A stretch of 47,882 nucleotides of DNA from Chloroflexota bacterium (lineage in GTDB: Bacteria > Chloroflexota > Anaerolineae > Promineifilales > Promineifilaceae): positions 1-47,882 of the forward strand of contig JAKQCM010000200.1 in NCBI GenBank assembly GCA_029559155.1, read 5' to 3'. This document shows positions 1 through 47,882 of this stretch, in pieces. A model generated the notes under the pieces. It was not told where the DNA came from. It was given only the letters and a program-made list of their open reading frames with translations, and made no database searches. The position numbers and the translations under genes were made by a program. The number at the start of each line of letters is the position of its first letter. Positions within the stretch are counted from its first letter, which is position 1.

Positions 1-74
1 GTCTGAAGTGTAAGGTGGGGTCGGTTTGCAGCATGAAACGCAAGCGGCCCCATAAAAATCATGCCAGGCGACAA

Positions 75-722
75 TCAGCTTTGCAGCCCATGCTTTTGCG
101 CCAACAGGGCAGCCTCTACCCGGCTGCGCACCTGCAGCTTCTGCAGTACATTGGTCATGTAATGCTTGATCGTCTTTTCAGCCAGATGCAGCTTCTCGCC
201 AATTTCCCGATTGGTTAATCCATCGGCCACCAACCCCAAGATTTCGCGCTCCCGATCAGTTAGGCTGCTCAGCGGATCATGCTGTTGGGTTGGGGCATGG
301 GTCATTTCGTAGAGAATGCCGCCGGCCAGCGAAGGCGAGATGTAGACATCCCCTTCAGCTACTGTGCGCACGGCGTTGGAAAGCTCCCTAGCCGACACGC
401 CTTTGAGCACATATCCGCGAGCGCCAGCCTTTAAAGCGGCGATCAGATTATCCTGATCTTCGGATACGGTGAGCATGATAATGCGCACGACAGGCCAGGC
501 GGCCGTGATCCGGCGCGCCGCTGCGATGCCGCCTTCACCGGGCATGGTGATGTCTAACAGCAGCACGTCGGGCAGAAGCTCGGCGGCCAGGGTGAAGGCC
601 TCCTCGCCGGTTCCGGCTTCGCCGATGACGGCGAAATCGGCCACGGTGGCCAAAGACATGGCCACGCCCTGACGAAACAGGGGGTGATCATCGGCGACGA
701 GAATGCGAATTGTATCAGTCAT
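75..722 (-). CDS. NarL/FixJ-type response regulator (REC + LuxR HTH)
   Basis: ORF translation MTDTIRILVADDHPLFRQGV...LLLDITMPGEGG...LKGVSARELSNAV...LTDREREILGLVADGLTNREIGEKLHLAEKTIKHYMTNVLQKL; start trimmed to the Met at 722, which overlaps the end of the upstream kinase gene. Confidence 0.93.
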   Translation of the reverse strand: MTDTIRILVADDHPLFRQGVAMSLATVADFAVIGEAGTGEEAFTLAAELLPDVLLLDITMPGEGGIAAARRITAAWPVVRIIMLTVSEDQDNLIAALKAGARGYVLKGVSARELSNAVRTVAEGDVYISPSLAGGILYEMTHAPTQQHDPLSSLTDREREILGLVADGLTNREIGEKLHLAEKTIKHYMTNVLQKLQVRSRVEAALLAQKHGLQS

Positions 723-2106
723 AAGATTCCTCTGGCATGGAGAGGGCCAGGCTGGCGCGCACGGCCGTGCCATACCCTGGCGTACTCAGCACTTCAAACC
801 GTCCACCCAATAACTCCACTCTTTCGCGCATGCCAACCAGGCCCAAACGGCCGTCTGTTTTAGCTGTTTGCGGATCAAACCCCGGTCCGGCGTCCGTTAT
901 CTCCACCGACAACACCTCATCGCTCACATACCCGTGAACTGTCTGCGCCTTGCCGGCTGCATGACGATACCCATTGGCCAGCGCCTCATGAATCAGCCGG
1001 AACAGGGTTATTTTTACCGGCAGCGGCGCATCCTCCGGTAGGCGGCCAAGAGTAAGCGTTACGGCGCTGCCGCTTTTTTGCTCATAGTCATGAACGGCGC
1101 GCTGAATCGTCTCTGTCAGCGAGATGGGTTCGATGGCCGGCAAACGCAGGCCGGCGGAAATGGTTCGCAGCTCGCTCATGGCCGATTCGATGGCTGTGTA
1201 CACAATGCGAAAGTCCTGTTGCGCGGCCGATGGCACCTCGGTGCAGGCATCGGCCAGCGACTCGATGCGCAGCAGGGCCAGCGCCAGGTCTTGGGCCGGA
1301 CCATCGTGCAAGTCGGCGGAGATGCGGCGCAAGTATTGCTCGTTGAGGGCAGTGGTGCGCCCGGCCGCCCGGCGAACTCTTTCGTGTAGCTGCTCGTTTT
1401 GCGACAATGCGGTGTGCAGTTGGTCCAGGTTGGCTTGCAACGTGGTTTGTTGGGCGATGATGGTGTTGCTGGCCCGGCCGACAAGTCCGGCCAGCAGCAA
1501 ATAGACGGCCAACATAACCATGCCCACTACCAGCCAACTATAGTATTGGGCGGCGCGAATTTCGGCCATCAGGTCTTCAGTTGTCTGGTAAAACTCGGAA
1601 ACGGCAATGATCTGGCCGCTGCCGGCCGCGCGGGCCGGGGCGTAGGTTTCGATGAGTGTGTCCCAATTTTGGCGTTCGTAAGCCTGTTCATTCTTTTCCA
1701 GGCGGCTGACCTCCGAGACGACATCCCCCTGGAATGCTTCGGCCAGCCCCCCCTGAATGACAAACTTTTGCCCGATCAGGTCCGGGTTGGGGCTGTACAC
1801 AATCGCCCCGTCTGGCGACCAGACTTTGAAGGAGACAATTTGCTGTCCCAGGCTGGTCTTGGAGAGCAGACTTTCCAGTTCTTCCAGATTCTCAGCCGAG
1901 AGCGTGTCGCCGGCGGCCAGTTCTTGTAAGTAGGGGGAGATGTAGCTGTTAACATAAAGCGCGGTAACAGCGGCGGTGCGATTGGTAACGGCCGTTTCAA
2001 TCTGCTGGCTGATCCAAAAACCAATAACCACCATGCCGCCCACCATCACCAAAAAACTCACGAGCATATATTGGCGAGCCAGGCTCAATTTTGTAAACGC
2101 AAACAT
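715..2106 (-). CDS. NarL-partner sensor histidine kinase (HisKA_3 + HATPase_c), membrane-bound
   Basis: N-terminal TM and extracytoplasmic domain, second TM, DLHDGPAQDLALALLRIE H-box, C-terminal RLGLVGMRERVELLGGRFEVLSTPGYGTAV ATPase motif; overlaps the RR start. Confidence 0.92.
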   Translation of the reverse strand: MFAFTKLSLARQYMLVSFLVMVGGMVVIGFWISQQIETAVTNRTAAVTALYVNSYISPYLQELAAGDTLSAENLEELESLLSKTSLGQQIVSFKVWSPDGAIVYSPNPDLIGQKFVIQGGLAEAFQGDVVSEVSRLEKNEQAYERQNWDTLIETYAPARAAGSGQIIAVSEFYQTTEDLMAEIRAAQYYSWLVVGMVMLAVYLLLAGLVGRASNTIIAQQTTLQANLDQLHTALSQNEQLHERVRRAAGRTTALNEQYLRRISADLHDGPAQDLALALLRIESLADACTEVPSAAQQDFRIVYTAIESAMSELRTISAGLRLPAIEPISLTETIQRAVHDYEQKSGSAVTLTLGRLPEDAPLPVKITLFRLIHEALANGYRHAAGKAQTVHGYVSDEVLSVEITDAGPGFDPQTAKTDGRLGLVGMRERVELLGGRFEVLSTPGYGTAVRASLALSMPEESYD

Positions 2107-2340
2107 GATCTTTTCTCGATACAAATATCAGGCCGGTGAATGATCCAGGCTGCAACGGCTTACCGACCGAATCTCTCGTCGCTGGTCTGATTATAACGAC
2201 TGCCGGTTGTTGTGGATATGGACGAAGGTCTGAAAAATGATCGCCCGTAGTCTCAGGGCTTCTGCGACCTGTTCCCATTATCCGGGCTGCGCCAAAATTT
2301 TACACTGTGCTGGTGATATTCTTTTGCTGGAGGTTTTGCC

Positions 2341-2886
2341 TTGGACGATGAAATGCAACTGCTCCGTCGGGCGCAAAAATTGGAGCCGGAGGCGTTGGGC
2401 CAAATCCATGATTTGTATTACATGCGGATCTATCGCTATGTGGCTTTTCGGGTGCAGGACCAACATACCGCCGAAGATTTGACCAGCGAGATTTTTTTGC
2501 GTTTGCTGACGGCGCTGCACGATCGGCAGGGGCCGCAGCACACATTGCAGGGCTGGCTGTATGGCGCAGCGGCCAACGTGGTGAAGGAATTTTATCGCCG
2601 CCAGGTCCGGTTGATGACGGCGCCGCTGGCGGAGAATATGGCGGAAAACGGCCGTACCCTCGACGACCAGTACGATCTTACCCTGCTGCGGCAAAATCTG
2701 GCCGCCGTGCTGCAAGACCTGACCGACGACCAGCAAAATGTTCTGGCGCTGCGTTTTGGTTACGAACTGCCCATTCGCGAGGTTGCCCGTTTGTTGGGCA
2801 AAAGCGAAGGTTCCATCAAAATGCTGCAAGCGCGGGCCATTGGCTCTCTTTCGCACCGGCTGGTGGTGCTGGGGGTGGAAGCATGA
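2341..2886 (+). CDS. RNA polymerase sigma-70/ECF-type sigma factor
   Basis: TTG start after GGAGG; QIHDLYYMRIYRYVAFRVQDQHTAEDLTSEIFLRLL (region 2) and LPIREVARLLGKSEGSIKMLQARAIGSL (region 4). Confidence 0.9.
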   Translation: MDDEMQLLRRAQKLEPEALGQIHDLYYMRIYRYVAFRVQDQHTAEDLTSEIFLRLLTALHDRQGPQHTLQGWLYGAAANVVKEFYRRQVRLMTAPLAENMAENGRTLDDQYDLTLLRQNLAAVLQDLTDDQQNVLALRFGYELPIREVARLLGKSEGSIKMLQARAIGSLSHRLVVLGVEA

Positions 2887-3182
2887 AAATCTTGCAAGAA
2901 AGTATTTTGGTAGACTGCCTGGACCGTTTGGAAGCAGGCGCGACCGTGGCGGAAATTTTGGCCGAGTACCCGGGTCTGACAGAGGAATTGACGCCTTTTT
3001 TGACAACGGCCGTTGCTCTTTCCGCTTATATCCCGCCGCCGCCCGACGCCGCCCAGACGCAGGCGCGGCAGCAATTTCTGGCCGAAGCCGCCGCCTTGCG
3101 CCGCCAGCGTCGAAAAAATTCACCGGCGCAGCGGCTGACCCGCATGTTACGCGCGTTGGTTCTGGGGCAGGCCGTGGGGTAG
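2883..3182 (+). CDS. Short sigma-factor-linked protein, possible truncated anti-sigma-like protein
   Basis: ATGA overlap with the sigma factor gene; ends abruptly after MLRALVLGQAVG at a 12-bp tandem duplication that contains the stop. Confidence 0.6.
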   Translation: MKILQESILVDCLDRLEAGATVAEILAEYPGLTEELTPFLTTAVALSAYIPPPPDAAQTQARQQFLAEAAALRRQRRKNSPAQRLTRMLRALVLGQAVG

Positions 3183-3193
3183 GCCGTGGGGTA
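3168..3193. repeat. 12-bp tandem duplication (GGCCGTGGGGTA x2)
   Basis: caGGCCGTGGGGTAGGCCGTGGGGTAGGtt read directly; both copies carry the TAG in the same frame. Confidence 0.8.
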
Positions 3194-3371
3194 GGTTGGC
3201 GGCCATCCGCCACAGCAAGGGCACAGCGCAGCCGATCAATTTTCAGGCTGCGCGTTACTTTTCTGGCCGAGGCGTCACTATTAGCTGAACGGCCGTTTCG
3301 CCACACGTTTTCTTCCCCCGGCGGCCAAAAATTCAAACTTCCTTTGCGCCACAGAATTGAGAGACAAACCG

Positions 3372-4889
3372 ATGACTGACCATTCTCTATTTCCCACCAA
3401 CTCAGGACAGCCCGGAGCCATTTGGCCGGCGCTGAAGGCAGGCATTCGCCGCCTGGATTGGGCCGCGCTGGCCGCCTTTGTGCTGCCGCTGCTGCTCTAC
3501 CGGCAAACGTTGGCTCCCACAATTTACAACCTGGACAGCGCGGAGTTCACCACGGCCGTGGCCACCAACGGCCTGGTGCGCGCCACCGGCTACCCGCTCT
3601 ATCTGGCGTTGGGCAAACTGTGGACGTGGCTGCCTCTCAGTGCCGACATGGGCTACCGGCTCAATCTGTTTTCGGCGGTGTGCGGCGCAGCCACCATCTT
3701 TCTGGCCGATAGAATTTTGCGCAAGCTGCACGTGGGGGCTTGGGCGCGGCTGGGCGCGTTGGGATTACTGGCCACCGCGCCTTATTTTTGGTCGCTCTCC
3801 CTGGTAGCGGAGGTGTACACGCTGCATACGGCCATGATGGCCGGCGTCATCCTGGCGCTGCTGCATTGGGCCGATGCGCCATCTCCGGCGCGATTGGCCC
3901 TGCCTGTGCTGCTGATGACCCTCAGTCTGGGCAATCACGCGGCCACCGTTTTGCTCGTTCCCGGCTGCCTCTGGTTTGTCCTGACACGCCATCCCCGCCA
4001 GCTTGCCGATGGGCGCATCTGGTTGGCCAGCAGCGCAGCGATCATTTTAGGCGCGGCTGTCTTTCTAACGCTCCCTTTGCGTTATGCCCAGCAACCGGCC
4101 TTCAATTATGCCGGCGTCTATGACGCGCACGGCCGTTTTGTCCCCGTCAACTTGCAAACGGCTGAGGGTCTGGTCTGGCTGCTTACCGGAGAAAGTTTTT
4201 CCGGGCAGATGTTTGGCTATGCGTGGGCTGAAGTGGGCGGGCAGGTGGGGGCATACGGCCGTCAATTGGGACTGGCGTTTTTAGGCATCGGTTTGGGGCC
4301 GGGCGTGGCCGGGTTGTTTGTGCTTCTGCGTCGTGATTGGCGGCTCGGCGGCCTGTTGCTGCTGATGTTTATCGCTAACGCCATTTTCTACATCAATTAC
4401 CGCGTGATAGATAAAAACACCATGTATTTACCCACTTACCTGATCTGGGCGTTGTGGCTGGGCATTGGCTGCCAGGTTTTGTTGGATTTGTGGGGCTCTG
4501 CGGCGGGGCGTGTGTGGGCGCTGCGCGGTGTGCTGGCAACGGCCGTTCTTCTGGCCGTCATCAGCAATTGGCATTTGGTGGATTTATCGGCCGATTGGAG
4601 TACGCGGGAGCAAAGCGAAGCCATTCTGAGCGAGGTTGAACCGAATGCCCTGGTGCTGGGCTGGTGGGACACCATCCCAGCCATCCAATATTTGCAGCTT
4701 GTGGAAGGCCAGCGTCCTGACGTGCTGGCAGTCAACCGCTTTCTGATCAGCGGTGAGGATATGAATGCGCTTATCTTACAGGAAATCGACCGTCGTCCGG
4801 TCTACATCAACAATCCGTCCATCGAACTGCTGGGTGTGGCGCGGGCAACGGCCGTTGGTCCATTGTATCGTCTCGAATCGCGAGAATAA
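3372..4889 (+). CDS. DUF2723-type polytopic membrane protein (glycosyltransferase-like)
   Basis: LYRQTLAPTIYNLDSAEFTTAVATNGLVRATGYPLYLALGKLW is characteristic of DUF2723; many TM segments. Confidence 0.82.
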   Translation: MTDHSLFPTNSGQPGAIWPALKAGIRRLDWAALAAFVLPLLLYRQTLAPTIYNLDSAEFTTAVATNGLVRATGYPLYLALGKLWTWLPLSADMGYRLNLFSAVCGAATIFLADRILRKLHVGAWARLGALGLLATAPYFWSLSLVAEVYTLHTAMMAGVILALLHWADAPSPARLALPVLLMTLSLGNHAATVLLVPGCLWFVLTRHPRQLADGRIWLASSAAIILGAAVFLTLPLRYAQQPAFNYAGVYDAHGRFVPVNLQTAEGLVWLLTGESFSGQMFGYAWAEVGGQVGAYGRQLGLAFLGIGLGPGVAGLFVLLRRDWRLGGLLLLMFIANAIFYINYRVIDKNTMYLPTYLIWALWLGIGCQVLLDLWGSAAGRVWALRGVLATAVLLAVISNWHLVDLSADWSTREQSEAILSEVEPNALVLGWWDTIPAIQYLQLVEGQRPDVLAVNRFLISGEDMNALILQEIDRRPVYINNPSIELLGVARATAVGPLYRLESRE

Positions 4890-4911
4890 ATCACAACCTG
4901 AGGAGGTATGT

Positions 4912-5385
4912 ATGAAACGAGTTAATCGCGAAACCACTTTTCGGTCAATCATTACCCTGACCATTTTGTTATCCGGAATGGCGCTGATCCCGTTCATCGA
5001 TCGGCCCGTAACAGCTATTGGCTGGAAATCGTTTGCCGGTATTTACGCGCCGGTTCTGGCAGTAAACGCGGCGACCGGCGCGCCGGGCAGTGTGTTTGGC
5101 TTTAGCGGCAGTAATTATCCGCCCAACAGCCCGGCAACCATCTATGTGAATGGCCAGTCGCGGGGAACCATCACCACAAGCGCGGCGGGAACGGCCGATT
5201 TCCTGGTCAGCACCTACGGCGCGCCCATCGGCCGGTATGATGTCACTCTGGAAGTGAACATCAACGCCTCGGCCACCAACGGCTTCGACCTGGACGACAG
5301 TGCGCCGCTGCAAACAGCGCCGCCTTCATCCGCGCCGGTTGTTTTTGTGAAGAGTACGTTGTTTTTACCCGCTATTCTCCAGTAA
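4912..5385 (+). CDS. Secreted/membrane-anchored hypothetical protein with an Ig-like domain
   Basis: gaggagg RBS, N-terminal hydrophobic signal (SIITLTILLSGMALIPFI), GAPGSVFGFSGSNYPPNSPATIYVNGQSRG beta-sandwich-like region. Confidence 0.7.
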   Translation: MKRVNRETTFRSIITLTILLSGMALIPFIDRPVTAIGWKSFAGIYAPVLAVNAATGAPGSVFGFSGSNYPPNSPATIYVNGQSRGTITTSAAGTADFLVSTYGAPIGRYDVTLEVNINASATNGFDLDDSAPLQTAPPSSAPVVFVKSTLFLPAILQ

Positions 5386-5408
5386 TGGTTTGACAATGCG
5401 GCGGAGAT

Positions 5409-5434
5409 AGACGGCCGTTGGCCAACGGCCGTCT
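5409..5434. repeat. Perfect 26-bp palindrome built from two ACGGCCGT octamers
   Basis: AGACGGCCGTTGGCCAACGGCCGTCT equals its own reverse complement; lies between the stop at 5385 and the start at 5458. Confidence 0.95.
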
Positions 5435-5457
5435 GTCTTGCCAGGGGCAACCTCAAC

Positions 5458-6690
5458 ATGGCAGATTTGCAGATTGAACACGCCACCGCCACCGAGCCGA
5501 AATGGGCAGCGGCACGAACGCGCAGCCTGGCGCTGCCGCGCTGGCTTTGGCTGCCACTGCTGCTCTTTGTGCTAACCCGTCTGGGCATTGCGCTGATCGT
5601 GTATCTGGCCGTTCCACTCATTCCGGATTCAACCACGCCGCCGATTTACCATCTGCGGCCGCCGGACAACATTCTTTTGGATGCGTTTGGCAGTCGGTGG
5701 GACACCGGTTTTTATGTGAGCATTGCCGAGGAAGGTTACCGTTACGAGGGCGTGCCGCTGCCATCCGTGGCTTTTTTCCCACTGCTGCCCCTGCTGATGC
5801 GGGCCTTGACGGCGTTCGGCGGCGACGCAGTGACCGCCGGTTTGTTCATCAGCAACGCTGCGTTAGCCCTGACGGCCGTGCTCTTTTACCGTCTGGCGGA
5901 AGAACAGTGGGGCACGGCCGTAGCCGAACGCGCCATTTGGTACTGGCTTATTTTCCCCACCGCCTTTTTTGGTTCGGCCATTTATTCCGAATCGTTGTTT
6001 TTGTTGACGGCCGTGGGCGCATTTTACGCCGCCCGTCGGGGATATTGGGAGATTGCGGCGCTGCTGGGCATGTTGGCGACACTCACCCGTTTTGTGGGGC
6101 TGATCATTGCCCCGATGCTGGTGGTGGAATGGTGGATGCAGCGGCGACTATCCTGGCAAAACAGACCAGAAGGGGAACGGCCGTCCTTTTTAGCCTTGCT
6201 GGGGTTAGCCATCATTCCTCTCGGAACCGGCATGTACATGGCCTACCTCTGGCGCACCTTTGGCGATCCCCTGGCCTTTGTGCATGGCGCGGCCGCCTGG
6301 CAGCGCGTGCCTCAGTCCCCGCTGATCACAATCGCCACTCTGCTGCAGCGCCCCGCTGAAGGCTGGTTGGCGGCGTTGTGGGCTGGCCGCCTGCACATCG
6401 ACAACTGGCTCGATTTCACCTTTGTGCTTCTATTTTTTGTTTTGGGGTTAGTCTTGTTGGCTAAAAAGCGGTGGAGCGAAGCGGCGTTTGTGCTGTTGGG
6501 CGTGTTGATTCCCTTCAGTTCCGGTTTGCTGATGAGCCAGCGGCGGTATGTGTGGGTGTTGTTTCCGGTGTTTGTTTTGCTGGCGCAGTGGGGGAAACGG
6601 CCGTGGTTGGATAAAACCATTAACATACTCTTTCTTCTCGGGCTGGCCCTGTTCAGCGCCTTATTTGCCAACGGGTATTTGGTGGGTTAA
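5458..6690 (+). CDS. Mannosyltransferase-like (PIG-V-type) integral membrane glycosyltransferase
   Basis: RWDTGFYVSIAEEGYRYEGVPLPSVAFFPLLPLLMRAL and IYSESLFLLTAVGAFYAARRG motifs; polytopic. Confidence 0.78.
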   Translation: MADLQIEHATATEPKWAAARTRSLALPRWLWLPLLLFVLTRLGIALIVYLAVPLIPDSTTPPIYHLRPPDNILLDAFGSRWDTGFYVSIAEEGYRYEGVPLPSVAFFPLLPLLMRALTAFGGDAVTAGLFISNAALALTAVLFYRLAEEQWGTAVAERAIWYWLIFPTAFFGSAIYSESLFLLTAVGAFYAARRGYWEIAALLGMLATLTRFVGLIIAPMLVVEWWMQRRLSWQNRPEGERPSFLALLGLAIIPLGTGMYMAYLWRTFGDPLAFVHGAAAWQRVPQSPLITIATLLQRPAEGWLAALWAGRLHIDNWLDFTFVLLFFVLGLVLLAKKRWSEAAFVLLGVLIPFSSGLLMSQRRYVWVLFPVFVLLAQWGKRPWLDKTINILFLLGLALFSALFANGYLVG

Positions 6691-6762
6691 GCCCGGACAA
6701 ACCGCGCCATCGTGATTCTTTCAGGCAGCCGGCTCAATTGAACTTGGCTTGATGCGAGAAAT

Positions 6763-8187
6763 TCATGACCGGCGTCGGGCCAGCGTAAACCAGAAGACCG
6801 CCCCCTGATCCGGGGCGCTTTCCACGCCGATTTGCCCACCATGCGCCTCCACGATAGACCTGGCCACAGCCAGGCCAAGGCCGCTGCCGCTGCCATCCGC
6901 TGCGCGCGCGCGCCCCTGGTCGACACGATAAAAGCGCTCGAACACGTTGGTTCTATCTTCTGGGGGAATGCCGGGGCCGGTATCTTCCACCGCTACCCGA
7001 ATCCAACCGGCTTCAAGCGCCAGCCGAATCGTCACCGATCCGCCATCTGGCGTGTACCGCAAGGCGTTTGCCAGCAAATTCATGAACACCTGCTGCACCC
7101 GCTGGCGGTCGGCATTTACTGCGGGCAACCCATCAGGGCTGTCGATGACCAGAGAAATCGCCCGTGCAGCGGCCGTGGACTGAAACGCTTCGGCAGATTG
7201 GGCAGCCAGGGCATGGAGATCGGTTGGTTGCATATTCAGAGAAAGCTGGCCTGTTTCGGCCAGGGTAAGCTGGCGCAAATCTTCCACCAGCCGCCGCAGC
7301 AGCAGCGTTTTATCCAGGATAGGATCCAGCGCATCAATCGTCAGCGGAAAAACGCCGTCTTGCAGCGCTTCGATATTGCCTTGAATGACGGTTAGAGGGG
7401 TGCGCAGTTCATGGGCGATGTCGGCGGTCATTTGGTTGCGTAGTGTTTCGGCCCGCGCCAGGCGTTGGGTCATCTGGTTAAACGCCAGGCCAAGATCGCC
7501 AATTTCGTCTCCCGGAGCGACATTGACTTGTTGGGTCAGGTTACCGGCGGCGATTTTCTGGGCGGCGTCTGTGAGCTGTTGTAACGGCCGTACCACCTGC
7601 CACACAATCAGCCCGCCGAAAAACAACGCCAGTGCGCCGGCCGCCAGCAACGACAGCAAAATTGCTTGATTGACGTGTTTGATGAAAACCTCGTTTTGTT
7701 TGGTGGATTGCAGGGAGGCGGTGACCAGCACTGTGCCGACGGTTTGTTCGCCGTGCAAAATGGGCACGCCATTTTGTTGCAGCAAATCGGCGGGCAGCTG
7801 CTGCCCCACCATTTCGTTTTCGGTGTCGGCCAGGACACGGCCGTTCTCATCCACCAGCAGCAGACGGTTGCCCATCATCGACCACATGCCCAACATGCCA
7901 TTGCCTTGCCCGCGACGCATCATACCGCCCATGGTATCGCGGGAATCAGGCGCGAAAAGCGCTTCCACGCCAGACCAAGAGTTTTGCCCGGCGTAAAAAT
8001 TAGACAAAACCGGCGCCAACAATTCGGCCTGATGACGGCTGCTGCTGGTGGTGTAGACGGTAAATTGAGCGGCTGTGGTTTGCCGGGTCAGCCAAATTGT
8101 GACCAATCCGCCGGCGATGATCACCATCAGGAAGGCTAGCATGAGCCGGGCAAACAAACCCAGGCGAAAGGGATTAGAGCGTTTCAT
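6763..8187 (-). CDS. HAMP-domain sensor histidine kinase with Met-rich extracytoplasmic segment
   Basis: HAMP (VVRPLQQLTDAAQKIAAGNLTQQV), H-box ADIAHELRTPLTVIQGNIEAL, ATPase DTGPGIPPEDRTNVFERFYRVDQGR...GLGLAVARSIVEAHGGQIGVES; sensor segment contains MGGMMRRGQGNGMLGMWSMM. Confidence 0.94.
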   Translation of the reverse strand: MKRSNPFRLGLFARLMLAFLMVIIAGGLVTIWLTRQTTAAQFTVYTTSSSRHQAELLAPVLSNFYAGQNSWSGVEALFAPDSRDTMGGMMRRGQGNGMLGMWSMMGNRLLLVDENGRVLADTENEMVGQQLPADLLQQNGVPILHGEQTVGTVLVTASLQSTKQNEVFIKHVNQAILLSLLAAGALALFFGGLIVWQVVRPLQQLTDAAQKIAAGNLTQQVNVAPGDEIGDLGLAFNQMTQRLARAETLRNQMTADIAHELRTPLTVIQGNIEALQDGVFPLTIDALDPILDKTLLLRRLVEDLRQLTLAETGQLSLNMQPTDLHALAAQSAEAFQSTAAARAISLVIDSPDGLPAVNADRQRVQQVFMNLLANALRYTPDGGSVTIRLALEAGWIRVAVEDTGPGIPPEDRTNVFERFYRVDQGRARAADGSGSGLGLAVARSIVEAHGGQIGVESAPDQGAVFWFTLARRRS

Positions 8188-8884
8188 TCAATTTATACCC
8201 TACGCCAAACACTGTGAGGATCAATTGCGGTTCGCCAGGGTCTGGCTCGATTTTGGCGCGCAAATTTTTGATGTGGCTGTCGACGGTGCGTTCCAGGCCG
8301 GCGTAGTCGATGCCGAGCAAGTCGATGAGTTGGCTGCGGTTAAAGACGCGCCCCGGCTCGCTGGCCATCGCTTGCAGCAAAGTGAATTCGGTGGGCGTGA
8401 GATTGGGGGAACGGCCGTCTATTTCGACCACGTGCCGCGCCAAATCGATCATCATCGGTCCCACAACAATTTGCGTGGGCGCGCTTGCGACAGGAGTAAT
8501 ACGCCGCAGCACAGCGCGGATCCGCGCCACCAGTTCACGCGGGCTAAATGGTTTGGGCACATAATCGTCCGCGCCCAGCTCCAGGCCAATGATCCGGTCA
8601 GTTTCTTCCACTCTGGCGGTGAGCATTATGATAGGAGTTTGGCCCAGCGGCGGCGGCATTTGCCGGATGGCGCGAGCGACATCCAAACCGTCCAGCGGTT
8701 GTCTGTCGGCTGGCGTAGGTAAATTCAGGTCCAGCACCACCAGGTCTGGCTTTTCCTGGCGAAAAAGCTGTAAGGCGCGGGAACCATCGTAGGCCGACAC
8801 CACGCGGTATCCGGCCTGCTCCAGATAACCGCGGGTAATTCGGATAATTTCCGGTTCGTCGTCTACGAGGAGAATGGTATTCAT
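8174..8884 (-). CDS. OmpR/PhoB-type response regulator
   Basis: MNTILLVDDEPEIIRITRGYLE...VVLDLNLP...GADDYVPKPFSPRELVARIRAVLRR and winged-helix C-terminus; overlaps the kinase start. Confidence 0.95.
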   Translation of the reverse strand: MNTILLVDDEPEIIRITRGYLEQAGYRVVSAYDGSRALQLFRQEKPDLVVLDLNLPTPADRQPLDGLDVARAIRQMPPPLGQTPIIMLTARVEETDRIIGLELGADDYVPKPFSPRELVARIRAVLRRITPVASAPTQIVVGPMMIDLARHVVEIDGRSPNLTPTEFTLLQAMASEPGRVFNRSQLIDLLGIDYAGLERTVDSHIKNLRAKIEPDPGEPQLILTVFGVGYKLNETL

Positions 8885-8925
8885 GCGTCTATTATGCCTC
8901 AGATCGCACGCGGAACCATGGGCGC

Positions 8926-8964
8926 AAAAAAAGCGGAGATCGCCTGGGTTTAGACGATCTCCGC
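8926..8964 (-). terminator. Rho-independent terminator for the 8986-9558 gene
   Basis: Minus strand reads GCGGAGATCG-12 nt loop-CGATCTCCGC-TTTTTTT: perfect 10-bp stem plus T-run. Confidence 0.88.
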
Positions 8965-8985
8965 CTGTTATGCCTGGGTAGCAAC

Positions 8986-9558
8986 TCAGGCGCCGGTTCC
9001 CTGGAAAGCGGTTTGCCCGCCGTGGCAGCCGCCCGGCCCATTACCGAAGCCGCGCCCACCGCCATTGCCGTGCATGCTTCCCCACGGTTCGTTAACGCGG
9101 GAGGTTATCATGGCGGCCATGTTGACTTGCATCCAATCGGCCTGTTCTTGCGAGAGTGTGCCAGCGGCAACGGCCGTATCCAGCGCAGCCTGATGTTGGA
9201 CCAGCGCCGCGTCGATGATAACCTGCGCGTCTACCTCATAATTGGCGGCCAGATCAGCGATGGAAATGCCGGTGGAAAGTTCGTCCCAAACCTCATCCAC
9301 CGTTAAATTCAAGGTTTGGGCTACAACGTCTACCAAAGAGAAGCCGCCCATCATGCCGCCGTGGGCGCCGCGCCCCATGCCACCCTGTTGGCCGCCCATC
9401 ATGCCGCCTTGCAGACCGCCCATTATGCCCGGTCCAAACCCGGGCGCGATGGGGGGAATCGGGGGTTGATTGCCCTCCTGCGCCAAGACGGAAAAAGCGC
9501 CAAAAACGAGAACGGCCGTGACAACTATCCCAATAACAATTAATTTTGCGTATTTCAT
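8986..9558 (-). CDS. Secreted Met/Gly/His-rich small protein
   Basis: Signal peptide LIVIGIVVTAVLVFGAFSVLAQ; GIMGGLQGGMMGGQQGGMGRGAHGGMMGG; C-terminal HGNGGGRGFGNGPGGCHGG. Confidence 0.8.
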   Translation of the reverse strand: MKYAKLIVIGIVVTAVLVFGAFSVLAQEGNQPPIPPIAPGFGPGIMGGLQGGMMGGQQGGMGRGAHGGMMGGFSLVDVVAQTLNLTVDEVWDELSTGISIADLAANYEVDAQVIIDAALVQHQAALDTAVAAGTLSQEQADWMQVNMAAMITSRVNEPWGSMHGNGGGRGFGNGPGGCHGGQTAFQGTGA

Positions 9559-9745
9559 TCCAATGCTCCATTCTTAAACCGCCGCTGCGGTTAATCAATA
9601 AGTTGTTGACATGAAGAAGCATAATCGACCATGATGGAGATCTTATGGAGATGGCATGGAATTACCGTGCAGCCCGATCAAAAGCAGGGTGGTGGACTTG
9701 GATGTCTTCAAAATAGGCCAGCCCTACCCTTACAAAGGAAAAACG

Positions 9746-10078
9746 ATGTCAGATAACCCGAAAAACGACTTCCCCGACAAACAATGCGGCATATGTTCTG
9801 GCCTGTCGAGCGAGGAATATGCTTCTCAAAAATATGGGTGGGAACAAGACAACACTTATTTTCCGGCGGCCTCCGGCTTTCTCATCGTTGTGCGAGATTT
9901 CCAGCCCTATGGCAGCCGGAAGTTACAACTCCAACAGTGTCCCGAATGCAGCGCCTATTACCTTTACCGGAGTGACTATGAATATCTGGTTAACGGCAGC
10001 GAGGATGAGGAGTTTTTGACTCGCCTCAGTGATGAGCAGGCGGCTGAATATTTGAACCGGCCGACGCCGGAATCATGA
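9746..10078 (+). CDS. Small hypothetical protein with two CxxC-type motifs (possible zinc ribbon)
   Basis: CGIC...CPEC spacing; ATG at 9746 preceded by AAAGGAA. Confidence 0.6.
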   Translation: MSDNPKNDFPDKQCGICSGLSSEEYASQKYGWEQDNTYFPAASGFLIVVRDFQPYGSRKLQLQQCPECSAYYLYRSDYEYLVNGSEDEEFLTRLSDEQAAEYLNRPTPES

Positions 10079-10288
10079 ATTAACAAACAGTTGGCATGAA
10101 GGTGTGCGCCGCGTCACAAAGAAGCCCTCGCTGGCAATTGTGCGCTATTCATGGCCGATTTTGCCGACACTTTTTGGGGGAACCCCGTTATATCGTTGGC
10201 CTTAAGCGTCGATGTCGGCGCCGGCAGGATACAAACGAGCGGGGCATGGAACTGAATCACCGTAAACTTGGCCGTTGGCGCGGGCAGG

Positions 10289-11269
10289 TCAGGGAACAAC
10301 AGCCTCGGCGGGAAGTCCATTATTCAAGCGCTGTAGAGCGGTGATGGCTTCCTGGCCATCCGGGCGAAGCTCAATGGCGCGCTTGAGGTCGGCTTTGGCT
10401 TCTTCTGACTGTTGGGCGGCGGAAAGCTGGTAAGCCCGGTAAAGATAAGCTGCATACAGCCGCGTTTGCATATCAAAATCGTCGGGAGTCAGGAGCAAAA
10501 TTTGCTCCAAAATGCGGATCGCTTCGGACCAGTTTTCGGCCATCCAGGGTTCGTAGAGGCTGTTAACCAGCGTTGTCAGGTCGGCCGTCGGCGCGGCGTT
10601 GATGGCTGCTGATGCGCCATTAACGGCCGTTCCACTTACGCCGTTAGGTGATATTTCCATTAATGGCGCTGCTTCGGGGGCCGCGCCGGTAGCCAGAGGC
10701 GACGTATAAAGAGCCAGACTCATGTCCAGTGTGGATTGTCCTTCCCCTTGGGCAAGCCTAACGTCTTTCAAGGATACGCCAGGCCAGGTGGTCTCCTGAA
10801 AACGGCCGAGAAAATCCAACAATTGCAGCACAGGTCCTGTCATCTGCACGGCGAACGACTGCACGCTGTACAAAGCGTCGGGGGCAACCGGCTCGGCCGC
10901 AGATTGCGCATGCAAACCGGTGATGGTGACGCTGCTGCTGGCCGCATACCGGTAAAGGCTGTCTAAAATGGCCGCTGCCTGAGCTTCGCTTAAAAACGCG
11001 CCGCTTGTGGCGTTAAGTTTCGTCTGAGAATCGGTCAGTTGTGCTTGCAGCGCGGCTGCCGAATCTTGTTGCGCCTGTTCACCCTGGTGCGTGGTTTGCT
11101 GCATGGCTAAGACCTGGGCAGCCAATTCCTGTCGCGCCGCCCATTGGGGCAGCACGTTAGCAGAAAGGAAATAGGCAAACCAAATCAGAGTAATGGTGAT
11201 GAAAGCGATTGCCAAAACAGACAACATGTTACTGCGGATCGTGTCGCGTAAATCGTATAAAACGTCCAT
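10289..11269 (-). CDS. PilO-like membrane protein with C-terminal TPR region
   Basis: Short cytoplasmic N-terminus, single TM (MLSVLAIAFITITLIWFAYFLSANVLP), coiled coil, ferredoxin-like PilO-type region (VQSFAVQMTGPVLQLLDFLGRFQETTWPGVSLKDV), then TPR-like repeats. Confidence 0.65.
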   Translation of the reverse strand: MDVLYDLRDTIRSNMLSVLAIAFITITLIWFAYFLSANVLPQWAARQELAAQVLAMQQTTHQGEQAQQDSAAALQAQLTDSQTKLNATSGAFLSEAQAAAILDSLYRYAASSSVTITGLHAQSAAEPVAPDALYSVQSFAVQMTGPVLQLLDFLGRFQETTWPGVSLKDVRLAQGEGQSTLDMSLALYTSPLATGAAPEAAPLMEISPNGVSGTAVNGASAAINAAPTADLTTLVNSLYEPWMAENWSEAIRILEQILLLTPDDFDMQTRLYAAYLYRAYQLSAAQQSEEAKADLKRAIELRPDGQEAITALQRLNNGLPAEAVVP

Positions 11270-11291
11270 GGGTTATGTACTCGCTGCTTCG

Positions 11292-13205
11292 TTACTGCCC
11301 CTGCAATTCGACAATGATGACAAAAGCGACGGTGTTCAGGGGGACGGCGCTGGTTAGGGGTGGGGCGATTTGCTTCGCCAGGATGAGGTGGCGGGAAACG
11401 ACCGTTTCCCGCACTCGCCCCATCGCCACAGCCAGCCCGCTTTCCTGTCCGGTCTGATTGTTGCTGACCGCCGGGGGATCTACCTGCAACGTCACTTTCA
11501 CGTCGCGGCGGCATAACGAAGCCCAGGAGAAGGTGATGGTCCCTTCATACGTGCCTTGCGGCAGCCCGGTAATGTTCGCCGTTACGTCCATCAGGCTGGG
11601 CGCGCCGCCCTGATTGGGGCTGATTTGCAGCCAGGGCGCACTGGTAACGGCCGACCAGCTCAACGTACTGTCGCCAAAGATTTGCACAGATTGGTTGGGT
11701 GGGTTGGCCCCGCCAGCGGTGGCCGGACCAAAGGCCAGCTGGTCCAGATTCAGACTCAGGGCCGGCACTTCCAAAACGGCGATGTTGTACGTGGCGCTGG
11801 GGCTGAACTGCTGCATTTTGTTGGTGATATTGGCAACGGCCGTGCCGTCTACTGACGCCGCCGGAAAACAAACCGACGAGGCAAAATTACCGGTACCCGC
11901 CGGGGAATAATCGTCGTTTTCCCATTGAGCGCCGTCCAGCGTCACGCGCAGAAAGGTATCTACGCCCAGCGCCAGGTTCGACGTGGCGACCTGATAAAAA
12001 CGACCGCCCTTGGTGATAAAACTGGCATTGTCCTGGTCTCCCTGAGGGAAGAAATTGCGCGTTTGCGTTTCGCCTACCAGGATAACGGTCGGAGTGGTTT
12101 CGTCGGGTTCAAAGGCATCGCGCAAGTCTGGGGTATTGGTGGGGTCTGGCTGGGCGGTGGGCGGCGGCGGCGTATTGGTAGCCGTTGGACCCGGCGTGGG
12201 AACCATTTCTTGCACAAAAAGCTGATAGCCCATCTGAGGCCCAAACTGCCCGCGATTGGTCACCTGGATAAAGACTTGTACATCTCCGGCAAGGCTTTGG
12301 ACGCCAATTTCTGAGGCCAGGGTTCCATCTTGCCGGTCATCGTTGACGTATACCTGGTTATTGATGGTAACAGTTAGCACTGTGTCTACGCCGGGAGAAA
12401 GGTTGGTGGTGGCAATGGTGTAGAAACGGCCGTTCTTGGCTAAAAACCAGGCGTTGTCTACATCGCCGTTGGGGTAGAAGTTGCGGGTCTGCACTTCGCC
12501 GACAAAAATGGGTTTGGCCTGGTTGTCGTCAATTTCGTAGGCGTCGCGCAAATTGGGGGTGGGGGTGATGGTGGGCACGGCCGTTGGGTTTGTCACCGGG
12601 CCGGCGCTTGTTGCTGTTGCTGCGACTGTGGTTGGTGAGGGCGCAGTTGTTGCCGTAGGCGAGGGCGACAACGTCGGCGTGATGACCGGTTGCGGTGTAG
12701 GCAGCAGGGTAATCGACTGCACCACAATCCGCGAAAACTGCCCGGAGGCTTCCAGTTCCTGGGCATAGGCGATAACGGCCGTATCATCGGCCGCTTCACC
12801 TGAAATGGTCAGGCGATTGTCTGTCTGTTCTACGCCCATTAACGTGATCTGATTGGTGTCGGTTTTGATGGCATCTACTACGGCCGGCCAATTCACATGC
12901 TGCGCGCCTGTGCTCGACTGTATGGCGGCCAAACTATCCGCCTCCGTTTGTGCTTCTGCCACTCTGGTTTGCAAGGCGTTTATCGTAGGGTCGCCTCCCA
13001 GATTGCCGATCTCGGCCATTTGCAACTGGCTTAATTCGCTCTCCAAACGTTGGGTGTCGGCCCGCACGGCCGTGGCTACCAGGTACATGGGCACAAACAA
13101 CAGCAGCAATCCCAAGGCAACCAACCACAAAATGATGGGGCGCCGGGAGTTTGTGGATGCTTGATCGTTCAGAACTTTGTCTAAATCATAAGAAGATTCG
13201 CGCAT
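11292..13205 (-). CDS. PilN-like membrane protein fused to two PPC-like domains and a BACON-like domain
   Basis: N-terminal single TM and coiled coil followed by VNWPAVVDAIKTDTNQITLMGVEQTDNRLTISGEAADDTAVIAYAQELEASGQFSRI (PilN-like); two DxxEPDE..GETQTRNFFPQGDQDNASF repeats; LSWSAVTSAPWLQISPNQGG. Confidence 0.7.
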   Translation of the reverse strand: MRESSYDLDKVLNDQASTNSRRPIILWLVALGLLLLFVPMYLVATAVRADTQRLESELSQLQMAEIGNLGGDPTINALQTRVAEAQTEADSLAAIQSSTGAQHVNWPAVVDAIKTDTNQITLMGVEQTDNRLTISGEAADDTAVIAYAQELEASGQFSRIVVQSITLLPTPQPVITPTLSPSPTATTAPSPTTVAATATSAGPVTNPTAVPTITPTPNLRDAYEIDDNQAKPIFVGEVQTRNFYPNGDVDNAWFLAKNGRFYTIATTNLSPGVDTVLTVTINNQVYVNDDRQDGTLASEIGVQSLAGDVQVFIQVTNRGQFGPQMGYQLFVQEMVPTPGPTATNTPPPPTAQPDPTNTPDLRDAFEPDETTPTVILVGETQTRNFFPQGDQDNASFITKGGRFYQVATSNLALGVDTFLRVTLDGAQWENDDYSPAGTGNFASSVCFPAASVDGTAVANITNKMQQFSPSATYNIAVLEVPALSLNLDQLAFGPATAGGANPPNQSVQIFGDSTLSWSAVTSAPWLQISPNQGGAPSLMDVTANITGLPQGTYEGTITFSWASLCRRDVKVTLQVDPPAVSNNQTGQESGLAVAMGRVRETVVSRHLILAKQIAPPLTSAVPLNTVAFVIIVELQGQ

Positions 13206-13462
13206 AATGGTTACTTCACTTGAGTTGTTTTGTCTTGCCTTTTGGCAAACAAAACGCACAAACTACGCTCGCCTGGAGGCTGTTTGCAACGATTGGTAAT
13301 GTCTACAGCTCCCAGGGATTCAACCGCAAATCACAATGACCCGAAAGACAAACGTCTGCATGTGGATTAAAAAATGAATCTGGTAATCGAGAAGTATGTC
13401 ATGCTGAGGTCCTCCGAAGCATCCCACTTGTGTGGAATGACCGAGCTAGAGAGATTCTTTGC

Positions 13463-13498
13463 TCCGAAGACTGCGCTCTGTCCGAAGACTGCGCTCTG
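13463..13498. repeat. 18-bp tandem direct repeat (TCCGAAGACTGCGCTCTG x2) within an intergenic repeat-like segment
   Basis: Two adjacent identical 18-mers read directly. Confidence 0.9.
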
Positions 13499-13663
13499 AG
13501 TGACCTGTTCATTACCTACCTGATTATTTTCTAAAAGAGTAACCAGACGTTTGTCTCCTTTGGCGGAAGTTCAACCATTATATGAATAGATTGGCGCGTA
13601 AAGCGGAAAATAAACGTGAATATTACGGGTAGGAAGCGATAAGATACGCGAGTTTGTTGCGCG

Positions 13664-14275
13664 TTAGAGAGGGGTGTAAAGGAGAGCGATGAAGACGCCG
13701 AGGGACAAAAAAGGAGCATACGGGATGTGGTAGCGACGGCCGTATCCGCGCAGCAGCAGATAGGCGGCGGCCAATCCACCCAGCCCTACACCCAGCAGCA
13801 AAGGCCACAGCACACCGGGGAAACCAAAGATCAGGCCAATCAGCGCCGCCAGTTTTACGTCGCCGCCGCCCAGGTCGCCGGGGCGCAGCCAGGCGGCCAG
13901 GACAAAAGCAGCCAAGGCCAACCCACCGCCCAATAATACGGCCGTCCAAGACTGCCTCCCATCGACCAGATGATAAGCCAGCGTCAGGGCGATGGCCGGG
14001 TACACCAGCACGTTGAGAACCAATCTGTATTTGCCGTCGATCAGGGCAATCAACAAGAAAAATGCATACAAGGCCAGAGACACCCATTGCCCGCGCAGGC
14101 CGAAGTAATAACAGACCACGGCCGTCGTCGATCCTATTACCCAGGGCAAGCCGGCAGGCTGTTTCTGTAGAATGGCCGAACGCGGCGTTTTTGCCAGACG
14201 GCACGGTAAAAAGTCGCTTAACCAATTCAACAACCAGCCCAACAAAAACCCCAGAACCAGCCATAAAAAACCCAT
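13664..14275 (-). CDS. Type IV prepilin / prearchaellin peptidase (A24 family), ArlK/PibD-like role proposed
   Basis: GGGDVKLAALIGLIFGFPGVLWPL and HIPYAPFLSLGVFIALLY motifs; polytopic. Confidence 0.88.
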   Translation of the reverse strand: MGFLWLVLGFLLGWLLNWLSDFLPCRLAKTPRSAILQKQPAGLPWVIGSTTAVVCYYFGLRGQWVSLALYAFFLLIALIDGKYRLVLNVLVYPAIALTLAYHLVDGRQSWTAVLLGGGLALAAFVLAAWLRPGDLGGGDVKLAALIGLIFGFPGVLWPLLLGVGLGGLAAAYLLLRGYGRRYHIPYAPFLSLGVFIALLYTPL

Positions 14276-14276
14276 G

Positions 14277-15314
14277 TCAGACCATCTCCTGATTCTTTTG
14301 CCGCAGTTGGCGCAGCATCTGGGCGCTGCGATCTGCCAATCGAACCATGTCTACGTCGCCCATGTTGTGCAGCAATGTTTCGTAATGGGCAAGCTTGTCG
14401 TCTTCGTCGAAGACGCTGTTTAGCAGGGTTTGAATGTCGCCGGTTGCTTCGGCGAGTAGTTTTTCGGCCGTTTCTTCAGGCGGCGGCTGATTGACGACTG
14501 GCGCGGGGGGAGTGGCTGGGTATTGCACGGCCGTTGTCTGCTGTTCGGGTGGCGGCGCGGCGGCGTTGGCCGGGTTTTGCTGCGCCTGTTTCCCGCCGCC
14601 TGCGGCCGGGGGCGCGCCGGGCTGTCTGGCCCCACCGCCACCGGCGTTTGCCTGGTCGCCGACGTTTGGTTGTGGGGTGGCGGTGGCCGCCGAGTCTGGT
14701 GGATTGCCCTGGCCAGTATTAGCGCCTGTTTCGGTTCTGGCGCTGGTTTGCCGGGCCGCGTCGTTGGAAGAAACGGCCGTTTGTTCAACTTCATCCATGG
14801 CTGTTTCCGCTTCGGCGCTGTTCAACAGGCGCAGCTCTTCTTGTTGGCGCGCTCTGGTCTGCTGCAAAATAGGAAACAAGGCCATCCCCAAAGCAGCCAA
14901 GAAGAGGCCAACGGCGGCGACGGCCGTTATCAGAATTGCTTTTTGCCCTAAAATCACATCCATCAGGCTCAAGTCTACTTGCGGCATGGCCAGCGCTTCT
15001 CCCAATGCGACGTACCGATCGCGGGCCAGAGGATCGGTCGTTTCCTGAAGCAGCATAGTCAAGGTCGCAGCCAACGCCTCATCGTCCCAGGTTGCCAGCC
15101 GGAACTGCGCCTGAGCTGCGTCGCCCGTCAGGGCATATGCTTCGGCGGCCATTGCCACGTAAGTCCGCTGATGGTCTGGCGATAGCTGCGCTGGGGCCAC
15201 GTTGGCCCACTGGACAGGCCACAACCACCAGCCAATGACCAGCCAGCCCAACAACAACCCACCGACAAAAACCAGGGGAAGGAGAAGATGAAACGGCCGT
15301 GTGGATTTAGACAT
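14277..15314 (-). CDS. Two-TM protein with long Pro/Ala/Gln-rich linker, unknown function, inside the arl locus
   Basis: TM1 LLLPLVFVGGLLLGWLVIGWWLW, TM2 ILITAVAAVGLFLAALGMALF, disordered linker, helical C-terminus; stop abuts the peptidase gene start. Confidence 0.75.
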   Translation of the reverse strand: MSKSTRPFHLLLPLVFVGGLLLGWLVIGWWLWPVQWANVAPAQLSPDHQRTYVAMAAEAYALTGDAAQAQFRLATWDDEALAATLTMLLQETTDPLARDRYVALGEALAMPQVDLSLMDVILGQKAILITAVAAVGLFLAALGMALFPILQQTRARQQEELRLLNSAEAETAMDEVEQTAVSSNDAARQTSARTETGANTGQGNPPDSAATATPQPNVGDQANAGGGGARQPGAPPAAGGGKQAQQNPANAAAPPPEQQTTAVQYPATPPAPVVNQPPPEETAEKLLAEATGDIQTLLNSVFDEDDKLAHYETLLHNMGDVDMVRLADRSAQMLRQLRQKNQEMV

Positions 15315-15422
15315 GGAGCGATGTTCCTCAGTCATCAGAAAGGGATCGATTGAAAAAAGAAACTTCCTGCCGCCCAAACTGCGCATAGTATCATTTTGCG
15401 TAAACCTTCATTCAACCTTTGC

Positions 15423-16913
15423 TCAAATGGTTAACAACTGCGCGACCAAAGGCGGCACAACCCAGAAGCTCATGCCCGACATAAAAAGCAGCACCGACAG
15501 ATAAAGCGTGAGCTTAAATTTATATCCGCCATCACTGGCGACGATCGCCATCGCGCTAATTACCGCCAACAAAACCACCATCATGATGGTAATGGCGTCC
15601 AGAAACTGCATTTGCTGCGGGTTAAAATTGGCCAGCGGCATCGCCAGGTTTTCCGAGGCCATTGCCGCCTGATCCGCCGTCATGGCAGTTTGCATCAGGA
15701 GTACAAAGTTGTGGATGATGTGCAGCACAAATACCATCAACGCGGCGACGACGATATGCATTACCAGCGTCAGCCAGGTAAATGTGCTGACTACGGTGCG
15801 TCTTTTGGCGCGCAGCATCGCAGTGCGCGAGGCAAACAGAGAGCAAAGAAACCCCACTTGTTCCGGGTCGCCGCCCAGGCGTACCGCTTCGTAAAAAATG
15901 CCGGTTGCCTGCCGAATGAGCCGGCTGCCAGTTTCGTTGCCAAAACGCTGCCAGCAAACCGTCGGGCTGACCAGAGCACGCAAGCGGGTATCTAATCGCT
16001 TTACATCGGGCTGAAGCCTGGGGAAGGAGCTGATGTCTATTTTGGTGATGGCTTCTTTGAGGGTGGTACCGGTGGACGTGGCTATGCCGCCTACCGAGCG
16101 TAAAAACGAACTGATCTCGGCGTCTTTTTTGGTTATTTCGGCGTCAGCCCGGTAGCTGACAATGCCTAAAGGCAGTAACACGGCCGATACGGCTGCCAGT
16201 ACCCACGCCTGGTTAAACCCAAGAAATATCAAAACTCCGCCCATGAGAACGGCCGTAGGGATAATCACGCGGCTTACTTGCAGGGTGCGCCGCTGGCTGT
16301 CTGACCCGATAGCCGACGGGATGATCATCTCTTCCTGTGGCGCAGCGCGCGAGAGAATCCAGGCGCCAAAGAAACCCATGATAACGGCCGTTACCACCAA
16401 CCCGGTAATCATGCCCGTGCCCATCGAATAAATCATCGTCGACACCAGATTAATGATCACAATCAGAGCCACCGAAACCACAATCGAAGAAAACGCATCC
16501 GACCACTTTTTCAACGATTCCAGGTCGCGTTCATAAGCATTGTCGTACACATTTGCCTGCACCGCCGCTTCACGGGCCAGAAAAGCGGGCAACGGCTCAC
16601 CAGACCGCATCGCGTCGGACAAACGCAGCAGAAAGCTTTTGATTTCCTCGGTAGGCGCTTTGTCGGCCACCGTGCGGCACGCTTCCGGGTAGTCGAACCG
16701 GAGTTCGTTCACCAGTAAATTGATGGCGATAAAATAATTCGCCGCCGGCGAACCGGATTCCGCAGCCATTTCAAACGTTTTGCTGCGCGAGATGCCCGCA
16801 GCGGCCGTGGCCGACATATAGGTCAACTGGTAAAACTGGTCAAAAGCCGTAACGTTTTTGAATTTATAAGAGCTTTTGGCGATGGGCTTCGGCAAGGATT
16901 TGGAAGAAGTCAT
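15423..16913 (-). CDS. arlJ: Archaellum/type IV pilus membrane platform protein, ArlJ (FlaJ)-like
   Basis: Two T2SSF-like halves with TM clusters (KFKNVTAFDQFYQLTYMSATAAAGISRSKTFEMAA...; EISSFLRSVGGIATSTGTTLKEAI); immediately follows the ArlI-like ATPase gene. Confidence 0.82.
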   Translation of the reverse strand: MTSSKSLPKPIAKSSYKFKNVTAFDQFYQLTYMSATAAAGISRSKTFEMAAESGSPAANYFIAINLLVNELRFDYPEACRTVADKAPTEEIKSFLLRLSDAMRSGEPLPAFLAREAAVQANVYDNAYERDLESLKKWSDAFSSIVVSVALIVIINLVSTMIYSMGTGMITGLVVTAVIMGFFGAWILSRAAPQEEMIIPSAIGSDSQRRTLQVSRVIIPTAVLMGGVLIFLGFNQAWVLAAVSAVLLPLGIVSYRADAEITKKDAEISSFLRSVGGIATSTGTTLKEAITKIDISSFPRLQPDVKRLDTRLRALVSPTVCWQRFGNETGSRLIRQATGIFYEAVRLGGDPEQVGFLCSLFASRTAMLRAKRRTVVSTFTWLTLVMHIVVAALMVFVLHIIHNFVLLMQTAMTADQAAMASENLAMPLANFNPQQMQFLDAITIMMVVLLAVISAMAIVASDGGYKFKLTLYLSVLLFMSGMSFWVVPPLVAQLLTI

Positions 16914-18615
16914 CAAAACCACGCACTCCTTTTTCTTTATGCAGCCGTTGAAAAACGGTTGCCCGGCGTTTCAATTCGGTATAAATCATTTTGCGTTTTT
17001 GGGGGGGAATACCCCGCCTCATGGCAATGCGCTCCTCCAGCAAGAAGCTGTTCATGTAGCCGGGAAACTCGAACGTGTCATTGGCCGGGTTCCAACGAAA
17101 AGCCTCCAGAAAGGAAAAACTTTCTGTATAAGGGTCATAGCCGATTATTTCGTTGATGCTGAGGACACGGCGAGCCATTTTTTTGTCGGCCAGGCGCACA
17201 GCCGACTGCACAATAGCCACGTTGAGGTTGTCGATGTAGGTTTTGGGCACGTTGATGGGGTCGCCGGTCAGACGCTGAATAAGCTTTTCAACAGACGCGG
17301 CGTGAAAGGTAGACATGACGCCGTGACCGGTCTGCATGGCCTGGAAAGCGATACGCCCTTCTTCGCCGCGAATCTCACCGATGATAATGCGATCCGGCCG
17401 CTGCCGCAGAGCAGCCCTGAGTAGATCGAACATGCCCACGCTGCCACCTGCGGATTCGCGCCCCATCTCGCGGGTAACTTCCCGAATCCAGTTTTTGTGG
17501 GGAACCATCACTTCAGGGGTGTCTTCGATGGTGATGATTTTGGCTTCCGGCAAAATGAAGGTGTTGATGGCGTTCAACGTCGTCGTTTTGCCGGAGGCTG
17601 TGGCCCCGACAACAAAGACATTCATCCCCTCCTCCATGATGAGTGAAAGATAGGCGGCCATGGTGTAGTCTAGTGTGCCAAATTCGATGAGTTCCAGAAT
17701 GCTGGTTGTGGAGCCGCCGAATTTACGGATGGTAAAGTTGCTGCCACGTTTGGAAATTTCACGGCCGTAGACAATGTTAATGCGCGACCCATCCGGCAAC
17801 ACGGCGTCTACAATGGGATTACGCACTGTCACCGGGCTTTTGACCCATTCACCCAGCCAGACGGCGAAATCGTCGAGTTGGTCCAGGGTTTCAAAATTGA
17901 TGGTGGTTTGCAGGCTTTTGAATATTTTGTGTTCAACGAAGATGGCCCCGACGCCGCTGCAACTGATGTCCTCTATGTAAGGGTCCAGAAGCAGCGGCTG
18001 CAATGGCCCAAGCCCAACTTTGTCGCGCAGGACGCGGTAACGCACGCCTTCTAGTTGCTGCGCGGTAACGTAAATGGGATCGGTTTTGCTTTTTTTGGCG
18101 GCGGATTTGGCGGATGGAGAACGGCCGTTTCCATTCCCATTTGCATGAGCCTGTGGCGGTTCCGTTGTACAAATCTGGTCAAGCAACTTGAGCAATATCT
18201 GCTTCTTTTCTTCTTCGTCTACAACTTCCCCAATGTCTTCGGCCCATTCCACCAGACGCTCGTCAATCTTCAACATTACCTCATCCAGATTCACCATCAC
18301 AGTGGGCTCTATCGAGACGTAATGGTCGCGAGCAGCGAAAGCGTCCGGGTAAATGTGGACAAACAAACCGCCGTCAATAGGATAAATGAGGTTGCGCCGT
18401 TCTAACAATTGCAGCTTGCGTGAAAGCGTGGGGTAATACATGGGAATTCCAATGTCGCCCAACGGAACCTGATGCAAATAATCTGCCAGGAAATCCGCCT
18501 GTTCGCAAGCGTCGCGCAGCGGCGGCGGCAGCACCATTTGCAGGCTGCATCCCACACCGTGGTTGCACTGCGCGCCACCTGTTTGAACGGGGAAAGGAAG
18601 GATTGATTGAGACAT
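16864..18615 (-). CDS. arlI: Archaellum motor ATPase, ArlI (FlaI)-like
   Basis: YGREISKRGSNFTIRKFGGST, Walker A GATASGKTTTLNAI, Asp box TIEDTPEVMVPHKNW, RQRPDRIIIGEIRGEEGRIAFQAMQTGHGVMSTFHA, N-terminal DHYVSIEPTV segment typical of archaeal ArlI. Confidence 0.9.
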   Translation of the reverse strand: MSQSILPFPVQTGGAQCNHGVGCSLQMVLPPPLRDACEQADFLADYLHQVPLGDIGIPMYYPTLSRKLQLLERRNLIYPIDGGLFVHIYPDAFAARDHYVSIEPTVMVNLDEVMLKIDERLVEWAEDIGEVVDEEEKKQILLKLLDQICTTEPPQAHANGNGNGRSPSAKSAAKKSKTDPIYVTAQQLEGVRYRVLRDKVGLGPLQPLLLDPYIEDISCSGVGAIFVEHKIFKSLQTTINFETLDQLDDFAVWLGEWVKSPVTVRNPIVDAVLPDGSRINIVYGREISKRGSNFTIRKFGGSTTSILELIEFGTLDYTMAAYLSLIMEEGMNVFVVGATASGKTTTLNAINTFILPEAKIITIEDTPEVMVPHKNWIREVTREMGRESAGGSVGMFDLLRAALRQRPDRIIIGEIRGEEGRIAFQAMQTGHGVMSTFHAASVEKLIQRLTGDPINVPKTYIDNLNVAIVQSAVRLADKKMARRVLSINEIIGYDPYTESFSFLEAFRWNPANDTFEFPGYMNSFLLEERIAMRRGIPPQKRKMIYTELKRRATVFQRLHKEKGVRGFDDFFQILAEAHRQKLL

Positions 18616-18671
18616 AATTTTTTTGTCGTATGGTTGTTTAGTAGCGTTGTCGAGTCATCCTGGCTGCCAGA

Positions 18672-19730
18672 CTAACCTTTCACTTTGCTTACCGGGATGA
18701 CGCGCATACCCCATCCGGGTTCCACTTCAAAGCTGACGATGTTGCCGGTGGTTTTGTCCGCGCCACGAACTTTGGTTACTTCCAACGTTTTAACCAGTTT
18801 TTTGCCTACTTCTTCGGTGCGAAGCTGCAAATGCGCGTCGCACAACGAACGAATGCGCACCAACAATTCACTGTTGAGCGCGTGGGAATGTAAGATGAGG
18901 ATGATGCTGCTGCCGCGCGCGCAGAGCCGCTTGCATTCTTCAAAAAAGCCCAATACTTCTTCAAGGGTGGATTGGCCGATTGCCAGGGTCAACGAATCTA
19001 CGATGATCATGTCGCGGCTGGTTTCCCGGCTCATGGCCTGAAGAAGACGGCGGGGGGCCGTGTTGCCTAATTGAGACAACTCCATCGGGTAAATACGGAT
19101 TTTGCCCAGAAGCAAATAGTCCAGAATGTCCAGGTCCAGGCTGCGCATTTGTTTTACCAGGCTCTTGACGCTGTTTTCGCTGGTAAAGAGCGAAAGCGTG
19201 AAGCTGTCGTTTAGGGAGCCAAACATCATTTGCTGCGAAAGGACGGATTTACCGGCTCCGGAACTGCCTTCGACAAGGGTGAGGGAGCCTAAGGGAATGC
19301 CGCCGCCCATTTTGCTGTCTAATTCGCCGTTGCCGGAGGAAATGACGCTTTTTTGCGGTCCTTTGCGACCGAGGTAGGGGAGTATTTTAGTGACCAGCGT
19401 AACGGCATCGAAGGGCTTGATGAGGTAATCATCTACGGGCGATTCGTGGCCGATGGTGAGGCTGTCTAGCTCGCTGTCGTTGGCGAGCATGATGAGGGGG
19501 ATTTCGGCCGTTTCGGGGTCGGCGCGCAAATAGCGGGCGACTTCTTCGCCGCCCATGCCGGGCAAAAAAATGTCCAGCAAGATGAGATCGGGTTTTTCGG
19601 ACACGGCCGTTTTTAATCCTGTCCCGTCGTCGATGGCTACCAGCACATCATAACCTTCGTCTTCCAGGAGGCCTTGGGTCCACGCCAACATCTGTACATC
19701 ACCTTCGATGACCAAAATCTTATGCGCCAT
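18672..19730 (-). CDS. arlH: Receiver domain fused to ArlH (FlaH)/KaiC-like ATPase
   Basis: N-terminal REC (ILVIEGDVQMLAWTQGLLEDEGYDVLVA...LILLDIFLPGMGGEEVARYL...DDYLIKPFD) then KaiC/ArlH-like GGGIPLGSLTLVEGSSGAGKSVLSQQMMFG and MIIVDSLTLAI; adjacent to arlI-like gene. Confidence 0.86.
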   Translation of the reverse strand: MAHKILVIEGDVQMLAWTQGLLEDEGYDVLVAIDDGTGLKTAVSEKPDLILLDIFLPGMGGEEVARYLRADPETAEIPLIMLANDSELDSLTIGHESPVDDYLIKPFDAVTLVTKILPYLGRKGPQKSVISSGNGELDSKMGGGIPLGSLTLVEGSSGAGKSVLSQQMMFGSLNDSFTLSLFTSENSVKSLVKQMRSLDLDILDYLLLGKIRIYPMELSQLGNTAPRRLLQAMSRETSRDMIIVDSLTLAIGQSTLEEVLGFFEECKRLCARGSSIILILHSHALNSELLVRIRSLCDAHLQLRTEEVGKKLVKTLEVTKVRGADKTTGNIVSFEVEPGWGMRVIPVSKVKG

Positions 19731-19731
19731 T

Positions 19732-20157
19732 TTAATTCTTACCACTCCAGATTAACGAGCGTACTCTTTCCACCAGAACGGCCGCTTTTACCGGCTTGGT
19801 TAGAAAATCGGATGCGCCTACGCGGTAGCCGTTTAGCTGGTCACGCACCCGCTGGGCAAAATCTACCGGGTCGTTGGCCGGTTTGTCTATGGCGCCACGG
19901 GCTGTAAGCATGAGGATGGTGGTAACGGCCGTTTCCGGGTTTTCGCGCAGTTTGCGGCATACCTGGAAGCCGTCCAAACCCGGCATCATAATATCCAAAA
20001 TCACCAGATCAGGTTTTAGAATAAAGGCCAATTCCAGGCCATCGTGGCCGTTGTAGGCCGTAAACACCTCATACCCATGCTTTTGCAGCACATGCTCTAC
20101 GATATGCAGCGTCAGCGGATCGTCATCTATAGCCAGGATGCGATGTGGTTGGTTCAT
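19732..20157 (-). CDS. Stand-alone receiver (CheY-like) protein
   Basis: MNQPHRILAIDDDPLTLHIVEHVLQKHGYEVFTA...LVILDIMMPGLDGFQVCRKL...ASDFLTKPVKAAVLVERVRSLI. Confidence 0.93.
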   Translation of the reverse strand: MNQPHRILAIDDDPLTLHIVEHVLQKHGYEVFTAYNGHDGLELAFILKPDLVILDIMMPGLDGFQVCRKLRENPETAVTTILMLTARGAIDKPANDPVDFAQRVRDQLNGYRVGASDFLTKPVKAAVLVERVRSLIWSGKN

Positions 20158-20561
20158 TGCGCCTCGTCGAACGTTGCCCAATTCTCTGCCTGTTCCGCCC
20201 AGTCCGGCTGCGCAAAGAAGGCAATGATGTCTTCTATGGCGGCCGTCAGGTGGAATAAACACTCCTCTGCTCCGCTTAGATCATTCCTCATCCCCATGAG
20301 TTCAATCTCGCAGGCCAATTTATAAGCCTGCCAACCGCCGATGTTGCCCAGGCTGCATTTCAGGCGATGGGCTTTGGCTTTCACATCGGCTCCCTTGCCA
20401 CAGGTTGCAGCTTCTTGCAGGGTTGCCATCTGGTCTGAGCAGTCGAACAAAAATAACGCCACGATCTCCTGCAATAATTCCAGGTCGCCATCTACTATGT
20501 CGCGGGCATAGGCCAGATCAATCGGGTACGAATTGTGGGTTGATGGTGATAATTGAGTCAT
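20154..20561 (-). CDS. HPt domain phosphotransfer protein
   Basis: AKAHRLKCSLGNIGGWQAYKLACEIE matches the HPt active-site helix; ATGA overlap with the receiver gene. Confidence 0.86.
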   Translation of the reverse strand: MTQLSPSTHNSYPIDLAYARDIVDGDLELLQEIVALFLFDCSDQMATLQEAATCGKGADVKAKAHRLKCSLGNIGGWQAYKLACEIELMGMRNDLSGAEECLFHLTAAIEDIIAFFAQPDWAEQAENWATFDEAQ

Positions 20562-20658
20562 TCTTTTTCCTCGGCTGAACTTGCCAAAACTGCCAATAAT
20601 CGGTTTCGGTCACCGCGCTTAACATATTTGCTTTGCGCCGGCGCCGGATGCTTCTAAA

Positions 20659-21186
20659 TCAACGAACAAACTGCATACTGGCGCTTACGCCGTTTTCGGC
20701 GGCAATGGTTACCATATTTGTGGTGTTGGGCCCGACCGGGGGCAAGACGCGCAAACGCAGCAAAACTTCCTCGCCGGGGTTCAGGATTCCGGGTTCAAAC
20801 ACTTCGCTCTCGGCCGTAGCCGCGTCCAGATAGATGCCGATCACGCTCCATTCGCCGGCGGCCGGTTCGCCGGTGTTGTAGCTGTACCAGCCCACCGCAA
20901 GGTCGCCGGGCGGGGTATAGTATTCGGTGATGACGTCCCAATTGGCGAAATCGGCCAGGCGGGTGTCGCCATCGTTGCGCAGTGTCAGCTCGATGACTGC
21001 GCCCGAACTTTTGGTTTGCGCCAGAATGGGCGTGAGGTCGGTGTGCATCTGGTCGCTCAGGCGGGTCTGCATCTCTTGCCAGGAGGCGCGCAGCGTGTCT
21101 TGCGCGCCCAGGTAGCCGGTGAAAATGGTGAGGCTGGCAAACAAGATGAGGGCCAGGACAATAAAAGCGGTCAGTATGGTTTCCAT
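20659..21186 (-). CDS. arlF: Archaellum stator-type protein, ArlF/FlaF-like
   Basis: N-terminal TM METILTAFIVLALILFASLTIFTGYL then RLSDQMHTDLTPI...VIELTLRNDGDTRLADFANWDVITEY...GEEVLLRLRVLPP...MVTIAAENGVSAS beta-sandwich. Confidence 0.72.
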   Translation of the reverse strand: METILTAFIVLALILFASLTIFTGYLGAQDTLRASWQEMQTRLSDQMHTDLTPILAQTKSSGAVIELTLRNDGDTRLADFANWDVITEYYTPPGDLAVGWYSYNTGEPAAGEWSVIGIYLDAATAESEVFEPGILNPGEEVLLRLRVLPPVGPNTTNMVTIAAENGVSASMQFVR

Positions 21187-21214
21187 AAAGAGCTATCCCA
21201 TTTGTTCAACAGGC

Positions 21215-21724
21215 TTACATGCTGAAGAAGTATTCGGCGTCTACGCCGTTGGGAGTGATGACCTTTAGGAAGTAACGGCCGTTTCCCAAAGGCACGCCAT
21301 AGTGAATGGTAATTTTCAAGGTGGCCGTTGGCGTCCATTGGCCGCTGTTTTCCACTTGCCAGGTCCAGTACGGGTAGCCGCTGGCGGCGCTTTGATGCGG
21401 AATGCGATTAAATGCGCCTTCAGGGCCAAAAAACACGTCGGTCTGTTCCAAAGCCACAATGCGCGTTTCGCCTACATTCTTAACCCAGGCAAATACATCA
21501 AAATCACCATCGCCGTTGGTGTCTTGCCACCAGCTGCTGCTGTCCAGCTCGCCCACGGAATGGATGATGGTGATCTGGCTTTTTAGCTTTTCGTCGGCGC
21601 GGCTGGTCATGCTGGTCATGGCGTCGTTGCTTTCGATGATGGCCGGATAGGCGGCGTTAAACAGAAGAACTCCCATCACCATACTGATGACGATGAGCAT
21701 TGTGGTCATGATTGCTTTGTCCAT
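21215..21724 (-). CDS. arlG: Archaellum stator-type protein, ArlG/FlaG-like
   Basis: MDKAIMTTMLIVISMVMGVLLFNAAYPAIIESNDAMTSMTSRADEKLKSQITIIHS...VFAWVKNVGETRI...GNGRYFLKVITPNGVDAEYFF. Confidence 0.74.
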   Translation of the reverse strand: MDKAIMTTMLIVISMVMGVLLFNAAYPAIIESNDAMTSMTSRADEKLKSQITIIHSVGELDSSSWWQDTNGDGDFDVFAWVKNVGETRIVALEQTDVFFGPEGAFNRIPHQSAASGYPYWTWQVENSGQWTPTATLKITIHYGVPLGNGRYFLKVITPNGVDAEYFFSM

Positions 21725-21789
21725 ATGATGCCTCTGGTGTTTTTGTAGGGATTAGACCCGGCGAAGAAATGGGACCAATCTGTCGGTAT

Positions 21790-22341
21790 TTAGTCTAGTA
21801 GTTGGGTGAGTTGCTGCAGCAGAACGGCCGTTTCCGCCGCATCTGCCCCTTCATTCTCGTCACACAACACAATCAGCTGCTGCAGGGTATCGTAGATGTC
21901 CGGGGAGATTGCGCCGGAAGAAGCGCGCAGGTCCAACAACTTGCGAGTTCGCTCGGCGCCAATCTTGGCCACGCTGCCCCCAACCCAATCCACCAATCCG
22001 GCAAAAGACTGGTTGACGGTCGCGGGAGGGGCGGCGGCGGGAAGCTGTTCGGGTAACGGCCGTGTCGCCTCCCGCAAATCGGCCAGCGAAACCTGACGCA
22101 TCTTCAACCCTGCGGGCTGGTTCGGCTCGGAATCCGCTGCTGGCTGCCCATTGTTGTGTGCCGGTCTGGCCGCGCCCTGCGCCAGCACTCCACTATCGTC
22201 ATACGAATCATCTTCTGTGCGGAGCGCCGGATGGTAATGAACGAGAATTTGTTCTTGGATTTCCAATAACGTTTTCTGAATTTGATTCTTCAAAATCTTC
22301 ATTTCTTGTTCCAGAGATTTCACTCTTTGTTCGATGTCCAT
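21790..22341 (-). CDS. ArlC/D/E-like cytosolic coiled-coil protein
   Basis: N-terminal coiled coil MDIEQRVKSLEQEMKILKNQIQKTLLEIQEQI and C-terminal LVDWVGGSVAKIGAERTRKLLDLRASSGAISPDIYDTLQQLIVL resembling the ArlD/E domain (W..FLV..VG...L...LDYY...GWIS..V). Confidence 0.58.
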   Translation of the reverse strand: MDIEQRVKSLEQEMKILKNQIQKTLLEIQEQILVHYHPALRTEDDSYDDSGVLAQGAARPAHNNGQPAADSEPNQPAGLKMRQVSLADLREATRPLPEQLPAAAPPATVNQSFAGLVDWVGGSVAKIGAERTRKLLDLRASSGAISPDIYDTLQQLIVLCDENEGADAAETAVLLQQLTQLLD

Positions 22342-22362
22342 CAGGCTGCTCCTATTGCTGAC

Positions 22363-22400
22363 AACAGTTTAGCCGGACTCGTAAGCCCGGCTGAACTGTT
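22363..22400 (-). promoter_or_regulatory. Stem-loop directly downstream of the archaellin gene
   Basis: AACAGTTTAGCCGG-10 nt-CCGGCTGAACTGTT: 14-bp stem with one G.U-compatible position; no T-run. Confidence 0.82.
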
Positions 22401-22425
22401 CATTCATGTGGCGACTTGTGATTTG

Positions 22426-23013
22426 TTATTTCAGGTCCATCACCGAATCGAAGTACGGCGGGGTGGTCCGTTGGATGCTCAGCGCCGCGCCCTTGGGCGG
22501 TTTCATCTCCACCGAGAACTGCGTGTTGATGCTCAGAGCATTGGTCAGGCCGCTCAGGTCTACGGTAATCTCGACCAGTTCGCCTTTATCCAGCAGTTCG
22601 TCGCCATCGTTGGTTACGATCCAGTTCGTTGTCCAGGCTACGTCATTCTCGAACTGCGAGGCATCGACGTAATTCACCACCATGACCGGGGTTGTCGTGT
22701 TCAGGTCCAGCGGTTCGCCGCCAACCACGTTGCCCAGCGTAAAGACCAAGGTGTCAATTTCTGCGCCGGTGGTGCCGCTAACGGCGGCCGTGGCGATGAG
22801 GGAACCCTTAACTTCCATTGAGGACTGCACTTCGCCTAAGCCGGAGTAGACGGCTTCTTTGCCACGCTCGGTGGAGAATGTACCGGCTGACAGGATGGTA
22901 AAGGCAAAAACCGAAGCTACCACGATAAAGGCGATCAGGATGATGGCTGTTTCCAGAGCGGTGATACCGCTTTCATCCCGACCCAACTTCTTCCAAAAAT
23001 TGTTGCTGTTCAT
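22426..23013 (-). CDS. arlB: Archaellin (ArlB/FlaB-like major filament protein)
   Basis: [64 protein letters not shown] closely follows the archaeal archaellin N-terminal pattern; RBS AAAGGAG before ATG. Confidence 0.88.
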
Positions 23014-23202
23014 TTTTTGCTCCTTTTGCAAGATATGAATGTTGATTTTTTCTCGGCGCGCTGCTCATTCGATTTTTGCGCTGCGCCGTTTTTGTTCGAT
23101 GTGGTTACTGTACAACAGACTTATCTTGCGGAGCGTGGGCCTGGCGCGAGGCTTGCGTGAGGCTTGTGTGAGGGCCGCTCTACCCGGACTGTCGCTCCTT
23201 TA

Positions 23203-23919
23203 TCAATCCGGAACCAGCATGTAGCCACGGCGTGACACCGTGCGGATGAGTGATGGCTGGCTGGCGTCTGGTTCTATCTTGAGGCGAAGGTTTTTTATGT
23301 GCCAGCGTACCAGACTGGGATCGGCCGTGCCGGGCGCGTAGGCCCACACTTCTTCCAACAGGTCTTGGCTGGAAAACGGCCGTTTCGGATGCGTCATCAG
23401 GTGGTACAACAGCTCAAACTCGGCCGGAGTAAGCTGAACCATCTCGCCATCGCCCCGGCGCACCCAACACGCCTGTAAATGCAGCGTCAGCCGCCCCAAC
23501 GTCAGTTCTTGCGTGCCGGTCGCTGGCTCTGCTGCGGCAGCTTCACGCCGACGCAGCAGAGCGCGTACCCGCGCTTTCAGCTCTTTAGATTGAAAGGGCT
23601 TGTCCAGATAATCATCGGCCCCGGCGTCCAGGCCGGTTACATGGTCATCCACACTGTCTTGCGATGTCAGAAAGAGGATGGGCACATAACGCAGCGCGGA
23701 GTCGGTGTCCAGGCGCAGGCGGCGGCAAACCTCCAGGCCATCCATCCACGGCATGTTCACGTCTAGCACTATCAGATCGGGCTGCATCTGGTGGGCAGTT
23801 TGCAGCCCTTCCAGCCCATTATGTGCCGTTAGAACTTCATACCCGTCTTGCGTCAGCACCAACCGCAAGCTGCGGACCAATTCGGTGTCATCGTCAACCA
23901 ATAATATGTTTGGAGCCAT
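23203..23919 (-). CDS. OmpR-type response regulator
   Basis: MAPNILLVDDDTELVRSLRLVL...IVLDVNMPWMDGLEV...GADDYLDKPFQSKELKARVRALLRR plus winged helix. Confidence 0.95.
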   Translation of the reverse strand: MAPNILLVDDDTELVRSLRLVLTQDGYEVLTAHNGLEGLQTAHQMQPDLIVLDVNMPWMDGLEVCRRLRLDTDSALRYVPILFLTSQDSVDDHVTGLDAGADDYLDKPFQSKELKARVRALLRRREAAAAEPATGTQELTLGRLTLHLQACWVRRGDGEMVQLTPAEFELLYHLMTHPKRPFSSQDLLEEVWAYAPGTADPSLVRWHIKNLRLKIEPDASQPSLIRTVSRRGYMLVPD

Positions 23920-23936
23920 CTATAAACCTTCCTAAA

Positions 23937-23979
23937 GAGTGCGGAGTGAGGAGTGCGGAGTGCGGAGTGAGGAGCGAAG
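23937..23979. repeat. Short imperfect tandem repeat (GAGTGCGGAGTGAG units)
   Basis: gagtgcggagtgaggagtgcggagtgcggagtgaggagcgaag. Confidence 0.8.
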
Positions 23980-24027
23980 AAAAAGAATGCTTATTTCTTC
24001 CTCTCGCTCTCGCTCTACCCTCTCGCT

Positions 24028-25098
24028 TTACGCTTCTACTGTGAAGATTGCGCCGTGGGGGTCGTTGGCATGGACGGCGATACGGCCGTTATGCGCCTCT
24101 ACCACCATGCGGCAAAAAGCCAGCCCCAGCCCTACCTGCTTCACGTTGCGCTGTCCGGCGGCCACAATCTGGAATTTATCGAAAATTGTCTCTTGGTGTT
24201 CCGGCGGAATGCCTGGCCCTTCGTCGCAAACTTGCAGGCAAAAACGGGCGTGGGGTAACGGCCGTAACTTCACTATGACACGGCCGTTTACCGGCGAAAA
24301 CTTCAGCGCATTAGACAACAAATTATCCAGCACACGCTGCCACAGGTTTGCGTCCAGGCTGGCGATCAACGGCTCAGGCGGCGTTTCCAGGGCCAACGTC
24401 ACCGACCTTTGCGCCGCCAGCGGCTGATAGGCGTCGCAAGCCGTTTGCAGCAGATCATTCAGGGTAACGGCCGTTTGCAGCAGCGTCAGCTTGCCATGCT
24501 CCATCTTGGCCATCATCAGCATATCCGTCAGGTACCCATTCAGCCGGACCACCTGGCCGGTAATGGTATGCAGCGCCTCCTGCGCCTCCGGTTGGGGTGT
24601 ATAGCGTCGTAATAAATCGCAGTACATGGTGATGGTCGTCAGCGGGCTGCGAATATCGTGGATGATCATGTCCGACAAATCCTGGCGCAGACGCATCATC
24701 GTTTGCAGGTCGTCGTGGCGCTGCTTAATGCGCAGCATGGAGCGCACGCGGGCGCGCAGTTCCAGGCCGTTCACCGGCTTGTGGATAAAGTCGTCGGCTC
24801 CAGCGTCCAGGCCGCGGGCCACATCTTCTTTGCTGTCCAGCGCTGTTATCAGGACGATCGGGATGTGTTGGGTGGCAACGGCCGTTTTCAAGACCCGGCA
24901 CACCGCAAACCCATCCATGCCTGGCATCATCACATCCAACAAAATCACATCCGGGTTTATTTCCGGCAGGCGTTCCAGCGCCTCCGGCCCGCCGGCGGCA
25001 AAATGCAAGGTATACCCTTCTTGCAACAGCAGCATCTCCGCCGTCTGTCGCGCCGTAAAGTCGTCATCTACAATCAAAATTACCGGTTTTTCGCTCAT
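24028..25098 (-). CDS. Receiver-histidine kinase (REC-HisKA-HATPase_c)
   Basis: MSEKPVILIVDDDFTARQTAEML...DVMMPGMDG...DDFIHKPVNGLEL; DMIIHDIRSPLTTITMYCDLL; DEGPGIPPEHQETIFDKF. Confidence 0.94.
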   Translation of the reverse strand: MSEKPVILIVDDDFTARQTAEMLLLQEGYTLHFAAGGPEALERLPEINPDVILLDVMMPGMDGFAVCRVLKTAVATQHIPIVLITALDSKEDVARGLDAGADDFIHKPVNGLELRARVRSMLRIKQRHDDLQTMMRLRQDLSDMIIHDIRSPLTTITMYCDLLRRYTPQPEAQEALHTITGQVVRLNGYLTDMLMMAKMEHGKLTLLQTAVTLNDLLQTACDAYQPLAAQRSVTLALETPPEPLIASLDANLWQRVLDNLLSNALKFSPVNGRVIVKLRPLPHARFCLQVCDEGPGIPPEHQETIFDKFQIVAAGQRNVKQVGLGLAFCRMVVEAHNGRIAVHANDPHGAIFTVEA

Positions 25099-25143
25099 TG
25101 TCGTTACGTACATCACAGAAGGTAGTCAGGCGATTGTGGCCAG

Positions 25144-28100
25144 CTACTGGTTTTGCGTTTTGGGAAATGTCTCGATCACGGCCAACAACGCCTTCAGGCT
25201 GAGAGGCTTGCTTAAATAAGCGTCGGCTCCGGCGGCCAGACAGCGCTCGCGGTCGCCGGGCATTGCCAGAGCTGTCAGGGCGATGATGGGTAAAACGGCC
25301 GTTGCCTCATCCGCGCGCAGCCGTTTAATCGCCTGTAAGCCGTCCATTTCCGGCATCTGAATATCCATCAGGACCAGGTCCGGCTGCAAAGCCGCCTGCT
25401 CGATGGCTTCACGGCCGTTACGCGCCACCAATAACCGATACCCCTTCACGCGCAAATAATCGCCCACCGTCTCAATAAAAATCTCGTTATCTTCGGCCAA
25501 CAAAATGAGTTTGCCCTCTGTGGCCTGGACGGCCGTCGGCAGCTGCGCCGTTTCGTTTACCGGCCGGCCCAGCTTATCCGCCGGCTCCCACGGCAGCCTC
25601 ACCGCAAATCGGCTGCCGCGCCCCGTCTCGCTGGACAAGCTGACGCTGCCGCCGTGCAGTTCAGCCATGCGATACACCAGCGAGAGTCCCAGACCGGTGC
25701 CGTTATATTCCCGCGACAGGCGGCTGTCTAGCTGCACAAACGGCCGAAACAGCTTTTGCATATTCTCCGGGGCGATGCCAATGCCTTCGTCCCACACCAC
25801 AAAACACACAGCCTTTTGTCCCAGATCGCCTGTCACCTCCAGGCCAATGCGGCCGCCAACGGCCGTAAATTTCACCGCGTTACTCAATAAATTCACCAAA
25901 ATCTGCTTCACCCGCCGCTCATCGGCCCAAATAGTGGTCACAACCGGGTCTACAGACAAATCAACCTGCAATTCCTTTTTGTGCGCCTCTTGCCGGATAA
26001 AACGCAAGCTCGCCTGGCACACCTCCCGCACCGACACCGGCCCCGGCTCTAAAACCAGCTTGCCGGCCTCAATCTTAGACAGGTCCAAAATATCGTTGAT
26101 CAAATTCAGCAGGTGACGGCCGCTTTCCTCAATGCTGCGCAGCGACCGGCTCTGGTTGCCGTTCAGCGCGCCATACACGCCCTCCTGCAGCGCCTCGCCG
26201 ATGCCCAGCAGCGCATTCAGCGGTGTGCGCAGTTCATGGCTCATCGAAGCCAAAAATTCATCCTTCAACCGGTTGGCGCGCGCCAGTTCGGCATTTGCCG
26301 CGCTCAGGTCGGCGGTGCGCTCCGCCACATGCTGCGCCAGTTGGGCGCGTTCCGCCTGTAAGGCCGCCTCCGCTCGCAGCCGCTCTTCAATTTCGCGCCG
26401 CGCCTGTTCGTACAACCGCGCATTTTCGATGGCCGCCGCCGCCGGACCGGACAACAGCGTCAGCAGGCGTAAGTCGGCCTCGTCAAATGGCCCGGTCGCT
26501 TTGTTGATGGCTTCTATCGCGCCAATCGTCTGCCCCTTCACCTGAAGAGGCGCGCATAAAAGTGTGCGCGCTGTGAATTTGCTCATCTCGTCAAAATTGG
26601 GAAAGTGGCGCCGGTCGGCCTTGGCGTCGGTGATCAGCAGCGGTTCGCCATGCTCGGCTACCCAGCCCACAATGCCCTGGCCCAACGCCAGCCGCTTGCC
26701 GCGCACAAATTCGGCCGCCTGCCCAAACGCGGCGGCAAACCACAAATCGCCCTGCTCTCTATCCAATAGCACCACCGAGGTGGCATCTACGTCTAGCAGC
26801 CGCGTAGCCTGCGCCGTAACAATGGTTAACGTAGTTTGCAAATCCAGCGACGAGGTGACGGCGTGGCTGATCTGATTCAGGGTGGTCAATTCGGCGACGC
26901 GCTGTTGGAGGGTTTTGTACAGGCGGGCGTTTTGGATGGCGATGGCTGCCTGCCCGGCAAAGGCGGTCAGGCGCGTGGCGTGGGCCGGCTGGTAGAAGTT
27001 TGGCTGGCTGTAATTGAGCGCCAGAAAGGCGATCACTTCTTGTTGTACGGCGATGGGAATGCCCGCCCAGGAGCGCACGTGGGGCGATGCGTCAGCGCGT
27101 ACCCAATCGGGATCAGTGGAGATGTCGGGAATGACGAGGGGTTGGCCGGATCGGGCCATGCGCTGCAAGCTGGGCATGTCGGCGAGGGCAAAGCGGGTGG
27201 TGGGCGGGGTTTGGGAACGGCCGTATCCCCGCGTACACACAATGTCCACTTCCTGGCCGCGCAGCAGCATAACATTGGCCGTGTCATAAGGCACGACATG
27301 GGCAATCTGGTCCAGCAGCCGATCTAACAACTGGTCAAAATCCAACGTGGCGCTGAGGGCTGTGCCCACATCGCGCAGCGCTTCGGCCAGGCGGCGCTGT
27401 TCGTATTCAGCCCGCTCCGCCCGCTGCCGCTCGGCTATCTCTTGCTGTAAAGAATTGTTGGCCTGCTGCAATTGGGCGGCGCTGCCGGCCGCCTGCCGAA
27501 AGATAATGACAATACTGCTCATCAACCCGACCAATACGCAAAGATAACTTACTAGCTTCAAGGTTAAAGCGACTTCGAAGTAGGCGTCGAACAATTCGAC
27601 AGAGGAAAACATGAAAAATATCTGCCCGGAGAAGCTGAGAAGTAAGGCTACAACCAACCAGTGTTCGAAGGCGTCGTGCTGCCAATAGCCTTTGGCCAGA
27701 TAATTAACCAACGCCCAGAGGTAAAACGTGGTGGAGATAAATAGTTCGATGCGCGCCAGGGGCAGCGTGGGCGCGGCTTCGCTTTGAGCTACCAATACAA
27801 ACAGCAGCAAGTTAACCAGCGTGAGGCTGACTATGAGGATAAATAGGCGACGGCCGGTCATACGGCCGTACCACCCCGTTTCCACTTCCCGCCGCCACGT
27901 CAGCCAGCTGCCAAATATCAAAATCGAAAGAAACGTCGGTGACGTATTCCAAATCCAGTGCGGCGCATAATCTAGCCAGGGTAAAATATCGGCCAGATAC
28001 GGATAGATGGCCAGCACATGCAGGCCATCCAACAGCCCTGCTCCTACAAAGCCAACGCCAATAAACAAAAACACGTTGTCGCGGCGGGTGAAATAGCGCA

Positions 28101-28284
28101 CCAACGCCAACATCCCCACAAAACCGGCCAGCATGGCAGCCATAAACTCCAGCGTCATGTGTCGCGTCAGGTTGCCTTGCCAGGCGTCGGGCGGCAGCAA
28201 GAGGCGCGCTGCCGCCACCAGGACAAACAGTATCCCATAGATACGTATTCGGGTGGTTGCTTTGGTGGCTGAAGAAAATGACAT
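25144..28284 (-). CDS. Hybrid histidine kinase: multi-TM (MASE-like) sensor, two GAF domains, HisKA, HATPase_c, C-terminal REC
   Basis: About 7-8 N-terminal TM helices, GAF-type repeats (DVGTALSATLDFDQLLDRLLDQIAHVV; ISHAVTSSLDLQTTLTIVTAQATRLLDVDATSVVLLDRE), ASMSHELRTPLNALLGIGEAL, GIGIAPENMQKLFRPFVQLDSRLSREYNGTGLGLSL, LLAEDNEIFIETVGDYLRVKGY..LVLMDIQMPEMDG. Confidence 0.93.
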   Translation of the reverse strand: MSFSSATKATTRIRIYGILFVLVAAARLLLPPDAWQGNLTRHMTLEFMAAMLAGFVGMLALVRYFTRRDNVFLFIGVGFVGAGLLDGLHVLAIYPYLADILPWLDYAPHWIWNTSPTFLSILIFGSWLTWRREVETGWYGRMTGRRLFILIVSLTLVNLLLFVLVAQSEAAPTLPLARIELFISTTFYLWALVNYLAKGYWQHDAFEHWLVVALLLSFSGQIFFMFSSVELFDAYFEVALTLKLVSYLCVLVGLMSSIVIIFRQAAGSAAQLQQANNSLQQEIAERQRAERAEYEQRRLAEALRDVGTALSATLDFDQLLDRLLDQIAHVVPYDTANVMLLRGQEVDIVCTRGYGRSQTPPTTRFALADMPSLQRMARSGQPLVIPDISTDPDWVRADASPHVRSWAGIPIAVQQEVIAFLALNYSQPNFYQPAHATRLTAFAGQAAIAIQNARLYKTLQQRVAELTTLNQISHAVTSSLDLQTTLTIVTAQATRLLDVDATSVVLLDREQGDLWFAAAFGQAAEFVRGKRLALGQGIVGWVAEHGEPLLITDAKADRRHFPNFDEMSKFTARTLLCAPLQVKGQTIGAIEAINKATGPFDEADLRLLTLLSGPAAAAIENARLYEQARREIEERLRAEAALQAERAQLAQHVAERTADLSAANAELARANRLKDEFLASMSHELRTPLNALLGIGEALQEGVYGALNGNQSRSLRSIEESGRHLLNLINDILDLSKIEAGKLVLEPGPVSVREVCQASLRFIRQEAHKKELQVDLSVDPVVTTIWADERRVKQILVNLLSNAVKFTAVGGRIGLEVTGDLGQKAVCFVVWDEGIGIAPENMQKLFRPFVQLDSRLSREYNGTGLGLSLVYRMAELHGGSVSLSSETGRGSRFAVRLPWEPADKLGRPVNETAQLPTAVQATEGKLILLAEDNEIFIETVGDYLRVKGYRLLVARNGREAIEQAALQPDLVLMDIQMPEMDGLQAIKRLRADEATAVLPIIALTALAMPGDRERCLAAGADAYLSKPLSLKALLAVIETFPKTQNQ

Positions 28285-28667
28285 GATGATTCCCGTAAGC
28301 GCCGGCAGGAGCAAAGTACGCAGCTTCGCAACGGGGCCAAAATGCATCGAATGACCGGGTTTGTGCGGTAAGACTCCACACATCCGTGTTTGTGCAACTT
28401 ACGGGTTCATTGTATCCACTTATGAGGTTGGGCTTCGTGAAGGAGCCGTAGAAATAAAGTTTGTCTGAGGGCGTAACGGGGTGGAAAATATAGCCTATTA
28501 GTCCTATGCGCGCGCAAATTGCCCGCTGGATTGTGAATTAAAAGCGGTAAAGCCCAGAAGCCGCGTTTTTAAAAGAACGCGATTTTGGGAGTGAATTGGT
28601 TGATTTTGGTTAGGCGGTGATGGGAGACGGCCGTTGCCATCGCCGCCATCTGTTTCGTACAAAACAC

Positions 28668-28698
28668 TTGACTTGGAGCTAACTCTAAGTGGTAGACT
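28668..28698 (+). promoter_or_regulatory. MerR-family-type promoter/operator (TTGACT-19 bp-TAGACT with internal dyad)
   Basis: TTGACTTGGAGCTAACTCTAAGTGGTAGACT; dyad ACTTGGAG-CTAA-CTCTAAGT. Confidence 0.7.
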
Positions 28699-28951
28699 AT
28701 CCCTTGGAGGTGGTACGACAAAAAATCTCAGCGGCAAGTGAACAACGAGGGCTTTTAGAAGATGCGCTCCGCTGCTACGAAAAAATCAACCTGCCCTACC
28801 GGGCAATTGAACAGTTAGGAACGGAGGCAAAATAGCCTGCGAAACTGAAAAAGTGGCCCGATGGAGGCCGCCAGCTTACACCCATGTTGTTTTTCCGGGC
28901 GTTGTCAGGACGCCGATAATAGGTGGTTATACCGCATAAAGGAGATAAATC

Positions 28952-29835
28952 ATGCACATTGGCTTACAAATTCCGTCTTTTAAGTACCCTGGGGGAACGG
29001 CCGTTATCCGTCCGAAACTGAGAGAAATCGTCACCAGCGCCGAAGCGGCCGGTTTTTACAGCCTCTGGGTGATGGATCATTATTACCAAATCAAGGGGTT
29101 GTTCGGCGAAGCATATACCGACCCGATGCTGGAAAGCTATACCACACTAGGCTATTTGGCCGGACTCACTGAAAAAGCGTATCTCGGCGTCCTGGTCACG
29201 GGTGTGATTTATCGCCACCCGGCAGTGCTGATGAAGATGATAAACACGCTAGACATTCTGGCGGGCGGTCGTACCTATTTTGGCATTGGCGCGGCCTGGT
29301 ATGAAGATGAAGCCCTCGGTTTTGGCATTCCCTACCCATCCACCTCAGAACGCTTCGAGCAGTTGGAAGACAACCTGCAACTGGCGAAGGCCCTTTGGGC
29401 CAGTGACGAAATCGCCTTTGAAGGCCAACATTTTTCTGCGCCGGCGATCACCAACAATCCCCGCCCGCTCTCCACGCCACATCCGCGCATCATGATCGGC
29501 GGCACCGGCCCCAAAAAGACGCTGCGCATGGTGGCGCAATACGCGGATGCCTGCAACATCGGTGATTGGGTAGGCGCCGAAAACATGCAACAAGCGCTCG
29601 ACGCGCTCAAAGCACACTGCGAAAGGCTGGGGCGCGATTATGACACCATCGAGAAAACATCCCTTTCCACAGTAATCTTTCTGAAAAAGATACGGTAGAA
29701 AGTGTTACCAATCGCCTGCACCAACTGTCTAACATGGGCTTCACCCACGCGATTTTCAATATGCCAGATGTGTACAAAATCACCCCGCTGCAAACTTTTG
29801 CCAAAGAGATCATTCCGGCAGCCGCAGAACTTTAA
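28952..29835 (+). pseudogene. LLM-class F420-dependent oxidoreductase-like gene, apparently frameshifted near its 3' end
   Basis: ORF 28952-29698 (MHIGLQIPSFKYPGG...DTIEKTSLSTVIFLKKIR*) continues in another frame as LSEKDTVESVTNRLHQLSNMGFTHAIFNMPDVYKITPLQTFAKEIIPAAAEL* to 29835. Confidence 0.78.
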
Positions 29836-29855
29836 GCTGGCGCGGGCAGCAGAAT

Positions 29856-29887
29856 AGATTGGTCCAATCTCTAAGATTGGACCAATC
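29856..29887. repeat. Dispersed inverted repeat, copy 1
   Basis: GATTGGTCCAATC-TCTAA-GATTGGACCAATC: 13-bp perfect arms at 29857-29887; near-identical copy at 39988-40020. Confidence 0.92.
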
Positions 29888-29936
29888 GCACAAGTAAATT
29901 TTCAAAACGGTTTCTCGCCTATCATCCCCTTTACTT

Positions 29937-29949
29937 TATAATGAGTCCA
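29937..29949 (+). promoter_or_regulatory. -10 box TATAAT 6 nt before the ATG (candidate leaderless promoter)
   Basis: TATAAT-GAGTCC-ATG. Confidence 0.6.
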
Positions 29950-32576
29950 TGTCTAGCAATTTGTTACAAACGAAATTATATGTCCCCCGGTTACGGCCGT
30001 CTTTCATCCGCCGTCCGTCTCTCATCCAGGCGCTCAACGGTGGGCTGCGTCAGGGCGGGCAACTCACGCTCATCTCGGCTCCCGCCGGTTTTGGCAAAAC
30101 CACCCTGGTGACAGAATGGCTTGCCGGCTGCGAACGGCCGTCTGCCTGGCTCTCCTTAGACGAAAATGACGGCGACCTGCCCCGGTTTCTGACCTATGTT
30201 ATTGCCGCGCTGCAGCGCATTTTTCCGGGCTTGGGCGCAGACGTAACGGCCGTGCTGCAAGCCACGCCGCCGCCGCCAATCGAAACCAGCCTGGCCACCC
30301 TGCTCAATGAAATTGCCGGCCTGCCGGACCATTTTCTGCTCGTTCTGGACGATTACCACCTGGTTGAAGCGCCGGACGTTGACCAGGCCCTCGCCTTCCT
30401 GCTCGACCACCTGCCGCCGCAAATGCATCTGGTCATGACCACCCGCGAGGACCCCAATCTGCCGTTGGCCCGCCTGCGGGCGCGCGGCCAACTGACCGAA
30501 CTGCGAGCCGCCGACTTGCGGTTTACCATCGATGAAGCGGCGGCGTTTCTCCAGCAGGTGATGGGCCTGGAACTCTCGCCGGAAAACGTCGCCGCCCTGG
30601 AGGCGCGCACCGAAGGCTGGGCGGCCGGTTTGCAAATGGCCGCGCTGTCGATGCAAGGGCAGCAAGATGTCACCGGCTTTATTCAATCCTTCACCGGCGG
30701 CCACCGCTTTGTGCTGGATTATCTGGTGGAGGAGGTGCTGCACCAGCAGCCGGAGGGTGTGCAGCGATTTTTGTTGCAAACGGCCGTTCTCAACCAATTG
30801 ACCGGCTCCTTATGCGACGCCCTAACCGGCGGCAGCAACGGCCAGGAAATTCTGGAATCGCTGGAGCGGGTCAACCTGTTCCTCGTGCCGCTGGACAACG
30901 AGCGGCGCTGGTACCGCTATCACCACCTCTTCGCCGATTTGCTGCGGCAGCGGTTGCAGCTATCCCCCCCATCGGGGGGGAAAGAGGGGGGGATAGCCGC
31001 CCTGCACATCCGAGCCAGCCAATGGTATGAAGGCAATGGGCTGGAACTGGAAGCATTTCATCATGCAGCTATAGCCAATGACATTGAGCGTGCGATACGT
31101 TTGATCGAGGGTGAAGGTTTGCCCCTTTACTTTCGGGGCGAGGCGATTCCGGTGCGGCACTGGTTGGAATCTTTGCCAAAGGCCGAGTTTCAGACCCGAC
31201 CAGCGCTGTGGGTAACCTATGCCTCTGTGCTCACCCTCACTGGTCGCCTACACGGCAACATCGAAGAAATTCTGCAAGCGGCCGAAACGGCGCTGCAAGA
31301 CGCAGCGCCAGATGACAAAACAAACGATCTGCGCGGCCAGATTGCGGCCAACCGGGCGATGTTGGGCGTTGTCAAAAACGAGGTTGATAGAATTATCACC
31401 CAATCTCGGTTGGCGCTGGAACTGCTGTATCCTGACAATGCACCCATGCGCACCACCACAACCTGGACACTGGGCTATGCCTATCAAGTGCAGGGAAAAC
31501 GGGCGGCAGCCATCGAAGCGTATGCCGAAACCATCACCCAGAGCCAGAAATCGGGCAATATCATGACCGAACTGGCGGCCACGACTTGCCTGGGGCAAAT
31601 TCAGGAAACAGAAAATCAGATCCATCAGGCGACAGCATCATTCCAGCGTATCCTGGAACTGGTGGGTGACCCGCCGTGGCCGGCGGCTTGCGAAGCGTGT
31701 GTAGGGCTGGCCCGGATTCATTACCAGTGGAACGATTTGGCGGCGGCGGAGCGGTATGGGCAGCAGGGCCTGGCGTTGGCGCGGCGGTTGGAAAATGTGG
31801 ATACGCCCGCGGCCTGCGGTGTCCTGCTGGCCCGCGTGCAGCTGGCACAAGGGGAGGCGGAGGCGGCCTTAGCGACCCTGGCCGAAGCGGAGCAATTTGT
31901 GCAGCAGCATCATTTTAATCATCAGATGGGGACGATAACGGCCGTGCGCCTCCAAACGCTCTTGCACCAGGGCAATCTCACCGCCGCCGCCCAGTTAGCC
32001 GAGACGCATGATCTCCCACTCAGTCAGGCCCGCGTGAAGCTGGCGCAAGGCGACCCCACTGGGGCGCTGGCGGCGCTGGAACCGGTGCGCCGGCAGGCGG
32101 AGGCGAAAGATTGGGCGGATGAGCGGCTGCAAGTGCTGGTTTTACTGACGTTGGCTTATGACATGGCGGGCGATAGGGAAACGGCCGTGCAGTTATTGGG
32201 TGAAGCGCTGGCCCTGGCTGCCCCCGGCGGTCTGCTGCGCTTGTTTGTGGATGAAGGGCCGCCGATGGCGGCGCTCCTGCGCGATGCCGTGAAGCGGGGG
32301 ATCGCTCCGGTATTTGCGCAGCAGGTGTTGGAAGCATTTGGGGAAACGGCCGTTGCCCCACCACCCACCACTCAGCCCCTTCCTGATCCGCTGTCCGACC
32401 GGGAGCTGGACGTGCTCAAGCTGCTGGCAACCGCCCTCACCGGCCCGGAAATTGCCCGCGAGCTGATGATTTCCCTGAACACGATGCGCACCCACACGAA
32501 GAATATTTACTCGAAGCTGGGGGTGAACAGTCGGCGAACGGCCGTGCGCCGCGCCGCAGAACTCAATTTGTTATAA
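29949..32576 (+). CDS. MalT/LuxR-type ATP-dependent transcriptional regulator (NTPase + TPR + LuxR HTH)
   Basis: LISAPAGFGKTTLVTEWL Walker A, LLVLDDYHLVEAPDVD, C-terminal LSDRELDVLKLLATALTGPEIARELMISLNTMRTHTKNIYSKLGVNSRRTAV. Confidence 0.92.
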   Translation: MSSNLLQTKLYVPRLRPSFIRRPSLIQALNGGLRQGGQLTLISAPAGFGKTTLVTEWLAGCERPSAWLSLDENDGDLPRFLTYVIAALQRIFPGLGADVTAVLQATPPPPIETSLATLLNEIAGLPDHFLLVLDDYHLVEAPDVDQALAFLLDHLPPQMHLVMTTREDPNLPLARLRARGQLTELRAADLRFTIDEAAAFLQQVMGLELSPENVAALEARTEGWAAGLQMAALSMQGQQDVTGFIQSFTGGHRFVLDYLVEEVLHQQPEGVQRFLLQTAVLNQLTGSLCDALTGGSNGQEILESLERVNLFLVPLDNERRWYRYHHLFADLLRQRLQLSPPSGGKEGGIAALHIRASQWYEGNGLELEAFHHAAIANDIERAIRLIEGEGLPLYFRGEAIPVRHWLESLPKAEFQTRPALWVTYASVLTLTGRLHGNIEEILQAAETALQDAAPDDKTNDLRGQIAANRAMLGVVKNEVDRIITQSRLALELLYPDNAPMRTTTTWTLGYAYQVQGKRAAAIEAYAETITQSQKSGNIMTELAATTCLGQIQETENQIHQATASFQRILELVGDPPWPAACEACVGLARIHYQWNDLAAAERYGQQGLALARRLENVDTPAACGVLLARVQLAQGEAEAALATLAEAEQFVQQHHFNHQMGTITAVRLQTLLHQGNLTAAAQLAETHDLPLSQARVKLAQGDPTGALAALEPVRRQAEAKDWADERLQVLVLLTLAYDMAGDRETAVQLLGEALALAAPGGLLRLFVDEGPPMAALLRDAVKRGIAPVFAQQVLEAFGETAVAPPPTTQPLPDPLSDRELDVLKLLATALTGPEIARELMISLNTMRTHTKNIYSKLGVNSRRTAVRRAAELNLL
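30960..30996. repeat. G/C-run palindromic element inside a coding region
   Basis: CTATCCCCCCC-ATCGGGGGGGAAAGA-GGGGGGGATAG, read in-frame as LSPPSGGKEGGIA. Confidence 0.88.
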
Positions 32577-32582
32577 CGAACA

Positions 32583-33149
32583 TCAGCGAATTGCATAGCC
32601 ATGTAAAAACCACTCAATGTGCGCGGGTAAATCGATTGGCGGAATCGGTAAACCAGTTTCTGCCGAACGCAGCATGGTATTGACAATAACCGGTCCTAAC
32701 AGCGCGCCAACAACCAACAGCGGTTCGCCGGGTTGCAGCCTGCCTTCTTTTTGGTACTGCGCTACGATCTGCCCAAACCGTGATACCAGCATGAATGGTA
32801 CTTGCATCGCCTCTTGCAGCTCCGGATAACGCGCCACTTCCGCGAGGATCAGCATCATCAGCCCGCTCTGCCGGTGCGCCGCCTCCGCGTACATGCGCAC
32901 CATGCCCAATAAGTCAGCCGCCAGATCACCAGTGTAATCGATTGGGGTTTCCCCCTCTAGCGCTGCCCGTTCGTGCAACAGCGCGGCCGTCACCAGCTGC
33001 GCCTTGCTGCCGTACTTGCGGAAGAGGGTTACCTCATTGATATTGGCCGCTTCCGCAATGAGCTTTGTCGTCGCGCCCGCGTAGCCGTTTGCCAGCAGCA
33101 CATCCACCGTCTTTGCAAACACGTCTGCATCATCAATTTGCTTGGCCAT
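32583..33149 (-). CDS. TetR/AcrR-family transcriptional regulator
   Basis: DADVFAKTVDVLLANGYAGATTKLIAEAANINEVTLFRKYGSKAQLVTAALL HTH. Confidence 0.92.
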   Translation of the reverse strand: MAKQIDDADVFAKTVDVLLANGYAGATTKLIAEAANINEVTLFRKYGSKAQLVTAALLHERAALEGETPIDYTGDLAADLLGMVRMYAEAAHRQSGLMMLILAEVARYPELQEAMQVPFMLVSRFGQIVAQYQKEGRLQPGEPLLVVGALLGPVIVNTMLRSAETGLPIPPIDLPAHIEWFLHGYAIR

Positions 33150-33174
33150 GCCTGTATTGTACCGGCAATTTGAC

Positions 33175-33204
33175 TTCCAATGCAAGTATTGACTTGCATT
33201 GGAA
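33175..33204. promoter_or_regulatory. Operator 1 in the divergent tetR / Fe-S protein intergenic region
   Basis: TTCCAATGCAAGT-ATTG-ACTTGCATTGGAA, perfect 13-bp arms. Confidence 0.82.
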
Positions 33205-33217
33205 AGGCGGGTAAAAT
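33189..33217 (+). promoter_or_regulatory. Sigma-70-type promoter TTGACT-17 bp-TAAAAT
   Basis: TTGACT at 33189-33194 and TAAAAT at 33212-33217, overlapping both operators. Confidence 0.7.
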
Positions 33218-33235
33218 GCAAGTGATTACTTGCAT
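33216..33235. promoter_or_regulatory. Operator 2 (ATGCAAGT-GATT-ACTTGCAT)
   Basis: Perfect 8-bp arms with the same core TGCAAGT-N4-ACTTGCA as operator 1. Confidence 0.82.
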
Positions 33236-33264
33236 GAATCCGAGTACTGCGCAAGGAGGAACCT

Positions 33265-34332
33265 ATGTTGCGCGATCTCTTCAATACCATCATTCGCGGC
33301 AGTCGCGGTGGTGCGTTCAAACCGTCGTTGGACGGCATGTTGAACCAAATGGATGCCCACCTGGATAAGATCCCCAACTTGATCACGCCGGCGCTGCGGT
33401 CGCGTCCGCGCACCCCGTTCGACGATAATACGGTTACGCCGGGCGAGATGGCGATGCTCAACCTGTCGCCGCGAAACAAGCTGCGCGCCCTACAGAAAGG
33501 GGCGCCGTTGTTTCGTAACATGACTCGCGGGGCGAAGCTGTATGACGACGAGTTTCGACCCAAAGACGACACCGCTTCTCCTGATCTCATCGCCGAATTC
33601 GAAGCCCTCGCCCATTTTTTAGGCGCTGTCGATATTGGCTATGTCGAAGTCCCACGCTACGCCATCTTTCAAGAAAAAGGAATTCCCGCCCCTTACGCCA
33701 TCGTCTTCACCGTCGAAATGCGGCGGGAGCCAATCGAAACTGCGCCCAGCTTCGCCTGCCAGCTAGAGGTGATGGATGGCTATAAGCGTATGGCCGACAT
33801 CAGCCTGCGGCTTAGCTTCTGGCTGCGCGACCACGGCTATGCGGCCTATCCGGGCATGGCGCTCGGCGGCGTCACCGATTACCCCCATTTGGCGGAGTTG
33901 GCCGGATTGGGCGCTATCGGCTATCACGGCCTGCTGATTACACCGGGCGAAGGGGCGCGCGTGCGCATCAACACCATCTACACCAACATCAGCAATCTGC
34001 CGACGCTGGCGGCAACGGGTCGAGAAAATGAGCATCTCTGGGTGCGCGATTTCTGCGCCATGTGCCACAAATGCATCCGCCAATGTCCGGTGGACGCCAT
34101 TTTCGACACGCCGCAGCCGCGCGGTGACGGCGGTATGCAGACCATTGACCATGCCGCCTGCCGCGGCTATTTCCACCGCAACAACGGCTGCGCCGTCTGT
34201 CTGGCGGTCTGCCCGTTCAGCCACGCCGGCTACGACAAGGTACACGGCCGTTTCAAGGGCAATCCCGACGCGCCACAGTTCCGTATCCCGCTGCCGGTGG
34301 TTGACGCAGCGACCGACTTCGCATCCGTTTAA
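33265..34332 (+). CDS. 4Fe-4S ferredoxin-type protein, QueG/reductive-dehalogenase-like
   Basis: CAMCHKCIRQCPVDAIF and CAVCLAVCPFSHAGYDKVHGRF double 4Fe-4S motifs; MALGGVTDYPHLAELAGLGAIGYHGLLITPGEGARVRINTIYT. Confidence 0.8.
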   Translation: MLRDLFNTIIRGSRGGAFKPSLDGMLNQMDAHLDKIPNLITPALRSRPRTPFDDNTVTPGEMAMLNLSPRNKLRALQKGAPLFRNMTRGAKLYDDEFRPKDDTASPDLIAEFEALAHFLGAVDIGYVEVPRYAIFQEKGIPAPYAIVFTVEMRREPIETAPSFACQLEVMDGYKRMADISLRLSFWLRDHGYAAYPGMALGGVTDYPHLAELAGLGAIGYHGLLITPGEGARVRINTIYTNISNLPTLAATGRENEHLWVRDFCAMCHKCIRQCPVDAIFDTPQPRGDGGMQTIDHAACRGYFHRNNGCAVCLAVCPFSHAGYDKVHGRFKGNPDAPQFRIPLPVVDAATDFASV

Positions 34333-34381
34333 GCGATCACTGTGCTGAAGAACTCAACTTACTCTAAATGAACTTATCCTC

Positions 34382-34394
34382 TATAATGGCCCCA
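34382..34394 (+). promoter_or_regulatory. -10 box TATAAT 6 nt before the ATG (candidate leaderless promoter)
   Basis: TATAAT-GGCCCC-ATG, same spacing as the 29949 paralog. Confidence 0.6.
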
Positions 34395-37171
34395 TGTCCG
34401 GCGACTTGTTACAAACGAAATTGTATCTGCCCAGGTTACGGCCGTCTCTCGTCCCCCGCCCCCGCCTCATCGAAACCCTCAACCAGGGGCTGACCGGCAA
34501 GCTAACGCTCATCTCGGCTCCCGCCGGTTTCGGCAAAACAACGCTGATCAGCAGTTGGATACACCATTTACAATTGACGATTGACGATTTACGATTAGAC
34601 GCTGCACAAAGAGTCACAATCGCCAAGCCAAAATCCACAATCGTCAATCGAATCGCCTGGCTGTCGCTGGACGAAAACGACAGCGAGTTGGCCCCTTTCC
34701 TCGCCTACATTATTGCCGCTTTGCAGCGCGTTGAACCGCACATTGGCGCATCGGCGCGGCCGCTGCTGCAAGCGTCGCCCTTGCCGGTGACCCGTGTCTT
34801 GACAACCCTGCTCAATGACATTGCCCAACAGCCGGAGCCGCTCATGCTGGTGTTGGATGATTACCATGCTGTCGATTCGCAACCGGTTGACGAAGCGATG
34901 ACGTTCTTGCTGGATAATTTACCGCGGCAGCTGCATCTGGTAATTACATCGCGGGAAGACCCCAACCTGCCGCTGGCGCGGCTGCGCGTGCGCGGCTTGC
35001 TGACGGAGCTGCGGGCGGCTGATTTGCGCTTTACGGTGGCGGAAACGGCCGTTTTCCTGCAAAACGTCATGGGACTGAACCTGACCGAGGACCAAATCGC
35101 CGTCCTGGAAACGCGCACCGAAGGCTGGATTGCCGGGCTGCAAATGGCCGCTCTTTCCATGCGCGGGCAGGAAGATGTGTCTGGTTTCATCCAATCCTTC
35201 ACCGGCAGCCATCGCTTTGTGCTGGATTACCTGCTGGAAGAGGTGCTGCATCGGCAGACGGATGAGGTGCAGGAATTTTTGTTGAAAACGGCCGTTCTCA
35301 ACCGCTTGTGTGGCCCACTTTGTGATGCGGTGGTAGGGAGATTAGAGATCGGAGATTGGTTGCCGGGAGACGATAATAATCTCCAATCCCCAGTCTCCAA
35401 TCTCCAAAGCCAGGCGGTTCTGGAATCATTGGATCGCGCTAACCTGTTCCTTGTGCCGCTGGACAATGAGCGGCGCTGGTACCGCTACCACCATCTCTTT
35501 GCCGAGTTGTTGCAGCAGCGCTTGCAGCAAAATCCCCCCCTTACATCCCCCTCATTGGGGGGGAAACAGGGGGGGATAGCTGACCTGCACATTCGGGCCA
35601 GCGTATGGTATGAAGACAATGGCCTGGAGATCGATGCTTTTCACCATGCCGCCGCTGCCAATGATATGGAGCGCACCGAACGCCTCATTGAAGGCAATGG
35701 CATCCCCTTGCACTTTCGCGGCGCGGGTCTCCCTGTGCTGCATTGGCTGGCATCGTTGCCCACAACATTACTCGACGCCAGCCCTTCGCTGTGGGTAACC
35801 TATGCCTCGGCGTTATTTTTTGTGGGCCAACACACCGCTGTAGAACAGAAATTGCAGGCGGCTGAAGCTGCCATGCAAAGCACAAAACCAGACGAAAAAA
35901 CGCAAGACTTGGACGGCCGTATTGCTGCCATTCGCGCCACGTTGGCTATCATCCAGCAGGATGTGGACGCCATTATGCGCCAATCAAGCCGGGCGCTGGC
36001 GAATCTACACCCCGACAATCTGCTTTTCCGTACTGCATCTCTTTGGACGCAAGGGTATGCTTATTATTTACAGGGAGACCGGGCGGCAGCCAGCCAAGCT
36101 TACGCCGACGTCATCGCTATCAGTCACTCGTTTGCGGATTCCATCTACGCCATCGCGGCGGCCATTAGTCTTGGTCAATTGCAGGAAGCAGATAACAAAC
36201 TGGTGTTGGCGGCAAAAACCTATGAACGGGTTCTGCAAGTGGCGGGCGATCCGCCGCAGTTGATTGCCTGTGAAGCGTTTCTTGGTCTGGCCCGCATCCA
36301 TTACCAATGGAACGATCTGGATACCGCGCAAGAATGCGGGCAGCAATGTGCGCAACTGACGCAGCAGATAGAAAGTATCGACACCTTCGCCTCGTATGGC
36401 GTGTTTCTGGCCCGCCTGAAGCTGGCTCAGGGAGATGTTTCTGGCGCGATGGCTGCTTTGGCTGAAGCTGAAGCGTTCGCCCGCCAACATAATTTCCTCT
36501 TTAGGCTGCCTGATGTTGCTGCCGCGCAAGTGCTTGCCTTGCTGCGGCAGGGCAAGCTGACCGCGGCGGCGCAGCTGGCCGAGAAACACGACCTCCCCAT
36601 CAGTCGGGCGCGCGTCTGCCTGGCCCAGGGTGACACATGCGGCGCGTTGGCGCTGCTGGACCCGTTACGCCAGCAGATGGCGGCCAAAGGGTGGCACGAT
36701 GAACGACTCCAGATCATGATTTTGCAGGCGCTGGTTTTGCGGGCGCAGGGGGAAACGGATACGGCCGTACACCTGCTGGGTGAGGCGTTGGCATTGGCAG
36801 AACCGGGCGGTTTCATCCGCATCTTTGTGGATGAAGGGGCACCGATGGCGCAGCTGTTGGCGGAAACGGCCGTTCGCCAAATGATGCCAGACTATTGTGG
36901 CCAGCTGTTGGCTGTATTTAAAGCGGAAGGGCAGCAGATCGCACATGACCCGGAGCCATCACCTGCCCAATCCCTCATCGATCCCCTCACCCAACGTGAG
37001 CTGGAAATTTTGACCCTCATCGCCGCCGGACTCAAAAACAAAGAGATTGCCGAACAGTTGGTTATTAGCCTGAATACGGTCCTCTATCACATCAAAAATA
37101 TCTACAGCAAACTTGGCGTCAACAAGCGCACCCTCGCTATCGCCAAAGCAAAAGAACTGAACCTCATTTAG
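34394..37171 (+). CDS. MalT/LuxR-type regulator, paralog of 29949-32576
   Basis: LISAPAGFGKTTLISSW, LMLVLDDYHAVDSQPVDEAM, LTQRELEILTLIAAGLKNKEIAEQLVISLNTVLYHIKNIYSKLGVNKRTLA; extensive similarity to the first paralog. Confidence 0.92.
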   Translation: MSGDLLQTKLYLPRLRPSLVPRPRLIETLNQGLTGKLTLISAPAGFGKTTLISSWIHHLQLTIDDLRLDAAQRVTIAKPKSTIVNRIAWLSLDENDSELAPFLAYIIAALQRVEPHIGASARPLLQASPLPVTRVLTTLLNDIAQQPEPLMLVLDDYHAVDSQPVDEAMTFLLDNLPRQLHLVITSREDPNLPLARLRVRGLLTELRAADLRFTVAETAVFLQNVMGLNLTEDQIAVLETRTEGWIAGLQMAALSMRGQEDVSGFIQSFTGSHRFVLDYLLEEVLHRQTDEVQEFLLKTAVLNRLCGPLCDAVVGRLEIGDWLPGDDNNLQSPVSNLQSQAVLESLDRANLFLVPLDNERRWYRYHHLFAELLQQRLQQNPPLTSPSLGGKQGGIADLHIRASVWYEDNGLEIDAFHHAAAANDMERTERLIEGNGIPLHFRGAGLPVLHWLASLPTTLLDASPSLWVTYASALFFVGQHTAVEQKLQAAEAAMQSTKPDEKTQDLDGRIAAIRATLAIIQQDVDAIMRQSSRALANLHPDNLLFRTASLWTQGYAYYLQGDRAAASQAYADVIAISHSFADSIYAIAAAISLGQLQEADNKLVLAAKTYERVLQVAGDPPQLIACEAFLGLARIHYQWNDLDTAQECGQQCAQLTQQIESIDTFASYGVFLARLKLAQGDVSGAMAALAEAEAFARQHNFLFRLPDVAAAQVLALLRQGKLTAAAQLAEKHDLPISRARVCLAQGDTCGALALLDPLRQQMAAKGWHDERLQIMILQALVLRAQGETDTAVHLLGEALALAEPGGFIRIFVDEGAPMAQLLAETAVRQMMPDYCGQLLAVFKAEGQQIAHDPEPSPAQSLIDPLTQRELEILTLIAAGLKNKEIAEQLVISLNTVLYHIKNIYSKLGVNKRTLAIAKAKELNLI
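34566..34655. repeat. In-frame AT-rich repeat-like insertion in the MalT paralog
   Basis: ttacaattgacgattgacgatttacgatt...acaatcgtcaatcgaatcg; absent at the equivalent position (WLAGCERPSAWLSLDEND) of the first paralog. Confidence 0.65.
35336..35410. repeat. In-frame GGAGATTGG/CCAATCTCC repeat insertion in the MalT paralog
   Basis: gggagattagagatcggagattgg...ctccaatccccagtctccaatctcc encoding GRLEIGDWLPGDDNNLQSPVSNLQS; the first paralog has only GGSNGQE here. Confidence 0.7.
35532..35577. repeat. G/C-run palindromic element inside a coding region (second copy)
   Basis: ATCCCCCCCttacatCCCCCtcattGGGGGGGaaacaGGGGGGGAT, in-frame NPPLTSPSLGGKQGGIA. Confidence 0.88.
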
Positions 37172-37306
37172 ATTCCCCACAGTTTTTTCACCCCAAACCA
37201 CACGATTTATCACAAAACCTACAGTTTCCTGTGGCAACATGTCGCGCCGCTTGCCCTATCCTAGGAACATGACAAACGAACACCCCAAACAAAAGGAGCG
37301 TGACAA

Positions 37307-38290
37307 ATGAAAGCGATTGTTTACACAAAATATGGATCACCCGATGTGCTGCAATTCAAAGAAGTGGAACGGCCGTCACCCCAAGATGATGAACTCCTGA
37401 TCAAAATTCACGCGGCCGCCATCACGGCCGGCGACGTGATTGTCTTGAAAGGCGAGCCGTTCGTAACCCGCTTGGCAACCGGGCTGCTGGAACCAAAGAA
37501 CGCGATTCCCGGCAAAGAGATGGCGGGGCAGGTGGTCGCCGTTGGCCAAAACATCACCCAGTTTCGACCTGGGGACGAGGTGTTCGGCGACCTGTCGGTG
37601 GCCAGCTGGGGCGCGTTGGCGGAATATGTCGCTGTTCCCGAATGCGCCGTCGCCTTGAAGCCGGCCAATTTGACCTTCGCGGAAGCCGCCGCCGTGCCGG
37701 AATCGGCCGTTGTTGCCCTGCAGGGATTGCGGGACAAAGGCAAGATTCAGCCGGGGCAGAAGGTGTTGATTAATGGGGCCTCTGGTGGCGTTGGTTTGTA
37801 TGCGGTGCAGATTGCGAAGGCGTTTGGGGCAGAGGTAACGGCCGTTTGCAGCACCCGCAACATGGGGTTGGTACGCTCGCTGGGAGCCGATCACGTCATT
37901 GATTACACCCAGGAAGATTTCACCCAAAACGGCCAGCAGTACGACCTCATTTTGGCCGTCAACGGCTATCACCCCATTGCGGATTACCGCCGGGCGTTAA
38001 GCTCCGAAGGCATTTATGTTGCCACCGGCGGCTCCATGAAGCAATCCCTCCAGGCGACCATGATCGGCCCGTTCATCTCCATGACCGGACGCCAGAAAAT
38101 GGGCGGCATGTTGGTCAAGCCAAACAAAAACGATCTCGTTTTTATCAAAGAACTGATTGAATCTGGCAAAGTTAAACCTGTGATTGACAGACAGTACCCG
38201 TTAAGCGAAGTCGCAGACGCTTTTCGCTATATGGGAGAAGGACACGCCCAGGGGAAAGTGGTTATCACCGTGGAGGAAAACAGCCAATGA
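37307..38290 (+). CDS. Zn-independent MDR-family NAD(P)-dependent oxidoreductase
   Basis: MKAIVYTKYGSPDVLQFKEVERP..., KVLINGASGGVGLYAVQIAKAFGAEVTAVCSTRN. Confidence 0.9.
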   Translation: MKAIVYTKYGSPDVLQFKEVERPSPQDDELLIKIHAAAITAGDVIVLKGEPFVTRLATGLLEPKNAIPGKEMAGQVVAVGQNITQFRPGDEVFGDLSVASWGALAEYVAVPECAVALKPANLTFAEAAAVPESAVVALQGLRDKGKIQPGQKVLINGASGGVGLYAVQIAKAFGAEVTAVCSTRNMGLVRSLGADHVIDYTQEDFTQNGQQYDLILAVNGYHPIADYRRALSSEGIYVATGGSMKQSLQATMIGPFISMTGRQKMGGMLVKPNKNDLVFIKELIESGKVKPVIDRQYPLSEVADAFRYMGEGHAQGKVVITVEENSQ

Positions 38291-38733
38291 CCAACGGGGA
38301 TTTCTTAACCGTACGCTGGAACAACTTGCTTTCGCTAGGCGTGGGATTTCCCACCCTGATCTATATCGTCGTCGCATTTTCCACCTCGATTTGGTTAGGC
38401 AGAGGCGGCTTGATCGGACTTTCGATTTTCGGGGCGCTTTTCTGACTGGTCATCGAATTTCATACAGCCATGCGGTTCGCGTGGCTTCGGAAAAATAGTT
38501 CCAACACGGTTTTAGTCAAACAGGCATTCACACACCCACTGTCACTGATCAGACAAGCTTATAACATCACATTCTGGGTGTTCTTGCTGCCTTTTTTTAC
38601 GACGATGGCCTACAGCACAGGCTTTCTCACCTTTACCGTCGTCATCTTTATCAGGCTGGCGCTCAATTTGTATACGAACAACTTCCTCAATCTCACCCCT
38701 GCGCAGCACGAACGTTATCCGTTCCGCATTTGA
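38287..38733 (+). pseudogene. Small polytopic membrane protein interrupted by an in-frame TGA
   Basis: MTNGDFLTVRWNNLLSLGVGFPTLIYIVVAFSTSIWLGRGGLIGLSIFGALF-TGA(38443-38445)-LVIEFHTAMRFAWLRKNSSNTVLVKQAFTHPLSLIRQAYN...YPFRI*; same frame throughout. Confidence 0.68.
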
Positions 38734-38918
38734 ATCGTATCAGGGAAAAAATATTGAAGAGGGAGTATGAGCCCACATCCTGCCACCCCATAAATCACCA
38801 CGTCAATCACCAGATGTGGTGATGACCTTTCACCACATTCACGAGTATCCTCCAGGCAATGAAAACAAGACAGGGATGTGGCCGCAAAGCCACATCCACA
38901 GGAAAAGTGAGACAGCGC

Positions 38919-39158
38919 ATGAAAACCAACCATCCCCAACCAGAAATTTTTGAGATTCGCCTCCAGGGACATCTGGGGGAAGAGTGGGCAAGCTGGTTTG
39001 AAGGCATGGCCATCACCCTGACAGAAGACGGCGACACCGTCCTCACCGGTCCCGTCGCTGACCAGGCTGCCCTGCACGGGCTGCTGAAAAAGGTGCGCGA
39101 CTTAGGTCTTCCGCTGCGCTCGCTCCACTGCCTTCCATCCAACCGGACGACCCGTTAA
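38919..39158 (+). CDS. Small conserved hypothetical protein
   Basis: MKTNHPQPEIFEIRLQGHLGEEWASWFEGMAITLTEDGDTVLTGPVADQAALHGLLKKVRDLGLPLRSL. Confidence 0.65.
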   Translation: MKTNHPQPEIFEIRLQGHLGEEWASWFEGMAITLTEDGDTVLTGPVADQAALHGLLKKVRDLGLPLRSLHCLPSNRTTR

Positions 39159-39210
39159 GCAGCTTCCTGAAGTTTTTTTAACAGCCATTTAAATCCAAGG
39201 AGAATCTGAA

Positions 39211-39966
39211 ATGACAACCCGTGTTCGTGAAATGTCCCCGTCCGCTTATGCGCGCATCGCTGGTGTTTTGTATCTGATTATCACCGTCGCCGCTATTTTT
39301 GCCCATATGGTTATTCCCGGACAGCTGATTGTGCCTGGGGATGCGGCGGCAACGGCCGTTAACATCACCACCTCCGAATCCCTGTTTCGCTTTGGCCTGG
39401 TCGGCCTGGAACTGATTGTGCTGTTGAGCGAAATTGTGCTTTCTGTGGTACTGTATGTTCTGCTCAAGCCGGTAAACAAGACGCTGTCGCTGTTAGCGGC
39501 CGTTTCCCGGCTGGCCATGACCATCATCCATGGCCTCAACCTGCTCAACTACTACTTCGTCTTGCAGCTGCTGAACGGCGCTGATTTCCTGACCGCCTTT
39601 AGCCCGGAACAGGTCAACGCGCTGGTAACGCTGTTCCTCGACGCCCACAGCATTGGCTTCACGATAGGCATCGCCTTCCTGGTTCCCCACGTCCTGATTT
39701 TGGGCTACCTGATCTACAAATCTGGTTATTTCCCCAAAGTGCTGGGTTTCCTGTTCATCGCCGCCGGGATTGGCTACCTGTTGGACGCCTTTGGGTTGCT
39801 GCTGGTCCCCAGCTACACCACAACCCCCGGCTTGATTGCCATGGTCATCGCCGCTGCCGAAATTGCCTTTCCCATCTGGCTGCTGGTTAAGGGTGTGAAT
39901 ATGGCCGGCTGGCAGCAGAAAACGATGGAAGTTGGTTCAACACGGCCGTTGCCCCAAAGCTTATAA
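39211..39966 (+). CDS. DUF4386-like polytopic membrane protein
   Basis: SAYARIAGVLYLIITVAAIFAHM...YVLLKPVNKTLSLLAAVSRLAMTIIHGLNLL. Confidence 0.82.
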   Translation: MTTRVREMSPSAYARIAGVLYLIITVAAIFAHMVIPGQLIVPGDAAATAVNITTSESLFRFGLVGLELIVLLSEIVLSVVLYVLLKPVNKTLSLLAAVSRLAMTIIHGLNLLNYYFVLQLLNGADFLTAFSPEQVNALVTLFLDAHSIGFTIGIAFLVPHVLILGYLIYKSGYFPKVLGFLFIAAGIGYLLDAFGLLLVPSYTTTPGLIAMVIAAAEIAFPIWLLVKGVNMAGWQQKTMEVGSTRPLPQSL

Positions 39967-39987
39967 CCGCTGACTTTTAACGCTACC

Positions 39988-40020
39988 AGATTGGTCCAAT
40001 CTTGAAGATTGGACCAATCT
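39988..40020. repeat. Dispersed inverted repeat, copy 2
   Basis: AGATTGGTCCAATCTT-G-AAGATTGGACCAATCT: perfect 16-bp arms. Confidence 0.93.
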
Positions 40021-40047
40021 ATACCCCAAAAATGAAAGGGAAATCTC

Positions 40048-41262
40048 ATGATTAAACAACTGATACTGGCCTTGACTTTGATGATTTTAATGATTGGCTG
40101 CACCACTCCCGCCCAGAATGACCCGCAGGCGGCGCCGCCGGAAGTCGTTGTGGAGACACAACCAGAAATAGACGACACAACCACCCAAGACGACCCACAG
40201 GCGTTCCCGCCAGAGGTCTTGGCGGAGATACAAACGGAAATGGACGGCCTGACCGCCGGTGAACTCCCGCCCGGCATGATCGTGTGGATCGACGCGCCGG
40301 CTTACCAATTCGCCGGGGCCAGTGGTTCCGCCGACCTCGCGAACGACACGCCCATGCCGGCGGAAGGCGCGTTCCGCATTGGCAGCATCACCAAGATGTT
40401 CACTGCGGCGGTGATTATGCAACTGGCGGAGGAGGGTGTGTTATCCCTGGACGATCCGCTGGCGCAGTGGCTGCCGGAAGTCGCCGATCAACTGCCCTAT
40501 GGCGACCAGATCACCCTGCGCCACCTCCTGACGCACACCTCCGGTCTGTTCAACGTGGTTGAACACGAGGCTTATTACACTGATATTTTCACGGAGATGA
40601 TTGTTGATGAGGCTACCGGGAACGTCACATTAGCCTGCGTCCAGCGGGACCCCCACGATACGCTCGCTCGCTACGTCTATGGCAAAGATGCCCAATTTGC
40701 GCCGGGGGCGCGATGGAGCTACAGCAACACCAACTACACGCTGCTCGGCATGGTCATTGAAGCGGCGGCGGAAATGCCGCTCGCCGAAGCGTATCGTACG
40801 CACATTTATGAACCCCTGGGCATGACATCAACCTTCCTGGATTGCTACGAAGAACCGGTGACGGATGTGGTACACGGTTATACCGGCGTTGGGGACGCCA
40901 TGGCCGATGTCACGGAACTGCACGAATCCATCGGCTGGGCGGCGGGCGGGCTGGTTTCCACCGCAGCAGACCTGACTACCTTTGCCCGCGGGTTGTTCGG
41001 TGAGGCGTTGTTTGACAATCCGGAAACGCTGGCCGCCATGACCACGCCTGCTCCCGGCAGCTCCTACGGTCTGGGCGTCATGCTCCAGGGAGACTACATG
41101 GGGCATGCAGGTTATATTGCCGGTTTTCGTTCGGCGCTCAATTATGCGCCTGAGTCCGATACTGTTGTGGTGATGCTCTACAACCACGATGCGGCCGATC
41201 CCGAACAGAATTTGGCGGATTTGCTGAACCCGGCGCTGCCGCTGCTGCAAGTGGCGGAGTAA
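40048..41262 (+). CDS. Lipoprotein-type serine hydrolase (class C beta-lactamase-like)
   Basis: Lipobox-like LMIGCTTP, SITK motif (FRIGSITKMFTAAVIMQLAEEG), YSNTNYTLLGMVIEAAA. Confidence 0.88.
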   Translation: MIKQLILALTLMILMIGCTTPAQNDPQAAPPEVVVETQPEIDDTTTQDDPQAFPPEVLAEIQTEMDGLTAGELPPGMIVWIDAPAYQFAGASGSADLANDTPMPAEGAFRIGSITKMFTAAVIMQLAEEGVLSLDDPLAQWLPEVADQLPYGDQITLRHLLTHTSGLFNVVEHEAYYTDIFTEMIVDEATGNVTLACVQRDPHDTLARYVYGKDAQFAPGARWSYSNTNYTLLGMVIEAAAEMPLAEAYRTHIYEPLGMTSTFLDCYEEPVTDVVHGYTGVGDAMADVTELHESIGWAAGGLVSTAADLTTFARGLFGEALFDNPETLAAMTTPAPGSSYGLGVMLQGDYMGHAGYIAGFRSALNYAPESDTVVVMLYNHDAADPEQNLADLLNPALPLLQVAE

Positions 41263-41282
41263 GCAGCCCGAAATAGTAACCA

Positions 41283-41331
41283 GGGCGTGTAGGCTTTAGC
41301 CGACACAGTTGCGGCTAAAGCCTACACGCCC
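41283..41331. repeat. Long inverted repeat between two serine hydrolase genes
   Basis: GGGCGTGTAGGCTTTAGCCG-ACACAGTTG-CGGCTAAAGCCTACACGCCC: perfect 20-bp arms. Confidence 0.95.
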
Positions 41332-41397
41332 ATCCATCTTTTACGGTTAACCCCACGGGTTTCCGAAAAGTCAAAGATAGTGAGGAGTAAAACAGTC

Positions 41398-42480
41398 ATG
41401 GAAAATCCCAATAAGCGTCGCGCGGTGCGCATTCTGCGAATCATCATGCCCATCGTGGCCATCATCATCGTCATCGTGATCGCTCCCCTGGACCTGGTAC
41501 CGGCGTGGATAGCTCCCTTGCCAGATACCGTGCAAGAGCAGGTCGATGAGGCAATTGATTATGGGCTGGATGGCATCATCGTCTACGTCGATCAGGCAGG
41601 CAAGGCGCCACAGTTTTATGCGGCTGGCTGGAAAAATAAATTGACCCAGGAACCGGCCGATCCGCACGCCTTGTTCAGAATTGCCAGTATCAGCAAGCTG
41701 TACATCGCCACGGCCGTTGCCAAATTAGCCAATAACGGGACTTTGTCGCTGGATAAAACCCTCGCCGATTACTTGCCTGAACTGGCCGACAGGATTGAAA
41801 ACGCCGATCAGATTACCCTGCGCATGATGGTGCAGCACCGCAGCGGCATTCCCAACTTCACCGATGCGGCAGGGTGGGATTGGTTTGCTTCGCAGACAGA
41901 CATCGACGAGGCTCTGGCGTTGGTCCTGGATAAACCGGCAGATTTCGAGCCTGACGCACGCAACAGTTACTCCAATACAAACTATCTGCTAATCGGCCGT
42001 ATTCTGGACAACGTGTTGGGCTACAGTCACCAGCAATATATCGCTGACGAAATAGTGGCGCCGCCCGGGCTAACGCACACGTACAGTTTACTCAGCCAGG
42101 TGAATTACGACGATGTTGCCAGCGGGTACTGGTATGAATACAACGACGATCTCAGGCAGCTTGATCATGTCATCCCTGGTGGATCGATGATCGCCACAGC
42201 GGAAGATGTCGGTATCTTTTTGCGCGCCTTGAATGACGGCTCATTGCTCAATGACGATGAGCAAGCGATCTACTCCTCAATTTACGAATACGAACATACC
42301 GGTTGGGTGCCCGGATATCACAGTATCGCCCGCTATTTCGCGGACATGGATACGGTTGTCGTTCAGTTTGTGAGCACAACCGGCGGAGACACCTGGGGCA
42401 CAGCGAATATAGTCGGCGGCAAGGCCACAGGCATCTCCACGATCATTTATAACCGTATTGTTCGGATTCTCTCGCGGTAA
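41398..42480 (+). CDS. Membrane-anchored serine hydrolase (class C beta-lactamase-like)
   Basis: FRIASISKLYIATAVAKLANNGTLSLDKTLADYLPE (SxxK), NSYSNTNYLLIGRILDNVLG. Confidence 0.88.
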   Translation: MENPNKRRAVRILRIIMPIVAIIIVIVIAPLDLVPAWIAPLPDTVQEQVDEAIDYGLDGIIVYVDQAGKAPQFYAAGWKNKLTQEPADPHALFRIASISKLYIATAVAKLANNGTLSLDKTLADYLPELADRIENADQITLRMMVQHRSGIPNFTDAAGWDWFASQTDIDEALALVLDKPADFEPDARNSYSNTNYLLIGRILDNVLGYSHQQYIADEIVAPPGLTHTYSLLSQVNYDDVASGYWYEYNDDLRQLDHVIPGGSMIATAEDVGIFLRALNDGSLLNDDEQAIYSSIYEYEHTGWVPGYHSIARYFADMDTVVVQFVSTTGGDTWGTANIVGGKATGISTIIYNRIVRILSR

Positions 42481-42597
42481 GAGAGTTTTCGGGGGCAGTG
42501 AGCGGATTAATTGGCTGAGCGAGAGTGCGCTCTCGACATATAACTTCTCCAAGACCCGGCAGTATAAAGTCGCGTCTTAGAGGAAAAGGAAAACCTG

Positions 42598-43569
42598 ATG
42601 AAAGCTATTGTGTATACAGAATATGGATCACCCGATGTGCTGCAACTTAAAGAGGTGGCAAAACCGACGCCCAAGGATAATGAACTGCTGATACGCATTG
42701 AGGCGACAACGGTAACGGCCGTAGACAGTACCTTTCGCCAGGGAGCGTCCATGAGCGGCCGGTTTTACACCGGTCTCACACGCCCCAAACGACCGGTGCT
42801 GGGGTCCACGCTGGCCGGAGAAGTGGAAGCAGTGGGCAAAGATGTCACCTTGTTTCAAAAAGGCGACCACGTTTTTGGGGCCACCGCCAATTTTGGCACG
42901 CATGCCGAGTACATTTGTTTGCCCGAAGATGGGGCTTTGGCTGTGAAGCCGGCCAACATCACCCATGAAGAAGCGGTCGCCACCAATCCGGTGCTAACCG
43001 CCCTGCCGTTCCTCAGAGACACCGGCCAAATTCAGAGCGGCCAAAAAGTTCTGATCAATGGGGCTTCCGGCAGCGTCGGCAGTTATGCGGTGCAGCTCGC
43101 CAAACAGATGGGCGCTGAAGTGACCGGGGTATGCAGCACAGAGAAAATGGAATTTGTAAAATCTTTGGGCGCTGATAAGGTCATTGATTACAAGACAGAG
43201 GACTTCACCCACAGCGGCGAGAGCTATGACATTATTTTTGATGCGGCGGGTAAGAGTTCATACGGCCGTTGCCAACACATCTTAAAGGAAAATGGCGTCT
43301 ATCTGTCCACCGTGCTTTCTCCGGGGATTATTTTTGATGTGATCCGGACCTCACTCGTAGGCCGCAAAAAGGCAAAAATTACATTCGCCGGTCTGCGGCC
43401 GGCCAGCGAACAGGCCAAAGACCTGCGTTTCCTCACAGAGCTTATGGAGGCTGGTCAGGTAAAATCGCTCGTTGACAGATGTTATCCGTTGGCGCAAACG
43501 GCCGAAGCCCACCGCTACGTGGACACAGGACGCAAAAAAGGCAGCGTCGTCATTACGGTAGCCTCATAA
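42598..43569 (+). CDS. MDR-family NAD(P)-dependent oxidoreductase (paralog 2)
   Basis: MKAIVYTEYGSPDVLQLKEVAKPTPKDNELL; KVLINGASGSVGSYAVQLAKQMGAEVTGVCST. Confidence 0.9.
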   Translation: MKAIVYTEYGSPDVLQLKEVAKPTPKDNELLIRIEATTVTAVDSTFRQGASMSGRFYTGLTRPKRPVLGSTLAGEVEAVGKDVTLFQKGDHVFGATANFGTHAEYICLPEDGALAVKPANITHEEAVATNPVLTALPFLRDTGQIQSGQKVLINGASGSVGSYAVQLAKQMGAEVTGVCSTEKMEFVKSLGADKVIDYKTEDFTHSGESYDIIFDAAGKSSYGRCQHILKENGVYLSTVLSPGIIFDVIRTSLVGRKKAKITFAGLRPASEQAKDLRFLTELMEAGQVKSLVDRCYPLAQTAEAHRYVDTGRKKGSVVITVAS

Positions 43570-43594
43570 CAAACTTGATAAAAGGAGAAATATC

Positions 43595-43801
43595 ATGACT
43601 TCAGATCCAAATAATCAAAAGAAAGGAAAAGCCAGAAACGACAAGCTTGGCGCTGGTATTGCCATAGGCGTTGGTGTGGGACTTGCCCTAGGCGCTGCAT
43701 TGGGCAATCCCGGGGCGGGATTAGCGATTGGGATTGCGCTTGGTCTTGGTATCGGCGCAACTATGCAAAAAAAGAAAGATGCTGAGGAAAATGACGTTTG
43801 A
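43595..43801 (+). CDS. Small glycine-zipper-like membrane protein
   Basis: LGAGIAIGVGVGLALGAALGNPGAGLAIGIALGLGIGATMQKKK; RBS AAAGGAG. Confidence 0.68.
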   Translation: MTSDPNNQKKGKARNDKLGAGIAIGVGVGLALGAALGNPGAGLAIGIALGLGIGATMQKKKDAEENDV

Positions 43802-43865
43802 TTGTTGTACACGTGCCGCCGAACAAGACAACTAAAAGCTCATTTGGTCGATAAGAGGGTTGGTT

Positions 43866-44903
43866 ATGAAAGCAATCGTTTGGACAAAATACGGATCACC
43901 GGATGGCCTGCATCTCCAGGAGGTCGAAAAACCGACTCCCAAAGATAACGAAATCCTGGTGAAGATTCGGGCCACAACGGTCACGGCCGGGGACTGCGAG
44001 ATGCGCCGCCTGCAACTGCCGCTGATGCTGTCGTTTCCCATGCGGCTCTACGCCGGGCTTATCAAACCGACCAGAATACCCATTCTGGGGCAAGAGTTGG
44101 CCGGGGACGTCACGGCCGTTGGCCCAAACGTGACATCCTTCAAAATAGGCGACCCGGTGTTCGGCGTGACCGGCTTTAAGTTTGGCGCGTATGCCGAATA
44201 CATTTGCCTGAAAGCAAATCCGAATGAGACACAAGGGGCCCTGGCCCTCAAACCGGCCAATCTGAGCTACGAAGAAGCCGCCGCCGTGCCGACGGCCGGT
44301 TTTGAGGCGCTGCACTTTCTCCGGCAAGCGGCGGTTCAGCCTGAGCAAAAGGTGTTGGTGTTTGGCGCGGGGGGCAGTATTGGCACGTTTGCGGTGCAGT
44401 TGGCCCACACGTTTGGCGCGGAGGTAACGGCCGTTGACAGCGCCCCCAAATTAGCCATGCTGCGCGCCCTCGGCGCAGACCACGTCATCGACTACGCCCA
44501 ACAGGATTTCACCCAAAACGGCGAAACGTATGACGTGATCATCGACGTGGTGGGCAAAAAGGGGTTCGCCCGCCGCTTAAAATCGCTCAACCCGGACGGC
44601 CGTTACTTTTTAGCTAATGCCGGACTGTCCCACCTGCTGCGCGATTGGTGGACTTCAAAGACCAGCGGCAAAAAAGTTGTCATCGGCTCATCGAGCCAAT
44701 CGAAAGAAGATCTGCTTTTTCTGAAGGACCTCATTGAAGCGGGAAAGATCAAGCCGGTGATTGACGAGCGACGCTTTTCGCTGGCGCAAATTCCTGAGGC
44801 GCACCGGTACGCCGAGACCGGGCGCAAAATCGGGAATATCGCCATCACCGTGGGGACCGATGACGGATCAAGAACCAGGAGATTTGACTCGTTTGGGGGC
44901 TGA
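43866..44903 (+). CDS. MDR-family NAD(P)-dependent oxidoreductase (paralog 3)
   Basis: MKAIVWTKYGSPDGLHLQEVEKPTPKDNEIL; KVLVFGAGGSIGTFAVQLAHTFGAEVTAVDS. Confidence 0.9.
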   Translation: MKAIVWTKYGSPDGLHLQEVEKPTPKDNEILVKIRATTVTAGDCEMRRLQLPLMLSFPMRLYAGLIKPTRIPILGQELAGDVTAVGPNVTSFKIGDPVFGVTGFKFGAYAEYICLKANPNETQGALALKPANLSYEEAAAVPTAGFEALHFLRQAAVQPEQKVLVFGAGGSIGTFAVQLAHTFGAEVTAVDSAPKLAMLRALGADHVIDYAQQDFTQNGETYDVIIDVVGKKGFARRLKSLNPDGRYFLANAGLSHLLRDWWTSKTSGKKVVIGSSSQSKEDLLFLKDLIEAGKIKPVIDERRFSLAQIPEAHRYAETGRKIGNIAITVGTDDGSRTRRFDSFGG

Positions 44904-44985
44904 TTTATTTGCGGGGCACGGCCGTCACGCATCTCATCATGCGCTCGAACTGAGCGGGCAGGTTGTCTACCGCAGCCAATTGCCG

Positions 44986-47802
44986 TTACCACTCACTTAA
45001 TTTCCAGATTTCCGGCTGCCAGTCGCCTATTTCCCGCCCAATTTCCGCATAAATGGAGACGGCTTGCTTCAAATGAGCCATCGACGCTTCTTTCTGGCCG
45101 ATTTCGTGCAGGAAATCGGCCAGATTGCTGCGCAGGGCGGCTTCCCAATGTCGGTCGCCGTACCGTTCACAGAGTTGGATAGCCTCTTCCAGGCTGGCGA
45201 TAGCGGCGTCTGTGTGGCCGCCTGCGCTCAGGGCGAGGGCCAGGTTGTTGCCGGCAGCAATCTGAATATCCAGGCGCTGGCATTCTTCGGCCAGGTGACG
45301 GCTATGTTCCAGAAAGGCAACGGCCGTTTCCAATTCCCCCTCACTGCGCGCCAACATGCCCAACATATTTTCCGCCAGCGCCAGCATCGGTCCATCGGCG
45401 GCCTGCTCGGCCAAAGCGCGGGCCTGGTTGGCCAGCGCCAACGCTTCGGCGGGCTGCTTTTGGCGGTGAGCGACCAGACTTTGATCTAATGTGAGGTGAG
45501 CCAGGGTGGCGGGATTGGCGGCAGCGGTTAGCCGCTGCCGGGCTTGTGCCAGTTTGTGGGCCGCCAGCGACCACTGTCCCTGACGCTGATAAACCTGAGC
45601 CAGTTGATGTTCCAGCCCGCCTAATGCGTCCTCCGGAGCCAGAGCCGCGGCCGTTTCGTAACTGGCCAGCGCAGCCGGATACGCGCCCAGCCGCACCGAC
45701 AACTCGCCGCAGGCAGCGTGCAGCCGCCAGCCGTCGTCGGCTCCCAGGGCCAGCGCGGCGCGGTAATGGTGGATGGCGTCTTGATGGGCAAATAGATCGC
45801 GGGCTTGGTCGCCGGCCCGGACAAAATAGGCGGCAGCTTCGGCTTCCAGCCCGGCAAGCTGGTAATGGGCAGCGATTTGGGCGGAAACGGCCGTTGTCGT
45901 TCCTCGCTGCATTGCCAGAAGATCGGCCAGGCGACGATGCAGCAGCCGCCGCCGGGCCAGTCCCATTTCCTCGTAGACCAACGTTCGCAGTTTGTCGTGG
46001 CTGAAATCATAGGCGGCCTGATTGCGGACCGAATGCTCAACCAGCAAGCCGCGCGCAGCGAGCGTCTCCAGCGCAGTCACCGTTTCCTCATCACTGCGCC
46101 CGCTGCCGGCTTGCACCAGCATCGGGTCAAAATTGTGACCGATGGCCGCGCCGGTTTGTAAAATCTGACGTTCCGTTTCGCCCACCTGCGCCAGCCGGTG
46201 ATGGAGTAAATCGCGCACCGACGCCGGAACCGGCAGCGTGGTTGAAAGCGCCAGTTCGTTATTGTCCGGCGGCAAAACATCCAGATATTCCACCACAAAC
46301 ATGGGCAGCCCTTCCGTTTCGACAAACAGGCGCTGCAAAAATTCGGCTGTAAACGGCCGTTTCCAGGCGGTCAACAAATCTTCAACCTGCGACAGGTTGA
46401 AGCGGGTGGGGCGGATACTTTCGCAGGCCCCTTCACGACGCAGCCTGGCAGTGAGCATGGCGAGGGGCGCAGCCGGGGGGAGTTCTTCGCCGCGCCAGCA
46501 GAAAATGGTGAGAAACGGCCGTTTTTGCCAGCGGTGCAGCACATAAAGTAATAATTCCTGCGACGCCGAATCCAGCCAGTGGGCGTCGTCCAGCCAGAGG
46601 ATGCCAGGGACCGGACCATGAAGCAGGGTCGTTAAAACGTGGGTGATGCCTTCATAAAAACGCACCTGTTCACCGGGACCGCTCAGGGCTGTTCGTGGGG
46701 GGAGCGCGCGCCCTGCGGCCACGGACGGCAAAAGACGCGCCGCTTCGGCCAGATGAATATCGTGTAGCGCTTCTAAGCGTTGGGCGGCTTCCGCGGTCAA
46801 TCCTTCCTGCAGCGCTTGAATCAGCGGGGCATAAGCCAGATTGGTTTCGCCTTCGTAACAGCGGGCGGCGAGCGTTACTGCGCCGTTGGCCGCGGCCCAA
46901 TTGATCAGCGCTTCGGCCAGACGTGTTTTGCCGATGCCCGGTTCGCCTTCGATGATGAGTAAACGGCCGTCCGGCCCGACCTGCCGGTACAGCTGCTGCA
47001 TGCGGCCCATTTCTTCCTGTCGGCCGATAAGCGGGGGCGCAAGCGAGAGGGAGAGCAGGGGGGAAGGGGGAGCGCTTGTTTCCTCGTCGTCCTGCCAGCC
47101 GGCCAGCCGGTCGTTTTGGATGGCGTGGTAGAGGTTGGTGGTTTCCGGCAGGGGAGCGACACCCAACTCGTCATCCAGAATGCGGACACATTCGCGGTAT
47201 TGCACCAGGGCGGCAGCGGAACGGCCGTTTTCGGACAACAACCGCATCAACGCCCGATGGGCTTCTTCACGCAGGGGATCCATCTGGCACCAGCGGCGGG
47301 CATAGGCGACGGCCGTTTCGCCCGTTGTCGTTTGCGTTAGCTGGGCCAGCGCCTGGGTTAATTCGCGCCGCAAACTTTCTTGCTGCTGCAGCTGCCAGTC
47401 GTCGAACGGGATGCTGTCGCGCAGGCTAAAGCCGACCAGGAAGTCGTCGCGGTAGAGCGTAACGGCCGTTTCCAGATCGCCGTTTGCTATGGCCTGCCGG
47501 AATTGGACCACGTCGCACCAAACGGCGCCTGATTCCAGCCCGACGTTTTCGCGGGTGGCAAAAAGGGCTTCGGGACCAACGGCAGCTCTGAGGCTGGACA
47601 GGGTGCGGCGCAGGGCGGCTTTGGCGCGGCTGTCGTCGAAGTCGGGCCAGAGAAAGGCGGCGAGAAAATCGCGCGACGGCCGTTCGCCCGACAGCGCCAG
47701 ATGAGCCAGCATGGCAATCGCTTTGCGCGTGTCTACTTCTACAAGCTGTCCATCTTGTTCAATACGGGGTGACCCAAGAAAAAAGAGTTTAAGGGACGGC
47801 AT
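44986..47802 (-). CDS. BTAD/SARP-type regulator: winged helix-BTAD-AAA ATPase-TPR
   Basis: LKLFFLGSPRIEQDGQLVEVDTRKAIAMLAHLALSGERPSRDFLAAFLWPDFDDSRAKAALRRTLSSLR; RRWCQMDPLREEAHRALMRLLSENGRSAAALVQYRECVRIL; LLIIEGEPGIGKTRLAEAL; C-terminal TPRs. Confidence 0.92.
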   Translation of the reverse strand: MPSLKLFFLGSPRIEQDGQLVEVDTRKAIAMLAHLALSGERPSRDFLAAFLWPDFDDSRAKAALRRTLSSLRAAVGPEALFATRENVGLESGAVWCDVVQFRQAIANGDLETAVTLYRDDFLVGFSLRDSIPFDDWQLQQQESLRRELTQALAQLTQTTTGETAVAYARRWCQMDPLREEAHRALMRLLSENGRSAAALVQYRECVRILDDELGVAPLPETTNLYHAIQNDRLAGWQDDEETSAPPSPLLSLSLAPPLIGRQEEMGRMQQLYRQVGPDGRLLIIEGEPGIGKTRLAEALINWAAANGAVTLAARCYEGETNLAYAPLIQALQEGLTAEAAQRLEALHDIHLAEAARLLPSVAAGRALPPRTALSGPGEQVRFYEGITHVLTTLLHGPVPGILWLDDAHWLDSASQELLLYVLHRWQKRPFLTIFCWRGEELPPAAPLAMLTARLRREGACESIRPTRFNLSQVEDLLTAWKRPFTAEFLQRLFVETEGLPMFVVEYLDVLPPDNNELALSTTLPVPASVRDLLHHRLAQVGETERQILQTGAAIGHNFDPMLVQAGSGRSDEETVTALETLAARGLLVEHSVRNQAAYDFSHDKLRTLVYEEMGLARRRLLHRRLADLLAMQRGTTTAVSAQIAAHYQLAGLEAEAAAYFVRAGDQARDLFAHQDAIHHYRAALALGADDGWRLHAACGELSVRLGAYPAALASYETAAALAPEDALGGLEHQLAQVYQRQGQWSLAAHKLAQARQRLTAAANPATLAHLTLDQSLVAHRQKQPAEALALANQARALAEQAADGPMLALAENMLGMLARSEGELETAVAFLEHSRHLAEECQRLDIQIAAGNNLALALSAGGHTDAAIASLEEAIQLCERYGDRHWEAALRSNLADFLHEIGQKEASMAHLKQAVSIYAEIGREIGDWQPEIWKLSEW

Positions 47803-47882
47803 ATCCCCATTTTACTCGCATTTTCATAACGGCAAATGCTTCGTAACGTTTTTCGTAACGATGGGAGGACGGCCGTTCGCTA

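Follow-up and report, generated by a model that had tools for sequence, protein, structure and literature searches.

The window analysed here, a stretch of 47,882 nucleotides from a Chloroflexota bacterium, carries on its minus strand an arl locus (positions 13664-23013) whose presence was confirmed and which homology supports as an apparently complete, transferred archaellum in a bacterium. The core archaellum is already known in Chloroflexota; the unusual part is a receiver (REC) domain fused to ArlH, with adjoining genes for an Hpt protein and a second receiver, REC2. A receiver fused to the motor-regulating ArlH could provide a steering route for this archaea-derived motor. We think it probable, with room left for doubt, that the locus encodes a complete Chloroflexota archaellum whose control signal enters via ArlH, either by phosphorelay or by REC-REC contact.

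An archaellum locus in a Chloroflexota genome

The original prediction had read the arl gene set in one minus-strand run, and all the genes that it named were found there. The locus and its flanks are listed in order of decreasing position:

25144-28383, minus strand: sensor kinase MASE3-GAF-GAF-HK-REC (Pfam domains)
24028-25116, minus strand: sensor kinase REC-HK (Pfam domains)
23203..23919, minus strand: OmpR-type response regulator (PF00072 1.9e-30, PF00486 3.5e-22), directly upstream of arlB
22426..23013, minus strand: arlB, archaellin; class III signal peptide ends ...GRDESG, then ITALETAII
21790..22341, minus strand: ArlC/D/E-like coiled-coil protein, switch-complex candidate; position and N-terminal coiled coil kept in 24 loci
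21215..21724, minus strand: arlG, stator (profile of 24 homologues against FlaG 5tug)
20659..21186, minus strand: arlF, stator (PF01917 6e-7; PF22201 FlaF_Ig-like 9e-6)
20154..20561, minus strand: free-standing Hpt phosphotransfer protein (PF01627 2.6e-7), His within KAHRLKCSLGNIG
19732..20157, minus strand: REC2, stand-alone CheY-like receiver (PF00072 1.2e-24), insertion of ~14 aa
18672..19730, minus strand: REC-ArlH fusion; REC about 19383-19721 (PF00072 3.5e-16), KaiC-family ATPase (PF06745 8.7e-17)
16864..18615, minus strand: arlI, motor ATPase (NF058587; FlaI 4ii7)
15423..16922, minus strand: arlJ, membrane platform (NF004703 7.5e-107; PF00482 4e-10), frame overlapping that of arlI
14277..15386, minus strand: undescribed arlJ-adjacent membrane protein; homologue directly after arlJ throughout Chloroflexota archaellum loci
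13664..14275, minus strand: A24 prepilin/archaellin peptidase (PF01478 2.3e-10), GxGD motif GGGDVK
11292..13259, minus strand: PilN-like protein with C-terminal BACON-like domain (PF05137 2.7e-6, PF19190 5e-4); adjoins arl genes in related loci as well
10289..11269, minus strand: PilO-like protein with TPR-like C-terminus (PilO PF04350 0.086, TPR_2 4e-4, both weak); pairing with PilN conserved

The filament protein and the motor ATPase were compared with archaeal and bacterial families. ArlB, whose start is the ATG at 23013 (the ORF runs further to a TTG at 23031), passed the Pfam Arch_flagellin model PF01917 with 91 bits (1.1e-25, cut-off 29.5) and matched the Litorilinea aerophila archaellum filament structures 9i5h/9sie/9sii at 1e-58, with an identity of 59%. 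ArlI scored 650 bits against the NCBIfam archaellum motor ATPase NF058587 (cut-off 550), as against 166 bits for TadA and 69 for GspE, and its top PDB match was FlaI 4ii7 (4e-126), far above CpaF (2e-43), so that a Tad or T4P identity was rejected. For the stators, a profile of the 24 ArlG homologues matched Sulfolobus FlaG 5tug (1.9e-16) and ArlF matched the FlaF structure 4p94 (9e-5). The best family of the ArlJ platform was ArlJ itself (NF004703, 358 bits), below the 570-bit cut-off although the homology is plain, and the A24 peptidase combines PF01478 and the GxGD motif of a class III signal (prepilin) peptidase. The coiled-coil protein presented as ArlC/D/E-like is indeed encoded at its position, but the match of its family is weak: PF04659 was found in 4 of the 24 homologues (best 0.0024), and the window protein itself had no PF04659 match. 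The arlJ-adjacent protein belongs to no Pfam or NCBIfam family; it has two predicted TM helices, a long disordered linker and a conserved C-terminal helical segment, and its AlphaFold model is poor (mean pLDDT 61).

Archaellin was present in 24 of the 396 sampled genomes of the class (Anaerolineae), and G358, a second species of the window's genus, has an identical arl gene order; chance or a chimeric contig is therefore unlikely. That the contig is archaeal or chimeric, as its assembly in 519 contigs with 5% contamination might suggest, or that the genes form a Tad/T4P system against the ArlI scores above, is hardly credible, since bacterial two-component genes adjoin the locus, the G+C is fairly even over the window, and G358 repeats the locus with its flanks, which would need the same error in both assemblies. 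Hence, none of the three outcomes that the original prediction had named against itself (a Tad/T4P-type ArlI, an ArlB failing the archaellin model, an archaeal or chimeric contig) was observed, and a transferred, apparently complete archaellum on a bacterial contig is supported, related genomes carrying the same locus. It had also cautioned that such loci might already be known in Chloroflexota, and they are indeed published (PMC12488501, PMC13319060, PMC10444878). Aggregatilinea lenta, which is in culture, is also reported to possess archaellum genes (PMC10444878).

Flagellin was not found in the window's Chloroflexota genome. Gene absences were based on family (profile) searches of genomes, and for the window genome they are somewhat doubtful because it is 93% complete with 5% contamination. 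The PilN/PilO alignment proteins adjoin the locus, as could be expected if the filament were an adhesion pilus and not a swimming organ; this we regard as very improbable, given that the ArlF/G stators and an archaellum-type ArlI and ArlH are present and that swimming is established for L. aerophila, which carries an equivalent set of genes (PMC12488501).

The receiver fused to ArlH

The ArlH-like KaiC-family ATPase of the original prediction stood, with 264 bits against the FlaH model NF004723 (cut-off 194), 204 against the narrower equivalog NF052589 (below its cut-off of 215) and FlaH 4yds as top PDB match (2e-31), but its N-terminal REC and the adjoining Hpt and REC genes had been missed. 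REC and ArlH lie in one frame, with Walker A GSSGAGKS and Walker B IIVDS, and the AlphaFold model (pLDDT 85) places the ArlH half against FlaH 4yds at a TM-score of 0.87 by target. For 17 genomes of the class, both domains were recognised within a single open frame, whereas no REC was seen on ArlH in any of 10 ArlH-bearing genomes sampled from the rest of the phylum. G663 and G701, outside the class, were tried as fusions for their long frames and rejected, as no REC match was obtained and the N-terminus looks like an over-extended frame. All seven ArlH frames of family f40 are fusion-length, and all three of the L. aerophila family are plain with a separate REC adjoining, indicating that REC and ArlH are associated either as neighbours or as a single protein. 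This link is not universal, since ArlH is plain and stands without an adjoining REC in the archaellated relatives G222, G252, G091, G751 and G753. Scanning a genome collection with REC-ArlH returned nearly exclusively unrelated receivers and one true relative, L032. No report of a receiver on ArlH or FlaH was found in the literature searched, supplementary tables and subscription papers lying outside the search.

In the REC tree, 14 fused RECs formed one clade (SH-aLRT 94) and the pair from family f31 was placed elsewhere; in the ArlH tree, the f31 ArlH domains nested with plain ArlH (support 97/94). Taken together, the two trees suggest at least two separate origins of the fusion.

The active site of the window's fused REC reads E-G, D, A, K, which departs from the canonical receiver set (acidic pair, phospho-Asp, Thr/Ser, Lys); its phospho-Asp position is D58, counted from the GTG. 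Among the 14 main-type fused RECs, the second acidic residue is missing and E replaces D12 in every one, the switch Thr is lost in 13 and the phospho-Asp in two (G006 and G087), so that the main-type REC may not be phosphorylated. It could then be a pseudo-receiver that works without a phosphate signal, either as an assembly checkpoint or as a fixed dock tethering ArlH to a different protein of the motor or the pole, and receiver-like domains in Kai proteins give this a precedent (KaiA3, PMC11372060). We hold this for a serious possibility, though one that falls clearly short of even, since 12 of the 14 retain the phospho-Asp and 11 the Lys, the f31 fusions keep both acids, the Asp and the Lys, and the adjoining REC2 is canonical in most members.

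A possible route for the control signal

In the window, the Hpt and REC2 genes are located between arlF and arlH; the Hpt stop overlaps the REC2 start as ATGA (20154-20157), and REC2 abuts REC-ArlH. Among the related loci compared, the free Hpt gene was found solely in the window's genus. The active site of REC2 is canonical (D-D/D/T/K), with all five sites intact, and among 19 relatives each position is canonical in 17-18. The two sensor kinases also adjoin arl in G358 (L115), with similar kinases in G753; they are candidate phosphate donors for Hpt.

Archaeal ArlH forms rings, and its state controls ArlI binding. In the reading we favour, ArlB as filament, ArlF/G as stator, ArlI/J as motor, ArlH as regulator and the A24 peptidase would together build the archaellum, and signal input would be relocated into the motor complex itself. 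A sensor kinase would pass phosphate by way of Hpt to REC2. The ArlH-fused receiver would then be acted on either by REC2 or directly by this relay, and, given the role of the archaeal ring, would alter how ArlH assembles or how it contacts ArlI, so that the motor is switched, stopped or gated. While the homology of these parts is shown, we infer that phosphate is transferred, that REC2 acts on ArlH and that rotation changes as a result. ArlH autophosphorylation inhibits ArlH oligomerisation and ArlI binding (de Sousa Machado 2021, as cited in PMC11372060).

The OmpR-type regulator, a candidate regulator of the arl operon, occupies the identical position in five other genomes of the family. 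Its place directly upstream of arlB in archaellated members could mean that Hpt, REC2 and the upstream kinases control archaellum gene expression and not rotation, REC-ArlH being a by-product of operon rearrangement. We judge this unlikely, as REC2 has no DNA-binding domain (Pfam) and REC joined ArlH in seemingly two separate events.

CheF (PF04283), the adaptor through which CheY reaches the motor in archaea, was detected in none of 25 genomes, archaeal controls being positive. CheW domains (PF01584) and MCPs (PF00015) were not found in the window genome, G358 or G181, and since CheW domains are absent, CheA is absent from them as well; both families are present in most f40 relatives. G118 carries, between arlF and arlH, CheW, two MCPs, CheA-REC, CheB, REC-HK-REC-Hpt and REC2, then REC-ArlH. 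A rule that fusion goes with absence of chemotaxis genes was dropped, as CheW is absent in six fused genomes and the incomplete G265 and present in eight. We tentatively propose, at somewhat less than even confidence, that the archaeal motor entered bacteria without CheF and that the control link was rebuilt at least twice by joining bacterial receivers directly to ArlH, so that a KaiC-family ring ATPase would itself serve as response regulator for a rotary motor and take its input from a conventional phosphorelay or from a chemotaxis kinase.

Comparison with known systems

Chloroflexota archaella were published in 2025, including the swimming and filament structure of L. aerophila, whose rotating filament was shown to drive swimming, and the donor was placed as sister to Methanotecta (PMC12488501). 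That paper states that bacterial archaella lack CheF and suggests that a different protein might have arisen to pass the signal on to the motor. A concrete candidate for this carrier is REC-ArlH, together with the adjoining REC2 and Hpt. If so, it would exemplify how a transferred machine is connected to the signalling of its host; it also suggests that the control point can be ArlH and not ArlC/D/E alone.

The L. aerophila archaellum (PMC12488501; 9SIE/9SII) shares with the window the gene set, the arl2-type order (arlG before arlF), the lack of flagellin, PilN/PilO nearby and the filament protein to which ArlB is 59% identical. G170, whose ArlB is identical to the solved filament protein and which is thus L. 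aerophila or a very close species, differs by a plain ArlH with an adjoining separate REC gene, probably the cheY homologue mentioned in PMC12488501, whereas in the window REC is fused and Hpt and REC2 are added; the A24 peptidase, outside the L. aerophila locus according to the same paper, is inside the locus here. Like the euryarchaeal archaellum with its CheY-CheF-ArlCDE switching (PMC9126983), the window system has filament, stator, motor ATPase, ArlH, a candidate ArlC/D/E-like protein and a proposed control by receiver proteins, but it is without CheF and has the receiver as part of ArlH itself. The archaeal ArlH structures 4yds (228 aa) and 4wia (233 aa) consist of one domain. The SAR202 (Dehalococcoidia) loci of the same phylum (PMC10444878) have the arlB, G, F, H, I, J cluster and differ in that ArlH is without REC in sampled genomes outside the window's class. 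Finally, KaiA3 and other receiver-fused Kai-system proteins (PMC11372060) also bring a receiver-like domain into a KaiC-type control system, although in those systems KaiA rather than the KaiC homologue carries the receiver, and what is controlled is a clock.

The archaellum locus and its host

The archaellum genes seen in the window are confirmed, and the interpretation given in the original prediction, a complete transferred archaellum machine, is supported. The genes are tightly spaced, some of them overlapping, in an arrangement that looks operon-like: hpt and REC2, a stand-alone receiver gene, share an ATGA at 20154-20157, and a single base separates the REC2 stop from the ATG (19730) of REC-ArlH, a receiver-ArlH fusion. 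The G+C content is fairly even along the whole window.

Features of the locus and its flanks
23203-23919, just upstream of arlB: OmpR-type regulator
13664-23013, minus strand: arl locus; in order of transcription arlB, arlC/D/E-like, arlG, arlF, hpt, REC2, REC-arlH, arlI, arlJ, the gene of an undescribed membrane protein, A24 peptidase gene
19732-20157: REC2
18672-19730: REC-ArlH
14277-15386: membrane protein directly after arlJ
13664-14275: A24 peptidase
11292-13259, downstream of the A24 peptidase gene: PilN-like protein
10289-11269, following the pilN-like gene: PilO-like protein

ArlB, predicted to be an archaellin-like filament protein, scored above the archaellin model cut-off, and its closest solved structures are the filaments 9i5h, 9sie and 9sii; the data statement of PMC12488501 identifies 9SIE and 9SII as L. 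aerophila archaellum structures. The proposed ArlI ATPase exceeded the archaellum-ATPase cut-off (NCBIfam) and was distant from Tad, PilB and GspE, and the ArlH-like ATPase exceeded the cut-off of the FlaH subfamily. The predicted ArlF-like and ArlG-like proteins both resemble Sulfolobus stator structures, the ArlG match being obtained with a profile of 24 homologues. ArlJ shows clear homology but does not reach its curated cut-off; for the ArlC/D/E-like protein, support comes mainly from position and a coiled coil. Residues for nucleotide binding and peptidase activity are present in the window proteins.

The contig context, for which the original prediction had proposed a check, is bacterial: in G358, a second species of the genus, locus L115 repeats both the arl genes and the kinases flanking them, and related archaellum loci were found across the class. 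One of these relatives, L032, whose genome shares its match coordinates with G087, is recorded as Chloroflexota, which assigns the window to that phylum; judging from PMC12488501, the class is probably Anaerolineae. Bacterial flagellin was detected in 0/23 archaellated genomes, while bacterial controls were positive. We also observed additional archaellin genes remote from any arl cluster at L124, L125 and L117 (genomes G252, G222 and G333); ArlH above cut-off was not found in G333.

The receiver domain on ArlH

In the window, ArlH is preceded by a REC domain in one protein, in which Pfam calls both REC and ArlH. The AlphaFold model (mean pLDDT 85) has two well-folded domains joined by a weak linker at residues 127-131, and its ArlH half superposes on FlaH 4yds (TM-score 0.87 by target). 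The fusion occurs in 15 of the 20 class genomes having ArlH over the cut-off, and wider sampling (adding G750 and G257) brings the total to 17 genomes; outside the class, REC was found on 0/10 ArlH genes. In family f40, all seven ArlH are fused, as judged by frame length, and in the L. aerophila family ArlH is plain in 3/3, each adjoined by a separate REC. One genome, G087, carries REC-ArlH and plain ArlH in tandem ahead of arlI (L246:10122-11933), so tagged and untagged ArlH may be mixed within one motor.

In the REC tree, 14 fused RECs form a single clade adjoining the first REC of REC-HK-REC-Hpt kinases, and the two fused RECs of family f31 are placed elsewhere and retain the acidic pair. 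The tree of ArlH domains groups the f31 fusions with the plain ArlH of G091 (97/94), within a mostly plain group (95/86). These separate positions favour at least two fusion events; as the short REC tree requires just one event at its starred branches, this count is likely rather than proven.

Active sites differ between the two kinds of receiver. For REC2, 17 or 18 of the 19 members are canonical at each active-site position, whereas in the main fused type D12 is replaced by E (14/14) and D13 by S, N, G or P (14/14), with the phospho-Asp kept in 12/14, the Thr lost in 13/14 and the Lys kept in 11/14. Judging from these residues, REC2 probably takes phosphate and the receiver on ArlH may respond by contact.

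Signalling genes and a possible route of motor control

The interval between arlF and arlH in relatives holds the same kind of content in differing amounts.

Content of the arlF-arlH interval
G170, G052: one REC
G181, G134: REC2 alone
Window, G358: Hpt and REC2
G118: full chemotaxis set, the last genes being REC-HK-REC-Hpt and REC2 (domains checked)
G137, G237, G309: order similar to G118

The separate REC of G170 (L112:12119-12508) lies in a genome that encodes, residue for residue, the ArlB of the solved L. aerophila filament, and neither a CheW nor an MCP domain was found there. The window genome likewise had no CheW domains or MCPs, and CheF was found in 0/25 genomes tested. In archaea, CheF is bound by CheY-P and docks on ArlCDE (PMC9126983), and it has been proposed that another component for this role might have evolved in Chloroflexota (PMC12488501). 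Autophosphorylation of archaeal ArlH inhibits its oligomerisation and ArlI binding, according to the title of de Sousa Machado 2021 (cited in PMC11372060).

From the observed parts, gene order, conservation and absences, we infer every transfer and contact step of the best-fitting control mechanism, in which phosphate would pass from a kinase to Hpt and then to REC2; REC2, or the relay itself, would act on the receiver on ArlH, which would alter ArlH ring assembly or its grip on ArlI. By position only, the kinase pair upstream of arlB are candidates for feeding Hpt. The OmpR-type regulator, present in 6/6 archaellated family genomes with loci read, is a candidate regulator of the arl operon.

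Accessory proteins and comparison with known archaella

The membrane protein after arlJ matched no known family. A homologue occupies the same position in archaellum loci throughout Chloroflexota, the L. aerophila-like G170 among them, with weak matches in other classes. The protein's conserved C-terminal helical segment, the part common to archaellum loci, is accompanied by a disordered linker, and its N-terminal membrane/helical region occurs in most class genomes, archaellum present or absent. As a guess, the protein may tether the platform to the membrane.

The A24 peptidase gene lies within or beside the arl cluster in the window and about ten relatives, whereas it is reported to lie outside the locus in PMC12488501. 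The PilN-like protein bears a BACON-like domain. The PilO-like protein ends in a TPR-like region in place of the LysM of L. aerophila PilO; these domains possibly reflect differing modes of cell-wall grip.

Archaellum gene clusters are carried by SAR202 isolates (PMC10444878), the machinery has been reported in 243 genomes together with L. aerophila swimming and its filament at 2.7 A (PMC12488501), and envelope crossing has been modelled via PilN/PilO (PMC13319060). The main claim of the original prediction, an archaellum in Chloroflexota, is therefore correct but not new. The word 'receiver' is absent from the main text of both L. aerophila papers (PMC12488501, PMC13319060), and we found no report in the literature of ArlH or FlaH fused to a receiver domain. 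The archaellum core is known, and the variation in motor control is new and testable.
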